From Actinokineospora sp. NBRC 105648 (GTDB lineage: Bacteria > Actinomycetota > Actinomycetes > Mycobacteriales > Pseudonocardiaceae), in contig NZ_BSTR01000030.1 of assembly GCF_030269645.1 (NCBI RefSeq), positions 1 through 64,000 on the forward strand: a stretch of DNA of 64,000 nucleotides. The letters run 5' to 3'. The notes beneath the pieces were generated by a model. The model worked only from the letters and a program-made list of their open reading frames with translations. It did no database searches and was not told the origin of the DNA. Each line of letters begins with the position of its first letter. Position 1 is the stretch's first letter. Shown in pieces: positions 1-64,000 of this stretch. The position numbers and the translations under genes were made by a program.

Positions 1-244
1 TTCGTGCGGGGCCCCTAGAGCACCGCGGTGGAGAGAAAAGGGCAGGGTAAGGGCATCCCCACCCACGGCAAGTTTAGCGGCACTCTCCCCCCACACGAAG
101 CGAGTCCACTAGATCGAGCATCCGTAGTGGGCGTTGCGTACCAGCGGGGTCGGCCTATCCGCTGCGGGAAGGGAAGGGAAGGGAAGGGAAGGGAAGGGAA
201 GGGAAGGGAAGGGAAGGGAAGGGCCCCGCCGCTATGCTCGGTCC
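1..244. other. Non-coding edge with no recognisable gene
   Basis: I see no convincing gene here; the open frames have no family features and are interrupted by the microsatellite at 166-223. The region lies downstream of the minus-strand LOG gene that stops at 245-247. It could hold that gene's 3' untranslated region or part of something that continues outside the window. Confidence 0.5.
166..223. repeat. GGGAA microsatellite, 11 copies
   Basis: Eleven perfect head-to-tail copies of the pentanucleotide GGGAA followed by GGG. The tract lies about 20 bp past the stop codon of the downstream LOG-family gene, outside any recognised coding region. A uniform pentamer run of this kind is prone to slippage, so copy number may differ between isolates. 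Confidence 0.97.
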
Positions 245-784
245 CTAACCCGCGCAAGCGTCCAAGGCCTCAGTCACAGTTCGGGCCACCACAAGACTGT
301 CCACAGCGGCCTGGGTCGCGAACCCCCGGGACGCCAACTCCCGGACCCAGTTCAACATCCCCTCCCAGTGGTCGTCCGGGTCCAGCAGCACCACTGGCTT
401 CGCGTGCATGCCCAGGTACCGCGAAGTCCACACCTCGAACAGTTCCTCGCAGGTCCCCAGTCCGCCCGGCAGCGCCAGGAAGGCGTCCGCGCGGTCGTCC
501 ATCTCGCGTTTTCGGTCGCGCATCGTGTCCACGACGATGAGTTCGTCTGCGTCTGGGTCGGCGTGCTCCAGCTCTACCAGTCCACGTGGGATGACGCCCA
601 GGGTCCTGGCTCCCCCGCGTCGGGCCGCTCTGGCGACCGAGCCCATCATCGCCGCCGCTGAGCCGCCCCAGACCAGGGACCAGTCGCGGGCGGCCAGTTC
701 TGCGCCGACCTCGTCCGCCAGGTCCAGGTAGCCGCGTGGGACGGCCGAGTTCGATCCACAGTAGACACACAGGGCCCGGCTCAA
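245..784 (-). CDS. LOG-family (TIGR00730-type) protein, short paralogue
   Basis: A 179-residue single-domain Rossmann-fold protein of the LOG family, members of which release free cytokinin bases from nucleoside monophosphates. The nucleotide-binding region begins with CVYCGSN near the N-terminus, and the family signature PGGLGTCEELFEVWT lies in the C-terminal half, including the glycine loop and the catalytic glutamate. I chose TTG at 784, preceded by GGAG, because it gives a TTGA overlap with the stop of the upstream LOG gene; an in-frame TTG at 799 would add five residues. It probably shares a transcript with that gene. The substrate in a non-plant-associated actinomycete is unknown; older annotations call this family lysine decarboxylase, which is misleading. 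Confidence 0.85.
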   Translation of the reverse strand: MSRALCVYCGSNSAVPRGYLDLADEVGAELAARDWSLVWGGSAAAMMGSVARAARRGGARTLGVIPRGLVELEHADPDADELIVVDTMRDRKREMDDRADAFLALPGGLGTCEELFEVWTSRYLGMHAKPVVLLDPDDHWEGMLNWVRELASRGFATQAAVDSLVVARTVTEALDACAG

Positions 785-1560
785 TGTGCGTCGCTCCAAG
801 CCTGGTAGGCGTTCTCCACGACGCTGACCGCCTCGTCGACGTCGTCGGTGAGGTGCAGCAGGCTCATGTCCTTCTCGCCGATCTTGCCGCCGGCGAGCAC
901 CGAGCTGCGCAGCCAGTCGTAGAGGCCGCCCCAGTAGGACGTGCCGAACAGGACGACCGGGAACTTCGTGACCTTCTTGGTCTGCACCAGGGTCAGCGCC
1001 TCGAAGAGTTCATCCAGCGTTCCGAAGCCGCCGGGGAGGCAGATGAACGCCTGCGAGTACTTGATGAACATCGTCTTGCGCGCGAAGAAGTAGCGGAAGT
1101 TGACACCCAGGTCGACCCACGGGTTCAGGCCCTGCTCGAACGGCAGCTCGATCCCCAGCCCGATGGACAGCCCGCCCGCCTCGGAGGCGCCGCGGTTGAC
1201 CGCCTCCATCGCGCCCGGGCCGCCGCCGGTGATGGTGGCGAAGCCCGCGTTGGCCAGGGCGGCGCCGATGTCGCGGCCCAGCTGGTACTCGGCGTCCTCG
1301 CGCTTGGTGCGCGCCGACCCGAACACGGTGACCGCGCGCGGTACCTCGGCCAGGGCACCGAATCCCTCGACGAACTCCGCCTGGATCCGCAGGACCCGCC
1401 ACGGGTCGGTGTGCACCCAGTCGGACGGTCCCCTGGAGTCCAGGAGGCGCTGGTCGGTGGTGCTGGTCTCGTCGCTGCGCTCCCGGCGGAGGGTGACCGG
1501 CCCGCGCTGGCGCTCGCGGGGGTTCTCGTCGGGTGTGTCCAAAGTGCGGTCGGTCGTCAC
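781..1560 (-). CDS. LOG-family (TIGR00730-type) protein, long paralogue
   Basis: A 259-residue LOG-family protein with about 70 extra N-terminal residues, Arg/Glu-rich and probably disordered, ahead of the Rossmann domain (VTVFGSARTKRED, then GGGPGAMEAVNRGA). The catalytic signature PGGFGTLDELFEALT is intact. It starts with GTG at 1560 and its stop overlaps the start of the second LOG gene. From memory, a homologue lies near dapE/dapD in mycobacteria (Rv1205), which matches dapE at 2661-3728 here. The expected activity is phosphoribohydrolase on nucleotide monophosphates; the physiological substrate is not evident. Confidence 0.88.
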   Translation of the reverse strand: MTTDRTLDTPDENPRERQRGPVTLRRERSDETSTTDQRLLDSRGPSDWVHTDPWRVLRIQAEFVEGFGALAEVPRAVTVFGSARTKREDAEYQLGRDIGAALANAGFATITGGGPGAMEAVNRGASEAGGLSIGLGIELPFEQGLNPWVDLGVNFRYFFARKTMFIKYSQAFICLPGGFGTLDELFEALTLVQTKKVTKFPVVLFGTSYWGGLYDWLRSSVLAGGKIGEKDMSLLHLTDDVDEAVSVVENAYQAWSDAH

Positions 1561-1612
1561 GCCGCGAGTCTAGGGTGATCGCCGAGCGCGCGTCGGGACG
1601 AAGGAGCCGTCG

Positions 1613-2086
1613 ATGACCGAGCCGGACCCGACCGAGGCGGCCTTGAACCGGCTGCGCAGGCGGATCGAGCGCCTGGAGGCCGACCGGCTCAGGACCAGGT
1701 CGAGCCTGGGGAACACGCTCTGGCTGGTCGCGCTGTCCGCGGTGCTGCTCACCCTGACGTGCGCCACCTGGTTCACCAGGGGTTCGGCGTCGCCCTACAC
1801 CCTGTGGGAGCTGGTGGACCCGGTCGGCGGGCCCGCGCTGTTCGCGCTGGGGTCGGTGCTGGCGGTCGGGTTCGGGACGATCGGGCTGGCGACGTCGGAG
1901 TCGAAGTGGGCGAACCGGGCGATGGCCCTCGTCAGCGCGGCGGTCGTCGTGGCGGTGGGGGTGCTGGACTCCGGCGCGGGCAAGAACGAGGAGGTCGCCC
2001 CAGCCGGGTGGGCCGCGCTCGTGGTCGCCGGCGCGATCGGGTGCCTGCACATCGCCCGCACCCTGGACAAGCGCGCCTGGGCCTGA
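1613..2086 (+). CDS. Small four-helix membrane protein
   Basis: A 157-residue protein I do not recognise as a named family. A charged N-terminal stretch of about 38 residues (TEAALNRLRRRIERLEADR), probably a short coiled coil, is followed by four hydrophobic segments at roughly residues 39-58, 72-92, 104-120 and 132-146. The layout suggests an inner-membrane protein with a cytoplasmic helix. The next gene encodes a paralogue with the same pattern, so the pair arose by tandem duplication. The ATG start has GGAG nearby upstream. Function unknown. Confidence 0.75.
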   Translation: MTEPDPTEAALNRLRRRIERLEADRLRTRSSLGNTLWLVALSAVLLTLTCATWFTRGSASPYTLWELVDPVGGPALFALGSVLAVGFGTIGLATSESKWANRAMALVSAAVVVAVGVLDSGAGKNEEVAPAGWAALVVAGAIGCLHIARTLDKRAWA

Positions 2087-2176
2087 ACCGTTGCCCGGTA
2101 TCGCCAAACTCCCCTCGGCCCGCGCGCCGCGCCCCTATGGTGATCTTCGTTCGCACTTCTGGCGGAGGAGGACCCG

Positions 2177-2653
2177 GTGACCGACCCCGATCTCGTCGAG
2201 GCGAGACTGCGCTCCCTGCAGGTCCAGGTGGAGCGCATGGACGCCGAGCGGGCCGAGACCGCCAGGCGCCTGCGCGGCACGCTCCTGGTCACCGCCCTGT
2301 CCGGCGCCCTGCTCGCCCTCACCTGCGGCACGTGGCGCGAGAACTCCCGCGAGGTGCGCTTCACGCTGTGGGGGATGGTGGACAGCGTCGGGTTCGAGGC
2401 GGTGCTGGTCCTGGTGCTGGTGGTGGGGGTCGCGCTCGGGTCGGTCCTGCTCGCGGCGAGCCCGGCCAGAGCCACCGGGCTGCGCCAGCTCATGGGCGGG
2501 ATCGCCGTGGCGACCACGGCCCCGATCCTCTACCTGAACGCTGTCCTGTTCGAGGGCACCCTGGACACGGCGGCCTGGGTGAGCCTGGTCCTGGTGGTCT
2601 TGGTGGGCTGCCTGAACATCGGCCGCACGCTGAAACCGGTCGACTGGACGTGA
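2177..2653 (+). CDS. Small four-helix membrane protein, paralogue of the preceding gene
   Basis: A 158-residue protein collinear with the gene at 1613-2086. Both have an N-terminal amphipathic Arg/Glu helix (VEARLRSLQVQVERMDAER), then LLVTALSGALLALTCGTW, matching WLVALSAVLLTLTCATW in the first copy, and both end with GCL-(N/H)-IARTL/IGRTL. Four membrane segments are predicted by eye. The GTG start at 2177 follows a strong GGAGGAGG ribosome-binding sequence. The two genes are separated by 90 bp and lie between the divergent LOG genes and the convergent dapE. Function unknown. Confidence 0.75.
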   Translation: MTDPDLVEARLRSLQVQVERMDAERAETARRLRGTLLVTALSGALLALTCGTWRENSREVRFTLWGMVDSVGFEAVLVLVLVVGVALGSVLLAASPARATGLRQLMGGIAVATTAPILYLNAVLFEGTLDTAAWVSLVLVVLVGCLNIGRTLKPVDWT

Positions 2654-2660
2654 CCGGGGG

Positions 2661-3728
2661 CTACGCCCCGACGAAGCGGCGCAGGACCTCGACGCAGCGG
2701 TGGATGTCGGCGATCGGGACGTTCTCCTGCTGGGTGTGCGCCAGCGTCGGGTCGCCCGGGCCGAAGTTGACCGCCGGGATGCCCAGCGCGGCGAAGCGGG
2801 CCACGTCGGTCCACCCGAGCTTGGCCACCGGCTCGCCGCCCGCGGCCTCGACCAGCTCGCGCGCGGCGGGCGCGCCGAGCCCGGGCAGGGCACCCGCGCT
2901 CGCGTCGGCCACCCGCACGTCGTAGTCGCTGAACACCTCGCGCAGGTAGGCCTCGGCGTCGGCGGGCGACCGGTCCGGGGCGAACCGGAAGTTGACCTTG
3001 AGCAGTGCCTCGTCCGGGACGACGTTGCCCGCGACGCCCCCGGAGACGTGCACCGCCAGCAGGCTCTCGCGGTAGTGGCAGCCGTCGATGTCCACCGAGC
3101 GCGACTCGTAGGCGGCCAAGATCGCCAACGCCGGGGCCAGGGCGTGGATCGCGTTGACGCCCATCCAGGCGCGCGCCGGGTGGGCGCGCTTGCCCGTGGT
3201 GCGCAGCTCGACCCGCATGGTGCCCTGGCAGCCCGCCTCGACCACCGCGTTGGACGGCTCGCAGACAACCGCGAGGTCGCCGCGCATCCAGTCGGGCAGC
3301 TCGCGCTCGACCCGGCCCAGGCCGTTGCGCGCGGCGTCGACCTCTTCGCAGTCGTAGAACAGGAAAGTGAGGTCGTGCCGGGGTTCGGTGACCGCGGCGG
3401 CGAGGTGCAGCATGACCGCGTCGCCGCCCTTCATGTCCACTGTGCCCAGTCCGTGCAGCACGCCGTCGGCGCGCCGGGACGGCAGGTTCCGGTTCTCCGG
3501 CACGGTGTCCAGGTGCCCGGCGAACACGACCCGGCTGGGACGCCCCAGGTTCGTCCGCGCCAGCACCGAGTTGCCCGAGCGCACCACCTCCAGGTGCGGG
3601 GCCTGCGACCGCAGCGCCCGCTCGACGGCGTCGGCGAGCACGGCCTCGTCGCCGGACTCGCTGGGCACGTCCACCAGCACGGCGGTCAGGTCGACGGGAT
3701 CGGCGGTGAGATCGAGCTCAACGGTCAC
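2661..3728 (-). CDS. dapE: Succinyl-diaminopimelate desuccinylase
   Basis: A 355-residue M20 metallopeptidase that hydrolyses N-succinyl-LL-2,6-diaminopimelate, giving LL-DAP for lysine and peptidoglycan synthesis in the cytoplasm. The first metal motif GHLDTVP (His72, Asp74) is followed by [10 protein letters not shown], the catalytic pair CEE (in YDCEEVDA), and an oligomerisation domain with [10 protein letters not shown]. The frame stays open far upstream, but similarity begins at the GTG at 3728 ([14 protein letters not shown]). It is divergent from dapD across 45 bp, so the two succinylase-pathway genes probably share a control region. Length and architecture fit the actinobacterial DapE subfamily. 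Confidence 0.95.
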
Positions 3729-3773
3729 GGCCCGTAAGGCTACCCTCGGCCCGCATTGGCTACCGTGTCGGCT

Positions 3774-4760
3774 GTGAGCAGCGCAGAGACCACACAGAGC
3801 CGGGGCGCGCACGGCGTCGGGCTGGCGACCGTGACCCCCGACGGCACCGTCCTGGACACCTGGTTCCCCAGCCCCCGCCTCGGCGCGGCGGCGACCCCGG
3901 CGGGCACCCGGCGGCTGTCGGAGAACGAGGCGACCGAGGAGCTCGGCGCGGGCGTGTCCGCCCTGCTGGGCCCGGACACCGCGCGCGGGGTCGAGGTGAT
4001 CGCGGTGCGCACCAGCGTCGACGACCTGGCGAGCCCGCCCGCCGACGCGCACGACGTCTACCTGCGGCTGCACCTGCTGTCCAGCAGGCTGGTGCGCCCG
4101 CACGGGCAGAACCTGGACGGGGTCTTCGGCCTGCTGGCCAACGTCGTGTGGACCAACCACGGCCCGTGCCCGGTCGAGGGCTTCGAGGTCACCCGGCTGC
4201 GGCTGCGGGCGCGCGGCCAGGTCACCGTGTTCGGTGTGGACAAGTTCCCGCGGATGGTCGACTACGTGCTGCCGACCGGGGTCCGGATCGCCGAGGCCGA
4301 CCGGGTCCGGCTGGGCGCGCACCTGGCGGCGGGCACCACGGTGATGCACGAGGGCTTCGTGAACTTCAACGCGGGCACGCTCGGCGCGTCCATGGTGGAG
4401 GGTCGCATCTCGGCGGGCGTCGCGGTCGGCGACGGCTCCGACGTCGGCGGCGGCGCGTCGATCATGGGCACGCTCTCCGGCGGCGGCAAGGAGACGATCA
4501 GCATCGGCGAGCGCTGCCTGCTGGGGGCGAACGCGGGCATCGGCATCTCGCTCGGCGACGACTGCGTGGTCGAGGCGGGCCTCTACGTCACCGCGGGCAC
4601 GAAGGTGACCCTGGCCGACGGCACGCTGGTCAAGGCGCGCGACCTGTCCGGGCAGTCCGGCCTGCTGTTCCGGCGCAACTCGGCCACCGGCCGGGTGGAG
4701 GTCGTCTCCCGCGACGGCTCCGGCATCGAGCTCAACACCGCGCTGCACGCGAACGACTGA
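3774..4760 (+). CDS. dapD: 2,3,4,5-tetrahydropyridine-2,6-dicarboxylate N-succinyltransferase
   Basis: A 328-residue enzyme that transfers succinate from succinyl-CoA to tetrahydrodipicolinate, the first committed step of the succinylase branch to meso-DAP and lysine. The N-terminal domain opens with [20 protein letters not shown], characteristic of actinobacterial DapD. The C-terminal half is a left-handed beta-helix built on hexapeptide repeats ([52 protein letters not shown]). I chose GTG at 3774; in-frame TTG 3756 and GTG 3765 are alternatives. It is divergent from dapE, which acts two steps later; dapC, the step between, is at 28292-29398. Confidence 0.95.
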
Positions 4761-4784
4761 CGACGGGGCGGCGCGCGGGCCAAT

Positions 4785-5654
4785 ATGATGGCCGGCGTGA
4801 CTGACCTCGGCGAACACATCCGGGCCCGGCTCGCCGCGCAGGCGGACGAGCTGGCCGACCGCACCGACGGCGCCCGCGAGGGCACCGATCCCGAGCACGT
4901 GCACCAGATGCGGGTGGCGGTGCGGCGGGCGCGGGCGGCGCTCAAGGCCGGGATGCCGTTGCCGGAGCTGGACGCCGAGCTCAAGTGGCTCGGCGCCTCC
5001 CTCGGCGCGGTCCGCGACCTCGATGTCCAGCTCGACAGCCTGCGCGAGCGCGCGGCGGGCTTCTCCGCCGAGGAGCTGGCCGCGGTCGAGAAGCTGTTGA
5101 ACGCCCTGGTGGTCGAACGCCGAACAGCCCGCCGCAAGATGCTGGGTGTGTTGCGCAGCAAGCGGTACAAGGCCACACTGCGCGCCCTGCGGGCGGCTGC
5201 GGAATCGGGCACCATCGAGGTGGCCGAGGACGAGGAACCGCCCGCCCTGGTCAGCGTCGTGCACAAGCCGCACCGCCGGTTGATGAAGGCGGCCGCGGCC
5301 CTGGGCGAGGACCCGCCGGACGACGACCTGCACGAGCTCCGCATCCACGGCAAGCGCTTGCGCTACGCCGCGGAGATGGCCGAGGTAGCGGCGAAGAAGA
5401 AGGTCCGCGCCCTGGTCACGGCCACCAAGGCCTTCCAGGACATCCTCGGCGACCACCAGGACGCCTGCTTCGCCGAGGACACCATCCGCCGACTCGTGGC
5501 GGACCTGGGCGACGGCGTCGAGGTCGACGTGGTCTTCGTCGCGGGCAGGCTGGTGGAACGCGAACGGGCCCGCAAGGTCGTGTGCCGCGCCCAGTGGCGC
5601 CCCGCCCTGGCCGATGTCGACTCCGCGGCGGCGGTCCTCTTCAGCGACAGCTGA
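4785..5654 (+). CDS. CHAD domain-containing protein
   Basis: A 289-residue all-helical CHAD protein. The two family halves are visible: [17 protein letters not shown] near residues 38-55, and [21 protein letters not shown] near 183-203, each carrying the conserved His and Arg/Lys residues that form the basic polyphosphate-binding surface. Characterised CHAD proteins bind inorganic polyphosphate granules; no catalytic CYTH domain is fused here. It lies 24 bp after dapD on the same strand and could be cotranscribed. It ends 10 bp from the convergent end of brxHI, so it marks the left edge of the BREX island. Confidence 0.88.
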
Positions 5655-5664
5655 CCCCGGTCGC

Positions 5665-7764
5665 CTATGCCTGGCGCTGAACGTGGACGAAGCTGTGCGG
5701 CTCCCGTAGCACGCGCTCAGCCCCGGGCAGATCCGCAAGTCGGGCCGCCAGCGTGGCCTCGGCGAGTCGCGGGGGCAAAGCGGCACTGAACTTGAGCCCC
5801 GCCAGAGCGCGGTCATCGACGTCAGGCAGGCACAGTCGACCCTCCAGCGCACGGATGCCCTTCGACCAGTGCGCCGGTGTCAGGTCGGATCGCAGCCTGA
5901 TCGAGTGGTCGTCGACCTGTTGGCCCTGATCACCGAGATCACCGATGGAGGTCAGCAACGTCGCGTTGGCGCGGTGACCTGCCCAAGTCCACCATCGCAG
6001 GTCCGCACCGTCGACAGCCACCACATTCGCAGCCGGGTGCACTTGCCCGCGCCGCAAATCGCGGATGTCGGAGAGTGCGGCGGTCGCTCGCGGGGTCATG
6101 GACACCGGTGGTTCTTCACCCAACACGACCGCACGCATGGACCGGCACAACTCGAACGTCGCCCCACCGGTACCTGCAGACAGCCACAAGGCCTTGCCGA
6201 CGCCGTCCGCGGGCTCGACAAAGCACCGCCGCCGTTTCCAGTCGACCCAGGTGACCCGCCAGGTACGACCGGCCAGCAGGATCAGTCGAGGACCCGCACA
6301 GGGTGCGACGAGCAGCATCGGATCGGTCCGTCCAACCTCCGCCCGCCCTGAGATCACCACGAACTGCGGGGGTGCGGTGAACACCGCCGTGAGATCCATG
6401 AAGTGGCGGTGGCCATAGCGCCGCTCTGCCTCAGGCCCGACGAAGAGCATTCCGTCATCCTGATCGAGAAACCCGTGCTCGACGAGGTGCCGAAAAATGG
6501 GATTCGCCGACGCGAACGGCCCCAACCCGTGCCACCAGTCCTGCCACGTCCGATCGCCTATAGTGCTTTCCTGGAGGCACAGGGCCAACAGCTGCTGGGC
6601 GACGATGTGCCGTGGATCGGGCGGAGGTATGACCGCCTCGACAAAGCCCCGCGACCACAGCAGCAACAGGCCCGCGGCAGCAAGGAGCTCGTCCTTGCGC
6701 ACGGCGAGGAACAAGCAGTTGCGGGTGCCACCTGGCCTGCGCCCGGTCCGGCCCAGACGTTGCAGGAACGAGGCAACAGTGCCTGGCGCACCGATCTGGA
6801 TCACCCGGTCGAGATCGCCGACATCAATGCCGAGTTCGAGGGTGGAAGTGGACACGATCACGCAATCGCGCGCTTCGGCGAAGGCCGTCTCGGCACGTCG
6901 CCGTTCGTCGATGGAGAGCGACGCGTGGGACAGGAACGTCGTCACCCCGTAGGCGCGCAGTGCCGCGCCGATCTCCTCGACGCGTGCGCGGGAGTCGCAG
7001 AACACAAGCCGTTTCTCCCCGCGGTGCAGAGCGGAGATCACACGGGCTGCGTTGTCGATCGTGCCGACGTAGTCGAGGTCGATCTCCGGCACGACGACGG
7101 CGGCATCGCTCACTGGAGCGACGACGCGGGCCGGGCGACGCCCAGCGCCCGAGCCCTGCAACCACGTCAGCAGGTCATCGGGGTTGCCCACCGTGGCCGA
7201 CAGCCCGATCCGCTGGATCGGCCCGCCTGCGATCTCGGTGAGCCGCTCGAGCACCGCGAGCAGGTGCCAGCCCCGGTCGTCGGCCGCGAACGCGTGAACC
7301 TCGTCGATGACGATTGCCCGGAGGTCGGCGAAGAGCCTGCGGTGGTCGACCTTGGTGGAGACGAGCATGGACTCGATCGACTCTGGGGTGGTGAGCAGGA
7401 TGTCCGGAGGATCGCGCAGGATGGCCTGCCTGCGCGGTTGGCTGACATCGCCATGCCACAGCGCCACCCGGCGACCAGTCCACCCGGCGTACGACTCCAG
7501 CCGGGGAAGCAAGTTGTTGAGCAGTGCCTTGAGCGGGCAGACATAGAGCACTGAGAGCCCACGGGAATGGCTCGCCTCCATGGCCGTGAGCAGTGGAAAC
7601 ACGGCGGCTTCGGTCTTGCCACCCGCGGTCGGGGCCAGGAGCACGGCGTCGTCACCGGCCAACAGGGGGGCTACGGACTCCTGCTGCAAGGGGCGCAGCG
7701 AGCGCCACCCCAGGGTGTTCACGATGTGGTGGGCCAGCACCGGGTTGAGCAGGTCGATGCTCAC
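5665..7764 (-). CDS. brxHI: BREX-2 DEAD/DEAH-box helicase BrxHI
   Basis: A 699-residue superfamily 2 helicase, last gene of the BREX-2 operon. Walker A is PTAGGKT (Lys50) and motif II is DEVH (Asp154-His157). Motif III is GLSATVGN, and the C-terminal RecA domain carries [12 protein letters not shown] (motif VI). It begins with GTG at 7764 in a GTGA overlap with brxD, indicating translational coupling. In BREX type 2 a helicase of this class always accompanies pglWXYZ and brxD; its likely job is remodelling DNA during methylation or exclusion, but the exact role is not established. The last 200 residues form the family-specific C-terminal region without a recognisable nuclease motif. Confidence 0.92.
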
Positions 7765-9083
7765 GGCAGATCCAGGTCGACGTCCTCGGCACGGGTAGCG
7801 GCGTTGCGCTCGACGTCAGTCATCTCCGTCGCGTTGACTGTGAGCGCGTAGTCGACGCGGGGATCGAAATCACCGAACTCGTCGACCCGGTCGAGTACGT
7901 CCTGCACCAGCTTGCGCAGGAACAGCCGAGGCGCGATCCCCACCTTCCCGCCGAGCCCACCGGTGACCGCGGTAGCCAGCTGGGCGATGTAAGCGTCGTC
8001 GACCACAGACTTGATCCGGTCGGGGTGGCGAGCCGCGCCCGCGTAGAGATCCCGTACAGCCCGGCCCAGCTCCCCCAGCTTCGCGAGGTCGAATCCGGTC
8101 AGACGCAGCTGCACGGCCTTGGGCGAGTCGAACCGCGGATCTGTCGACAGATCGGTCGCGAGGCGCTGTGCCAGCGGCGGCAGGCGCTGGACACCCTGCT
8201 GGCCGTCGAAGAACGCCGGTGTGCCGGTGATGACGAGGAACAGCCCGGGGAAGCGACCAGCGTCGATCTCGTCGAGCAGTTGACGGAGCGCGTTGAGCCC
8301 TTTCTCGCGCACATCCCCGCGGACTCGCTGCAGGGTTTCGATCTCGTCGAGCACGACGAGCAGGCCGGGATGGCCACAGTCGCGCAGCACCGTCAACAGA
8401 CCCTGCAGAAAGCCGAGAGCACCGAAGTGGTCGAGGTCACCACGGACACCAGCGAGTCGGCGCGCACTCGCGGCCACCGACTTCTGGCCGCCCAACCAGG
8501 CGATTATGCCCTCTGAGTTGGCTGCGTCCCCAGCGGCTCGCGCGCGCCGGTATCCCCGCAGGGCCGCGGAAAAAGCCGGGGTGCTGCGGGCGACGCCCGC
8601 CAAGCGCTGCTCCATAAGCACGTCGACCGCTTCGGCGAGGGCTTCTTGGTCGGTCTCGTCGACCTCGCCCGCCTCGAGGGTTTCCTCCTCAAGGGTGTAG
8701 ATCCAGGAATCGACCACGGCGCGCAGTGCGCTCGGCTGGTGCGTGGCCGTGGTGAGCCGCTCGGTCAACCTCCGGTAGACAGTCTCCAGCCGGTGCAGGG
8801 GTGTCTCGGTCTCGGAGATCTGGATCTCGGTGACGGCGAGGCCCGCGCGCTTGGCGCGCTCAGCCAGCCAACGCGCGAAGAAGGTCTTGCCGGAACCGTA
8901 GTCGCCGCGGATGGCGTGGAAGGCGGCACCGCCACCCGCGGCGGTCGCGATATCGTCGTCCATGGCCCGGGTGAAGCGATCCAACCCCACAGCGAAGAGG
9001 TCCAGGCCGCTGTGCGGCACGGTGCCCCGACGTAGTGCGTCGATCACCTCGCGTCTGCGAACCGCGCTGACCGAGGCAGTCAT
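7761..9083 (-). CDS. brxD: BREX system ATP-binding protein BrxD
   Basis: A 440-residue P-loop ATPase of the DUF2791 type. Walker A is GDYGSGKTFF (Lys66), and the Walker B segment LLVVLDEIETLQ carries Asp246-Glu247. The segment VLITGTPAFFDGQQGVQRL is typical of the sensor region of AAA-like ATPases in this family. It starts with ATG at 9083, overlapping the pglZ stop by four bases, and its own stop overlaps the brxHI start. BrxD is a diagnostic gene of BREX types 2 and 6 and occurs next to a helicase, as here. Its biochemical role is unsettled; DNA-loading ATPase for the defence complex is a reasonable inference. Confidence 0.92.
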   Translation of the reverse strand: MTASVSAVRRREVIDALRRGTVPHSGLDLFAVGLDRFTRAMDDDIATAAGGGAAFHAIRGDYGSGKTFFARWLAERAKRAGLAVTEIQISETETPLHRLETVYRRLTERLTTATHQPSALRAVVDSWIYTLEEETLEAGEVDETDQEALAEAVDVLMEQRLAGVARSTPAFSAALRGYRRARAAGDAANSEGIIAWLGGQKSVAASARRLAGVRGDLDHFGALGFLQGLLTVLRDCGHPGLLVVLDEIETLQRVRGDVREKGLNALRQLLDEIDAGRFPGLFLVITGTPAFFDGQQGVQRLPPLAQRLATDLSTDPRFDSPKAVQLRLTGFDLAKLGELGRAVRDLYAGAARHPDRIKSVVDDAYIAQLATAVTGGLGGKVGIAPRLFLRKLVQDVLDRVDEFGDFDPRVDYALTVNATEMTDVERNAATRAEDVDLDLP

Positions 9084-11749
9084 GGCATCTTCAAGGCGAA
9101 CTGCTCGACGAGGAGAGCCTTGTCGAGTTGCACAGTCCGGCCCCCGTCGATCACGTTGAGCACCGGGTAGCCCTCTACGTTGAGGAGCCGTTGCAGCGTC
9201 GCGACGTAGCCCTCGGGATTGCGCCGCGCACGGCTATCGAACTCGGCCAGGGCGACTAGCGGAGTGGTCCCGCCGCTCGACAGGAGGGCATCGATGATGT
9301 CCGCCACGACCTTGTTCTCCGGTGGCTTGCGGACGAACGCCCGCTGTCCGCGGTACCCGTCCGTCGCGACCACCCGGACGCCCACGGAACCCGCGGCTTC
9401 GGCTACGTCCTCGAAGAGCGGCACCGCGTCGTTCGTGGGCTGCTCACGCCTGCGGGATGGTTTGCGAACGGCCGGAGCGGACGCGATGACCTGCTCCGCG
9501 TTCCACCAGCGGGGGGTGACGGCATCAACCGAAAGCACCCGCCAGCCCGCGGGCAGCAGATCCAATCCAGGCAGCAAGACCAAGACCGGCACGGTCATCT
9601 CCGCGAGCGCGGCACCACCGTGGTAGCCGGCGTGCCGGTTCACGTAGCGGATGTCTTCACGCCATGGCACGACGACACGGCCATCACCGTAGAGCACTCG
9701 TGGGCCTGCCAACTCCACTTCACCATCCGCCGCGGTGCCCGTCCGCCACCGAGCGGATTCCGTGCCCTCGGCCCGTCTAGGTCCGTCTCCTGGTGTCGAC
9801 CGGTCGAGCACGTGGCCGTGGTCGGAGACCAGCACCACCGGCCGCCCGTACATCCTGGCTGAGTCGAGGAGTTCGGTCAGGTAGGTCACATCGCCGACTC
9901 GCCAGCCCGCCCGGTCGCCTTCCCTGCCGTGGTCGAGCGCGTCGTCGATGGTGTTGAGAACAACCCCGAGAACGTCTACTTCAGCCAGTGCTGCCACCGC
10001 GTCCGTGGAGAGCCGGTGCCCGCCCGCACCTGCCAAGTCCGCGCTGTGCAGCAGGCGCGCGGTACGCCGACGCGCAACCCAGAACGATTCGAACTGTGTT
10101 CGCTCGAACGCCTGGCGCCCCGTCGTCGGCTCGCCGCTCAGCAGGCTGGCCCGACTCCCGTTGGTCACCGATGGGACTGTCGCCACGGCGGCCAATCGCC
10201 CTTGGCCCTGCGGGGCGGCTTCGATCCAGCCCGCCCGGTTGAGTTCCGCGCCCAACTCCACCGCGACGGCGGCACTCATCCCATCCAACACGACGAGTAG
10301 TGGTTTCGCGTCCGCCAGCGGCTGCACGACTTGGTGCATGACCTCTTCGATCAGCAGACAGCCTGCGGGGGCCGCGGCCGAGGCGCCCACGGTCCACACC
10401 CTGAGCCGGTCCGCGAATGCCTCGTCAATGGCCTCCCGGCGATCGCGCGCGCTCTGGTGGACCCTGCGGTACGCGTCCGCGACGACCGGGTCAGGTGTCG
10501 GGTCGCCCGCCCACAGCAGGGTGCAAGCCCGATCGACCCAGCCCCATTGCGCCATCTGATCGCGCACGCCCTCCGCCACACTCGTGACCTGGGCCGGGGC
10601 CTCGCCGAGCCAGCGGTAGAGCCGCGCTGCCGCGTCGGCCACCCTGACTCGGTGGGGCAGCAACTGTGCCAGGGCGTGCTCGCGTACTCGAACGAGTGAC
10701 GCTTCCATCCGTTCAGCGGACTTGGCACGACGCGGAGCGACCAAGCTCGCCGCGAGAGCACGCAGTCTGAATTGGAACGACGACAGCAGAAAGTCGCTGT
10801 CCACCAGTGCTTCCGGCAATGCCGGTTTGGTCGCGGCGATGGCATCGGCGCGGGTGGCGACCGCTAGTACGACATCTCGATTGGCCGGCTCAGTCGCCCA
10901 TCGCCGCAGTGTCGCCTCCACGGCTTTGCCGAGCAGTTCCACGTCGGTGGACTTGACGATTCCGGCGAACAAGCCGCCGACGTCGATGATGACGTTGCTG
11001 GAGACACCGGGCCGTGTCGCCACCGCACCGAGCAAGCCCAACGGCAACACGTCCTCCGCGCGACCCGCCGCCGCGAGCGCCAGCACCGCGGGAGCGGCTC
11101 CGTCGACCGTCTCGCCGAGCCAACCCGCGATGCCCGAGCGCTCGGCTTCAGGCAGGTCGACGTAGCCTGCCGCACCCGGGGTACGAGTCCACGCCAGCAG
11201 AGCGGGCAGGTCGAGCGCGCCCTCACGAACCGTTCGGGTGCTCAGCCTGGCTCCGATGAGCGCGGCCACGGCCGCGTCGCGGGTGAGGACGCCGCCGACC
11301 CCCGGCCACCCGCCGACCGGCTCAGCGTCGATCAACGCGTCCAGCAACCAACCCTCACCACGCACCCGCGGGTCGAGGCCGATCGCCCCGAACCGCTGTC
11401 GGACGATCTCACCCCGGTCGATGTCGACGACCCGACCCGCGACGGTGTGCGCCCGCACGTCCCAGCCGAGGTCGTCCGTGGTCAGTGGCGTGGTGATCAC
11501 GAGCAGGTCCTCGGCCCGGTCCGGGTCTTGCTCGTGTTCACGCCAGGCGTCGACCACGCCGAGCACGGATGCCACCTGGCGGATCCGGACCTGGCGCTTG
11601 CCCGCGGTCGTGCGGAGTGCGAACTTCGGGTCAACACCGTCGAAACGACCGTGCACCAACGCCAGCCGCGCGCCCCTGCGGTCGGGCAGGAGCCCGCCGA
11701 GCAGGGCCTCGATCATCCGGCGGTTGACCGACGGCGGCGCTGCCATCAT
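9080..11749 (-). CDS. pglZ: BREX-2 phosphatase-like protein PglZ
   Basis: An 889-residue protein whose central part is a PglZ domain of the alkaline phosphatase superfamily. The metal-binding motif [11 protein letters not shown] carries the nucleophile-region Asp489, and the second metal motif VSDHGHVLD has Asp643, His644 and His646. The N-terminal 450 residues are helical and family specific. PglZ is the hallmark protein of every BREX type and is needed for phage exclusion; the substrate of the fold in BREX is not established. The ATG at 11749 (or 11746) overlaps the pglY stop. It is longer than the BREX-1 version, as is usual in type 2. Confidence 0.94.
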
Positions 11750-14700
11750 CCCTCCGAGTCCTCATGGGCCGGTCCGGCCGGCCGCCACCGCACGTCGATC
11801 TCGATCCGCGAGTCCGGGTTGGCCGCGGTGTATGTCGCGATGTCGCGAGAGTAGTCGCGCAGGGCATCGATCACCGCACTCTCCACTCCGGACGCGGTAA
11901 CCGTGCGAGTTCCACGCGATCGTGGCAGGTTCTCGAGCCCACCTTGCACCGGCGTATTCTCGGCCGCGGGCACCGGGTCGACAACCTCCACCGGACTCCG
12001 CGGCAGGGGATTGGCCCCGCCACCGGCTTGGGTGGCGGTCTTGGCGACATCGGTGATGAGCTCGATGACGCTCGCCCGGGCGCGATCGAGCACGGGTGCC
12101 AGCGCCCGGGTGAACTCGTGCGCGTTGGCCGCCGTACCGATCTCGTCGGTGAGGCGCTGCGCGCGGTCGCCGAAGCTGTCGGTTCGGGCGCGGTACCCGC
12201 GAACCGTGGTGAGTAGAGCCCACTCCACCCGGTCCAGCGCAGCCAGGACCGCGGGTGCCTGGGTCGAGGCCGAGGCCAACTCGGCGTCCGACGAGCCGTA
12301 CTCGGCACCGGCCAACTCGTCGAGCAGTGCGGTGGGGTCGGCGTGGTCGACCAGGCCAGCGAGCAAGTCTGCCGCGTCCGTGGTGCTGGCGACCCGGTCG
12401 GCGTCCTCAGCGAGACCCAGCGCCGCCGCGTGGTTGTGCAAGGACTGGCGCACCCCGAGCACGGCGGGCTCCAGCTCCACCGCTTTGGCGCGCACTTCAT
12501 CGGCGAGCCGGGCGACGTTGCGAGCCAGCAGAGCATCAGGCGCGTGCAGGCCGAAGATCGCTCCGGCGCGGGTCCTGGCCAGCTCGTAGCGTTGGGGCGT
12601 AGGCAGACGTTGGGCGCGCAGCGACCAACCGGTACCGATCTTTTCCAGCACGGGCGGCTCGGCGTTCGAGCTCTGGTAGAGCCACGCACGGTCCGCGAGC
12701 AGCGCGTAGACGGCGATGATGAGATTGCCGATGGACTTGTCGAGACCGGTGTAGCCGAGTTCCTCGATCCAGCGACGGATGTCCTCCACGCCGTAGTCGC
12801 CGGTGACGTCGTGTGCCGCGGCCTGCCGGTCGATGCGCCTGCGCCATTCCGGGCTCAGGATCAGCGGCCCGTCGTGCACCTCGCCGAGTTCAAGCGGGTG
12901 CACCACCCGCTTGACCAGGGCCAAGTCCTTGCGGTCGACCACCTCTCGGTTGCTGTTCTCCGCAGCCTTGGTGATCCAGCTCAACACCACCCGCAGCTCA
13001 GTCGGGCTGAGTGGCTTGCGGCTGCCCGACGGGTCGAAGTCAGGGTGTTTGGGGTAGAGCACCGCGTAGAGCTCGTCGGCGAGCGAGAGCATGTTGTACT
13101 CGAAGTCCGCACCGCCTTGCAGCCGTGGCCGGTGGCCCGGCTGCAGCGACATGACGTGCTCGCCGTCGGGCACCTCGGGCCCGACCTCATCGACCTGGGC
13201 GATGCCGTAGAGCTGGCGAAGGTACGCGATCAGTTGCGAGGTCAGGTTGTCGCGCTGGGCCTCCAACTGGTGGCGCACCCGGATGCGGTCATCCGCGGAC
13301 AGGTGGCTGCCGTAGTCGTCGAGCCGGTCGCGCTCCAGCAGGTGCTGAATCTTGAGCAACCTGCCCAGCTGGGCGGACTTGCGCGAGTTGAGGAAATGCG
13401 GCAACCAAACGATGGTCGCCGCGCGGTGACCGGCACGCATCAGGCCGCGCACACGGTTAGCATCGTCGCTGGGGCCTCTGTCGTGCTCAGCATCGAACGG
13501 GTAGTCCAAGACGAACCGGATGCGGCCCTCGACGCTGGGTGTGAACTGCGCGTCCGCGAGCGCGTGGGAGTCGCGCACGTTGTCGAACACGAACTCCGCG
13601 ACCCGACGGGTCCCCCGCCAGATAATCTCCCGCTCACACACGAACGAGCCGGTGTCGGTCACGTTCAACTCGGTCCACAGCTGGTTCTTGACCCAGATCC
13701 GCCGCGCACCGAGCCGGTCGATCTCGCCGACGGCGTCGAGCAGCGGCTCGATGTCCAGGTCGGACAGGTGCAATGCGAAGACCGGGTCCTCGGCACCGTC
13801 CGCACGCAGCTCGCCGAACTCTGCCTGCAGCTCGCGCAGCCTGCTGACCACCACGGCGCCCTCGGACGTGGTGCGCGAGCGGATCGAACCGTAGTTGAGT
13901 GCGGCCAACCGGGCTCCGGTGAGCCGAGCGAGTGCGGGGACGGTCGGCGCGAGCGCGGCCAGCATGAGTGTCTTGACGAGGCGGTCGTCAGCCTTGAACC
14001 GAGCGTCGTCGGCGCTCTCGTACTTGGCCAGCAGGTGTGCTTGGACCTTGGTGTGGAAGCGGGCCGCGGCTTCGGACTCGCGGCGCAGCTTGTCGGTGAA
14101 GGCCTCACCGGTCCCGTCGACGAGGACGTCCCACAGGTCGCCGAGCGGGAAGAGTTGCCCGAGGGTGAAGTCCGCACGCCGCCGGTAGAGCATCTCCTCC
14201 AGCAATTTGAGTCCTGTGCGCTCGCGCTGCAACGCGCCGGAGAGCGCGACCAGCACGTTGAGCAAGGCAGGCGAGAGCGGGTAGACCGAGCGGAAGTCAT
14301 CCCAGTCCGCGCCGGTCACACCATTGGCGTCGAGCAGCACGTCCTTGACCGAACCCTTGGTCGAGTCGATGCTCGCAAACGCTTGCCTGAGCAGATCTTC
14401 CTTCCCCGGGAACGGTTTGAGGATCCGCTCCTTGATGATCGCGGGCAGGTTGCGGTCCTCCAGGCTGATCACGTCGACCCGACCCGCGAGGTAATTGACC
14501 TGCGTCTCGAGGTTCTTCACATCCGCGCCGGTGACGTCCTCGCCGACGAGCTTCGACAGGTCGCGCTGACGGGAGATGAACGACACGATCGGGACCGGCC
14601 GATCGGCCACACCGGACTCGATCAACTTGACCAGCTTGCTGACCTGCGTGTTGACGAACCGCTGGTTGGTGATATTGGCCTGCAGCCACAGGATCAGCTC

Positions 14701-15534
14701 GTCGAGGAACAACACCACGCCGTCATAGCCGAGGTCGCGAGCGTGGGTGCTGATGATCGACAGTCCGTCTTCGAGCGGCAGGAATGCCTTCGTGTCGCCG
14801 ATCGCACCGCGCACGTAGCTCGACATCGGTCCGGACAACAACGCCGAGATCAGGGCGTCGCGGACCGGGTCCCCGGCAGGCGCGGCGAACGCGCGGTCGA
14901 GTTCAGTCGTGGTCCACGCCGACACGGCCGCGCCATCGATCGGCGCGAGGTCGTCTGGATCATGCACCGTGGGAAGGTCAGCGCCGGTACCGAGCCAGTC
15001 GGCGAACTTGGCATCGCTGCCCAGGAACTCGCGCTGTCGGCGCGCGTCGACCAGCATCGCGTCCGCCCGGTAGACAGGCGGCGTAGGCGAGTCCGGGTGC
15101 AACGCGCGAACGGTGGCAACGTACCCGCCGAGCAGTGCCGAGTCGAGGTCGGCTGCACCGACGAGGTGAAACGGAACCATGAGGAACCGCTTGTTGCGCA
15201 ACCACTCGTCGTGCTCGGCGATCACGGGTTGCAATCGCGGCTTCGCCCGCGCGGCCGGATCGTTGTTGAGGATGGCGTGCAGAACGGTCAAGAAGTGGCT
15301 CTTACCGGCACCGTACGAACCGTGCAGGTAGGCAGCTTGCGAGTTGCCGTCTTTCAGTGCCGCACGCACCAACCGCATGGCCTTGCCCAGGGCGGTCTTG
15401 ATCTGATCAGTGACGACGTACTCGGAGACCCGGGCGGCGGTGTCGGTGAACCCGCCGGACAACTCGATCTTGAAGTTGCCGGAGTGCACCGATTCCGGGA
15501 TGTGGATGACATCCCGCAGGAACACCTCACTCAC
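11746..15534 (-). CDS. pglY: BREX-2 ATPase PglY
   Basis: A 1262-residue AAA-type ATPase, the type 2 counterpart of BrxC. The N-terminus reads [19 protein letters not shown]. Walker A is [11 protein letters not shown] (Lys78), and the Walker B/DExx segment [13 protein letters not shown] has Asp278-Glu279. A long helical C-terminal region follows and ends in a Pro/Gly-rich linker with a short conserved tail ([12 protein letters not shown]). I chose GTG at 15534, which gives a GTGA overlap with the pglX stop; the open frame upstream lies inside pglX. In Streptomyces, PglY nucleotide binding is needed for phage growth limitation. The large size matches the family. Confidence 0.94.
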
Positions 15535-18500
15535 GAGCCCGCCTCCGTCATGTCGATCTGCTCGGCTTCGACCGTGCTCTTCCGGCTCCTGACTGCGGCC
15601 TTGCGACCCCGACTCACCTGGGGCCGCCACCCAGCGAGTTCGCCATCGGTGAGCCGGTGCAGGGCCTGCTGGTCGCGCAGGAACGCCTGGTACTCCTCAG
15701 CCGGGTCACCGTCCCACTCCGCGTCGTAGCCGGAGTGCCACTGCACCACCCAGGGCATCACCTCGGCCAGACCAGCCACCAATGGGGTCAGCCGCGCGGC
15801 GTCCCAACCGGACTGCTCGGTGCGCTCGTTGATCGTGTTGACCAAGGCCTGGGCCTGGTCCTTGTGGTCCCACCCTGCCCAACCGAGCAACAGCGTCGGA
15901 TCGGACTCGGGACCCGCGTCGGGGTAGGAGATGAACCGCTCCTTGGGCACGTCGAGCTTGCCGCGGTGGCTCCAGTAGCTGACCTTGCGGAAGTCCGCGG
16001 TCGTGTACTTAGGCGGCACCGCGATGGCGAGCCTCTTGCCGGTGCGGTCTTCCTCGCGCTGCTGCTCCCAAACACGCTCCCACTGCGCCCGCTTGCGCAG
16101 GCCAGTGTCCTTATAGCGGAGAGCGGCCAGGTACGGCACGTGCTGATCGGCGACGATCACCTCCAGCACCTGGGCGAGCGTGACATCGCGCCGGTTGAGG
16201 TGATCGGCCGCGTAGAGCTGGGCGACGGAGTTGATGTCCTCGTCGTCGCGGAGCTGGTCAGCGAGCTGGTTCACGGTCAGCGTGCGGGGCTGCTTGAGGC
16301 CATCCCGCAGCGCGAACCAGAGGTCTTCACGCTCACAGCGGTCGAGCAGCCAGGACCGCAGGGCCCGCTCTTCCTTCTTCTCCCAAGACTCAGCCGACCA
16401 ACGCCGCTTGCACTCCGGCCGTTCGATCAGCGCGATGTCCTTGCGCTTCTCAATGATGTCGATCCGCGCTTGAACGATGTCCTGATACCACTGCGGCCAG
16501 TGCGAGGGAATCTCAGTAATCGGCGTCGAGCCGTGTCGCGCAAACCAGGTAGTCTCCAAATCACCGGCCGCGATCTTGCGCGCGAGCACAATCTCAAACG
16601 CCCGCTCGCCAAGCGCGATCCCTGGAACTTCGTCCCGCTCCTTCACAACCAGGCGATCAGCCTCAGCAGTGGCGATCAGACCGTAGAGCCGGTAGGTGTC
16701 CCAGTCAAGTTCTTCTTGCAGGACAATCATGCGCGCCCTGATCCGCTCATGCTCAGACTTGGCCGCGTCCAACCGCGCTCTGGTCGGCACCGCCTGTTTT
16801 TCAACTGCAGCAGGCTCACACTTCGCCAGAGCTTGCGCTAAGCCGTCCAAAGCACGCCCATACTTCAACGGGAATTCTTCAGGCAACGGAAACTCTTGCA
16901 GCTTGGTACCGGTGAACTCGTAGAATTTTTCCCAATCTTCACTTGCTATCCCGCCTCCAATGCCTCCATTTCCCTTATCGTGACAGACTTGCTTAAGCCA
17001 GAAACTCGCCGTGGACGAGTTGAGCACCCCCAACAACGCGAGATGCTCGTCCTCGTCCACCGTGTCGGCCAATTTGATTACTGGCGCCGTTCGATTGAAG
17101 ACCCGATTTCCTCTGTCCAACACGAAATGATTGCTCGTCGCCACAAACGGGAAGGCTATAGACAACTCAGAACGATAGGCCGAGGCGGTGTGTTGCATGT
17201 ATTCCCACCAATGCAGACCAGAAGCTCTCATATCGCCTTGAAATGTTCGACGAGCCGCGAGCATTGTACGCCAAACCCATAGTTCATTCTCAAGAAGATC
17301 GGTATCTAGGTCACTGCGATACGGGTACCAGATTGCAACCGACGACCGGGTTTGCCAATCTCTAACATCCTCGCCAATCAGCAAAGGCATTATGGGGCGG
17401 GACGGAATACGGTTCTCCAGAAAGCGCGTTGGACGCGTGAAAGCCTCGTCCGCACCGGCCCGAATTCCTCGCCCAACCGAACCTTCCAGAAGTTGGCGGA
17501 GCTTGCACCTCTTGGTATCAACGATCTCGAAAACAGCGCTCGCCTCTCCACCACTAAGCGACCAAGGATGCTGTCGAAAGTCGGCAGACTGCACATCTCT
17601 AACCGAGACCCAGGGCGTATCCACAGGGTTCTTGTCCCAGTTGTCGACAATAGCCGACCACACGAGACCAGCCGACGGTACGTCGGGCTCGAACGGCTCA
17701 CCTTGAACACCCAGAATGGCCCGTAGCACATCGGCGGTTCGCCCTGCACAGTTTCTTCCAGCTAGAATAACGGTCGGAGTTCCGTGGCCAGGAATATAGA
17801 CACCTGACGTGTCGATCACATGAGTCAGAGAAACTGTATGGAAAAAGTCTTCCACAAGCTTCTTGCCAAACTCACGCTTCATGAACGAGTTGGCGGTGAG
17901 CTGTCCGACGAATCCAGAGTTGCGATCCTCCCCCTGATTTCGCTGAGCCAGTTTGAATGAACACTCAACGAACGGGACAGACAGTGCGTAGGTTCCCGAA
18001 CAGGAATCATAGCCAGTGCGGTAGTTCTCGTTGTCTTGCTTGTCCTTAGGCGTGATATATGGCGGGTTGCCGACTACAACATGGTACGAGCTACGCCCCA
18101 GGAGGTCACATTTGGAGATGTAGTTATCGACGTCTTCCGTGCGATAAGTGAAGGGGTCTTCGTCTGCAAATAGTTCGCCCTGTTGCCACACAGGTGCGCC
18201 TCGCCCATGTAACAGCGAGTCCCCCACCGCGACGTTGATTGGGAACTTCTGAGCATGCAGGGTCTTGACCTCAGCAGCCTTGAGGGCCGCGATGAGCAGG
18301 CGGAAGCGGGCGATGGAGGCTGCAAAGGGGTTCTTGTCGCAGCCGTGGACGGACTCCAGGGAGCGTCGGATCAGGTCCCAACGTTCCGCCGCCGGGGACT
18401 TCTTCTGCCAGGCTTCGAACAGGCGGTGGAAGATGCCCAACAAGAAGTGGCCCGAGCCGCAGGCAGGGTCGATGGTGCGCAGGCCGTCGAGGCCGAACTC

Positions 18501-19184
18501 CTCGATGGCAGGCGTCAGCGTCAGATCGAGGATGAACTCCTCGACGAACTCCGGTGTCTGCAGCAGGGCGTACGTCTTCCGGGCCGCCTCAGACAGGTCC
18601 TGGTAGAGGTCACCGAGAAACCGAGTGTCCAACTTCGGGTCAGTGAAGTCGTGCACGATGACGCCGTCGGCACCGCGCCTGCGCCAGAAGCCGATCAATG
18701 CTGTGGCGGTCTCGAACGATGGAGTGATCTCCCACAATGGGTTGTATCGCGCATCAAACAAACCTGCGACGGTGTCGTTGGACTCTGCCAAGTGGTTGAA
18801 CGCCTCGACGATCCAGTCGCGGTCGTTCTTGGCTGGGTTGGCGCGGAAGTACGCCTCATGCCGGTCTTCGGCGTCGGTCAGCCGCTCCCCCGGCCCAGCG
18901 AGGTACGGGTCATCGATCAGCCGGTTGTCCTCGCAGAACCGGACGAACACCGTCCCCAGTACCCAGGCGACCGCCACCTGGGTCACCCGCTCATCACGCC
19001 ACGACTCGTACGTCGCCGCCGTTCGCTTGGCATCGAACGCGGTCTTGTACTCCTTAACCAACGGCTCCGCGAACTCGGCTTCCTCGCTGCGCCCGCGCAG
19101 GTCGTCCTCCAGTAGGACGACCTGTTTGCGCAGGTCCGCCAGCAACGCCCGCTGGTCGACTCCGCTCGGTACCGCCTCGGTCAC
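15531..19184 (-). CDS. pglX: BREX-2 adenine-specific DNA methyltransferase PglX
   Basis: A 1217-residue N6-adenine methyltransferase that should mark host DNA at a short non-palindromic site. The SAM-binding motif [12 protein letters not shown] begins at Asp239 and the catalytic NPPY motif at Asn373 ([13 protein letters not shown]). A target-recognition region follows, and a helical C-terminal domain occupies roughly residues 890-1217. GTG at 19184 follows GGAGAGG; the frame upstream lies within pglW. The middle of the gene (about 16530-18240) is strikingly AT-richer than both ends: 60-base lines counted by hand gave 42-50% GC there against 63-70% in the flanks. That suggests replacement of the recognition segment by recombination. 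Confidence 0.95.
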
Positions 19185-19203
19185 GTTCCACCCTCTCCGA
19201 CCG

Positions 19204-22200
19204 CTATGCGGCCGATGTCGCGCTCTTGAGCTGATCCATGAACCCGCGACCAAGCACCACCTGCTCGGCGGTGTCCTCGATCTCGACGATCCGACCGTCC
19301 AGGCGGGGAGTGGTGTTTGCCGCTTCGCCGGGGCACAGCAGCCACAGGCCGTGCGGCCGGTCGGGTGCGCGTCGCGCCGCTTTCTGCAGACGGACCAGCA
19401 GTTCCCGGCCGCCTGCCTCGAAGTACCTGGCCAGCAGGCCCGCATCGTGCACGAGCAGGACCTGGCGCTCGGCCGCGCGGGCGAGCAGCGCGGATTCCAC
19501 TCGCTGCCATGTGTGGTCCACGTAGGACCGCAAGCCCTGGCTGAGGCGACCGGTCTCGGTGAACCGGGCGTCGATGGTGAGCACCTTCTCCCAGTCAGTT
19601 CCCTGCTCGGCCGCCAAGGCACGGAACTCGGTCAGGAACAGGGTGTTGAAGTCCACCGGGGACACCTCGTAGACCTGCGCCAGGGTCGCCGCGAGACCAG
19701 GCAGGTGGCGGCCGTGCAGGGTTAGCGCGCGGAATCCGCCGCGTTCGACGGCCAGCGCGAGTTTGCGGTAGGACGCGTCACCCAGCTCGGTGCTCATGAT
19801 GGACAAGCTGGTATTGCTGAACTGCGATGATGAAGAGCGGGGTACTTCCGGCGCGGGAGCGCGGAAGACTCGCAACACCGTGTCGTACTCCAGTTCGAAC
19901 CCGGCGGCGCGCAGTGCGTCCCCCAGCACCACGTGGGTTAGCCTGCTGGGCACGTTCAGATCCGGGAACCTGGCTCGCACCTTGGCGATCAGGTCGTGTG
20001 GACTGATGCCGGGATCACGTCGGACACCAGCGGCAGCCTGGGACAGGCGAAGCGCGCGGGCCAAGTCCAGCTCTCGGGGGTAGAGCTCCAACCTCGGCGA
20101 CCCGGCCGCGTTCTTCGACATCCGGGCCGCGAGGCCGACCAGCCTGGTGTCGGCGAGCGCGGGCAGTCCTTCGGGCGGCGCGACCGCACGCAGTTCCCGA
20201 ACCACGGCCACCGCACCTGGCAACGAGTCTTGGTCGGCGACCAACTGATCCGCGCGCTTGCCGAGCGCGACGGCGTAATCCGCCATCTCCTGAGCGCTAG
20301 GTACGTCGGTACCGTGCAGTGATTCCAAGGCGACCAGCACCCGACCCGCTCGGCGCAGTACCGCCAGTCGGGGATCGGACACCTCGTCGGCGTTCGCTTT
20401 GACCTCGGCTGCGGTCTCCGCTTCCACCGCGGCTCGGACCACGGCCAAGGCTCGCGCCATGACGAGTTCGCGAGCCGCGTCGGAGGCGCCGTGGCGGACG
20501 CGGATGGCGACCGCCAACTCGTCCACGGTGCACACCCGACCACGGGACTCTAGGACCCCGACCAGTTCGTCGCGCACGCCCACGAGCCAGTCGGTCCCCG
20601 CCCACTCCTTGGCCGCCGCGCGGTGGTGGGTGGACACGGTCGCCTGGGTGACGCCCAGCCGGTTGGCTACCTCGGCCTGGGTCGGCCACGTGGGTGGGAT
20701 CTCGCCTTCGGACTCCGCGGGCAGCCCCAGTGTCAGCCGCACCGCGTCCGTCTTCTTAGACCTGCGCTTGGCCTCGGGCAAGAGCTGGGCAGCCATGTCG
20801 TCCACACTCATCGCGGCAGTGGAACTCGGTACTTCCTGCCGCCCGCGACCGCCGCCCAGCATGGTCGTCCACTGTTTGTGCCTGCGATTCAGTTCACGCC
20901 GTACCGAGGCGCCCGCACCTCGAACCCGCGGAATCTCGTAGGGGGGCACGTCGAGCAGTTCGCCCACGGTGTAGGCGTTCAGCGTCGCGGCAACGGACTG
21001 CGCCCGGGGCGACAGACCTGCGGCAACGAGAAGTGTGCCAGGGGTGACCGCCTGCGCGGCTGTGTCGCGCTGCTCCTCCAACGACTCGTCCGAGCCGTGA
21101 TCGGTCTCCGGGGAAGAGGCAGGCGCTGTGGCATCCGCGACCCGGAAGACCCCTCGCCACGCCTCCTCCATCTGCTTGAGCGTGTCGAACCGCCGGTTGA
21201 CATCGCGGTGCAGTGCTCGGTGGAAGAACGACGACAGGCCTTCGCGCAACGCGGGCTCGAACAGCTCGTCGACGATCTTGGGGGTCTCGTCGTCGATGGT
21301 CTTGGGGTCGGCGATGTCGTCGCCCCACCGGGGCAGCTCCCCGGCCGCCATCTGGTAGAGCGTCACCGCGACGGCGTACCACTCGGCGTGGTCGTCGAAG
21401 ACCGGCCTGCGCCGGTCGCCCAGGAACGGGTCGAGGTAGCGGTGGGTACCGGCCTTGATGTCCTTGTCCGACACACCGGCGAGGGAGAAGTCGAAGAGCT
21501 TGAGCTGCCGGGAGCGGTCTGCCCTGCGCAGCACACCGAGGTTGTCCGGCTTGATGTCGCGGTGCCGGATCCCCTTGCCCGCCAACTGGTCCAGCGCGGT
21601 GAACAGGTCGCCACCGAACCGCTCGAGATCGTGGTAGCTCAGCCTGCCCTCGGCGCGCAACTGCATGCCGAGCGACTGTTCGCCGACGAACTCCAGGTCG
21701 AGCAGCATCCGCTCGCCCAGTTCGCGGAGCGGGCCGAGCAGCTTCACCACGATCCCGCCGCCGACCTGCTCCAACGCGCGGGCTTCGGCCGTCAGCCGAG
21801 CGTTGCGCGTGGCGTCGAGAGCGATCTTGAGGACCTTGCGTTCGACGCTGTCGGCGCCGTCGTCGTCAACACCCTGCTGGGTGACCAGCAGGGCACGAGC
21901 GGTCGCACCGGTGCCCAGCACGCGGTCGACCATCCAGTCACCGTCGATCAGCTGCCCGGGCGTGGCGGTCAGGGGATCGATGACGTGCGCCGATCGAAGC
22001 GGCTCGGTCAGTTCCTTCTCGATCTCGTCGAGGCCGTGCAGGAACTCCTCGACGCTGGGGAGCCGCTCGTTCCAGTCCGAGCGGGTCGCCTCGAAGACGA
22101 GGTGGTCCAGTGAGTCGACTATCCCGTCCGCGATCACCGAGGGGTGCAGACCACCGTCCCGAGCCACTCGCTCAGTCAGTTCGGTGCGCAGCGCCGCAGG

Positions 22201-23547
22201 CGGCTGACCGGTGAGGATCAGGTACGCGACCGCCCCGACACCGAAGACGTCGAGAGCGACCGGGTCGGCGAACTCCTGGAACTCCGGCGCCAGGTAGACC
22301 TGTGCTGAGGCTTCGATGTGGGCGTTGGTCAGCGGTTCATTGAGCGAGGTATGACCCGTGGTCTCGAAGTCACGGGCTGCGGCCTGCCAGTCGATGATCC
22401 GGATCTCGGCGGCCTCAGGTGCCGCCCCCGGGGAGACGTAGATCGAACGGGCAGCCAGCGCACGGTGGTAGAGCGCACGGTCATGCGCGTAGCGCACGGC
22501 TTCGGCGACCTGTCGGACCAGGTCGAGCCTGATCTGCGGGGTCAGGTCGGCAGCCCGCGCGGCGAGGTAGTCGTCGAGCCGGAGGTCTTCCGCTCGGTGC
22601 CGGAACAGGATGGCGGGACCACTCTGGTGGTCGCGGATCTGCACTGCTTGTGCGATCCCGCGGTGGGTGATGCCCTGGAGCACCTCGTACTCGCGGCGGG
22701 CGGCGCGCTCAACGGTCTGCTGCCGCTGCGGCGTGGCTTGGCGCTCGGTGAGGTAGAGCCTGACCCGACCTTGTTCCTTGACCGGGCCACTGGTGCGCCG
22801 GGCCAGCCGGTCCTGCCAGGTCGGGCCCTCGTCCAGTACGTCGTCCCGCATCCGCCAGTCATCGGCGAAGTCCAGGTGCGCCGTGGACGCCCGGACACCG
22901 ATCTTCTCCAGCCACTTCGGCAGCAGACGAGCGAACTCGGCGGTGATGCGGTGCGAGTCGTGCTGCGGCGGCCTGCCGAGCAGATCGGCCCAGATGGCGG
23001 GCAGGCCGGTGTCGAGCCCGTCGCGGCCATACACGTGCGCGGCTTGCACGTGGTCGAGCTCCGAGGTCAAGTTCGGCGCCGAGAGGAACACCGCGGGCTG
23101 GATCCAGGGGAAACGGCGGTCGCGGGACCCGTAGCCGTCGGCACGGGCCGCCTGCTCGAGCCTGGACTTGAGCTCCTTGGTCTTGCGGTCGGTGAGGTGC
23201 AGCGGGTTGCGCAGGGTTCGCACCCGGCCGCTGTCCGGGTCGCGGAACGACCAGGTCTCGCCACTGTTGACGACGTGGCCGGGGTGTCCCTTGAGCTCCA
23301 GCAGGTAGAGCCCTGCCGGAACCGCCACGAACAGGTCGCACTCGTTGATCCGACCCGAGTTGGCGGTGAACGAGAAGGTCGCCCACGCGCGGAACGGCTC
23401 GACGTCGGGCAGCTGGGCCCGGACGTGGTCCAGCCCGGCCTGCTCCCACGGGTACTCCGAGACCTCGGCCTGGAACCAGCGTTTGACCGGGGACTTGCGC
23501 GGCGGTGGCGCGGGCTTGGGTACGGGCTTGCCTGCACTCTCCGACAC
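19204..23547 (-). CDS. pglW: BREX-2 NERD/serine-threonine kinase PglW
   Basis: A 1447-residue multidomain kinase. An N-terminal NERD nuclease-like domain (about residues 20-150; GRINECDLFVAVPAG then LLELKGHPG) is followed by a first kinase-like domain in which the catalytic loop reads HRALAAR (His361), without HRD, and IIDWQ replaces DFG. A second kinase domain has VLK (Lys574), HRDIKPDN (Asp664) and DFS at Asp686. The C-terminal third contains a sigma-70-like helix-turn-helix (QAEVANRLGVTQATVS, near residue 950). GTG at 23547 follows the purine run GGGAGAGGGG; an ATG at 23595 is also open. In S. coelicolor PglW autophosphorylates. First gene of the six-gene BREX operon, 19 bp from pglX. Confidence 0.93.
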   Translation of the reverse strand: MSESAGKPVPKPAPPPRKSPVKRWFQAEVSEYPWEQAGLDHVRAQLPDVEPFRAWATFSFTANSGRINECDLFVAVPAGLYLLELKGHPGHVVNSGETWSFRDPDSGRVRTLRNPLHLTDRKTKELKSRLEQAARADGYGSRDRRFPWIQPAVFLSAPNLTSELDHVQAAHVYGRDGLDTGLPAIWADLLGRPPQHDSHRITAEFARLLPKWLEKIGVRASTAHLDFADDWRMRDDVLDEGPTWQDRLARRTSGPVKEQGRVRLYLTERQATPQRQQTVERAARREYEVLQGITHRGIAQAVQIRDHQSGPAILFRHRAEDLRLDDYLAARAADLTPQIRLDLVRQVAEAVRYAHDRALYHRALAARSIYVSPGAAPEAAEIRIIDWQAAARDFETTGHTSLNEPLTNAHIEASAQVYLAPEFQEFADPVALDVFGVGAVAYLILTGQPPAALRTELTERVARDGGLHPSVIADGIVDSLDHLVFEATRSDWNERLPSVEEFLHGLDEIEKELTEPLRSAHVIDPLTATPGQLIDGDWMVDRVLGTGATARALLVTQQGVDDDGADSVERKVLKIALDATRNARLTAEARALEQVGGGIVVKLLGPLRELGERMLLDLEFVGEQSLGMQLRAEGRLSYHDLERFGGDLFTALDQLAGKGIRHRDIKPDNLGVLRRADRSRQLKLFDFSLAGVSDKDIKAGTHRYLDPFLGDRRRPVFDDHAEWYAVAVTLYQMAAGELPRWGDDIADPKTIDDETPKIVDELFEPALREGLSSFFHRALHRDVNRRFDTLKQMEEAWRGVFRVADATAPASSPETDHGSDESLEEQRDTAAQAVTPGTLLVAAGLSPRAQSVAATLNAYTVGELLDVPPYEIPRVRGAGASVRRELNRRHKQWTTMLGGGRGRQEVPSSTAAMSVDDMAAQLLPEAKRRSKKTDAVRLTLGLPAESEGEIPPTWPTQAEVANRLGVTQATVSTHHRAAAKEWAGTDWLVGVRDELVGVLESRGRVCTVDELAVAIRVRHGASDAARELVMARALAVVRAAVEAETAAEVKANADEVSDPRLAVLRRAGRVLVALESLHGTDVPSAQEMADYAVALGKRADQLVADQDSLPGAVAVVRELRAVAPPEGLPALADTRLVGLAARMSKNAAGSPRLELYPRELDLARALRLSQAAAGVRRDPGISPHDLIAKVRARFPDLNVPSRLTHVVLGDALRAAGFELEYDTVLRVFRAPAPEVPRSSSSQFSNTSLSIMSTELGDASYRKLALAVERGGFRALTLHGRHLPGLAATLAQVYEVSPVDFNTLFLTEFRALAAEQGTDWEKVLTIDARFTETGRLSQGLRSYVDHTWQRVESALLARAAERQVLLVHDAGLLARYFEAGGRELLVRLQKAARRAPDRPHGLWLLCPGEAANTTPRLDGRIVEIEDTAEQVVLGRGFMDQLKSATSAA

Positions 23548-23801
23548 TGCGATCCCCTCTCCCACGCCTGCTAGGCCACCTCCAGCGACAACCATGCTAC
23601 GAGCGGGTGTTTTCCGACCAACCAGACGTCGCGGTCGCGCACCGTGACGTTACGCCATCCGGTAGGTCACCCCGAGCTTGGTCGAGTTGGTGAAACGCGT
23701 TCGCCGGTCCACGATCGGGTGGTTGTCCGACCCACGAGCGTACGACGGCCTAGCTCAGGTCGGCCCTCAGGACCGCGTCGCCTGCGGATCAGTCGTGCCC
23801 A
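23548..23801 (-). promoter_or_regulatory. Intergenic region upstream of pglW
   Basis: A 254-bp gap between the stop of the HipA-like gene and the pglW start on the same strand. It holds no credible gene. It is the only sizeable gap in the defence cluster, so it is the most likely place for the promoter of the six-gene BREX operon. I could not pick out a convincing -35/-10 pair or an inverted repeat by eye. Confidence 0.4.
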
Positions 23802-25028
23802 CTATCCGAGCAGTGTCGCGGCGCGGGCGCGGATGCTCCGGTCGATGCCGTCGACCAGGTGAGGGTGGCCCGCGATCGAGTCCGCCACCTCCGGCCACGC
23901 GGAGACCGCACGCCGGACCGTGTTGGCCACCGCCTCGTCCAGCCTCGCCCCCGTGGCACCCAGGCGCTCCTGCAACCGGGTGAACGAACCAACGGAGACA
24001 CGGTCGAAGCGCTTGGTCCCGTTGAACCGAAGTCCAAGCGTCTCCAGGTCGCCGGTCTCCCGGTACACCTCGGTGGACACCAGGTCGTACGCCGGGGCGA
24101 GAGTGGGGATGCGGTGGTCGCGGTAGATGAGCGACCAGTTCTTCAGGTGCGCGTCACCGTTGGTGATCAGGACGTCGAAGGCCAACCTCCGGGCGAACTC
24201 GCGCAGGGCCGCCACGTCACGCCGCCGGTAGACGAGCGCGGCGGCTGTCTCGTAGGTGCCGTTGTACTTGTCATCAGGCCAGAAGCCACGTACCTGCGCC
24301 AAGTCCTCGATGTGGATGAGGCCGCGATCGGCACCTCGATCGAAACGCCGGACCGCAAAGGCCCACGACTCTGATTCCGGCCACGCGGTGGCGGGCAGGT
24401 CCGGCAGCTCGTCGCGGTGGACAAGCCGGATGTCCGGTACGTCGATCCCCGCCTTCGCGGCGAGGGACATCATCGCGTACTCGTTGTGCGGCACCCCGGC
24501 ATGCAGGCGATCGGGCAGCTTGACGATCCAGTCGCCGCCCCTGCCGAATGCGGGGAGTGTCAACCGGTCACCTTGCTGGAGCATCGAGAACTTGAGCTGC
24601 ACCCCCGCAAGTGAAAACCGCCACTCAAGTGCACCCGGTTTGCCCCTGTCCGCGGAAATCGCTTCCGCTACCGGTGTTTCTCCCGGCTCTGTATCCGCAG
24701 GCAGCACTCGAACGGCACCGGGAAGATCGTGCCCGACCTGGGCCAACAGCTCCATCTCGCGGTCCGCGGAAACACCCTTACCGTCGGCGATCCACTCGCG
24801 CAGGCGCCCCTCCAGCAGCAGGTTGGAAAACCACGGGTGCACGCGCATGTGCGAGGCATGACGCAGCAACAGTCTGTCCTCGAACCACAATCCAAGAACA
24901 GCGCGGTCTGGGTCCCGCCTATAGTCTTCACTGAACTCGAACCAGGTGTAGTCCCCGCGCTGGTTCAGCGTGCCGACTCGATCGTCGTAGAGCCAGACGC
25001 CGTAGGCGGCCTCACGCGGCGAAGTCAT
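23802..25028 (-). CDS. HipA-like serine/threonine kinase (toxin family)
   Basis: A 408-residue HipA-family protein. The N-terminal 'couple' region (YGVWLYDDRVGTLNQ...LRHASHMRVHPWFSNLLLEG) is followed by the kinase core. The catalytic loop NGDAHLKNW has Asp292 and the metal-binding PAYDLVST has Asp315. Their 23-residue spacing is the same as between Asp309 and Asp332 of E. coli HipA, and length is close to the 440 of E. coli. ATG at 25028 overlaps the end of the DUF262 gene by 17 bp, so the two are translationally coupled. No HipB-type helix-turn-helix antitoxin precedes it; the DUF262 gene occupies that position. It may act as an abortive-infection kinase accompanying BREX, which is inference. 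Confidence 0.88.
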   Translation of the reverse strand: MTSPREAAYGVWLYDDRVGTLNQRGDYTWFEFSEDYRRDPDRAVLGLWFEDRLLLRHASHMRVHPWFSNLLLEGRLREWIADGKGVSADREMELLAQVGHDLPGAVRVLPADTEPGETPVAEAISADRGKPGALEWRFSLAGVQLKFSMLQQGDRLTLPAFGRGGDWIVKLPDRLHAGVPHNEYAMMSLAAKAGIDVPDIRLVHRDELPDLPATAWPESESWAFAVRRFDRGADRGLIHIEDLAQVRGFWPDDKYNGTYETAAALVYRRRDVAALREFARRLAFDVLITNGDAHLKNWSLIYRDHRIPTLAPAYDLVSTEVYRETGDLETLGLRFNGTKRFDRVSVGSFTRLQERLGATGARLDEAVANTVRRAVSAWPEVADSIAGHPHLVDGIDRSIRARAATLLG

Positions 25029-26709
25029 CGGGATCTTCCGACTCGTCGTCGAGGTCGAGTTCAGAAAGCGCGGGAGTGTCTTCGAAGCCCCACTCACACA
25101 TGAGTTCCAGGAAGATTCTCAACCGCTCACGTAGCAGGCCATGTCGCTCGATCAGGAACTCGCGGTAGTTCCCAACGCGCAACATCGCCAACATCTGGTT
25201 GCTCAGGGCGTGCGAGTCGAGCACTTTGTCCAATTCATGTCCAACCAAGCCGTCCGGTGGCGCCAACAAGATTGGGGCAACCTCACTGTCAGCGGTCAAC
25301 AGCGGCGGCATCAGCACGCGGTTCGCCGCGTACTGCCGCAGCTCCTCCGGGGTGTCGCGCCGCACAATTACACTGCGTACGGCCCCGGACGCGGTCCAGG
25401 CGTCCGTGAGGCAATCTGCCAGTGCCGCTTGGTCGAACACATCCCCGGTCTCCACTGAGCGCGGTTCCGCATACCACCAAGCACACAGAGTGATCTTCGT
25501 CCGCGCCTCGTTCGCTCGGAACCGGCGCAGGTCCGGGATGGGATGTGCGGTCGAGTCGACCAACGCGAGCATCCCAGCCAGAGACGCGGTCACCGCTCCG
25601 GGAATGACCGCGGCGCACAAAGCCCGGATCGCACCTGTGGTTCCACCCTTGAACCTCTCCGGACCGATGACCGCAGCGCGCCAGAACCATCGGCGCAGCA
25701 ACCGTAGATTGTGGTGGCCAGGGTCCGGGTGATGTGCGAAGAACCTAGCGAGCACGATCAGCAAGTTGCGGTACGGCAGCATCGCGACGTGCGGGACATA
25801 TGCGTGCTCCTGGAGGAACTCGACCGCGAGCAACAGAGCGTCCTGAGCTCGCTCGTAGGCGGTGTCGCGATCCTCATCGGGAAACTCGATACCAGCCCGG
25901 CCAGCGAATTCGTTTCGAATGTCACGCAACACGTCCGAATTTCGACGAGCGAGAATCGCCTTGAGGATGGAGTCCCCATCCAAGACTCCAAAGGCGCGTT
26001 CCGCACTGACATTTTCGGCGATGAGCGGAATGGTTAGCTTTCCATCTGCGGTGTCCTCAGCGCCCGCGTTGAGCGCGGTGAAGATCTCAGCTTTACTCAG
26101 CCGTTTGCCATAGTTGTTCAGACGGTCGAAGATGTCTTGCAAGACCGCCACGTCGTTCTGCTCGACCTGGTAGGCGGGCACCTTGAACTGGCGAATCGTC
26201 CTGGCGACGGACGTAGCGTGCTTGAGCTGTGGAGCCATCTCGGGCCGATCGTGAAACCACTCGATGAGCCGCTCCAAGTCGAAGAGCACCGGAAGCGGGA
26301 CCACGGCTGGATCAGCGGCCGTGGTGAGGCGATTGAAAGCCTTGTTCTCCAGGTCGTACCCGAGCGCGAACTTGGGATCAGTGGCCGCTTTCGGATGCAG
26401 GGCATTGGCCAGACTCGTGATGCGCTGCTGGCCGTCGACAACCCACAACGCGCGCTCGACTTTCGGCGCGTCGATGTGCAGGTTACCCAACACGAGGCGC
26501 TGAGCAGGAGCCGATCTCAGCCACAACAGCACGCTGCCGATCGGATACCCCTTCAGGACACTGTCGAACAGCCTGGCCACATCGTCCCGTCCCCATCTGA
26601 ACGGGCGCTGGAAGTGCGGGATCCGGATGTGACCGACCCAAGCCTGCTCGACCAAGTCCTCCAGGTCGAAGGTGACGGCGTTGGGCTTGGTGTCCAGGCC
26701 GGCGCTCAT
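25012..26709 (-). CDS. DUF262 (GmrSD/BrxU-like) domain protein
   Basis: A 565-residue protein whose N-terminal half is a DUF262 domain with a ParB/sulfiredoxin-like fold. It shows IRIPHFQRPFRWGRDDVARL near residue 32, YPIGSVLLW, and the nucleotide-binding signature VVDGQQRITSL (Asp92-Arg96). GmrSD and BrxU, type IV enzymes that cut modified phage DNA, carry the same domain plus a C-terminal DUF1524 HNH nuclease. I see no clear HNH motif in the C-terminal half here; that end is acidic (SELDLDDESEDPDDFAA). The ATG start lies at the right boundary of the defence island, and the stop overlaps the HipA-like gene. Either a divergent nuclease or a sensor for the kinase would fit. Confidence 0.85.
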   Translation of the reverse strand: MSAGLDTKPNAVTFDLEDLVEQAWVGHIRIPHFQRPFRWGRDDVARLFDSVLKGYPIGSVLLWLRSAPAQRLVLGNLHIDAPKVERALWVVDGQQRITSLANALHPKAATDPKFALGYDLENKAFNRLTTAADPAVVPLPVLFDLERLIEWFHDRPEMAPQLKHATSVARTIRQFKVPAYQVEQNDVAVLQDIFDRLNNYGKRLSKAEIFTALNAGAEDTADGKLTIPLIAENVSAERAFGVLDGDSILKAILARRNSDVLRDIRNEFAGRAGIEFPDEDRDTAYERAQDALLLAVEFLQEHAYVPHVAMLPYRNLLIVLARFFAHHPDPGHHNLRLLRRWFWRAAVIGPERFKGGTTGAIRALCAAVIPGAVTASLAGMLALVDSTAHPIPDLRRFRANEARTKITLCAWWYAEPRSVETGDVFDQAALADCLTDAWTASGAVRSVIVRRDTPEELRQYAANRVLMPPLLTADSEVAPILLAPPDGLVGHELDKVLDSHALSNQMLAMLRVGNYREFLIERHGLLRERLRIFLELMCEWGFEDTPALSELDLDDESEDPDDFAA

Positions 26710-26929
26710 CAGGTCGTCCTCACCTTCCAGTTGACCCAGCTGTGCAGATCCACGACGTCACCTCCAGCTACATTGTCGGCCACCGGCGGCTGCCGCCACC
26801 GACCGCCACGCGGTTCGCCGATACAGCGACTCGCGCCCGACGGGGCGGAGCCGCTCAACAGGCCGACCGGAGTGCCCGCGCGTAGCGTGCGTGATCCACT
26901 GCATCGTTGAAGATCGTTGGAGGGCGCAC

Positions 26930-27148
26930 ATGCGGATCCAGGTCAACACCGACCACGACGACGGCGAACGGCAGGCCCCGCCCGCCACGCCCGAGCCGGA
27001 CTCCGGCCAGTCGCGGTTCGAGCGGTGGTTGACCAGGGTCGAGGTGCACTTCAGCGCGGAAGCCTTGGGCGTCAAGGATTCCCGCGCGCACGACCTCGAC
27101 ACCCGCCTGCCCGCGGCTGTCGAGGTCGGCCCAGAACTACCGGCCTAG
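26930..27148 (+). CDS. Truncated HPF/RaiA-like protein (degenerate paralogue)
   Basis: A 72-residue frame starting MRIQVNTDHDDG, matching MQILVNTDHNIHG of the intact gene at 27299. It then skips the middle of the fold and resumes with FERWLTRVEVHFSAE, matching FGDRLTRVEVHLSDE. The rest of the family domain is missing and the tail is unrelated. ATG follows GGAGG at a good distance, so it could still be translated. It looks like the decayed remnant of a tandem duplication rather than a functional ribosome-hibernation factor, although a short binding peptide cannot be excluded. Confidence 0.6.
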   Translation: MRIQVNTDHDDGERQAPPATPEPDSGQSRFERWLTRVEVHFSAEALGVKDSRAHDLDTRLPAAVEVGPELPA

Positions 27149-27298
27149 TCCACAAGGGACAATGCAGCCCGTTGACGTTTCCATAGAATTGATGTGACCC
27201 CCACTCACCAGGCACAACGCACCGTGTACGGGTCGTGCGGCGCCGGGGTGAAGATCGTCGACAGGCAGCGGCGGGCGGGTGGACGTACGGTGGCTGGC

Positions 27299-27661
27299 AT
27301 GCAGATCCTGGTCAACACCGATCACAACATCCACGGCAGCGCGAAGCTGGTCGAGCACGTCGAGGCCGAGGTCTCCTCGGCCCTGGAGCGGTTCGGCGAC
27401 CGGCTCACCCGGGTCGAGGTGCACCTCAGTGACGAGAACGCCGATCGCGAGGTGGGCGAGGACAAGCGCTGCGTCATGGAGGCTCGGGGGGCTGGGGCGG
27501 CGCCGGTGGCGGTCACCCACCACGCCGGGTCGGTGGAGGACGCGTTCACCGGGGCGGCGCACAAGCTCGCGCACCTGCTCGACAGCAAGTTCACCAAGGC
27601 CGCCAACCACAAGGGCGCCGAGACCATCCGGCGGATGGCGGCGGACACCGGGCTGGTCTGA
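27299..27661 (+). CDS. HPF/RaiA family ribosome-associated protein
   Basis: A 120-residue protein with the sigma-54 modulation / ribosome-hibernation fold: MQILVNTDHNIHGSAKL, then FGDRLTRVEVHLSDEN and a C-terminal basic helix (HKLAHLLDSKFTKAAN). The protein is the short form, without the dimerising C-terminal domain of long HPF. Proteins of this family sit in the mRNA channel of the 30S subunit during stress. I chose ATG at 27299; GTG at 27290 is in frame. It stands alone on the plus strand downstream of its truncated paralogue and upstream of the SET-domain gene. Confidence 0.75.
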   Translation: MQILVNTDHNIHGSAKLVEHVEAEVSSALERFGDRLTRVEVHLSDENADREVGEDKRCVMEARGAGAAPVAVTHHAGSVEDAFTGAAHKLAHLLDSKFTKAANHKGAETIRRMAADTGLV

Positions 27662-27790
27662 GGGGGGTCGCTGGGCTGTTCGCCGGGTCCCGCGCGTGTG
27701 CGACACTGCGCCTGCGACGACCCGGCGGCAGGACCATCCGCACCGCTGGGCCTCCACTGAGAGGCGCACACAAAATTGCATAACGACGGC

Positions 27791-28255
27791 GTGGAACTAC
27801 TACTGAGCACCGCGGGCATGGGTGACGGCGTACGGGCCGTCCGGCACTTCCGGTTCCGGGAGGTGGTGGTGCGGGGGCACATCGAGGCCGAGCTCGCCGC
27901 CAACCACTCGCACGCCTCCCAGATCGGTGAGCACCGGTTCGTGCTGCACGGCGGGCTCAGCTCCAAGGTCAACCACTCGTGCGAGCCCAACTGCGGGATC
28001 AGCGTCAACCTCACCGGGGCGCACGACCTGGTGGCCCGGCGCGACATCGAGCCCGGCGAGCAGATCTCGTTCGACTACGCGATGCGCAACCACACGGTCG
28101 ACCACTTCACCGAGTCGTGCCAGTGCGGTCACCCCGACTGCCGCGGCCTGATCACCGGGTGGAAAGACCTGCCCGCCCAGCGCAAGACCGACTACACCGG
28201 GTTCATCGCCCCGTACCTGCTCGACATCGACACCAGGTTGACCAGTCCCCGCTAG
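27791..28255 (+). CDS. SET domain-containing protein
   Basis: A protein of about 154 residues with a complete, compact SET methyltransferase fold. The pseudoknot motif NHSCEPNCG, which binds SAM, is followed by GEQISFDYAM with the catalytic tyrosine. A post-SET cysteine cluster CQCGHPDCRG completes the fold, where a zinc ion would sit with the NHSC cysteine. I place the start at GTG 27791; TTG 27776 adds five residues. SET domains usually methylate lysines on proteins; the target in this organism is unknown. No neighbour suggests a partner apart from the HPF-like gene upstream. Confidence 0.85.
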   Translation: MELLLSTAGMGDGVRAVRHFRFREVVVRGHIEAELAANHSHASQIGEHRFVLHGGLSSKVNHSCEPNCGISVNLTGAHDLVARRDIEPGEQISFDYAMRNHTVDHFTESCQCGHPDCRGLITGWKDLPAQRKTDYTGFIAPYLLDIDTRLTSPR

Positions 28256-28291
28256 GACCCCGGCGCGGTCACGGACCCGCTCAGCCTGGAC

Positions 28292-29398
28292 CTAGCTGAC
28301 GGGCACCGGGGCGTCGCGGTCGCGCAGCCGCTCGACGGCGGCGTCGATCCGCTCGTCGGTGGCGGTGAGCGCGATGCGGACGTGGCGATCGCCCGTCGGA
28401 CCGTAGAACGTCCCCGGAGCGGCCAGGATCCCCCGCTCGGCCAGCCAGCGCACGGTGTCCCACGCCGACTCGTCGCGGGTGGCCCACAGGTACAGCCCCG
28501 CCTCGGAGTGGTCGATCCGGAACCCCGCCTCCAGCAGCGCCGGGCGCAGGACCGCGCGCCGGGCCCCGAAACGGGCCTTCTGCTCGGCCACGTGCGCGTC
28601 GTCGGCCAGCGCCGCGGTCATCGCCGCCTGGACCGGCCGGGGGACGATCATCCCGGCGTGCTTGCGCACCTCCAGCAGGCCCCGGACCAGCGCCGGGTCG
28701 CCCACCACGTAGCCCGCGCGGTAGCCCGCCAGGCTCGAGGACTTCGACAGCGAGTGCACCGCCAGCAGCCCGGTGACGTCCCCGCCGCTGACCGAGGGGT
28801 GCAGCACCGACACCGGGGCGGTCTCCCAGCCCAGCGTCAGGTAGCACTCGTCGGACACCACGATGGTGCCGCGTTCGCGGGCCCACTCGACCACCTTGCG
28901 CAGGTGTTCCACGGGGAGCACGCGCCCGGTCGGGTTCGACGGCGAGTTGAGCCAGATCAGCGACGGCGCCGCTGGCCCGAGGGCCACCAGCCCGTCCGAG
29001 CGCACCAGCGTGGCCTTGGCCAGCCGGGCGCCGACCTCGTAGGTCGGGTACGCCAGCTCCGGGATCACCAGCGACGTGGCACCCAGCAGCGTCGGCAGCC
29101 AGGCCACCAGCTCCTTGGAGCCGATCGTCGGCAAGACCGCGTCCTGGTCTATGCCGACGACACCGTGGCGCCGCTCCAGCGCCGCCACCGCGGCGGCGCG
29201 CAGCTCCGGGATGCCGTGCGTGGTGGGGTAGCCCGGCATCTCCGCGGCCGCCCCCAAGGCCGCCTGGACGAGCGGCGGCACCGGGTCGACCGGGGTGCCG
29301 ACCGACAGGTCGACGACGCCGCCCGGGTGCGAGCGCGCCCGGGCGGCGTGGTCGGCCAACAGGTCCCAGGGGAAGTCCGGCAGGTCGGGGAAGGTCAT
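28292..29398 (-). CDS. dapC: N-succinyldiaminopimelate aminotransferase
   Basis: A 368-residue PLP-dependent class I/II aminotransferase. The PLP-lysine region reads [21 protein letters not shown], where SLSKSS contains the Schiff-base lysine; the earlier motif [11 protein letters not shown] and VVSDECYL are the usual cofactor-contact segments. It follows the ferredoxin gene with a 4-bp ATGA overlap, the order fdxC-dapC known from mycobacteria (Rv1177-Rv1178). It catalyses the transamination between the DapD and DapE steps encoded at 3774 and 2661. The GC-rich frame upstream is part of the ferredoxin region and is not coding in this frame. Confidence 0.94.
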
Positions 29399-29715
29399 TC
29401 GCCCCGCGGGTCGAGCGCCTTCACCCAGTCCGGGTCGGCGCTGACCTTGCCCGCCTTCGACGCGCCACCGGGCGAACCGAGGTCGTTGAAGAAGTCCACG
29501 TTGGCCTTGGTGTAGGCCGACCACTGCTCGGGGACGTCGTCCTCGTAGTAGATGGCCTCCACCGGGCAGACCGGTTCGCAGGCACCGCAGTCCACGCACT
29601 CGTCGGGGTGGATGTAGAGCATCCGGTCGCCCTCGTAGATGCAGTCGACGGGGCACTCCTCGATGCAGGCCTTGTCGAGAAGATCGACGCAGGGCTCGGC
29701 GATCACGTAGGTCAC
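29395..29715 (-). CDS. fdxA: 7Fe (3Fe-4S/4Fe-4S) ferredoxin
   Basis: A 106-residue ferredoxin very like mycobacterial FdxC. The N-terminus is [20 protein letters not shown]. The first cysteine set ([18 protein letters not shown]) and the second ([17 protein letters not shown]) are arranged as in 7Fe ferredoxins. GTG at 29715, preceded by GGAGAG, gives the family N-terminus; an upstream ATG would add residues not seen in homologues. It is coupled to dapC by an ATGA overlap although no redox chemistry is needed there, a conserved but unexplained association. The acidic tail [13 protein letters not shown] is typical. Confidence 0.94.
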
Positions 29716-29868
29716 TGCGCTCTCCTGCTCCTTCATGGTGTTCGGCGCGCACTCGGGAAGATGCGCGACAGCCACCAGTATCGCCCGTCCGCTCTGGGGG
29801 CACGCACCCGGTGCCGCATAGCTCACATACCGGTACGGCCTGATAGGGGGTGTCGGCAGACTCCGGGG

Positions 29869-30585
29869 GTGGGCAGTGTTGACGTTCTGGAGCAGGTGTG
29901 TGCGGACGCGTGGCCGCCAGTGGTCCAGCGCGCGCTCGGCGGGTGGCGGTTGCGCGCGTCGGGAGGCTACACCGGTCGCGCGAACAGTGCGCTGACCAGC
30001 GGGGATCCTGGTCTGCCCGGCCCGGCGGCGCTGGCCGAGGTGATCCACTTCGCGCGGCGGCACGAGATCCGGCCGTACGCGCAGGTCGTCGTTGGTTCAC
30101 CCTGGGAGAGCGTGCTGTCGCAGGCGGGTTGGTCGGTGAATCTGGCACACCCCAAAGGCGCAGAGTCGGCAGTGCTGTCGGCGCCTCTTAGCGCTGACGG
30201 CTGCGGGGCGACCGTCTACGACAATCCGCCGCCGGGCTGGCTCGAAGTAGCGGTGCGCGGTCCGGTTTCGGAGAACCAGCGCCAGATCCTCACCGGAGGT
30301 CCGAAGGTGGGGTTCGCGTCGATCGCTTGCGGCGGTGAGATCGCGGGAGTCGCGCGCGGATGCGTGGTCGGTACCTGGCTGCACATCGCGGTGTTGGAAG
30401 TACGGCAGGAGTACCGCCGCCGGGGTCTTGGCCGTCAACTGCTCTCGGACCTGGACACCTGGGCAGCGCAAGAGGGCGCTACCGACAGGGTCTTGCAGGT
30501 GTCCGTGGACAACGAGGTAGCGCTAGGGATCTACCAAGACCTCGGTTACGCGGAGTCGCACCGGTACCGCTACTGGGCTCCGTGA
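29869..30585 (+). CDS. GNAT family N-acetyltransferase
   Basis: A 238-residue protein with a C-terminal GNAT domain. The core beta-strand and acetyl-CoA pyrophosphate loop read [18 protein letters not shown], followed by [18 protein letters not shown], the motif B/alpha4 region with the conserved Asn. The N-terminal 120 residues ([28 protein letters not shown]) form the fused module seen in actinobacterial GNAT proteins annotated as putative N-acetylglutamate synthase-like. Start is GTG at 29869, divergent from the ferredoxin gene across 153 bp. Its 3' end overlaps the convergent gene at 30570 by 16 bp. Substrate unknown. Confidence 0.85.
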
Positions 30586-31394
30586 GCGTCCAGCCACTTG
30601 CGGCCCTTCTTGGCTGCGCGCTTCAACGCGCTGCGCTCGCCGAAGTAGTCCGCGGCCATCCCGACGACCGGCAGCACACCGATCGCCTTGTGGTAGAAGC
30701 GACCCTGCGGCCGCTTGTCCAGTTCCTCGCCCAGGCCCCACAGGGTGCGGCCGAAGCGCAGCAGCGTGCGGCCCGCGGCCTTGACGGTGATCTTCCCGTG
30801 CCGCTTCTCCGACTCGTCGAGCTCGGCCGTCAGCTCCGCGGTGGCGGCGTCCTCCTGCTCGTCGGTGAGGTCGTCGCCGTGGCCCGAGGCCAGCCGCAGG
30901 TCGATGTCGCGGTCGAAGAGCACCTTGGCGATCAACTGCACCCGAACGGCGTTGTCGGTGACACCGTGCTCGGCGGCCAGCGCGGAGAGCACGAGGCCCT
31001 GACCCGCGGTGGCCAGCGTGTCCTGGATCGGCAGCCGGTCGGCGAGCGCGCCGCCGAGGCCGGGCACCGAGGCCAGCAGCACGGTGAACCGGCCGACCCG
31101 GTTGACCCACCAGTCGTCCCGGGCGGCGACGCTCATCGAGTTCCACGCCGTGGTGCCCGGGACCTTGACGCTCTCCAGCCCGTCGAGCAGCTTCTCGCGC
31201 AGCGACCGGTCGACCTTGGCCAGCTCGACCGCGTCCTCGGTCTCGGCGGGCGACTTGTCCGCGTGCGCCGGCAGCACCCGCCGGACCAGGCCGAACGGGT
31301 CGGACGTGCGCAGCGCGCCGAGCATCGGCGTGGTGGCCCGCACGAACGGGCGCAGCACGGTCACCACCTGCCGGTCGGTGATCGACTCAGCCAT
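30570..31394 (-). CDS. Conserved actinobacterial hypothetical protein
   Basis: A 274-residue, mostly helical protein without a named domain that I recognise. It contains a glycine-rich hydrophobic stretch (RFTVLLASVPGLGGALADRL, middle) and a second one near the C-terminus (KAIGVLPVVGMAADYFGER). The Lys-rich end is [17 protein letters not shown], with an acidic region between (DDLTDEQEDAATAELTAELDE). These features suggest peripheral membrane association. It is the last gene of a three-gene minus-strand operon with mshB, its start overlapping the preceding gene by 8 bp. Function unknown. Confidence 0.75.
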   Translation of the reverse strand: MAESITDRQVVTVLRPFVRATTPMLGALRTSDPFGLVRRVLPAHADKSPAETEDAVELAKVDRSLREKLLDGLESVKVPGTTAWNSMSVAARDDWWVNRVGRFTVLLASVPGLGGALADRLPIQDTLATAGQGLVLSALAAEHGVTDNAVRVQLIAKVLFDRDIDLRLASGHGDDLTDEQEDAATAELTAELDESEKRHGKITVKAAGRTLLRFGRTLWGLGEELDKRPQGRFYHKAIGVLPVVGMAADYFGERSALKRAAKKGRKWLDAHGAQ

Positions 31395-31791
31395 CCTGGC
31401 CCTCCTCGGCGGTCAACGAGCGGGCCAGCACGTCGCCGATCTTGACCGTCGCCGGGAACGCCCCGGCGGCGAGCAGCAGCAGCGTGCGCCAGTCCGCGAT
31501 CACGACCACGTCCCCGCCGGGCCCGACCACGACGAAGACGAACAGCGTCGCGAGCCACACGTACAGCGGTCCGCCCGCGAAGGCGGCCTTGGCCTTGATC
31601 CGCCCTGCTCTTACCACCAGCCAGGGGAGGGTGAAACCGGCGAGCAGCACGGTGATCGGGAACTGGATGTCGCCGAGCTTGGGCAGCACCGTCCCGTCCA
31701 GGCGCAGCGGCAGGTAGAACAGCTCGACCAGGGCGAGCGCCACGCTCGTCGCCAGCAGCCCGGCGTAGCGCAGGCGCTCGCTGGGCGTCAC
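31387..31791 (-). CDS. Small membrane protein in the mshB operon
   Basis: A 134-residue protein with three to four membrane segments (LLATSVALALVELFYLPL, FPITVLLAGFTLPWLVV, LYVWLATLFVFVVVG, WRTLLLLAAGAFPATV). It begins with GTG at 31791 in a GTGA overlap with the mshB stop, so it is coupled to mshB. A small hydrophobic protein follows mshB in mycobacteria too (Rv1171, from memory), which suggests a conserved partnership. No catalytic motif is seen. Function unknown. Confidence 0.8.
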   Translation of the reverse strand: MTPSERLRYAGLLATSVALALVELFYLPLRLDGTVLPKLGDIQFPITVLLAGFTLPWLVVRAGRIKAKAAFAGGPLYVWLATLFVFVVVGPGGDVVVIADWRTLLLLAAGAFPATVKIGDVLARSLTAEEGQDG

Positions 31792-32663
31792 CGGTCAGCG
31801 CCCACGTGCTCGACCGGGGCGAGGCCGCCGAAGACGTCCGACTCGATCGACTCCGCGGGGCGCTCGCCCGCGAGCACGTAGTACTCGTGGTCGACCACCG
31901 GTTGGGCGATGCCGTTGGACAGCGCGTAGCTGTGCCGCCCGTCCTGGCCCTGCCAGACGGTGACCTGGGTGGCGTGCGCGCGCAGCGCCCGCAGCTTGGC
32001 GGGCAGGTGGTCGCCAATGGCGACCGAGGTGGTGATCCCGCCGTCGTCGACCACCGGCAGCTCACCCGGCGTGGGCAGCCGCCAGGGCAGCCCGGCGGTG
32101 TGCGCGAGGTCGGCGACGCCCGCCTCGACGGCCTGCTTGGAGACCACGGCGTAGTAGAGCCGGGCGACCTCGGGGACGCGCGTGACCGCGGCGGCGGTGA
32201 TCTCGTGCGCGCGGATGTGGTCGGGGTGGCCGTAGCCGCCGTCGGGGCCGTAGGTGACCACGACCTGCGGGCGGACGTCGTGCAGGATCGCGGCGAGCGC
32301 GTCGGTCTGCTCGGCGAGCGAACCCGAGGCGAACGCGCGCGGGTGGGCGTTGGCGGCGGTGTCGACCATGCCGGAGTCGCGCCAGCGGCCCATGCCGCCC
32401 AGGTAGCGGTGGTCGGAGACGCCGAGCGCGGCGCACGCGGCGCGCAGCTCGCCCACCCGGTAGCCGCCGAGCTGGTCGGCCGCGGCCGCGCCGAGCTGGG
32501 CCAGCGAGTCGGGGATGATCTCGCCCTCCTCGCCCAGGGTGCAGGTGACCAGGGTCACCTGGACACCGGCGGCGGCGTAGCGGGCGATCGTCCCGCCGGT
32601 CCAGAGGCTCTCGTCGTCCGGGTGGGCGTGCACGAGCAGCAGTCGTGGTGGGGCTGTCAGCAT
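31788..32663 (-). CDS. mshB: N-acetyl-1-D-myo-inositol-2-amino-2-deoxy-alpha-D-glucopyranoside deacetylase
   Basis: A 291-residue PIG-L/LmbE-type zinc deacetylase that removes the acetyl group from GlcNAc-Ins in mycothiol synthesis. The metal motif VHAHPDDESLWTGG has His14, Asp16 and Asp17; the third zinc ligand lies in GYGHPDHIRAHEI. The C-terminal region ends with the MshB-like PVVDHEYYVLAGER segment, which sets it apart from the mycothiol conjugate amidase Mca. ATG at 32663. First gene of the three-gene operon. Its presence supports an actinobacterial origin, since mycothiol replaces glutathione there. Confidence 0.94.
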   Translation of the reverse strand: MLTAPPRLLLVHAHPDDESLWTGGTIARYAAAGVQVTLVTCTLGEEGEIIPDSLAQLGAAAADQLGGYRVGELRAACAALGVSDHRYLGGMGRWRDSGMVDTAANAHPRAFASGSLAEQTDALAAILHDVRPQVVVTYGPDGGYGHPDHIRAHEITAAAVTRVPEVARLYYAVVSKQAVEAGVADLAHTAGLPWRLPTPGELPVVDDGGITTSVAIGDHLPAKLRALRAHATQVTVWQGQDGRHSYALSNGIAQPVVDHEYYVLAGERPAESIESDVFGGLAPVEHVGADR

Positions 32664-32792
32664 CTCGGGTTCAGCCTAAGCACGAGTAGGGCGATGCCGG
32701 TGCGCGGGCCAGGCCGCGCACCGGCATCGTCAGGTCCATGACGGGGCACGGGCCCCTGGCGGACGAACCCTACTACGACGCGGATCACACCT

Positions 32793-33839
32793 TTACGGCA
32801 GAACGCTGCGCTCCTCGGCGAAGTGGCACGCCGAGGCCGTCGCGCCGTGGCGCACCAGCGGGGGCTCCTGCACCGCGCAGATCTCCTGCGCCTTCCAGCA
32901 CCGCGTGCGGAACCGGCACCCCGACGGCGGGGACACCGGGCTGGGCACGTCGCCGGTCAGCACGATGCGCTTGCGCTGCCGCTCCTGCCGCGGGTCGGGC
33001 ACCGGCACCGCGGACAGCAGCGCCTGGGTGTACGGGTGGCTGGGCCGGTTGTAGATGGCCTCCCGCTCGCCGATCTCGACGATCTTGCCCAGGTACATCA
33101 CCGCGACCCGGTGCGAGATGTGCCGCACCACCGACAGGTCGTGCGCGACGAACAGGTACGCCAGACCCAGCCGCTGCTGCAGCTCCTCGAGCAGGTTGAC
33201 CACGCCCGCCTGCACCGAGACGTCCAGCGCGGACACCGGCTCGTCGAGCACGATCATCTTCGGGTCCAGCGCGAGCGCCCGGGCGATGCCGATGCGCTGG
33301 CGCTGACCGCCGGAGAACTCGTGCGGGTAGCGGTTGCGGTGCTCGGGGTTGAGCCCGACCAGCTCCAGCAGCTGGTCGACCCGGTGCTGCACGGCCTTGT
33401 CGTTCTCGCCGACGCCGTGGATCCGCAGCGGCTCGGCGACCACGTCGTTGACCTGCCAGCGCGGGTCGAGCGAGGCGTACGGGTCCTGGAAGACGATCTG
33501 CAGGTCGCGCCGCAGCGGGCGCATCTGGTTCGCCGAGAGCTTGGTCAGCTCGCGGCCCTCGAACCGCACCGAGCCCGAGGTGGGCTTGTGCAGCTGCAGG
33601 ATGGCCCGGCCGGTGGTGGACTTGCCGCAGCCGGACTCGCCGACCAGGCCGAGCGTCTCGCCGCGGCGCAGCTCGAAGCTGACCCCGGACACCGCCTGGA
33701 CCTGCCCGACGGTCCGCGGGATGATCCCGCCGCCGCGCACCGGGAACTCCTTGACCAGCTCCTCCACGGCGAGCAGCGGGACGTCCCGCTCGGGGGCGGC
33801 GTGCCGCCCCGGCTCGGGCGCGGTGTGGGTGTTCGTCAT
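32793..33839 (-). CDS. dppF: Dipeptide/oligopeptide ABC transporter ATPase, DppF-like
   Basis: A 348-residue ABC ATPase. Walker A is [12 protein letters not shown], the signature is [15 protein letters not shown], and Walker B is [12 protein letters not shown]. Past the core is the oligo_HPY extension ([24 protein letters not shown]) with cysteines typical of peptide importers. The first 20 residues are Pro/Ala-rich. ATG at 33839 overlaps the dppD stop by four bases; this is the last gene of dppBCDF. It supplies one of two ATPase subunits energising import of peptides captured by the lipoprotein at 37097. Exact substrate (di-, oligopeptide or nickel-type) cannot be told from sequence. Confidence 0.92.
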
Positions 33840-34987
33840 GAGTGGGGGCCTTCCTGCACACGCAGCTCGACCGTGTGCGCGTCGGCGGCGACCGGCATGT
33901 CCGGGTCCGCCTCGACCAGCGCGGCCGGGTTCTCGATGACGCCGATCTCCTCGTGCTCGAACAGCGACTGCGGCCTGCGCAGACCGGCCAGGTGCTGCCA
34001 GCGGTGGCACCGGGTGGTGTGGTCGCCGCGCTCGGCGGCCAGCAGCGGCGGCTCCGCGGTGCGGCACTGGTCGACCACCAGCGGGCAGCGCGGGGAGAAC
34101 GCGCAGCCGGTCGGCAGGTTGATCAGCGACGGCGGCGTCCCGGTGATCGGGGTGAGCCGCTTGCCCAGGCTGGCCGGGTTGGGCAGCGAGCCGAGCAGGC
34201 CGACGGTGTAGGGCATCCGGGGGTGGTCGAAGACCTCCTCGACCGGGCCGGACTCGACCACGGTGCCGCCGTACATGACCTGCACCCGGTCGACCATGCC
34301 CGCCACCACGCCGAGGTCGTGGGTGATCATGATGATCCCCGCGTCGGTCTCGTCGCGGATGGTCAGCAGGGTCTCCAGGATCTGCGCCTGCACGGTGACG
34401 TCGAGCGCGGTGGTCGGCTCGTCGGCGATGATCACGTCCGGGTCGTTGATGATCGCCATCGCGATCACCACCCGCTGCCGCATGCCGCCGGAGAACTCGT
34501 GCGGGTACTGCGAGGCGCGCCGGTCGGGCTGCGGGATGCCGACCAGCTCGAGGGCCTCGATCGCCTTGGCCCAGGCCGCCTTCTTGGAGACGGCGTGGTG
34601 CGCCCGGTAGGCCTCGGAGAGCTGCCAACCGATCGTGTAGACCGGGTTCAGCGAGGTCATCGGGTCCTGGAAGATCATCGCCACGCCGTTGTTGCGCACC
34701 GACATCATGTCCTTGTAGGACAGCCCGACGAGCTCGCGGTCGCGGTAGCGGATCGAGCCGGTGACCTTGGCGCTGCCGGGCAGCAGGCCCATCACCGCCA
34801 TCGAGGACACCGACTTGCCGGAGCCGGACTCGCCGACGATGCCGAGCACCTCGCGCGGGCGCAGGACGTAGGAGACCTCGCGGACGGCGCGCACGTTGCC
34901 GTCGTCGGTCGGGAAGGTCACCGAGAGGTTCTCGACCGAGAGCACGGCGTCGGTGCGCACGGGCCGCTGCTGGATCGCACTGCTCAT
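33836..34987 (-). CDS. dppD: Dipeptide/oligopeptide ABC transporter ATPase, DppD-like
   Basis: A 383-residue ABC ATPase. Walker A is [12 protein letters not shown], the signature is [15 protein letters not shown], and Walker B is [12 protein letters not shown]. The oligo_HPY tail includes [22 protein letters not shown]. It starts with ATG at 34987, sharing one base with the dppC stop (TGATG), and runs directly into dppF. A longer C-terminal tail ([28 protein letters not shown]) than in typical DppD is visible. It partners DppF in the cytoplasmic motor of the importer. Confidence 0.92.
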
Positions 34988-35940
34988 CAGGCACGCACCT
35001 TCGTCTGCCTCGGGTCGAACGCGTCGCGCAGGCCGTCACCGATGAAGTTCACCGCGAGCGAGAGCAGCACGATGATCACGAACGGGCCCCAGAACAGCCA
35101 CGGCCGGTTGGTGATCTGCGAGTAGTTCTCGTTGATGATCAACCCGAGCGAGGTGTCCGGCGACTGCACGCCGAGCCCGATGAACGAGAGCGCGGCCTCC
35201 GAGAGCACCGCGGTGGCCACCGCGAGCGTGGTGTTCACGGTGATCGTGCCGACCATGTTGGGCACCAGGTGCCGGAAGATGATCCACCGGGTCTTGGCGC
35301 CCGCGGCCCGGGCAGCCTCGATGAACTCGCGCTGGGCCAGCGAGAGCGTCTCGCCGCGGGTGATCCGGGCGATGGTCATCCAGGCGAACGCGGCGAGGAT
35401 GAACGCCACGGTGTACCAGCTGCCGCTGAGCGCGCGGACCAGGATGGCGGCCACCGCGATCTGCGGGATGATCAGCATCAGGTCGGTGAACCGGCTGATC
35501 ACGCTGTCCACCGCGCCGCGCAGGTAGCCCGCGAGCGCGCCCAGCACGACCCCGACCAGGGTCGAGCCCAGGGCCACGACCAGCGCGATCTGCACCGACA
35601 GGCGGGTGCCCACGATGAGCTGGGCGAGCATGTCCTTGCCGGTCTGGATGGTGCCCAGCGGGTGCGCCCCGCTCGGCGGCAGGTAGCCGCGGCTGCGGGT
35701 GTCCTCGACCGAGACGGTCCAGAACAGCGGGCCGAGGAAGCCGAACGCGCAGATCAGCAGGAACACGACCAGCGCGGCGACGGCGAGCCGGTGCCGGAAG
35801 AACCGGCGCAGGATCAGCGTGCTCTGCTTGCGGGCCTTGGTGGCGTCGAACTCGCTGCCCTTGGCGACGGTGGGGGATCCCGCGGCGGGCAGCCCGGTGG
35901 GCTGCAGCGGGTTCAGTACGGGGGACGGGTCGCTAGGCAA
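34987..35940 (-). CDS. dppC: Dipeptide/oligopeptide ABC transporter permease, DppC-like
   Basis: A 317-residue inner-membrane permease. After a Pro/Gly-rich N-terminus comes the first membrane helix ([19 protein letters not shown]). A periplasmic loop with [21 protein letters not shown] follows, then five further helices. The coupling EAA-like loop reads [24 protein letters not shown]. It ends [16 protein letters not shown], the DPR motif of the DppC/OppC branch. The start appears to be TTG at 35940, overlapping the dppB end by 8 bp; no better ATG/GTG lies downstream before the conserved region. It forms the channel with DppB. Confidence 0.9.
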
Positions 35941-36931
35941 GGCGGATCCTCGGGTCGAGGAAGCCGTACATGATGTCGGCCACCAGGTTGAACACGACGA
36001 CCAGCGAGGCGGTGACCATCAGCCAGCCCATCAGCATGTACGGGTCGAAGGTGCGGATGGACTGCACCAGCAGGTTGCCCATGCCCTTCCAGCCGAAGAC
36101 CGTCTCGGTGATGATCGCCCCGGAGAACAGCGCCGCGGCGTTGATCGAGAACAGCGTGCTCACCGGGATCAGCGCGTTGCGGAACGCGTGCCGGAAGATG
36201 ACCCGCCGCTGCGAGATGCCCTTGGCCCGCGCGGTGCGCACGTAGTCGGAGTTCAGCGTCTCCAGCATCGAGGCGCGCTGGAAGCGGCTGTAGGCGGCGA
36301 AGCTGATCAGGGTGAGGCTCAACGTCGGGAGCAGGTAGGTCCCGGTGTACTGGAACACCTGCTCGCCGAAGGAGCCCTTGAACCCGCCCGCGGCCGGGCT
36401 CACGGTGCTCAGCCACCGGTCCAGGCCCATGCTCTCGAGCAGGTTGTTGAACTTGATGCCGTAGGTCTTGAGGATGACCGCGACGCACACGATGGGCATC
36501 GAGAACATCAGGAAGGCCGTCGAGGTGGCCAGGTAGTCGAAGATCGAGTACTGCTTGACCGCGGCCAGCACGCCGACCGAGACGCCCAGCACGATGGCCA
36601 GCAGCTCGGCGCCGACGACCAGCCGGGCGGTGATCCACAGCGCCCGCATGACCGAGTCGAAGATGTCCACCTTGGCCTGGCCGAGCGCGATGCTCTGGCC
36701 CCAGTCGCCCTGCAGGAAGTCGACCAGCCACTTCCAGTACCGGACGATGATGGGCTGGTCCAGCCCCAGGCTGATCTCCAGGTCGCGGATCTGCTGGGCG
36801 GTCACGCCCGGCTTGGCCCGCAGCTCGCCGATCGGGTTGCCCGCGGCGGCGACGAGGAAGAACGCGGCGATGCTGCCGATCAGCAGGATCGGTATCGAGA
36901 TCAGCAGCCGTCGAATGATGTAGCGAATCAC
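35933..36931 (-). CDS. dppB: Dipeptide/oligopeptide ABC transporter permease, DppB-like
   Basis: A 332-residue permease starting VIRYIIRRLLISIPILLIGS, the classic DppB/OppB N-terminal helix. It has the GLDQPIIVRYWKWLVDFLQGDWGQS loop segment, the coupling motif ARAKGISQRRVIFRHAFRNALIP, and the terminal DPRIRLA. About six membrane helices are seen. GTG start at 36931. First gene of the dppBCDF block. It lies 166 bp downstream of the binding-lipoprotein gene, separated from it by a strong hairpin at 37022-37062 that should make the binding protein more abundant than the permease. Confidence 0.92.
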   Translation of the reverse strand: MIRYIIRRLLISIPILLIGSIAAFFLVAAAGNPIGELRAKPGVTAQQIRDLEISLGLDQPIIVRYWKWLVDFLQGDWGQSIALGQAKVDIFDSVMRALWITARLVVGAELLAIVLGVSVGVLAAVKQYSIFDYLATSTAFLMFSMPIVCVAVILKTYGIKFNNLLESMGLDRWLSTVSPAAGGFKGSFGEQVFQYTGTYLLPTLSLTLISFAAYSRFQRASMLETLNSDYVRTARAKGISQRRVIFRHAFRNALIPVSTLFSINAAALFSGAIITETVFGWKGMGNLLVQSIRTFDPYMLMGWLMVTASLVVVFNLVADIMYGFLDPRIRLA

Positions 36932-37021
36932 GAAGAGCTCCTCGGTGGGGTCCCAGGCTGCCTGGTGGGCGGCGCGGTGTTCCCTGATCCCGCCAGTGTG
37001 CCTCCGGCGTGCTCAGGTACC

Positions 37022-37062
37022 CAAGCGAAGGGGCCGGACTCCTGGTCCGGCCCCTTCGCTTG
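37022..37062 (-). terminator. Intrinsic-type terminator after the dpp binding-protein gene
   Basis: A perfect 18-bp stem (CAAGCGAAGGGGCCGGAC paired with its complement) closing a 5-nt loop TCCTG, located 35 bp past the binding-protein stop and 91 bp before dppB. It has no long U-run, as is common in high-GC actinobacteria. It probably attenuates read-through into dppBCDF or stabilises the upstream mRNA 3' end. Confidence 0.85.
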
Positions 37063-37096
37063 TCGACCAGTCAGCCGCCTGGCGCGGCAGGGCCGA

Positions 37097-38908
37097 TCAA
37101 GAGGTCTTGACCCACTCGTTGGCGTTCCAGAGTGCGCCGTTGTAGGACTGGAAGAAGACCTTGTCGATGCCCTTGAACGCCCACATGTTGGGCAGCTGGT
37201 AGAGCGGCAGCGAGTAGTTGTCCTCAGCCATCAGCTTGTCGGCCTCCTGGAAGGACTTGCGGGCCGCCGCCTCGTCGAGGTTGCTGACCGCGTCCTTGTA
37301 GGCCGCGTCGACCTTCGGGTTGCCGTAGTTCGACCAGTTCTGGCCGCCACCGGTCGAGTAGATCGACTGCTGGCTGGACTTGAACGGCGCCGAGGACCAG
37401 GCGAACAGCGCGATGTCGTAGTCGCCCTGGCTCACCCGGGTGTCGAGGAAGTTCGGGTCGGTGTCGTCGACGATCTCGATGCCCGCGCCCTTGCACTGCG
37501 ACTGGATGAGCTCGACGGTCTGCTTGCGCCGCGGGATGTCGGTGTGGCTGATCTTGATGGTCAGCTTGGCACCGCCCTTGGTCGCGAACCCGTCGCCACC
37601 GATGGTGTAGCCGGCGCCCTCGAGGGTCTTCTTGGCCTCGGCGGCGTCGCCCTTGTACTGGACGTAGTTGTCGTTGTAGCCCTCTTCGGCCTGGAAGAAC
37701 ACCAGCGAGCCGAGCGGCTTGGCCGTGTCGAGCACCGGCCGGATCAGCTTGTCGGCGAGCTCGTCGCGGTTCACGCACTGCATGAACGCCTTGCGGACCG
37801 CGGCGTCGGAGAGGAACTTGTTCTTGAAGTTCAGGTCGAGGTGCTCGTAGGACAGGCCGTTGGAGGCACCGAAGGTCACGCCCTGCGAGGACAGGCCGCG
37901 CAGCCGCTCGGCGGCGTTGGCGTCGGGCTGGGCCATCGAGTTGACCTGGACCTCGCCGTTCTCCAGCGCCTGGGCCTGGGCAACCTGGTCGGAGATGCCG
38001 CGCAGCACGATCTTGGCCGGGCCGCCGGGCTTGCCCGCCCACTTCGGGTTGCGCTCCAGGGTCACCGAGTTGTTCTGCTCGAACGCGGTGAGCTGGTACT
38101 GGGCCGAGGACGGCATCAGCTTCGCGTCGAAGCCGTTCCACTTGGTCTTCCAGAACTCGGCGACCTTGGCCAGCGCGGCCTGGTCACCACCGGTCGGCGT
38201 CAGCTTGGTGACGTCGGCGACCCCGGTCTCCTTCTCCAGGATGTGCGCGGGGAGCACGTCGCTGGAGACGCCGAAGAGGCCCTTGTAGTCCGGGTACGGC
38301 GTGCCGAAGGTGGTCACGACCTGGGTCGGGGTCTTGCACTCGACCTTGTCGATGAGCTCGTAGCCGGTGGTGCTCGCGGCGGTGAACAGGTCCTTGCCGT
38401 CGGCGCCCTTGGCCTTGCCGGTGGAGCTGAGCCAGTCCAGGTAGAAGTCGTCGCAGTCCCACGGCTCGCCGTCGGACCAGGAGATGCCCTGCTTGATGTT
38501 CCAGGTGACGACCTGCGGGGACTTGCTGGTCACCTCGACGGAGTCCATCACGTCCTTGTTGAGCAGGACCTTGTTGTTGCCGTCGAGCTTGTAGGCGCCC
38601 GAGAGCACCTGGCCGAGCGCGAACGTGTTGTACGAGTTGTTCGCGTCCGAGGTCTGGTTGTTGTACGCGGTGAAGGGGTTGTCGGTGGACACCACGAAGG
38701 TGTCGTTCGACTGGGTCACCTCGGGCGAGGTGTAGTTGTCGCCCGATTCGCCCTTCGCGATCGCCATGGCCGCGATGTCGCCGGTGGGCTCCTTGGCACC
38801 CGTGCTGCCGCCGCCGCCGTCGCCAGTGGAGCCGCCACAGGCGCTCAGCACGAGCGACATCCCGGCGATTGCCGCGATTGCCGTCAGTGAGCTCTTCTTA
38901 ATTGACAC
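37097..38908 (-). CDS. dppA: Peptide ABC transporter substrate-binding lipoprotein (family 5)
   Basis: A 603-residue secreted lipoprotein. The signal peptide VSIKKSSLTAIAAIAGMSLV runs into the lipobox LSAC-GG, giving a lipid-anchored cysteine, followed by a Gly/Ser linker. The body is a family 5 extracellular solute-binding domain: VTWNIKQGISWSDGEPWDCDDF, QLTAFEQNNSVTLERNPKWAG and NLNFKNKFLSDAAVRKAFM are characteristic. GTG at 38908 has AGGAGG five bases upstream. It captures peptides for DppBCDF, whose genes follow after a terminator. The segment after the lipobox is longer than in E. coli DppA. Confidence 0.92.
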   Translation of the reverse strand: MSIKKSSLTAIAAIAGMSLVLSACGGSTGDGGGGSTGAKEPTGDIAAMAIAKGESGDNYTSPEVTQSNDTFVVSTDNPFTAYNNQTSDANNSYNTFALGQVLSGAYKLDGNNKVLLNKDVMDSVEVTSKSPQVVTWNIKQGISWSDGEPWDCDDFYLDWLSSTGKAKGADGKDLFTAASTTGYELIDKVECKTPTQVVTTFGTPYPDYKGLFGVSSDVLPAHILEKETGVADVTKLTPTGGDQAALAKVAEFWKTKWNGFDAKLMPSSAQYQLTAFEQNNSVTLERNPKWAGKPGGPAKIVLRGISDQVAQAQALENGEVQVNSMAQPDANAAERLRGLSSQGVTFGASNGLSYEHLDLNFKNKFLSDAAVRKAFMQCVNRDELADKLIRPVLDTAKPLGSLVFFQAEEGYNDNYVQYKGDAAEAKKTLEGAGYTIGGDGFATKGGAKLTIKISHTDIPRRKQTVELIQSQCKGAGIEIVDDTDPNFLDTRVSQGDYDIALFAWSSAPFKSSQQSIYSTGGGQNWSNYGNPKVDAAYKDAVSNLDEAAARKSFQEADKLMAEDNYSLPLYQLPNMWAFKGIDKVFFQSYNGALWNANEWVKTS

Positions 38909-39148
38909 GTGCCCTCCTAGCACAGGGCGTGCCGCAGCCGATCCGGCTGGGACTGCACCCGTTACCCATCACGCCCCCAACGACCGTTGGGTGGCGCACT
39001 AGGTGGGCACGCTAGGAACGAAGCGGCGTCCCGGTCACCTCTGACAGGTCGATCGTGACCAAAGGGTGACAAGCAGGCAGCCACAAGCAACGCGACTGTT
39101 ACCAGCAGGTACTCGACGGTGATGATCGCTAACGGAGAGTGATCCAGC

Positions 39149-40837
39149 TCACCCGGCCATCCGCCGCCACTGGGTGGCCCCGGCGAACGGCCCCGCCCAC
39201 GGCGGCCCGACGGACACACCGGACATCTCGCGCCGCACCACCAGGGTGTCGGCCTCCTGGTAGAGCGGGATCGCCACCGCCTTGCCCCACAGCGCGGGCT
39301 CGACCGAGGTCAGCGCGTCGGCGAACGCGGACTGCCCGGTGAGCGCGGCGTCGATCGACTGCTGGACCGACTGGTCGCAGAACCCCAGCGGGTTGGCCGC
39401 GGTGGTGACCGCCCCGTCGGTGGTCTCCTGGGCGCAGCCGAAGCGACTGGCCAGCACCGTGGCCGGGTCGCCCGCGGCGGGCTCGGGGGCGACCACCAGG
39501 TCGATCTGCTCGGCCGGGGCGGCGGCGTCGGGCGGGCGGGGCGCGAGCAGCGAGGTGAACAGCTCGTCGGCGGCCGGGGTGAGCAGGCGCGACTGCACGC
39601 CCCCCGCGGAGAGCTGGCGCTGCAGCTCGCGGGCCATCTCGAGGTAGGCGGTGCGGCCCGCGGGGGCGGCGATGACGAGGTTGAGCGGGACGTCGGCGAG
39701 CTGCCAGCTGCCGTTGGGCCGGGTGTAGCCGGCCTGGGTGAGCAGGTTCTCGGCGAGCGGCAGGTTCGGCGTGACGCCCGAGGGCGCGGACGGCGCGTAC
39801 CCCGGCGCGCTCGGCGCCAGGACCTGCGCGTTGGCGGGCAGCGTCGCGCCGGGACCGCCGCCGGTACCCGCCTTGACCAGCGAGTCCCGGTCGACCAGGG
39901 CCGCGACCGCGGAGCGGATGCGCGGGTCGGTCATCGCGGTGCCGACCGGGCGCAGCAGGACGGTGGCCACGGTGGGGCGCGGCACGGTCTTGGTGGTGGT
40001 CGTCTGCCCGAGCGCGGTCAGGGCGGTGAGACCGGTCGAGTCGGGCGCGGTGAGCGCGAGCTGGTTGTGGCCGGAGCGCAGGGCACCGGCGATGCCGTCG
40101 GCGTCGCCGCGGCGCAGGATGATCCGGTCCAGCGGGACGGGGGCGGCCCAGTAGCGGTCGTTGCGCTCCAGGACGACCTCGCCGCGGTCGCGGTCGAGCC
40201 CCTTGACCGAGAACGGGCCGCCGGTGACCGGGAAGGTCTCCTTCAGGACGCTGGCCCAGCCGCCGGGGATGTCCTTGAGCAGGTGCGCGGGCAGCAGGTC
40301 GGCGAACAGCGAGCGCCACCCGGGGTAGGGCTTGCTGAAGTTCACCTCGACGACCCGGCCCGCCTCGCGGGCGGAGATCTTGGAGATCAGCCGGTAGCCG
40401 GGGCCGTCGAGGACGCCGGGCTCCTGGCGCAGCTGCTCCCAGAGGTAGACGAAGTCCTCGGCGGCGATGGGGGCGCCGTCGGACCAGGACGCCTCGGGGC
40501 GGATCCGGTAGGTGACGGTGTAGGGCTCGGCGTTGGTGACCTCGGCGGAGACCATCAGGGTGCGGTCGAGCGCGGGGGTGCCGTCGGGCGCGGGCCGGAA
40601 GACCGAGGGCAGCAGGACCTCGGCGAGCGCGGTGGTGATGGTCGACTGGTCGGCGAGCTTGTGCGGGTTGTAGCCGCCCAGGACGCTGTCCACGCCGACG
40701 ACGGCCTCACCGAGGTCCATCGGGCGGGTGGACTCGGTCCGGGCGACCTCCGTGGTCACCAGGGGTGGCGGCGGGGCGTTGGTGCAGCCGGTGAGGACGG
40801 CGACCGCGAGTAGGGCGCATCCCAGCCTTGCCTTCAC
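39149..40837 (-). CDS. LpqW-like family 5 solute-binding lipoprotein
   Basis: A 562-residue lipoprotein. The signal peptide VKARLGCALLAVAVLTGC ends in a lipobox with its cysteine at position 18. The family 5 solute-binding fold is recognisable (TVTYRIRPEASWSDGAPIAAEDFVYLW, KGLDRDRGEVVLERNDRYW). The ligand-contact regions differ from the dpp protein. GTG at 40837 follows GGAGG; a second GTG lies two codons upstream. In mycobacteria LpqW (Rv1166) sits beside typA and steers lipoarabinomannan synthesis rather than peptide import. The nearness of typA here supports the LpqW comparison, though it could equally be a second peptide-binding protein. Confidence 0.82.
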   Translation of the reverse strand: MKARLGCALLAVAVLTGCTNAPPPPLVTTEVARTESTRPMDLGEAVVGVDSVLGGYNPHKLADQSTITTALAEVLLPSVFRPAPDGTPALDRTLMVSAEVTNAEPYTVTYRIRPEASWSDGAPIAAEDFVYLWEQLRQEPGVLDGPGYRLISKISAREAGRVVEVNFSKPYPGWRSLFADLLPAHLLKDIPGGWASVLKETFPVTGGPFSVKGLDRDRGEVVLERNDRYWAAPVPLDRIILRRGDADGIAGALRSGHNQLALTAPDSTGLTALTALGQTTTTKTVPRPTVATVLLRPVGTAMTDPRIRSAVAALVDRDSLVKAGTGGGPGATLPANAQVLAPSAPGYAPSAPSGVTPNLPLAENLLTQAGYTRPNGSWQLADVPLNLVIAAPAGRTAYLEMARELQRQLSAGGVQSRLLTPAADELFTSLLAPRPPDAAAPAEQIDLVVAPEPAAGDPATVLASRFGCAQETTDGAVTTAANPLGFCDQSVQQSIDAALTGQSAFADALTSVEPALWGKAVAIPLYQEADTLVVRREMSGVSVGPPWAGPFAGATQWRRMAG

Positions 40838-40916
40838 GCACACCTCCCCAGGCGATTCGGTTGGCACATGCTGTCAGAGCGGGCGGCACTGGTTTGACAC
40901 ACCCAACCGCATGACG

Positions 40917-40952
40917 CACGGGCCGTACCGAAGGTTCCGGACACGGCCCGTG
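40917..40952 (-). terminator. Hairpin after the small acidic protein gene
   Basis: A 10-bp perfect stem (CACGGGCCGT with ACGGCCCGTG) around a 16-nt loop that can fold further. It lies 18 bp past the stop of the minus-strand gene at 40970 and upstream of the LpqW-like gene, so it probably terminates the former. Confidence 0.7.
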
Positions 40953-40969
40953 TGATCCTGCTCCCCCGT

Positions 40970-41179
40970 TCAGGGGTGGGTGGCGAGCTCGGCTTGGCAG
41001 AGCTCGACGAACTCGGTGAGGGCCTCGCGGGAGAAGAGCATGGTGAGGAGGTCGTGGGCACCGGCCCCGTCGAAGAACACCTCGAGGTCCGCGCTGTCGT
41101 CGTCTACCTTCCGAACGCGCACGGACGCCCCATCGCGGACGTTCACCCATGCTCCGACCTGCAGATTGTCACTGGCCAT
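40970..41179 (-). CDS. Small acidic protein of unknown function
   Basis: A 69-residue protein, MASDNLQVGAWVNVRDGASV at the N-terminus, then an alternating acidic/hydrophobic segment (VRKVDDDSADLEVFFDG) and a C-terminal helix (LLTMLFSREALTEFVELCQ). No family recognised. The pattern is two or three beta-strands followed by a helix. ATG at 41179; the frame stays open upstream but without features. It is divergent from the XRE/DUF5753 regulator gene across 188 bp and is followed by a hairpin terminator, so it is a single-gene transcript that the regulator could control. Confidence 0.65.
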   Translation of the reverse strand: MASDNLQVGAWVNVRDGASVRVRKVDDDSADLEVFFDGAGAHDLLTMLFSREALTEFVELCQAELATHP

Positions 41180-41367
41180 GGTTCGCTCCCAACCCTTGTC
41201 AAGCCCCTGTGGACAACTTCGCGCACCCAACCCCACCCAGTGACTAATCTGTCACCGCAAGCAAGAATGAATGGGTACCTGTAGGTCATAGATTCTGACT
41301 TACATGTATCCCTGCCGAGTAGTCCCCCGATCGAGGGAACTCGGCTGAACTCAGGAGGCGAGCGCGC

Positions 41368-42243
41368 ATGGGCAAGGGCGTGGCGACCATGCCGCGGGTG
41401 TTCCTCGGGGAGGCCCTGCGGCAGCTGCGGGCGGACTCCGGGCACTCCCTGGAGGTGGTGGCGGCCCACATCGGCAAGTCCAGACAGCGGGTGATGACCC
41501 TGCTGGAGGGCCGGGCCACGCTCACCGCCGAGGAGCTGACCTCGGTGGCGACCTTCCTGGGCGCGGGCGGCGAGCGCCTGCGCGAGCTCGAGGCACTGGG
41601 CGCCGAGGCCCGCAAACCACCGACCGGCGACCCCTACACCGACCTCGGCCCGGAGTCCTGGCGCCGCGTCGCCTACCTGGAAGCCAAGGCCACCACCATC
41701 CAGTCGTACGAGAACGGCGTCTTCCCCGCGCTCATCCAGAGCGCGGACTACGCGGAGGCCCTGATCAAGGCCACCGAGGGCATCTGGCAGGACCCACTCG
41801 ACGATCACGTCCGGACTAACCGGGCCGCGTTCCGACTCAGCAGGCAGAGCCACGTCTACGAGTCGGCGGAGCACAAGACGGTGCGCCTGTTCTTCACCGA
41901 GGACACCTTCAACGCGCCGGTCGGCACGCGGCGGGTCATGTGGACCCAGTGCCTGCACATGCTCGATCTAGCCAACCGGTTCGCCCACCTTGAGGTCAGG
42001 ATCGTGCCAACACCCACGTGGGACAACCCTGCGCAGAATGGCGCGCTCGCGTTGTTCGGTTTTGGCGAACTGATCCGGCCGATCGGCTTCCTGCCGGTGC
42101 TCTACGGCCCCTCGACCTACCTCGACACGCCAGAAGACACCGCTCGGATGGCCCGCGCCTTCGATCGACTCAGCAACCTCGCTCTGCCTCAAGATGAATC
42201 TCTGGCGATGATCGCCGCACGACTGGAAGGGTTCGGCACATGA
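41368..42243 (+). CDS. XRE-family regulator with DUF5753 domain
   Basis: A 291-residue actinobacterial regulator. The N-terminal helix-turn-helix (about residues 10-60) reads LGEALRQLRADSGHSLEVVA, then HIGKSRQRVMTLLEG and LTAEELTSVATFL. The large C-terminal DUF5753 domain includes YLEAKATTIQSYENGVFPALIQSADYAEAL and FDRLSNLALPQDESLAMI. These proteins pair with small DUF397 proteins in actinomycetes, often as developmental or antibiotic regulators (WhiJ-like); the gene at 42240 is its partner through an ATGA overlap. ATG at 41368 has AGGAGG upstream. Targets are unknown. Confidence 0.93.
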   Translation: MGKGVATMPRVFLGEALRQLRADSGHSLEVVAAHIGKSRQRVMTLLEGRATLTAEELTSVATFLGAGGERLRELEALGAEARKPPTGDPYTDLGPESWRRVAYLEAKATTIQSYENGVFPALIQSADYAEALIKATEGIWQDPLDDHVRTNRAAFRLSRQSHVYESAEHKTVRLFFTEDTFNAPVGTRRVMWTQCLHMLDLANRFAHLEVRIVPTPTWDNPAQNGALALFGFGELIRPIGFLPVLYGPSTYLDTPEDTARMARAFDRLSNLALPQDESLAMIAARLEGFGT

Positions 42244-42533
42244 CAAGGGGTCCCCGGGATACCGGCTGGTTCAAGAGCAGTTTCAGTGGCGGGGCCAACG
42301 ACAACTGCGTTGAGGTGCGCTGGACCAAGAGCACCTTCAGCGGTGCCGCCAACGACAACTGCGTTGAGGTTGGGTGGGTCAAGAGCAGCTTCAGTGGTGC
42401 CGCCAATGACGACTGCGTTGAGGTGCGCTTCTCCGAGAGCACCATCGCGGTGCGGGACTCCAAGAACCCGGGGCCCCGCTTCTCGGTCTCCCCCACCGCC
42501 TGGTCCCAGCTGATGGCCGCCATCACCCGCTGA
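42240..42533 (+). CDS. DUF397 protein with triplicated core motif
   Basis: A 97-residue DUF397 protein, translationally coupled to the XRE regulator. The usual motif W-x-KSSFSG-x-NGxCVEV is present three times in a row: FKSSFSGGANDNCVEV, TKSTFSGAANDNCVEV and VKSSFSGAANDDCVEV, repeating every 22 residues. The normal tail follows once (SESTIAVRDSKNPG...FSVSPTAWSQLMAAI). A typical DUF397 protein is about 60-70 residues with one copy, so the extra length is accounted for by the two added repeats. DUF397 proteins are thought to antagonise their cognate DUF5753 regulator; the triplication may change affinity or stoichiometry, which is inference. Confidence 0.93.
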   Translation: MTRGPRDTGWFKSSFSGGANDNCVEVRWTKSTFSGAANDNCVEVGWVKSSFSGAANDDCVEVRFSESTIAVRDSKNPGPRFSVSPTAWSQLMAAITR

Positions 42534-42560
42534 ACGCCCGCTGGAACACCCCTGCAACAC

Positions 42561-42594
42561 GGATGGGGCACCGGCCGCGGCCGGTGCCCCATCC
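42561..42594. terminator. Bidirectional palindromic terminator
   Basis: A perfect 34-bp palindrome (17-bp arms, GGATGGGGCACCGGCCG and its complement) with no loop bases, between the convergent ends of the DUF397 gene (42533) and typA (42651). The position and symmetry fit a terminator for both strands. Confidence 0.85.
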
Positions 42595-42650
42595 ATCACA
42601 GCTCAGTTCAGCTCAAGCCCAGTGCAGCTCGAGCTCAGTTCAGCTCAAGC

Positions 42651-44570
<1,920 letters not shown>

Positions 44571-44772
44571 GCGCGTGCTCCCGGTTCCTTCTCTGTCGGT
44601 GAGGGCAGCCCGGCGGAGTCGACGCTGTGGGGCGCCCATTGCAGCTCAAGCGCTGCTGATGGCTCGTTCAGGATACCTGGACCCATCGTGTGACCAGCAC
44701 CACGCAGGGTATTCGGCGAGGTTAACCTCCCTAAGTCCAATATTCATCAGCCGGATCGCGGGACGGGGTGGC
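44571..44772. promoter_or_regulatory. Divergent intergenic region, typA and small Cys-rich gene
   Basis: About 200 bp between two divergent genes. It is relatively AT-rich around 44700-44750, which is where promoter elements would be expected, but I cannot assign -10/-35 boxes with confidence. No gene seen. Confidence 0.35.
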
Positions 44773-44916
44773 ATGGGCGGCAAGGGGAAGCGGACACCTG
44801 CCGAGGCGGTCCAGCGGCTGATGAAGAAGGGCAAGGTCAAGAAGAAGTGCTGCAAGTCCAAGCCGCTCTGCGGCAAGTGCCCGGTGCTGGCCTTCAAACG
44901 ATTGAAGGCGGCCTGA
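44773..44916 (+). CDS. Small basic Cys-rich protein
   Basis: A 47-residue protein, [20 protein letters not shown] then [20 protein letters not shown]. The four cysteines form the pattern CCx5CxxC, with a lysine-rich surround, suggesting a small zinc-binding nucleic-acid-associated protein. From memory, similar tiny proteins with KKCCxSKPxCxxCP occur widely in actinobacteria as hypotheticals. It lies just upstream of the trpS leader peptide (24 bp between) on the same strand. ATG at 44773. Function unknown; ribosome or RNA contact is a guess from composition. Confidence 0.75.
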
Positions 44917-44939
44917 CCGGTGCGCTACCGTTCGCCGTG

Positions 44940-44990
44940 ATGCTTACCCGCAACGTCACCCAGTGGTGGGCCGCCGACCGGCGGTCCTGA
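44940..44990 (+). CDS. trpS leader peptide with tandem Trp codons
   Basis: A 16-codon frame encoding MLTRNVTQWWAADRRS, with TGG TGG at 44964-44969. It lies 85 bp upstream of trpS. Tandem Trp codons placed directly before a set of competing hairpins are the hallmark of ribosome-mediated attenuation. When charged tRNA-Trp is scarce the ribosome should stall here and allow an antiterminator to form. The ribosome site is weak, and GTG at 44937 is an alternative start. Confidence 0.85.
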   Translation: MLTRNVTQWWAADRRS

Positions 44991-45029
44991 CGTAGCGCGT
45001 CCACAGGCCGCCCCACCCCGGGCGGCCTG
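44968..45029 (+). promoter_or_regulatory. Tryptophan transcription attenuator of trpS
   Basis: Four arms can be read. Arm 1 GGGCCGCC (44968-44975) directly follows the Trp codons and pairs with arm 2 CCGGCGG (44978-44984). Arm 3 CAGGCCGCCC (45004-45013) pairs perfectly with arm 4 GGGCGGCCTG (45020-45029), giving a 10-bp terminator stem with loop CACCCC. Arm 2 can instead pair with arm 3 (GGCGG with CCGCC) to form an antiterminator. No U-run follows the terminator stem, so termination in this GC-rich context is inferred. The arrangement couples trpS expression to the charging state of tRNA-Trp. Confidence 0.8.
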
Positions 45030-45075
45030 CACTGTGTCCGGGGACGGCGGCCCCGAACCCAGGAGCACACCAGCG

Positions 45076-46041
45076 ATGACCCGTCTGTCGGCCATCACCC
45101 CGTCCGGCCACGCCCACATCGGCAACCACCTCGGCGCCATCCGGCGCTGGGCGCGCGAGGGCGGCCCGGGGGACCTGTACTTCGTCAGCGACCTGCACGC
45201 GATGACGGTCTCCTACAACCCCACCAGACTCCGCAAGCTCTCCCGCGAGCTGCTGGCCGTGCTGGTCGCCGCGGGCATCGCCCCGGACCGTGTGTTCGTC
45301 CAGTCCGACCTCGTACGCGAACTGGGGGCGCTGAGCTGGTTGCTGGAGTGCGCCTGCTCGTTCGGCGAGGCGTCCCGGATGACCCAGTTCAAGCAGAAGG
45401 CCGAGGGCCAGGGCGTGGTCCGGCTCGGGCTGCTGACCTACCCGGTGCTGATGGCGGCGGACATCCTGCTGCAGCGGGCGACCGAGGTGCCGGTCGGCCA
45501 CGACCAGACCCAGCACGTGGAACTGGCCAGGAGCCTGGCCCGGCGGTTCAACTCGACCTACGGCGAGGTGTTCGCGGTGCCCCGGGCGGTGGTGGCACCG
45601 ATGGCGTCGCGGGTGATGGACCTTTCGGATCCCTCGCGAAAGATGTCGAAGTCGACTCAAGGGGCGGCCGGGACAGTGTTCGTCTTGGACGATCCGGATC
45701 TGGTTCGGCGGAAGATCCGGTCGGCGGTGACGGACGGGGATGCCCGGTTGGAATACCGGGTTGCGGAGCAGCCTGGATTGGCGAACCTGTTGGAGATATT
45801 GGCCGGGTGCACGGGGAAGTCGCCGGTGGAGCTGGCGGAGTCCTTTGATTCTTATGGGGCGGTGAAAGAGGCGGTGGCGGAGGCTTTGATTGAGGAGCTT
45901 CGGCCGTTGCGAGCGCGGGCGCTGTCGTTGCTGGCTGACCCTGCGGAGCTGGACGCTGTTCGTGCTGCTGGGGCCGCGTTGGCGCGGTCTCGGTCTGAGC
46001 ACACGTTGGCTTCTGCGCTGCGGATGGCCGGGGTGGGGTGA
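45076..46041 (+). CDS. trpS: Tryptophanyl-tRNA synthetase
   Basis: A 321-residue class I aminoacyl-tRNA synthetase that charges tRNA-Trp. The HIGH region reads ITPSGHAHIGNHLGAI near the N-terminus and the second signature is KMSKST in SDPSRKMSKSTQGAAG. VGHDQTQHVELAR is the TrpRS substrate-binding segment. Length agrees with bacterial TrpRS (about 330). ATG at 45076 follows AGGAG. Its leader and attenuator show that it responds to tryptophan supply. In Streptomyces an attenuated, indolmycin-resistant TrpRS exists beside a housekeeping one; whether this organism has a second trpS cannot be seen here. Confidence 0.95.
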   Translation: MTRLSAITPSGHAHIGNHLGAIRRWAREGGPGDLYFVSDLHAMTVSYNPTRLRKLSRELLAVLVAAGIAPDRVFVQSDLVRELGALSWLLECACSFGEASRMTQFKQKAEGQGVVRLGLLTYPVLMAADILLQRATEVPVGHDQTQHVELARSLARRFNSTYGEVFAVPRAVVAPMASRVMDLSDPSRKMSKSTQGAAGTVFVLDDPDLVRRKIRSAVTDGDARLEYRVAEQPGLANLLEILAGCTGKSPVELAESFDSYGAVKEAVAEALIEELRPLRARALSLLADPAELDAVRAAGAALARSRSEHTLASALRMAGVG

Positions 46042-46047
46042 GGTGAC

Positions 46048-46120
46048 GTCTTCGGCTTCGGCTTCGTCTTCGGCTTCGGCTTCGTCTTCGGCTTCGGCTT
46101 CGTCTTCGGCTTTGGCTGGG
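46048..46120. repeat. 18-bp tandem repeat
   Basis: About 3.5 direct copies of an 18-bp unit (GTCTTCGGCTTCGGCTTC), with the last copy degenerating to CTTTGGCTGG. It begins a few bases after the trpS stop and precedes the large inverted repeat. It is not part of any credible gene; its low-complexity translation on the minus strand (Glu/Ala/Asp repeats) has no supporting start or family. Confidence 0.9.
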
Positions 46121-46134
46121 TTGGGTGGGCGGGG

Positions 46135-46274
46135 CTGGATTGGGTGAACCTGTTTTGTCTGGGACCCCTAAGAAAAGAGGCGCGGTGGGTAGGGCGGGTG
46201 GGAAAGGGATACCCACCGCCGGACTAGGCTAGCGCCTCTTTTCTCCCCAGACAAAACAGGTTCACCCAATCCAG
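46135..46274. repeat. 140-bp imperfect inverted repeat (MITE-like or bidirectional terminator)
   Basis: The outer arms at 46135-46163 and 46246-46274 are a perfect 29-bp inverted repeat beginning CTGGATTGGGTGAACC. A 13-bp inner pair (AGAAAAGAGGCGC at 46171-46183 with 46232-46244) and an 8-bp pair (GGTGGGTA at 46184-46191 with 46210-46217) extend the fold to 50 base pairs. It lies between convergent trpS and the NUDIX gene. It is much longer than an ordinary terminator and shows two-level symmetry like a non-autonomous mobile element; no transposase is nearby. Confidence 0.9.
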
Positions 46275-46332
46275 CACTTCCAGCGCTATCTGCACTGCGA
46301 CTGCTTTTCTCTTCCTTAACAGCCCTGGCCGT

Positions 46333-46974
46333 TTAGAGAATCCTGCTCAGGTGGGGTAGCAGGATGCGGTCTGCTGGGAGCCACGGGACTGTGGACAGGG
46401 CGTCGTTCTCCAGCCAGCGGGTGGTTCGGTGGTCGTTGGCCTCCGGTTCGCCTGCGGTGAGGGTGGCGGTGTAGGTGCGCAGGACCATGTGGTCGGAGAG
46501 CGGGACGTCCGGACCGACTGGTTCCTTGGCGATGACCGTGCAGCCGAGTTCTTCCTGGCACTCCCTGGCTACCGCGTCCACATCGGACTCCCCCGGTTCC
46601 ACCCGGCCGCCGGGGAGTTCCCACAGGCCTGCCGCCTCCGTCGGATAGGCGCGTTCCTGGGCCAGTACCTTGCCGTCCCGGACTATCGCCGCTGCTACGA
46701 CCACTCGGGCCTTGGCGAGTTGGGTCGCGCGCTTGTCGAGGCGTTCCAGGAGTCCTGGTGGGACTGGGCCGGTGCAGGTCACCAGGGTTTCCAGGCCCTG
46801 AGGGGTGGCAGTGATCGTCAGGTCGCCGATGTGCAGACCGTGTTCGTCCGCTGAGGTGACGATGCCCCAGGACGTCTCGTCGCCGATGGCCAGCAGTGGG
46901 CAGGGGGCGTCGACGCCCAGGACAGCGGACTCGACCAGGGCAGCCGTGACGGCGCGTGGTGGGGCGGGGATCAC
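46333..46974 (-). CDS. NUDIX hydrolase (MutT-like) with N-terminal extension
   Basis: A 213-residue protein whose C-terminal 130 residues are a NUDIX domain: RVVVAAAIVRDGKVLAQERA, then the complete Nudix box GGRVEPGESDVDAV followed by ARECQEELG. The length and ending (WLPADRILLPHLSRIL) resemble 8-oxo-dGTP or nucleoside triphosphate diphosphatases of the MutT branch. The first 85 residues form an extra domain (GDETSWGIVTSADEHGLHIGD), a feature of some actinobacterial MutT proteins. GTG at 46974. It stands 15 bp from the end of the upstream histidine kinase gene and may be its last cotranscribed member. Substrate unproven. Confidence 0.88.
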   Translation of the reverse strand: MIPAPPRAVTAALVESAVLGVDAPCPLLAIGDETSWGIVTSADEHGLHIGDLTITATPQGLETLVTCTGPVPPGLLERLDKRATQLAKARVVVAAAIVRDGKVLAQERAYPTEAAGLWELPGGRVEPGESDVDAVARECQEELGCTVIAKEPVGPDVPLSDHMVLRTYTATLTAGEPEANDHRTTRWLENDALSTVPWLPADRILLPHLSRIL

Positions 46975-46989
46975 GGGGAGGATCCTGCC

Positions 46990-48339
46990 TCAGGTCAGGC
47001 TCGACGGTGTCGCCGTGGTGCGCCAGGCGACCAGGAGGCGGGCGCCGCCCTCGGGGGACTCGCCGACGCGGACCGTGCCGCCCCGGCGGCGGACCACCTC
47101 GGCGACCAGGGCCAGGCCCAGGCCGGTGCCGCCGCTGCTGCGGGCCCGGTCGTCCTGGACCCGGTAGAACCGGTCGAAGACCTTGGCGCGGTGTTCGGCG
47201 GGGATGCCGTCGCCGTCGTCGTCGACCACGAGCCTGCCGACGGTGCCGCCCGCCAGGACCGTGACCGTCACCCGGGTCCTGGTGTGCCGGAAGGCGTTGC
47301 GCAGCAGGTTGTCCAGCACCAAGTCCACTTCGGACGGTGCGGCCAGCACCCAGCACGAGCCCGCCGGGGCGTGCACCACGACCGCCGGGCCGTCGTCGGG
47401 GCAGCGGGCGGCGGCGTCCACGGCGGCGGCGCTGAGGTCGACCGGTTCGGCGGTCGGCAGCTCTCCGGCGTCCGACCTCGCGAGCGTCAGCAGGCCGTCC
47501 ACCAGGGCGGACAACCGCTCCGACTCGCGCATGACGTCGGTGAGGACCTCCTGGGCCAGGTCCGGGTCGGGGTGGGCGACGGCGACCTCGGCCTGCACCC
47601 GGATCGAGGCGACCGGCGAGCGCAGTTCGTGGGCGGCGTCGCCGGTGAACCGGCGCAGCCGGTCGGCGGCCTCGTCGCGGCGGGCCAGCAGGGCGTTGAG
47701 GGCGCCCGCCAGCGAGCGGAGCTCGTCGTGGGACTCCGGCAGCGGCAGGCGCTTGCCCGCGCCGAGTTGGGCGGCGGCGGTGCGCATGCGCTCGACCGGG
47801 CGCAGGGCCGAGCGGACGGCCAGGTAAGTGGCCAGGGCCGCCGCCAGCGCGGCGATGCCCGCCGCGACCAGGAGCCAGCGCAGGGCGTGGCCCTGGGCGG
47901 CGGTGTAACCGGCCAAACCGGTTCCGACGACCACGAGCCGCTGGGAGCCGTCCGGGGCGGTGACCACCGTGCCCTGCCAGCGCGCGGGTGGTGAGTCCCC
48001 GACCCGCAGCACCGGCGTGCCCGCCTTCAGGACCCGCACGTCAGCGGGCGCGAGTTGCGGCGCTAGGCCGCCGTCGACTGGGGCGCCCGCCGTGTCGAGG
48101 ACGTGCACCTGGATGTTCGGTGAGCCGGACACGGTCACCACACCCCGGGTGACCTGCGCCGTCGCGGCGGAGAGGGCCGGGCCCAGCTCGTCGTCGGCGG
48201 ACTGGACCAGCAGGCCCGCGATCATCCGGCTGCTGAGCAGGGCGATGCCGAGCAGCACCGCGAGCGTCACGGCGGTGGCGATCGTGGTGATCCGGAAGCG
48301 CATCGTGCGCCGCAGCCAGAGGCCGCGCGGTCGGATCAC
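46990..48339 (-). CDS. Two-component sensor histidine kinase
   Basis: A 449-residue membrane kinase. A first membrane helix (TTIATAVTLAVLLGIALL) is followed by an extracytoplasmic sensor of about 120 residues and a second helix (LLVAAGIAALAAALATYLAV). A HAMP linker comes next, then the H box AAHELRSPVASI with His237. The N box NLLRNAFRHT, G1 DDGDGIPAEH, F FDRFYR and G2 GGTGLGLALV are all intact. GTG at 48339 gives a GTGA overlap with the response regulator stop; ATG at 48303 is also possible. It phosphorylates the adjacent regulator. The signal is probably envelope-related given the divergent exported protein and exporter. Confidence 0.93.
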   Translation of the reverse strand: MIRPRGLWLRRTMRFRITTIATAVTLAVLLGIALLSSRMIAGLLVQSADDELGPALSAATAQVTRGVVTVSGSPNIQVHVLDTAGAPVDGGLAPQLAPADVRVLKAGTPVLRVGDSPPARWQGTVVTAPDGSQRLVVVGTGLAGYTAAQGHALRWLLVAAGIAALAAALATYLAVRSALRPVERMRTAAAQLGAGKRLPLPESHDELRSLAGALNALLARRDEAADRLRRFTGDAAHELRSPVASIRVQAEVAVAHPDPDLAQEVLTDVMRESERLSALVDGLLTLARSDAGELPTAEPVDLSAAAVDAAARCPDDGPAVVVHAPAGSCWVLAAPSEVDLVLDNLLRNAFRHTRTRVTVTVLAGGTVGRLVVDDDGDGIPAEHRAKVFDRFYRVQDDRARSSGGTGLGLALVAEVVRRRGGTVRVGESPEGGARLLVAWRTTATPSSLT

Positions 48340-49070
48340 CTCGGTGGCACGCCCGCCGGGTCGAGCGCGGCGTCTATCTCGTTGGTCGACGCCAGGTACC
48401 CGTGCCCCCGCACGGTGCGCACGATCCCGTCGGCGCCGGCCGCGTCGAGCTTGCGCCGCAGGTAGCCGACGTAGACCTCGACGGCGTTGCGCGTCGCCGC
48501 CTGCTCGTCGCCCCACACCGCGCGCAGCAGCTCGTCCTTGGTGACCACCGCGCCCGCACGGCCCGCGAGGGTGTCCAGCACCGCGAACTCGCGCGGGCTC
48601 AGCGCCACCGGCACCCCGCCGAAGCTCACCTCGCGGGTCCCCCGGTCGACCACCAGCTGACCGAGCCGCAGCCGCCTGCCGCTGCCCTCGTCGGCGCCCC
48701 GGCGCAGCACGGCGCGCACCTGGGCCACCAGCACCACGAACGAGAACGGCTTGACCAGGTAGCCGTCGGCGCCCAGGTCCAGGCCGTCGGCCTGGTCGAC
48801 CTCGCCGTCCTTGGCCGAGACCAGCAGCACCGGGGTGCGCACACCCTCGCCGCGCAGCCGCTCCAGCACCCGGTAGCCGGACAGGCCGGGCAGCATGATG
48901 TCGAGCAGGATCACGTCGAAGGTGCCGGTCAGCGCGATGCGCAGGGCGCTGGGCCCGTCACCGGCGACCACGACGTCCATCCCCTCGGCGGTCAGCCCGC
49001 GCTGCAGTGCCCGGCGCACGCCGAGCTCGTCGTCGACCACCAGCACCCGAGGCTTCACGAGTGCCATCAT
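48336..49070 (-). CDS. OmpR/PhoB-family response regulator
   Basis: A 244-residue regulator. The receiver domain has the acidic pair Asp13-Asp14, the phospho-acceptor Asp57 (ILLDIMLPG), the conserved Thr/Ser (LLVSAKD) and the Lys of YLVKPFS. The C-terminal winged helix includes LSPREFAVLDTLAGRAGAVV, then LLRAVWG and VYVGYLRRKLDAAG. Tandem ATG codons at 49070 and 49067. It is coupled to the histidine kinase and divergent from the LolA-like gene. The 132-bp intergenic region carries four CTCTCAGC-like direct repeats that look like its binding sites. Confidence 0.95.
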   Translation of the reverse strand: MMALVKPRVLVVDDELGVRRALQRGLTAEGMDVVVAGDGPSALRIALTGTFDVILLDIMLPGLSGYRVLERLRGEGVRTPVLLVSAKDGEVDQADGLDLGADGYLVKPFSFVVLVAQVRAVLRRGADEGSGRRLRLGQLVVDRGTREVSFGGVPVALSPREFAVLDTLAGRAGAVVTKDELLRAVWGDEQAATRNAVEVYVGYLRRKLDAAGADGIVRTVRGHGYLASTNEIDAALDPAGVPPR

Positions 49071-49097
49071 GGCGCCACCGGCAGTCCCGTGGGGGTC

Positions 49098-49146
49098 ACT
49101 CTCAGCCGACTCTCAGCAGCGGCGCCGCTCTCAGCGCCATCTCAGG
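49098..49146. promoter_or_regulatory. Four direct repeats, candidate response-regulator operator
   Basis: ACTCTCAGC at 49098-49106 and 49109-49117, GCTCTCAGC at 49127-49135, and the weaker CATCTCAGG at 49138-49146. Within each pair the copies are exactly 11 bp apart, about one helical turn, the spacing used by PhoB/OmpR-type regulators binding head to tail. The block lies midway between the divergent starts of the response regulator and the LolA-like gene, so it could control both. Confidence 0.75.
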
Positions 49147-49202
49147 TCGTGGGGAGCAGTGTTCTCGGTGCGGGAACGACGACGGTGACACAGGGGAGAA
49201 CA

Positions 49203-50276
49203 ATGAACAGGAAGCGGACGGCACTGGCCGTCGCAGCGGCGGGGACGGCCACCGGGGTGGTCGGGCTGGTCCTGATCGCGAGTCCGGCGGGGGCCAACGA
49301 GCCGCCGCCCGCACTGCCGCCGATCAGCTCCGAGGCGCTGGTCCAGTCGGTGCTGGACAGCAAGGTCCCGGCGCTCTCCGGCGCGGTGGCGCTGCAGAAC
49401 AACCTCGGCCTGCCGGTGCCCGGCCTGCCGCAGAGCTCGGGCAAGGAGGCCTTCGCCCGGGTCTACAGCGACGGCACCGGCCGCGCCCGGCTCTCACTGG
49501 GCCAGGGCACCGCGGGCGAGCGCACGATCGTGCACGACAACGGGACCACCTGGTTCTGGAACTCCGCCGACCGCTCGGTGGTCAAGTACACCGGCGGCGC
49601 CGAGCACGAGTCGGTCGAGGACAAGCTGGCCGACCCGGCCACCGCCTCGCGCACCTTCATCGAGGCGATCAAGCAGGACAGCGTGGTGACCGTCGACGGC
49701 ACGGCCCGGGTGGCCAACCGCCCGGTCTACCAGCTGGTGCTGACCCCCAAGCCCACCGAGCGCACGCTGCTGCGCGAGGTCCGGGTGTCGGTGGACGAGG
49801 CCACCCGGCTGCCGCTGCAGGTCGAGGTGCTGGCCAACGGCCAGTCCGAGCCCGCGCTCAAGCTCGGCTTCACCGAGTTCAGCACCGGCGCGCAGGACGC
49901 GTCGCTGTTCAGCTTCACCCCGCCCGCCGGGGCGAAGGTGACCGAGCCCGAGGTCGGCGACAAGCCGACCGAGAAGCAGCGCGACGACCTGTTCGCCGCG
50001 CTGGACCTCAAGGTCGTCGGCGAGGGCTGGGACACCGTGCTGACCGGCAAGATCCCGGCGGGCGCGCTCGACCAGCAGATCCCGCAGGGCCAGGGTCGCG
50101 GCGGGGTCGACATCACCAGCGTGCTCAAGCAGCTGGGCAAGCCGGTCAGCGGACCGTTCGGCACCGGCTACGCCATCTCGACGAACGTGGGCACCGCACT
50201 GGTCACCACCGACGGCCGGGTCGCCGTCGGCGCGGTGCCGCAGCAGGTGCTCGTCGACGCGCTCGGGCAGAAGTGA
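49203..50276 (+). CDS. Exported LolA/DUF2092-like protein
   Basis: A 357-residue secreted protein. The signal peptide (MNRKRTALAVAAAGTATGVV then GLVLIASPAGANE) has no lipobox cysteine, so cleavage after an Ala is expected. The mature part resembles the LolA-like beta-barrel fold of outer-membrane lipoprotein-sorting homologues found in actinobacteria: WFWNSADRSVVKY, RPVYQLVLTPKP, REVRVSVDEATRLPLQVEV, then EFSTGAQDASLFSFTPPAG. ATG at 49203 follows GGGAGAAC. Its stop overlaps the ABC ATPase start (GTGA). The exact ligand is unknown; by context it may hand a hydrophobic molecule to, or take one from, the exporter. Confidence 0.82.
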   Translation: MNRKRTALAVAAAGTATGVVGLVLIASPAGANEPPPALPPISSEALVQSVLDSKVPALSGAVALQNNLGLPVPGLPQSSGKEAFARVYSDGTGRARLSLGQGTAGERTIVHDNGTTWFWNSADRSVVKYTGGAEHESVEDKLADPATASRTFIEAIKQDSVVTVDGTARVANRPVYQLVLTPKPTERTLLREVRVSVDEATRLPLQVEVLANGQSEPALKLGFTEFSTGAQDASLFSFTPPAGAKVTEPEVGDKPTEKQRDDLFAALDLKVVGEGWDTVLTGKIPAGALDQQIPQGQGRGGVDITSVLKQLGKPVSGPFGTGYAISTNVGTALVTTDGRVAVGAVPQQVLVDALGQK

Positions 50277-51283
50277 CCGGGTTCTCCGAGCAGCGGGCGG
50301 TCGCGGCCTCAGCCGCGACCGCCCCGCCCGCGGCCCGCACGCGGGGTCTGCGCAAGGTCTACCGGGGCACGGTCGCGGTGGACAACGTGGACCTCGAGGT
50401 GCCGATGGGCTCGGTGCTGGGGATGCTCGGCCCCAACGGATCCGGCAAGACCACCACCATCCGGATGCTGCTCGGCCTGGTCACGCCCACCGCGGGCGAG
50501 GTCGAGCTGCTCGGCCACAAGATGCCCGACGGCGCGGCGCTGGCGCTGCCCGACGTGGGCGCGCTGGTGGAGGGACCGGGGTTCCACCCGTTCCTCTCCG
50601 GCCGGGAGAACCTGATGCGCTTCGCCGCGGCCGAGCCGCTGCTGGCCACCTCGGCGATCACGACAGCCGTGGGTGAGGCGATCGAACGGGTCGGGCTCAC
50701 CAAGGCGGCGAACCGGCGGTACCGGGGGTACTCGCTGGGGATGAAGCAGCGGCTCGGGCTGGCGTCCGCGCTGCTGGTGCCCCGCCGCTTCGTCGTGCTC
50801 GACGAGCCGACCAACGGCCTGGACCCGGCGGGCACCCGCGAGGTCCGCACCGTCATCGCCGACCTGCACGCGGCGGGCACCACCGTCCTGGTGTCGTCCC
50901 ACCTGCTGGCCGAGGTCGAGGCCACCTGCACGCACGTGGCGGTGCTCAACCAGGGCAACGTCGTCGCCCAGGGCGAGCTGGCCGCGCTGCTGGAGGCGGG
51001 TTCGGCGAACCTGCTGGTCAGCACGCCGGAGACCACGCTGGGCCTGGACGCGCTGCGCGAGCGCCGGATCCCGGCCCGCCCGGTGCCCGACGGCCTGCTG
51101 GTCGACCTGACCGCCAGCACCGCACCCGCCGTGGTGGAGGTCCTGGTGCGCGCCGGGGTGCCGGTGCACGAGGTGCGCAGGCAGCGCACCGGCCTGGAGG
51201 ACCTGTTCGCCCGGCTCACCGAGGACAGCGCGGTCACCGAGCTGCCCGACCTCGACACCCTGATCCCCGAGGAAGCCCGATGA
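50273..51283 (+). CDS. ABC exporter ATP-binding protein
   Basis: A 336-residue ABC ATPase of the drug/antibiotic or lipid exporter class (CcmA/DrrA type). Walker A is LGPNGSGKTTTIRML, the signature is YSLGMKQRLGLASAL, and Walker B is FVVLDEPTNGLDPAG. The switch His lies in VLVSSHLLAEV. The C-terminal extension (RRQRTGLEDLFARLTED) is typical of DrrA-like proteins. About 20 Ala-rich residues precede the core. GTG at 50273 is coupled to the LolA-like gene and the stop overlaps the permease start. It energises the permease that follows. Confidence 0.92.
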   Translation: MTGFSEQRAVAASAATAPPAARTRGLRKVYRGTVAVDNVDLEVPMGSVLGMLGPNGSGKTTTIRMLLGLVTPTAGEVELLGHKMPDGAALALPDVGALVEGPGFHPFLSGRENLMRFAAAEPLLATSAITTAVGEAIERVGLTKAANRRYRGYSLGMKQRLGLASALLVPRRFVVLDEPTNGLDPAGTREVRTVIADLHAAGTTVLVSSHLLAEVEATCTHVAVLNQGNVVAQGELAALLEAGSANLLVSTPETTLGLDALRERRIPARPVPDGLLVDLTASTAPAVVEVLVRAGVPVHEVRRQRTGLEDLFARLTEDSAVTELPDLDTLIPEEAR

Positions 51284-52152
51284 CCACCACGGCGGACCTG
51301 CCCGCGACCACCACCACGTCATCCCGCCCCCGGCGCGCGCCGCTGACCCGGCTGCTGCGCTCGGAGCTGCGGATGGTCCTGCGCCGCCCGCGCACGCTGA
51401 TCGGCCTGGGCCTGCTGGGCCTGGTGCCGGTGGTCATCGGCATCGGCATCGCGATCGCGACCAGCTCGTCGGACGGCCAGCCGATCGGCGAGGGCATCGC
51501 CGCGCTGGTCGCGGGCAACGGGCTGCTGCTGCCGATCTTCGCGCTGGTGGTGGCGCTGAACATGCTGCTCCCGCTCACCGGGGCGATGCTGGCCGCCGAC
51601 GCGCTGGCGGGCGAGGCCTCGCACGGCACCCTGCGCGGGCTGCTGATGGCCCCGGTCGGCCGGGCCAGGCTGCTGGCGGTGAAGGCGTTCGGGGTGGCCA
51701 CGGTCAGCCTGATCGCGGTGACGCTGATGGCGGTCACCGGCATCATCACCGGCACCGCGCTGCTGGGCGGCGACGGCATGCTGACCTCGTCCGGCACCTC
51801 GCTGTCCTTTGTGGATGGACTGGGCCGGGTGGGGCTGACCGTCCTGCTGGTGACGATCCAGATCTGGGCGCTCGCGGCGATCGCGCTGGCGGTCTCGGCC
51901 TACACCGAGCACCCGCTGATCGTCGTGGTGGTCGCACTCGGCCTGGTGATCGTCTCCGGCGTGCTGAGCGTGATCCCGGCGCTGGACTGGCTGCAGCCCG
52001 CGCTGATCACCACCAGCTGGGAGTCGGTGGCCGATGTCATCCAGGACCCGCTCTCCTGGGACCCGTTGGTGAACGGGGTACTGCGGGCCGCCTGCTACCT
52101 GGTCATCGGCTACTCGATCGCGCTGGCCCGCACCCTGACCAGGGACGGCTGA
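51280..52152 (+). CDS. ABC-2 type exporter permease
   Basis: A 290-residue permease with six membrane segments: LIGLGLLGLVPVVIGIGIAI, LLLPIFALVVALNMLLPLTG, VATVSLIAVTLMAVTGIITG, TVLLVTIQIWALAAIALAVS, LIVVVVALGLVIVSGVLSV and the last near VLRAACYLVIGYSIALA. The loop ALAGEASHGTLRGLLMAPVGR is the ABC-2 hallmark that contacts the ATPase. ATG at 51280 overlaps the ATPase stop. The three-gene unit ends with a strong palindromic terminator at 52189. Substrate unknown. Confidence 0.9.
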   Translation: MTTTADLPATTTTSSRPRRAPLTRLLRSELRMVLRRPRTLIGLGLLGLVPVVIGIGIAIATSSSDGQPIGEGIAALVAGNGLLLPIFALVVALNMLLPLTGAMLAADALAGEASHGTLRGLLMAPVGRARLLAVKAFGVATVSLIAVTLMAVTGIITGTALLGGDGMLTSSGTSLSFVDGLGRVGLTVLLVTIQIWALAAIALAVSAYTEHPLIVVVVALGLVIVSGVLSVIPALDWLQPALITTSWESVADVIQDPLSWDPLVNGVLRAACYLVIGYSIALARTLTRDG

Positions 52153-52188
52153 GCCAGGTCGGCGGGCTGGGGGAGGTCCGCCGATCCG

Positions 52189-52224
52189 CACAACGCCCCC
52201 CGACGGCCGTCGGGGGGCGTTGTG
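52189..52224. terminator. Bidirectional palindromic terminator
   Basis: A perfect 36-bp palindrome (18-bp arms starting CACAACGCCCCCCGACGG) between the convergent ends of the ABC permease gene (52152) and thiQ (52230). Serves both strands by position. Confidence 0.88.
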
Positions 52225-52229
52225 GCGTT

Positions 52230-53231
52230 TCAGGGGGTGGGACCGACCACCGCGATGCCAGCGGGGTCTAGTCGAAGCGAAACCCCAGCCCCCACAACGG
52301 GTGCGTCTCCGACGCCGGACACCGCGTCCACCGTTCGGGAGTCCACCTCGACGCTCAACCGCACGTGGTCCCGTCGGTGCACCCGCGCCACCACCGTCCC
52401 GCGCACCGGCCCCTCCCCGACGACCAACGCGGTGGGCCGCAAGGCCAAGACCACGTCTCCTTCCGGCGCCCAGGGCAGTGCGGCGACACCGAACTCCGTG
52501 GTCACCACCCCGTCGGCCACCGCGGCCGGTACAACAAGACTCGCCCCCAGGAAGTGGGCCGTCTCGGCGTCCACCGGCCGCCGCCAGACCTCCTCCGGGC
52601 GCCCCACCTGCACGATCCTGCCCGCCGACATGATCGCCACGCGATCGGCCAGCGTGAACGCCTCGTCGTGGTCGTGGGTCACCACCAGCGCGGTGGCCCC
52701 GGACGCGCGCAGCACCCGGGACAGGTCCACGGCCAACTGCTCGCGCAGCGCGCGGTCCAAAGCGGACAGTGGCTCGTCCAGCAGCAGCAACCGGGGATTG
52801 GGCGCCAGCGCGCGGGCCAACGCCACCCGCTGCTGCTCACCGCCGGAGAGCTCGGTGACCCGCCGGGCGCCGTAGCCCGCGAGCCCCACCAGGGACAACA
52901 GCTCGTCGACCCGGTCGAGCGGCTTGCCCGCCATCCGCAGCCCGAAGGCCACGTTGCCCCGCACGTCCCGGTGCGGGAAGAGCTGCCCGTCCTGGAACAC
53001 CAGGCCGAAACCGCGCTTGTGCACCGGCACGTCGCCCAGGTCGCGCCCGTCCCAGGACACCGTGCCCGCGTCCGGTCGCTCCAGGCCCGCGACCGCGCGC
53101 AGCAGGGTCGACTTGCCGCAGCCCGAGGGCCCGAGCAGCGCGACCACCTCGCCGTCGGCGACCTGGATGTCCACATCGGACACCGCGGTCACCCCGCGGT
53201 AGCGCACGGTGAGCCCGTCAACAGCCAGCAT
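52230..53231 (-). CDS. thiQ: Thiamine ABC transporter ATPase (ThiQ-like)
   Basis: A 333-residue importer ATPase. Walker A is GPSGCGKSTLLRAVAG, the signature is LSGGEQQRVALARALA and Walker B is LLLLDEPLSALDRAL, with switch His in VVTHDHDEAF. A C-terminal TOBE-like region (VVLALRPTALVVGEGPVRG) makes it longer than E. coli ThiQ (232). The substrate is inferred from the thiB-thiP operon behind a TPP riboswitch just upstream on this strand. ATG at 53231. Unusually it is separated from thiP by 528 bp that hold an opposing hydrolase gene. It could therefore depend on read-through or its own promoter. Confidence 0.85.
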   Translation of the reverse strand: MLAVDGLTVRYRGVTAVSDVDIQVADGEVVALLGPSGCGKSTLLRAVAGLERPDAGTVSWDGRDLGDVPVHKRGFGLVFQDGQLFPHRDVRGNVAFGLRMAGKPLDRVDELLSLVGLAGYGARRVTELSGGEQQRVALARALAPNPRLLLLDEPLSALDRALREQLAVDLSRVLRASGATALVVTHDHDEAFTLADRVAIMSAGRIVQVGRPEEVWRRPVDAETAHFLGASLVVPAAVADGVVTTEFGVAALPWAPEGDVVLALRPTALVVGEGPVRGTVVARVHRRDHVRLSVEVDSRTVDAVSGVGDAPVVGAGVSLRLDPAGIAVVGPTP

Positions 53232-53256
53232 GGCCGCTCCTTGGATACTGGGTGCT

Positions 53257-53754
53257 GTGCTGACTGTGCTGCTTCCCGGGCGTGCGTACCCGGCCACCGG
53301 TCCCCTGCTCGCCTACGCGGGCGAGGCCGCCCGCAGGCACGGCGCCGAGGTGCGGGCCGTGACCTGGCCCGAGGGGACGACGTCCGAGCAGGTGGTCGCG
53401 GTGGTCCGGGAGGTGATCGGCGCCGACCGGCCGGTGCTGATCGGCAAGTCGCTGGGCAGTTTCGCCGCGCCGCTGGCCGCTGAGCTGTCGCTGCCCGCCG
53501 TGTGGCTGACCCCGGTGCTCACCGATCCCGCTGTCGCCAGCGCCCTGCGCGCGGCCACCGCGCCGTTCCTGCTGGTCGGCGGCACCGCGGACAAGCTGTG
53601 GGACAGCCTGCTCGCCGAGTCCCTGACCCCGGACGTGCTGGAGATCCCCGAGGCTGACCACAGCCTGCTGGTGCCCGGCCCGCTCGGCCTGTCGGCCGGG
53701 GTGCTCGGCACGGTGGCGACCGCCGTCGAGTCGTTCCTGGCGCGGGTCGGCTAG
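53257..53754 (+). CDS. Alpha/beta-hydrolase fold protein
   Basis: A 165-residue compact alpha/beta hydrolase. The first strand and oxyanion region read VLTVLLPGRAYPATGPLL, the nucleophile elbow is IGKSLGSFAAPLA with the central Ser, and the catalytic His is probably in EIPEADHSLLVPG. GTG at 53257. It lies on the plus strand between the minus-strand thiP and thiQ genes, with only 25 and 5 bp to either side, so it interrupts the thiamine operon. Substrate unknown. Confidence 0.8.
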   Translation: MLTVLLPGRAYPATGPLLAYAGEAARRHGAEVRAVTWPEGTTSEQVVAVVREVIGADRPVLIGKSLGSFAAPLAAELSLPAVWLTPVLTDPAVASALRAATAPFLLVGGTADKLWDSLLAESLTPDVLEIPEADHSLLVPGPLGLSAGVLGTVATAVESFLARVG

Positions 53755-53759
53755 CCGCA

Positions 53760-55361
53760 TCAGAACTCCCCCACCGAGGCGACGCGCAGCCGTTCGATCA
53801 GCGCCACGACGGCGATGGTCACCAGCATCAGCAGCGTGCACGCGGCGTAGGCCATCTGGTTGTTCAGCTCGCCGGGGCGGGCGACGAGCCTGCCGATGAC
53901 CACCGGCAGGGTGGCCGAGTCCGGGCGGGCGAGGAAGCTGGTGGCGCCGAACTCGCCGAGGGCCACCACGTAGCCGAAGGCCGCCGCGGCCAGCAGCGAC
54001 CGGCCCGCGAGCGGGATGTCGATCTCCCGCCAGACCCGCCACGGCGAGGCGCCCAGGGTCGCCGCGGCTTGGCGGAGGCGGTCGTCGATCGAGCGCAGGA
54101 CGGGTAGCAGCATGCGGATCACCAGCGGTGTGACCACGAGCGCCTGGGCCAGTGGCACGAGGGTGGCGGAGGTGCGCAGGTCGCCGGGCAGCGCGTCGAG
54201 GGTGATCAGGTAGCCGAAGCCGACCGTGACGGCGGAAACACCCAGGGGCAGCATGAACGCTGTGTCCAGGGCGTCGACCAGCCCAGGTCTTGCCTTGGTC
54301 CGCGCCAGTGACACCAACGCGACGGAGGCCAAGACGCCCAGCACCAAGGCGAGCAGCGTCGCGTCGGTCGCCGCCCGGAGCGAGTTCTCCGCCGCTTCCC
54401 AGCCCGATACCTGCAACGAGCCCCGGTAGCCGGTGCCCGCGAGCGCGCGGTAACCCGCCAGCCCCCAACCATCCACAGTGGACAGCGAGCGGACCACCAA
54501 CGCCGCGATCGGCACCAAGAGCAGCGCCACCACGGCGTAGGCAACCGCAACCACGGCCCACTCACCACCGACCGGACGGCGCGCCGTCTCCGCGGTGCCG
54601 CGCATCCGCGCGGCGGCCTGTCTGCGGCGGGTCACCGCACCGATCACCAGGACGGCGAACACCGCCGCGACCTGGAGCAACGACAACGCCGCCGCGCCGG
54701 GCAGGTCGAGCAGCTGCACGGTGCGCAGGTAGATCTCGGTCTCCAGCGTCGAGTACTCGCCGCCGCCGAGCAACAGCACCACACCGAAGCTGGTGGCGCA
54801 GAACAGGAACACCACCGACGCGGCCGACCCGATCGCGGGTCGCAGCACCGGCAAGGTCACCGACAGGAACGTCCGCAGCCGTGACGCGCCGAGCACCCGC
54901 GCGGCGTCCTCGGCTCGTCTGTCCACATGCGACCATACGCCCGCGACCGACCGCGCGACCACCGCGACGTTGAAGAACGCGTTGGCCAGCACGATCGCGA
55001 CCACACCACCCTCGGGCAGCAGCGACCGGAACGCCAGCCCCACCACGACCGTCGGCAGCACGAACGGCACCAGCACCGCCGCGCGGATGAAACCGTTGCC
55101 GCGCAACGAGGTCCGGGCGAGCAGGAACGCCACCGGCAGACCCGCGACGACCGCGACGGCGGTCGCCGCGGCCGCCTGGCCGACGGTGAAGCCGACCAGG
55201 CCCCAGGTGTCCGCCGAGGCCAGCACCGCGCCGACCCCGTCGCCCAGCAGGCCGAGCCGGATGATCGCGGCGACCGGCCAGAGGAAGAAGACGACCAGGA
55301 AACCCAGCGGTGGCAGGGCCGCCAGCAGTGCCCCGGTCAGCCCCGGACGGCCGTGCGCCAC
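53760..55361 (-). CDS. thiP: Thiamine ABC transporter permease (ThiP-like)
   Basis: A 533-residue fused permease in which two binding-protein-dependent transport modules of about six helices each are joined, as in ThiP and iron-type permeases. The first EAA loop is EDAARVLGASRLRTFLSVTLP and the second is RQAAATLGASPWRVWREIDIP. They are separated by a basic linker (TRRRQAAARMRGTAETARR). The start is uncertain: GTG at 55361 or 55373, both inside the end of thiB, so coupling by overlap of 25-37 bp. The TPP riboswitch upstream of thiB assigns the substrate as thiamine or a derivative. Confidence 0.88.
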   Translation of the reverse strand: MAHGRPGLTGALLAALPPLGFLVVFFLWPVAAIIRLGLLGDGVGAVLASADTWGLVGFTVGQAAAATAVAVVAGLPVAFLLARTSLRGNGFIRAAVLVPFVLPTVVVGLAFRSLLPEGGVVAIVLANAFFNVAVVARSVAGVWSHVDRRAEDAARVLGASRLRTFLSVTLPVLRPAIGSAASVVFLFCATSFGVVLLLGGGEYSTLETEIYLRTVQLLDLPGAAALSLLQVAAVFAVLVIGAVTRRRQAAARMRGTAETARRPVGGEWAVVAVAYAVVALLLVPIAALVVRSLSTVDGWGLAGYRALAGTGYRGSLQVSGWEAAENSLRAATDATLLALVLGVLASVALVSLARTKARPGLVDALDTAFMLPLGVSAVTVGFGYLITLDALPGDLRTSATLVPLAQALVVTPLVIRMLLPVLRSIDDRLRQAAATLGASPWRVWREIDIPLAGRSLLAAAAFGYVVALGEFGATSFLARPDSATLPVVIGRLVARPGELNNQMAYAACTLLMLVTIAVVALIERLRVASVGEF

Positions 55362-56386
55362 TGCGTGATCCACCGCTCCCGGTTGGCCTGGATGTCGCCC
55401 GCGGCCAGCGTCGCCGGGCTCTGCGGCAGCGGGGCGGCCTTCTGCCAGGCGTCCGGCAGCGCGACGCCCTCGCGGGCCGGGTAGACGTACATCTTCTCCG
55501 GAACCTGCTTCTGGAAGGGCTCCGAGAGCAGGAAGTCGACGACCTTGCGGGCGTCGTCGGTGTTCTTGGCGCCGTTGAGCACGCCCGCGTACTCGACCTG
55601 CCGGAAGCAGGTGTCGAGCAGCGCCTGGGTGCGCGGCTTGCCGTCGTCGCCGATCTCGGCGGAGGGCGAGGAGGCGTAGGACACCACGATCGGCCGCGGG
55701 CCCTTGCCCGAGGAACCCGAGAACTCCTGGGTGTAGGCCTCCTCCCAGCCGCTGACGACCTTCACGCCGTTGGCCTTGAGGCGCTGCCAGTAGTTGACCC
55801 AGCCCTGGTTGCCGTAGTGCGCGACCGTGCCGAGCACGAACGCGAGCCCGGGCGAGGACGTCGCGGGGTCCTCGACCACCAGCAGGTCCTTGTACTTGGC
55901 GTCGGCCAGGTCCTCGAAGCTGGCGGGCACCGGCAGGTTCTTGGCGGTGAGCGCGGCCGGGTCGACGTTGACGCACACGTCGCCGACGTCGACCGCGGAG
56001 AGGCGGTTCTTGTCGTCGACGCTGTAGCGCTGCGGGCCCTTGTCGGCCTCGGGGCTGCGGTACTCGGCGAAGACGCCCTCGTCGAGCGCGCGCGAGGCGA
56101 AGGTGGTGTCGACGCCGAAGGCCGCGTCACCGAGCGGGGCGCCCTTGGTGAGCACCAGCTGGTTGGTCAGCGCGCCCGCGTCGCCGCTCTTCCGGACATC
56201 GATCTTGATCCCGGTGTCGGCGCGGAACTTCTCCAGCACCGCGGCGTCGGCGTCGAAGGAGTCGTGGGTCACCAGGACGACGGTGCGCTCCCCGGTTTTC
56301 GCCTCGCCCGAACCGCCGCCCGAACCGCCGGTCGAACACCCGGCGGCCAGCACGGCGGCCCCGGCCAAGATCGCGATACGGCGCAT
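55337..56386 (-). CDS. thiB: Thiamine ABC transporter substrate-binding lipoprotein (ThiB-like)
   Basis: A 349-residue lipoprotein. The signal peptide MRRIAILAGAAVLAAGC ends in a lipobox, then a Gly/Ser linker precedes the binding domain. Features of the ThiB/TbpA group are RTVVLVTHDSFDADAAVLEK near the start, then GDAAFGVDTTFASRAL, and WVNYWQRLKANGVKVVSGW with the aromatic residues of the ligand site. ATG at 56386 has AGGAAGG upstream. A TPP aptamer lies 33 nt before the start codon, so expression falls when thiamine pyrophosphate is plentiful. Delivers thiamine to ThiP. Confidence 0.94.
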   Translation of the reverse strand: MRRIAILAGAAVLAAGCSTGGSGGGSGEAKTGERTVVLVTHDSFDADAAVLEKFRADTGIKIDVRKSGDAGALTNQLVLTKGAPLGDAAFGVDTTFASRALDEGVFAEYRSPEADKGPQRYSVDDKNRLSAVDVGDVCVNVDPAALTAKNLPVPASFEDLADAKYKDLLVVEDPATSSPGLAFVLGTVAHYGNQGWVNYWQRLKANGVKVVSGWEEAYTQEFSGSSGKGPRPIVVSYASSPSAEIGDDGKPRTQALLDTCFRQVEYAGVLNGAKNTDDARKVVDFLLSEPFQKQVPEKMYVYPAREGVALPDAWQKAAPLPQSPATLAAGDIQANRERWITQWRTAVRG

Positions 56387-56419
56387 GAGATCCCTTCCTC
56401 GCAGCGTGCGCACCACGAG

Positions 56420-56513
56420 GCCCTCCCTGCGCCGGCATGATCCGGATCAGGTGTGGACGGTCGAGGGCACGCGTGCCCTCCTCTCAGCCCGGCGCGTGTC
56501 CGGACTCCCGTGG
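56420..56513 (-). promoter_or_regulatory. TPP (THI-element) riboswitch
   Basis: Read on the minus strand: a 5' segment ACGGGAGTCC, the conserved GGGCTGAGAG (56481-56490), and then CCTGATCCGGATCATGCCGG with GCGCAGGGAG (56422-56450). These are the pyrimidine- and pyrophosphate-sensor cores of the TPP aptamer. A GC-rich variable P3 hairpin (GAGGGCACGCGTGCCCTC) lies between them. The short 33-nt distance to the thiB start suggests translational control by hiding the AGGAAGG site. The promoter must lie between the riboswitch and the divergent gene at 56556. Confidence 0.95.
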
Positions 56514-56555
56514 CGGTGCCGAGCGTACGCGCCCGCCGCGCGGGAGGATGACACC

Positions 56556-56852
56556 ATGGCTGAACTGTTGAGCGAACAAGACCTCGGCAAGGCACTGGGC
56601 ACCCTCCCGGACTGGAACCTGGACGAGGGCGCCCTGGTCCGGACGGTGGAACTGGCCGACTTCCCGCAGGCGATCCAGGTCGTCAACCGGGTCGCCGAGA
56701 TCGCGGAGAACGACAACCACCACCCGGACATCGACATCCGCTGGCGAACCCTGACGCTGCGGTGCAGCACACACTCGGCGGGCGGGATCACCGCGCTGGA
56801 CGTGTCCCTGGCCCGCGAGATCGACGGCGTGGTCGACGCGATCCGGTCGTGA
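56556..56852 (+). CDS. 4a-hydroxytetrahydrobiopterin dehydratase (pterin-4a-carbinolamine dehydratase)
   Basis: A 98-residue PCD/DCoH protein. The active-site motif is ENDNHHPDIDIRW, with the adjacent catalytic histidines and proline, and the terminal region THSAGGITALDVSLAREID is conserved in the family. It recycles the 4a-carbinolamine pterin formed by aromatic amino acid hydroxylases. ATG at 56556 has GGAGG eight bases upstream. It is divergent from the thiamine operon, and no hydroxylase gene is present nearby, so its partner lies elsewhere or it has a folate-related role. Confidence 0.93.
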   Translation: MAELLSEQDLGKALGTLPDWNLDEGALVRTVELADFPQAIQVVNRVAEIAENDNHHPDIDIRWRTLTLRCSTHSAGGITALDVSLAREIDGVVDAIRS

Positions 56853-57205
56853 GCAGTCGCGGCGCCCGTGAACCTCCGGGCGCCGCACCGCCGCTCCACG
56901 CGGCCGGCCTCAGCTCCGCACGACGCCTGCGGATTCCGGGCGCCACACCGCGCTGCCCAGCCTCGGCTCCGCACGACGTCCGAACTCCGGGCTCCACACC
57001 GCGCTGCCCAACCTCAGCTCCGAACGACGTCCGTGAACTCCGGGCGCCACACCGCGCTGCCCAGTCTCGGCTCCGCACGACGTCCGAACTCCGGGCTCCA
57101 CACCGCGTTTGCCTCGGCTCTGCATGACGCCTGCGGACTCCGGGCACCGCAGCTTCCTCGGCGCCCCTCACCGCGCTCGCCCGGCCGCCGAGCCCACGCC
57201 GGCGA
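56853..57205. repeat. Gene-free region with degenerate ~51-62 bp tandem repeat
   Basis: Between the PCD gene and the Clp_N gene about five imperfect units follow one another from about 56874 to 57160, each starting CTCCGGGC(G/T)CCACACCGCG and containing GCTCCGCACGACGTCC. Units two to four are closest to each other; the first and last have diverged (for example GACGCCTGCGGA in place of GACGTCCGAA). Open frames across it exist only because unit length is near a multiple of three in places; none has a start or family support. No terminator hairpin obvious. Confidence 0.88.
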
Positions 57206-57871
57206 CTACTCGGTCCTGGCGCGTACCCGGGCCTGGACGCCGTCCCGATCGAGCCCCAGCGCGGAGATCTGCGGCTCGTCCGGGACGCCGAGCACGCCGA
57301 GGAGCAGGTGCTCGGGCCCGATGTGCTCGTCCTGCAGGCTCAACCCCGCGCGGTGGGCGAGTTCGAGCACCTTCTTGCTCGCCCCGGCGAAGGGAATGTG
57401 CCCGACGAGTTCGGCGTCGCCGGTCTCCAGCCCGCCCTCCAGCGCCGCCCGCGCGGCGGCCACGTCGAGCAGGTCAGCCAGCGACTCGTCGCGGAGCAGG
57501 GCGAGGAGCAGGTGCACCGGCTTGATGTCGCCGGACTTGGCCCGCCGGGCCACCTCCTGCGCCTCCACGATCGCCGACCGGGCGGCGTCGTCGTAGCGGG
57601 CGAAGACCCGCAGGTCCCCCTCGGCGGTGGCGGGTTCGCTTGGCACGAAACGCTTCTGGGCGGCCTGCTTGGTCACGCCCATGCTCTGCCCGATGTTCGT
57701 CCAGGAGGCACCGGACCGGCGCGCGCGGTCGACGAAGTGGCCGATCAGGTGATCGGCGAGCTCGTCGAGGTGCTGCCCGAGCACCACCGCGTCGGTCAAC
57801 TGGCTGAGCGGGTCGTCGTGCCGGTTCTCGATGGCGGAGATGAGGTCGTCGAGCCTGGGGGTTGCGGTCAT
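57206..57871 (-). CDS. Clp amino-terminal domain protein with N-terminal helix-turn-helix-like segment
   Basis: A 221-residue protein. The first 80 residues (LDDLISAIENRHDDPLSQLT...SGASWTNIGQSMGVTKQAAQ) contain a helix-turn-helix-like segment, IGQSMGVTKQAAQKRF. The rest is a double Clp_N repeat as in ClpA/ClpC: YDDAARSAIVEAQEVARRAK with HLLLALLRDE, and VLELAHRAGLSLQDEHIGPE with HLLLGVLG. No ATPase module is present, so it could act as a stand-alone adaptor or a regulator that senses protein damage. ATG at 57871. Two GTCAAC-N5-GTTGAC palindromes lie directly upstream, suggesting self-regulation. Confidence 0.88.
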   Translation of the reverse strand: MTATPRLDDLISAIENRHDDPLSQLTDAVVLGQHLDELADHLIGHFVDRARRSGASWTNIGQSMGVTKQAAQKRFVPSEPATAEGDLRVFARYDDAARSAIVEAQEVARRAKSGDIKPVHLLLALLRDESLADLLDVAAARAALEGGLETGDAELVGHIPFAGASKKVLELAHRAGLSLQDEHIGPEHLLLGVLGVPDEPQISALGLDRDGVQARVRARTE

Positions 57872-57874
57872 GCC

Positions 57875-57919
57875 GTCAACTCTAGGTTGACGCTCGCTCA
57901 GCGTCAACCCTCGGTTGAC
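57875..57919. promoter_or_regulatory. Two palindromic operator-like sites
   Basis: GTCAAC-TCTAG-GTTGAC at 57875-57891 and GTCAAC-CCTCG-GTTGAC at 57903-57919 (extended to GCGTCAAC/GTTGACGC). Identical half-sites and spacer lengths, with centres 28 bp apart. They lie immediately upstream of the Clp_N gene start; the second overlaps the stop codon of the upstream ATP-grasp gene. They fit a dimeric repressor, plausibly the HTH-containing Clp_N protein itself. Confidence 0.85.
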
Positions 57920-58728
57920 GCCAGGCTCGCGGCGACCGCACGGGCGTAGACCTCCCGGGCGCGCCGCTCCCCGTCCGGGCTGTGCTTGCCGAAGCGCTCC
58001 AGGCAGACCCCGCTGTTGACCTCCAGCACGCGATCCCCACCCGGCGTACCGACGATGTCGACGGTGGCGAACCGCAGTCCCAGCGCCGCCATGGCACCGC
58101 GCCCGAGCGCGGCCAGACGGTCCACTTCGGACTGGTCGGTGCACACCACCGGCACGGCCCCGTGGTGCAGGTTGTGCCGCCACTCGTCCGGATTGGTCCG
58201 CACCTTCCGAAAGGCGAGCAACATCTCCCCATCGAGGAAGACGGTGCGGTATTCATCGGTGACATCCAGGAATGGCGACCAGGCCAACGCAGGATAGTCG
58301 GGAACCAACTCCGCCAACGCCTTGTCGAGTTCATCGAGCGTGCGCGCCCGGTGGACGCCGCGCCCCGCCGACCCGACATTCGGCTTGACCACCACGGGCA
58401 ACTCCCGCAGCCAGTCCACCTCCGGCGACCCACCCCACCCGGGCCGCAACAGGTGGTGCTCCACGCGCTCGACACCGGCCCGCCCCAACACAACCGAGGT
58501 CGCGACCTTGTCGTCGGCCACCTTCGCCGACGCCACGTTGTTGAGCGGGAACGCGTACCCGATCACGAACCGGCGCACCGGACCGAGGGAGATCTCGGCC
58601 ACCCAGTGCCCGCTGTGCCACTCCACCCGCCCACCGAGCCCGGCCACCGCCGAGTCCACATGCCGAACGAACTGCCTACCACTGATCGCGTCGGCACCCA
58701 CGACCCCGCCCAGCGCGTTAGTCACCAC
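57904..58728 (-). CDS. ATP-grasp (RimK/glutathione synthetase-like) protein
   Basis: A 274-residue ATP-grasp protein. The ATP-binding subdomain includes LPVVVKPNVGSAGRGVHRAR, with the lysine and glycine-rich loop, SPFLDVTDEYRTVFLDGEML, and the metal-binding end VDIVGTPGGDRVLEVNSGV with the Asp, Glu and Asn ligands. The N-terminal third carries YAFPLNNVASAKVADDKV. This fold joins a carboxylate to an amine using ATP; the substrates are unknown. Start GTG 58728 or 58725. It ends inside the operator of the downstream Clp_N gene, with 32 bp to that start, so partial co-expression is likely. Confidence 0.88.
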   Translation of the reverse strand: MVTNALGGVVGADAISGRQFVRHVDSAVAGLGGRVEWHSGHWVAEISLGPVRRFVIGYAFPLNNVASAKVADDKVATSVVLGRAGVERVEHHLLRPGWGGSPEVDWLRELPVVVKPNVGSAGRGVHRARTLDELDKALAELVPDYPALAWSPFLDVTDEYRTVFLDGEMLLAFRKVRTNPDEWRHNLHHGAVPVVCTDQSEVDRLAALGRGAMAALGLRFATVDIVGTPGGDRVLEVNSGVCLERFGKHSPDGERRAREVYARAVAASLASTEG

Positions 58729-58838
58729 AGCTCCTACCTGACGACAGCTAGCCCCGCGTCAGCCTAGATCGTCCAGTCCCGATGTAACAGAAGGCAACTG
58801 TGAAGCGACTCGGTGACACCAAAGACAAAAGGAGCGCC

Positions 58839-59141
58839 ATGAACGTGACCATCTCCTTCGATCCCGATGTAGACGACCTGGACGCGGTGCTGACCGCCGT
58901 ATCGGGAACGTTTGACGTACCCGCGCCCGAAGACTCGGCAGTGGAACTCGACGACGAGGTAACCCCGCCCATTGTGGCTGAAGGCGACTGGACTGCCGCC
59001 CGGGTTCGCAGGTACCTCCCGAACCTCGCTGCCGAGGCGCGGAGCCTGGTCAGCCTTGTCGCCTGCGCGAAGTCAGGCACGCTTACCGCCCCCACCCTCG
59101 GGGCATTCATCGGCCGTGGCCCGGAGCAGATCCGAGTGTGA
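58839..59141 (+). CDS. Hypothetical protein of a two-gene cassette (first gene)
   Basis: A 100-residue protein I do not recognise: MNVTISFDPDVDDLDAVLTA, then a strongly acidic middle (APEDSAVELDDEVTPP) and a basic C-terminal half with AARVRRYLPNLAAEARSLVSLVA. ATG at 58839 follows GGAG. The next gene starts in a GTGA overlap with its stop, so the two are made together. The acidic N-terminus and helical C-terminus with a final GAFIGRGPEQI could be a DNA-binding antitoxin-like or regulatory protein, but that is a guess. Confidence 0.7.
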   Translation: MNVTISFDPDVDDLDAVLTAVSGTFDVPAPEDSAVELDDEVTPPIVAEGDWTAARVRRYLPNLAAEARSLVSLVACAKSGTLTAPTLGAFIGRGPEQIRV

Positions 59142-59338
59142 TCGGATCCCTGGGGAAGGCTGCAACACGGACGTGGGGCGTGCCGAAGAGCGCCCGGCCA
59201 TTCGTCCGTCGCGACGGACGCTACGTGATCGCGGAGGACGCTCGGGTTCTCTTCCTCGCCCGGTTGGAAGAACACCACGGTGAACTACTCGAAGCAGCCC
59301 GCGAGTACCTCAACGACAAGGGCGTTGATGCCCACTGA
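59138..59338 (+). CDS. Hypothetical protein of a two-gene cassette (second gene)
   Basis: A 66-residue protein: MIGSLGKAATRTWGVPKSAR, then PFVRRDGRYVIAEDARVLFL and an amphipathic C-terminal helix (ARLEEHHGELLEAAREYLND). GTG at 59138 overlaps the stop of the first gene by four bases. The two small coupled genes resemble a toxin-antitoxin layout by size only; no known toxin motif is seen. They lie between the ATP-grasp gene and ychF. Confidence 0.68.
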   Translation: MIGSLGKAATRTWGVPKSARPFVRRDGRYVIAEDARVLFLARLEEHHGELLEAAREYLNDKGVDAH

Positions 59339-59377
59339 CCAGCGCGCCTGGTAAACGACCCAGGTCCGCGAGCCAGC

Positions 59378-60457
59378 TCAGACGTTGAAGCGGAACTCGA
59401 CCACGTCGCCGTCGGACATGATGTATTCCTTGCCCTCGATGCGGACCTTGCCCGCCGACTTCGCCGCCGCCATTGAGCCCGCTTCGATGAGGTCGGTGTA
59501 CGAGACGACCTCCGCCTTGATGAAGCCGCGTTCGAAGTCGGAGTGGATGACCCCGGCCGCCTGCGGTGCGGTGGCGCCTTGCGGGATGGTCCACGCCCGC
59601 GCCTCCTTCGGGCCCGCCGTCAGGTAGGTCTGCAGACCCAGCGTGTGGAAGCCGGCGCGGGCCAGGGCGTTGAGGCCGGGTTCGGTCTGGCCGACCGACT
59701 CGAGCAGTTCGCGGGTCGACTCCTCGTCCAGCTCCAGCAGCTCGGACTCGACCTTCGCGTCCAGGAACACCGCGTCGGCGGGCATGACCATCTTGGCGAG
59801 TTCGGCGACGCGCTCGTCGTTGGTCAGCACTGCCTCGTCGGCGTTGAAGACGTAGAGGAAGGGCTTGGTGGTGAGCAGGCTCAGCTCGCGCAGCAGCGAC
59901 AGGTCGAGCTCGGCCTGGGCGGCGAACAGGGTGCGGCCGCCGTCGAGGATGTCCTTCGCCTTGACGGCGGCGTCCAGGGTGGGGCGGGCCTCCTTGCGGG
60001 TGCGCGCCTCCTTCTCCAGCCGGGTGACCGCCTTCTCCAGGGTCTGCAGGTCGGCCAGGATCAGCTCGGTGTTGACCGTCTCGATGTCGGCGAGCGGGTC
60101 GACGCGGTTGTCCACGTGCACCACGTCCGGGTCGTCGAAGACCCGGATGACCTGGCAGATCGCGTTGGCCTCGCGGATGTTGGCCAGGAACTTGTTGCCC
60201 AGCCCGGCACCCTCGGACGCCCCCTTCACGATGCCCGCGATGTCCACGAAGGACACCACCGCCGGCACGGTCCGCTCGCTGGCGAACACCTCGGCCAGCT
60301 TGTCGAGCCGGGGGTCCGGCAGGGCGACGATGCCGACGTTGGGCTCGATGGTCGCGAACGGGTAGTTCGCGGCGAGCACGTCGTTGTTCGTCAGGGCGTT
60401 GAACAGGGTGGACTTGCCGACGTTGGGCAGGCCGACGATCCCGAGGGTCAAACTCAC
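59378..60457 (-). CDS. ychF: Redox-regulated ATPase/GTPase YchF (Obg family)
   Basis: A 359-residue universal P-loop NTPase. G1 is GLPNVGKSTLFNAL (Lys15), and VSFVDIAGIVKGASEGAGLG covers G3 and the switch region. The G4 position reads NADE in FLYVFNADE, in place of NKxD, the change that makes YchF prefer ATP. A coiled coil (LEKAVTRLEKEARTRKEARP) and the C-terminal TGS domain (IKAEVVSYTDLIEAG...YIMSDGDVVEFRFNV) complete it. Length equals the family norm. ATG at 60457. It binds ribosomes and affects oxidative stress responses in other bacteria. Confidence 0.96.
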   Translation of the reverse strand: MSLTLGIVGLPNVGKSTLFNALTNNDVLAANYPFATIEPNVGIVALPDPRLDKLAEVFASERTVPAVVSFVDIAGIVKGASEGAGLGNKFLANIREANAICQVIRVFDDPDVVHVDNRVDPLADIETVNTELILADLQTLEKAVTRLEKEARTRKEARPTLDAAVKAKDILDGGRTLFAAQAELDLSLLRELSLLTTKPFLYVFNADEAVLTNDERVAELAKMVMPADAVFLDAKVESELLELDEESTRELLESVGQTEPGLNALARAGFHTLGLQTYLTAGPKEARAWTIPQGATAPQAAGVIHSDFERGFIKAEVVSYTDLIEAGSMAAAKSAGKVRIEGKEYIMSDGDVVEFRFNV

Positions 60458-60733
60458 GGTTGCCGAGTCTACGGACCGGTCGGCGGCCGGGGTCGGTTGC
60501 CTGCCTTAGCGGCAGCGAGTGACCGTGGATCAGCACATCGTCGGGATCTAGACCCGGACGTGTGCGAAATAGTTACCAACACCGTTCCCAGTTTTGATTA
60601 CTAAACGATGTATGTCGGGGGCTGTACATACGCAGCACAGCACCCATTCGCTTGGTAACAAGCTGACCCCTTGCGGCGATGCATGCACACTCCGTGCCAA
60701 AGAGTCTAGATCTCCCCGCAAGGATTAGCCCAA
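60458..60733. promoter_or_regulatory. Intergenic region upstream of the protease, with inverted repeats
   Basis: This gap between divergent ychF and the S8 protease is less GC-rich than its neighbours. It contains GTATGT-N10-ACATAC (60610-60631) and a wider pair, GTTACCAA (60572-60579) with TTGGTAAC (60652-60659). These could be regulator sites for the protease. The local AT-rich stretch (GTTTTGATTACTAAACG, 60591-60607) is a plausible promoter area, but no -10/-35 pair is clear. Confidence 0.45.
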
Positions 60734-60835
60734 ATGGACGCTAGTCACCAGGTCACCCGCAAACAACACTCCGTGAGCGCCCTGCTGTCGTCCGCCAACC
60801 GGAGGTTCCAGGCGCGCGCCCAGCTCACCCGCTGA
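60734..60835 (+). CDS. Small upstream reading frame, 33 codons
   Basis: A short frame, MDASHQVTRKQHSVSALLSS then ANRRFQARAQLTR, basic and with no cysteine. AAGGA lies about 11 bases before the ATG. It ends 16 bp before the S8 protease ATG, so termination there could help ribosomes reach the protease start. It has no recognised family; it could be a leader peptide or simply non-coding. Confidence 0.4.
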   Translation: MDASHQVTRKQHSVSALLSSANRRFQARAQLTR

Positions 60836-60851
60836 GGAAGAAGGAAGTGGG

Positions 60852-63800
60852 ATGACTCAACCCCAACGCCGCTTACGTGGCCGGATCGCCCTCGGCATGG
60901 CGTTCACCACCGCGGTGGCAGGCGTCATGCTGGCGACGATCCCGTCCGCCACCGCCGCCCCCGCCCCGGCGGCCCCCTCCGAGGAGGGCGGCCCCGGCAT
61001 CGGCAAGCACGACCTGGAGCTGTTGACGAAGGCGCAGCAGGCAGGCGAGAAGACCGTCAAGGTCCTCATCTCCACCAAGGAGGGGGACAGCGCCAAGCAC
61101 GTCGACGAGCTGTCGAAGGCGGGCGCCAAGGTCGAGTACCGCGACGACGACATCGGCTACGTGCGCGCCGAGGTCCCGGTCGACAAGGTCAAGAAGCTCG
61201 CCAAGCTGCCCGGTGTCTCCGCGCTGGACCTCGATGAGAACGTCCCGCTCCCCGACCCCCGGCCGACCGGGGCCGTGGACCCGACGCCGCAGCCCGCGCC
61301 CGGGCCGTCGACGCCGCGGGTCAACCCGTACATGCCGACCGGTGACACCAACGCCGCGCAGTTCGTCAACGAGCACCCGACCTGGGACGGCCGCGGCACC
61401 ACCGTGGCCATCGTGGACAGCGGCGTCGACCTCGACCACCCGTCGCTGAACAAGACGAGCACCGGCGAGCGCAAGATCACCGACTGGGTCACCTACACCG
61501 ACCCGACCTTCACCAACGGCGTCAACAACGACGACGACCCGACGTGGATCCAGATGTCCACCCCGACCACCGGCCCGGCCAACGGCCTGCCGGGCGAGTC
61601 GGGCGAGCTGCGCTACGGCGTGTTCAACGAGCGCGACGCCCGCCTCGGCGGCGAGGTCGGCTCGGACGTCGACCGCGACGGCAACCCGGCGGGCAGCAGC
61701 GGCCTGTTCGGCGTGCTGTGGAACCCGACCACCGGCACCGTCTGGGTCGACACGAACCAGAACAAGAACTTCGGCGACGACAAGCCGATGACCGACTACA
61801 AGGTCAAGTACGACACCGGCACCTTCGGCAAGGACAACCCGGCCACCCCGGTCCGCGAGTCCATGCCGTTCGTCGTGCAGACCGACGTGGCCAACAACGT
61901 GGTCAACATCGGCATCGTCTCCGGCGCGCACGGCTCGCACGTCGGCGGCATCGTCGCCGGTAACCGCCTCTTCGGCGGCACCGTCAACGGCGCGGCGCCC
62001 GGCGCCAAGCTGGTCTCGGTGCGGGTCTGCCTGTTCATCACCGGCTGCACCAACCACGCGCTGCTCGAGGGCATGATCTACGCCGCCCGCGACGCGAAGG
62101 TCGACGTGATCAACATGTCGATCGGTGGCCTGCCCGCGCTCAACGACGCGAACAACGCGCGCGCCGAGCTCTACGACAAGCTGATCGACACCTACGACGT
62201 CCAGATGTTCATCTCCGCGGGCAACTCCGGCGCGGGCGAGAACACCGTGGGCGACCCGTCGGTGGCGAACAAGGTCGTCTCCGTGGGCTCCTACATCACC
62301 AAGGAGACCTGGAAGAGCAACTACGGCTCCGACCTCGGCCGCAACGAGAGCCTGCACGGCTTCTCCTCGCGCGGCCCGCGTGAGGACGGCGGCTTCAAGC
62401 CCGAGATCGTCGCGCCCGGTTCGGCCATCTCCACCGTGCCGACCTGGCAGCTGGGCCAGCCGGTGGCGGGCACCTACCCCCTGCCCCCCGGCTACGCGCA
62501 GTTCAACGGCACCTCGATGGCCTCCCCGCAGGCCGCGGGCGCGGCCGCGCTGCTGGTAAGCGCAGCCAAGGCGAAGAACGTCTCGCACTCGGCCGCGCAG
62601 ATCCGCACCGCGTTCAAGTCGACCGCGCGCTTCATCGGCGGTCTGGGCGCCTACGAGCAGGGCAACGGCCTGATCGACACCAAGAAGGCCTGGAACCTGC
62701 TCAAGAGCAACCCGGCCACCACCGACATCACCGCGTCGGTGCCGGTCAACACCGCCCTGTCGTCGTTCCTCAAGACCCCGGGCGTCGGCGTCGGCATCAA
62801 CGACCGCGAGGGCGTCAAGGCGGGCGACCGCTACACCCGCACCTACACCTTCACCCGCACCTCGGGCCCGAACTACCCGGTGACCTACTTCGCGAACTGG
62901 GTGGGCAACGACGGTACGTTCAACTCCCCGCCGGTGGTCACGCTGCCCAAGGGCAGCGCGGTCAAGTACACGGTGAACGTCAACCCGCGCGACACCGGTG
63001 TGCACTCGGCGATCCTGAACCTCGACAGCCCGCTCACCTCGGGCATCGAGACGCAGACGCTCAACACCGTCATCGCGGCCGAGGACTTCACCGCGGCGAA
63101 CAACTTCACCGTCCGCAAGGGTGGCCAGCTGGGCCGCAACGAGGTCGTGAAGTACTTCTACCGCGTCCCGGCGAACACCCCGGCGTTCAAGGTGGACCTG
63201 CAGGGCGGCGGCACCGGTGCCGGTGCGGGCCAGCTGCGCTTCCTGCGCTTCCACCCCTACGGCGTGGGCATCGAGGCCAACGCCTCGACCAACTGCTACA
63301 GCCCGCCGGTCGCCGGTTGCGACCTGGGCAGCCCGACCAGCCGCACGCTGAGCAACCCGCAGGCGGGTGTCTGGGAGGTCGTGGTCGAGGCCCGGCGCAC
63401 GTCGGACACCGCGTTCGCGCCGTACACCCTGACCGCCTCGGTCCTGGGTGCCTCGGTGAGCCCGAACCCGGACACCATCGCCACGGCGACCGCCGGTACC
63501 CCGGTGGCCCGGTCGTACACGCTGAAGAACCTCTTCGGCCCGTTCACCGGCAAGGCGACCGGCACCTCGCTCGGCTCGGCCAAGCGCGGCCAGCTCAGCA
63601 TCGCCGCGGATGAGAACCAGCAATACCCGGTCGTGGTGACCGCCGGTTCGACCTCGCTGCGCGCGAAGATCGGCAAGACCTCCGACGCCGGTGCGGACCT
63701 GGACCTCGCGGTCTACAACTGCACCAGCGGCTCCTGCGTGCTGGCCGGCCAGTCGGCCGACGGCGACTCGGAGGAAGAGGTGACCATCGCCAACCCGGCG

Positions 63801-64000
63801 GCGGGCACCTGGCTGGTCCTGGTCCAGGGCTACGCGGTCCCCGCGGGCACGACGACCTACGACTACCTGGACGTCTTCACCAACAGCGCGTTCGGCTCGG
63901 TGTCGGTGACCGACACCAACGCCAACCGCGCCGCGGGTGCCCAGTGGACGGTGCCGGGTTCGGTCACCGCCAACATCGCACCGGCCGCCGGCCGCGTGCT
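60852..64000 (+). CDS. Secreted S8 (subtilisin-like) serine protease, 3' end outside the window
   Basis: At least 1049 codons, continuing past 64000. The signal peptide (MTQPQRRLRGRIALGMAFTT, then AVAGVMLATIPSATA|AP) precedes an inhibitor-like propeptide (about 40-130; KVLISTKEGDSAKHVDEL...LPGVSALDLDE) and a Pro-rich linker. The catalytic triad is Asp189 (IVDSGVDLDH), His360 (GAHGSHVGG) and Ser555 (NGTSMASP). A large 170-residue insertion separates Asp from His. After the catalytic domain come beta-rich modules, the last (about 930-1010; RAKIGKTSDAGADLDLAVYNC) resembling a PPC domain. ATG at 60852 follows GGAAGAAGGAAG. Confidence 0.93.
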   Translation, partial: MTQPQRRLRGRIALGMAFTTAVAGVMLATIPSATAAPAPAAPSEEGGPGIGKHDLELLTKAQQAGEKTVKVLISTKEGDSAKHVDELSKAGAKVEYRDDDIGYVRAEVPVDKVKKLAKLPGVSALDLDENVPLPDPRPTGAVDPTPQPAPGPSTPRVNPYMPTGDTNAAQFVNEHPTWDGRGTTVAIVDSGVDLDHPSLNKTSTGERKITDWVTYTDPTFTNGVNNDDDPTWIQMSTPTTGPANGLPGESGELRYGVFNERDARLGGEVGSDVDRDGNPAGSSGLFGVLWNPTTGTVWVDTNQNKNFGDDKPMTDYKVKYDTGTFGKDNPATPVRESMPFVVQTDVANNVVNIGIVSGAHGSHVGGIVAGNRLFGGTVNGAAPGAKLVSVRVCLFITGCTNHALLEGMIYAARDAKVDVINMSIGGLPALNDANNARAELYDKLIDTYDVQMFISAGNSGAGENTVGDPSVANKVVSVGSYITKETWKSNYGSDLGRNESLHGFSSRGPREDGGFKPEIVAPGSAISTVPTWQLGQPVAGTYPLPPGYAQFNGTSMASPQAAGAAALLVSAAKAKNVSHSAAQIRTAFKSTARFIGGLGAYEQGNGLIDTKKAWNLLKSNPATTDITASVPVNTALSSFLKTPGVGVGINDREGVKAGDRYTRTYTFTRTSGPNYPVTYFANWVGNDGTFNSPPVVTLPKGSAVKYTVNVNPRDTGVHSAILNLDSPLTSGIETQTLNTVIAAEDFTAANNFTVRKGGQLGRNEVVKYFYRVPANTPAFKVDLQGGGTGAGAGQLRFLRFHPYGVGIEANASTNCYSPPVAGCDLGSPTSRTLSNPQAGVWEVVVEARRTSDTAFAPYTLTASVLGASVSPNPDTIATATAGTPVARSYTLKNLFGPFTGKATGTSLGSAKRGQLSIAADENQQYPVVVTAGSTSLRAKIGKTSDAGADLDLAVYNCTSGSCVLAGQSADGDSEEEVTIANPAAGTWLVLVQGYAVPAGTTTYDYLDVFTNSAFGSVSVTDTNANRAAGAQWTVPGSVTANIAPAAGRV

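Follow-up and report, generated by a model that had tools for sequence, protein, structure and literature searches.

The DUF262 protein and the HipA-family kinase encoded side by side in Actinokineospora sp. NBRC 105648 are a genuine, conserved and widespread combination, which on balance probably represents a self-contained module of two genes, scattered in its distribution, whose nuclease-less DUF262 protein of the GmrSD/BrxU type holds, and probably triggers, HipA in a toxin–antitoxin-like form of defence. The stretch of DNA analysed, referred to as the window, comprises 64,000 nucleotides of contig 30 of the 8.43 Mb genome, in which a HipA_C match was found once and DUF262 matches three times. 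Both genes, and all of the features located below within them, lie on the minus strand: the first, starting with ATG, encodes the 565-residue DUF262 protein (25012..26709; Pfam GmrSD_N, 9.5e-30), and the second the 408-residue Ser/Thr kinase (23802..25028; Pfam HipA_C, 1.5e-46; Couple_hipA, 3.5e-18). Read directly from the HipA ATG at 25028 to the DUF262 TGA, the two frames overlap by 17 bp (25012..25028); the longest HipA frame in the list of open reading frames starts with GTG at 25097. Downstream lies a complete BREX-2 operon, pglW–pglX–pglY–pglZ–brxD–brxHI (5665..23595, minus strand; NCBIfam and PADLOC), a neighbour outside the module. The overlap, the common strand and the position upstream of pglW reported in the initial annotation were all confirmed by the reading frames and by direct reading. 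Simple promoter and terminator scans, limited to simple promoter types, returned nothing in either intergenic stretch. On the non-HipA side of the DUF262 gene, at the island edge, a ribosome hibernation-type S30AE gene (27299-27661) lies next to a gene for a small SET-domain protein (27776-28255).

The combination recurs far beyond this genome. A HipA scan of genome contigs returned 491 relatives, and in 74 of the best 80, which were retained (L005-L084), a DUF262 relative was detected by tblastn, a frequency that takes the pairing beyond chance. In 73 of these 74 loci DUF262 precedes HipA at a spacing of -26 to +129 bp; L064 has its DUF262 match split into two pieces. In three loci without DUF262 (L040, L047 and L084) no more than about 430 bp lie between HipA and a contig end. 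Three others (L055, L069 and L078) carry a catalytically intact HipA of the same clade around base 10000 without an upstream DUF262, although one of these metagenome-assembled genomes has a second, paired copy at another locus (L067). Among the hosts are Actinomycetota, Chromatiaceae, Methylococcaceae, Accumulibacter, Cyanobacteria and Myxococcota, and the pair is also found on two Azospirillum plasmids, one of which is typed as conjugative and has a recombinase gene beside the pair. The initial annotation had allowed that the pair might be found nowhere else, which is clearly not so, and its view that the combination is undescribed stands in so far as no published description was found in the open-licence literature searched (bioRxiv and most subscription papers being outside its scope).

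The two genes are coupled in frame and in descent. The frames overlap in 60 of the 89 measurable pairs (window counted), mostly by 4, 14 or 17 bp, with HipA start codons assigned by a rule favouring the start of the query and two of 91 pairs (L064 and L100) left out as lying outside the gap range. Tree distances of HipA and DUF262 are correlated with r = 0.87 over 73 pairs, against a maximum of 0.32 in 999 label shuffles, which indicates co-inheritance, the coefficient including shared species history. Incomplete or interrupted proteins were left out, leaving 73 members for this comparison and 79 for the motif count given below. The 89-pair, 73-member and 81-member sets mix the best 80 loci with loci of genomes sampled from the order of the window, and since at least three probable same-contig duplicates are present (G088 C11/L026, G081 C19/L041 and G354 C27/L063) their rows are not all independent.

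The kinase site is intact. Both the catalytic Asp292 (24153..24155) and the metal-binding Asp315 (24084..24086) are invariant in the 56-sequence family alignment, bearing out the earlier reading of an intact active site, and the kinase residues are intact in 80-81 of 81 paired HipAs. Ser139 (24612..24614), which we take to occupy the position of E. coli Ser150, is a serine in 80 of 81 paired HipAs and in three of 13 distant ones. As in HipBA, the chain is a HipA kinase with a Gly-rich loop, catalytic Asp and metal Asp (Pfam and invariant residues), and it combines the Couple_hipA and HipA_C kinase domains. No gene for a HipB helix–turn–helix (HTH) protein was found upstream of the window HipA; the gene directly upstream encodes DUF262, with GmrSD_N as its sole Pfam family, so that DUF262 indeed occupies the place of HipB, as originally noted. 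Related HipAs on alphaproteobacterial plasmids have an HTH-annotated gene in the place of DUF262 in five of the six loci fetched, the sixth being hypothetical; the HTH genes upstream of distant HipAs were recognized by eye. In the HipA tree these HTH-paired plasmid kinases fall among DUF262-paired clades, with weak support (0.475 and 0.865) that does not fix the direction or number of partner swaps. A viral scan with the HipA profile retrieved three distant relatives at 28-30% identity, and one with the DUF262 query gave no match.

The DUF262 protein retains the nucleotide-binding signature of its family: RLFDS (residues 46-50; 26560..26574), the role of which is described in PMC8565348, DGQQR (residues 92-96; 26422..26436), invariant in 56/56 sequences, and FxxxN (residues 194-198; 26116..26130), a motif named in PMC12137116, the F and N of which are invariant in 56/56. 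Most members are about 550-580 residues long. Modelled alone by AlphaFold2 (pLDDT 88, pTM 0.79), the window protein resembles BrxU, of which entry 7p9k is the best structural match; the leading Foldseek rows, re-aligned in a second look confined to Foldseek's own matches, are BrxU, SspE, DndI and ParB-type chains. The C-terminal half is helical and has no detectable HNH nuclease. No Pfam match to GmrSD_C/DUF1524 was obtained at E<=10 for any of seven DUF262 proteins, the DH[ILVF]xP motif occurs in 0 of 79, and the C-terminal half has no His, Asn or Asp with 90% conservation; Ser499 and Arg522 are the only polar or catalytic-type residues of the segment 380-565 to reach that level. The DUF262 domain with nucleotide motifs that marks GmrSD and BrxU is present and the DUF1524 HNH domain with DH(I)xP is not detected, and the nuclease assignment made in the initial annotation is not supported. 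With neither DUF1524 nor DHxxP found and no such conserved His, Asn or Asp, an active type IV nuclease that HipA merely regulates by phosphorylation, for example on a conserved threonine within the EDTPP tail, is very unlikely.

The protein ends in an acidic tail starting with EDTP (residues 543-565; 25015..25083), a proposed contact with HipA, of which Pro546 is found in 51 of 56 sequences. Such a tail is not universal, since other tails occur in the Accumulibacter group and in a second subfamily (for example in L129-L131 and L133). This second, more distant DUF262–HipA subfamily comprises L128-L131 and L133, with DUF262 at about 28-35% identity to that of the window in those called, and has a non-acidic tail of the GARDGR type in four of the five. 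A solitary DUF262 of the HipA-paired clade occurs in G215 (L136:4770-6428) with neither HipA nor the C-terminal EDTPPL tail; its neighbours, judged by eye, are pheST-like and rRNA methyltransferase-like genes, and no other unpaired DUF262 of this clade was found in the order sample of 397 genomes.

A physical complex between the two proteins is predicted. AlphaFold2 placed the chains of a homologous Streptomyces pair, joined as DUF262, a disordered linker and HipA, together with confidence (pTM 0.85, pLDDT 87, for this cognate pair only, from an alignment of eight paired and 66 unpaired rows). The pTM exceeds the 0.79 of the window DUF262 alone, and two unrelated bodies of such sizes would be expected to give a value near 0.6 (an estimate). 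The tail region has pLDDT values of 94 and 89 in the linked pair versus 73 and 55 in the window DUF262 alone, the two models being of different homologues. The linked model matches E. coli HipA (3dnv) at 4e-16.

The proximity to BREX-2, which led the initial annotation to attach the pair to that system, looks incidental. Among 397 genomes of the order of the window, HipA matches were found in 60 and matches to the window DUF262 in 109, the two being adjacent in 18, and PglW exceeded the cut-off in 48. The pair recurs, but its closeness to pglW does not: seven of the 18 pair genomes have PglW, and the pair adjoins it in the window alone (one of 18 pair genomes and one of 48 PglW genomes), the other six having PglW on another contig or megabases away. 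No PglW gene occurs in the available flanks of the 80 HipA loci, 35 of which have <10 kb on a side; one flank (L042) holds a 25% kinase-domain match, and those of L018, L041, L061 and L066 hold weak BrxHI-like helicase matches (25-30%). A module acting with pglW as a BREX-2 accessory could invoke the shared strand and adjacency in the window, as well as the interval between the CHAD gene and dapC, which measures 22.6 kb in the window and 3.3-3.6 kb in the sister genomes G334, G401, G397 and G156, about 15 and 120 bp in G399 and G402, 1.6 kb in G400 and 6.0-6.6 kb in G398 and G188, so that BREX-2 and the pair fill one variable interval. One further result leans towards such a link, namely the genome-level co-occurrence of the pair with PglW (7/18 versus 41/379; Fisher p = 0.003, uncorrected for kinship or genome size). 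Nevertheless, a gap of about 206 bp separates the HipA stop codon, ending at 23802, from the pglW ATG at 23595, while pglX/pglY, pglY/pglZ, pglZ/brxD and brxD/brxHI each overlap by 4 bp (listed starts), and the distribution of the pair rules out an accessory role as a general rule and largely refutes this explanation, which is highly improbable. The variable interval itself (window 4785-29398 and the sister genomes) is a feature of the genus, and within it a block inside pglX (16001-18000) has a G+C content of 0.58, compared with 0.66 and 0.64 in the flanking 2-kb blocks and about 0.70 farther off.

Among 1105 predicted genes of 80 loci, no family except DUF262 and HipA occurs in more than nine loci. 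For 150 of the 348 nearest genes (79 loci), the 25 of 83 PADLOC families listed (E<=1e-10) include JetA2, a ZorD/DpdE-like helicase, HEC-01A, PDC-S48 and AbiEi, represented by one protein each, and metabolic, transport and regulator families lead the 25 of 185 Pfam families listed; for 150 random genes of pair genomes, the 25 of 41 PADLOC families listed are mainly Ser/Thr-kinase (PD-T4-6) and MADS models and PDC-S03. The near set includes HipA-only loci and stems from several phyla, the control genes from Actinomycetota only; genes were predicted with a simple in-house caller that missed HipA in 6/96 and DUF262 in 9/96 loci, six of the latter nine being loci without DUF262 or cut by a contig end. 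A weak enrichment in defence genes is possible, and a strong one was not seen among the families listed; with neighbours varied, led by metabolic families and few of defence type, there is no strong tie to defence genes. It had been proposed that equal frequency far from defence genes would count against a defence module; the pair has proved to be conserved, and the strong association with defence has not materialized. These surroundings, together with the scattered distribution and the two plasmids, one typed conjugative and with an adjoining recombinase gene, suit an ordinary stabilizing toxin–antitoxin or persistence module in which DUF262 neutralizes HipA and uses NTP hydrolysis for turnover, with no sensing of phage DNA. 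Such a module is nonetheless rather unlikely, given the unusually large size of DUF262 for an antitoxin, the failure to find in it, using Pfam, an HTH domain for autorepression, and the likely role of DUF262 as a sensor of DNA modification in GmrSD, BrxU, SspE and GrwAB (PMC12137116 and PMC8565348). That the two proteins act separately and are neighbours by hitch-hiking is hard to credit: three HipAs without DUF262 and one DUF262 without HipA speak for it, against the pairing in 74 of 80 loci, the overlapping frames, the congruent distances and the predicted complex.

Several known systems share parts of this arrangement. In HipBA and HipBST the HipA kinase fold, the catalytic residues and the N-terminal Couple_hipA domain in one chain are the same, whereas here the HipB HTH protein is replaced by a 565-residue DUF262 protein. 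HipAD (DS-6; PADLOC PDC-M66) likewise consists of two genes, a HipA-like kinase with a non-HipB partner, and provides phage defence; according to PMC12548924 and PMC13092281, it works standalone, deletion of the kinase ends defence and deletion of the partner is toxic. The partner there is DUF3037/DUF1829, whereas here it is a DUF262 protein with GmrSD nucleotide motifs, in which only GmrSD_N scored above the Pfam cut-off and neither DUF3037 nor DUF1829 was found; this precedent lowers the novelty of a HipA without HipB in defence, leaving that of the DUF262 partner unaffected. BrxU, GmrSD and SspE share the DUF262 N-domain with RLFDS, DGQQR and FxxxN, and differ in that here a DUF1524 HNH domain is not detectable and a kinase gene is attached instead. 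In ptuXYZ, as described in PMC11980606, an HNH-less DUF262 is joined to a toxin-type effector, a BECR RNase, together with a PtuA-like ATPase; that effector is a different one and the ATPase is additional. PDC-M55, an ATPase (M55A), M55B and a DUF262 protein (M55C) located inside some BREX-2 loci, has a DUF262 of similar length, and M55C is the nearest PADLOC model; here, however, HipA stands in place of M55A/B. Membership in PDC-M55 was ruled out by the partners, HipA on one side and S30AE and SET on the other, and by the M55C scores: two true M55C proteins reach 785 and 808 bits, whereas five members of the HipA-paired families, one being the solitary G215 copy, reach 183-216.

Some DUF262 match lies <=10 kb from PglW in eight of 48 PglW genomes (window counted). 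Candidate trios of an ATPase, an unknown protein and DUF262 were observed between pglW and pglX in L137:9210-13110, L138:9010-12835 and L139:6765-10665; PADLOC identifies all three L137 genes as PDC-M55A/B/C and the L138 DUF262 as PDC-M55C, the L139 trio being a look-alike. An annotated look-alike trio (AAA ATPase, hypothetical and DUF262) is also present on the Paracoccus yeei plasmid pYEE5 (L167).

The self-contained module remains the preferred reading of the pair. It is drawn from the pairing, the overlaps, the value of r, the intact kinase and nucleotide motifs in the absence of a nuclease, the linked model, the loss of the tail in G215, the HTH gene in the same place on plasmids and the HipA–DUF3037 precedent; the three HipAs without DUF262, the non-universal tail, the little defence signal near the pair and the species history contained in r were counted against it. 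In such a module DUF262 would take the place of HipB, binding HipA and keeping the kinase in check; the contact would probably involve the C-terminal half of DUF262 and, for members of the main clade, the acidic tail as well. HipA would be the effector, arresting growth by phosphorylation of a host protein, as its family membership suggests. Studied HipA kinases phosphorylate tRNA synthetases and, to our knowledge, their targets are known while their natural triggers are largely open. For HipT the target is reported to be tryptophanyl-tRNA synthetase (abstract of PMC10627512). Foreign, possibly modified, DNA may meet the NTP-coupled sensor domain of DUF262, whereupon HipA would be released or activated; a release of HipA by nucleotide and foreign DNA is suggested by the sensor motifs and by the resemblance to BrxU, the oligomeric state of which shifts with ATP (PMC8565348). 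With little defence signal in the neighbourhoods, a phage trigger is inferred from the families only. The more specific proposal of a modification-dependent kinase immunity, in which a DUF262 that has lost its nuclease reads foreign (modified) DNA and an NTP-driven change unleashes HipA, DUF262 being both antitoxin and trigger, is put forward tentatively and with some doubt. From the original idea of a sensor/nuclease controlling a growth-arrest kinase as a new combination, the conserved pair survives, as does its novelty in the literature searched, and the nuclease is not supported.

If modification-dependent kinase immunity proves true, type IV-like DNA sensing would lead to phosphorylation of a protein and to growth arrest where other such systems cut DNA, linking type IV restriction to abortive toxin–antitoxin defence, and the partnership with a DNA-sensor family would give HipA a testable trigger. 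Nuclease-less DUF262 proteins would then be exchangeable sensors serving different effectors, a kinase here, an ATPase in PDC-M55 and an RNase in ptuXYZ, and the pair would represent a widespread system that is easily overlooked by searches based on defence islands.
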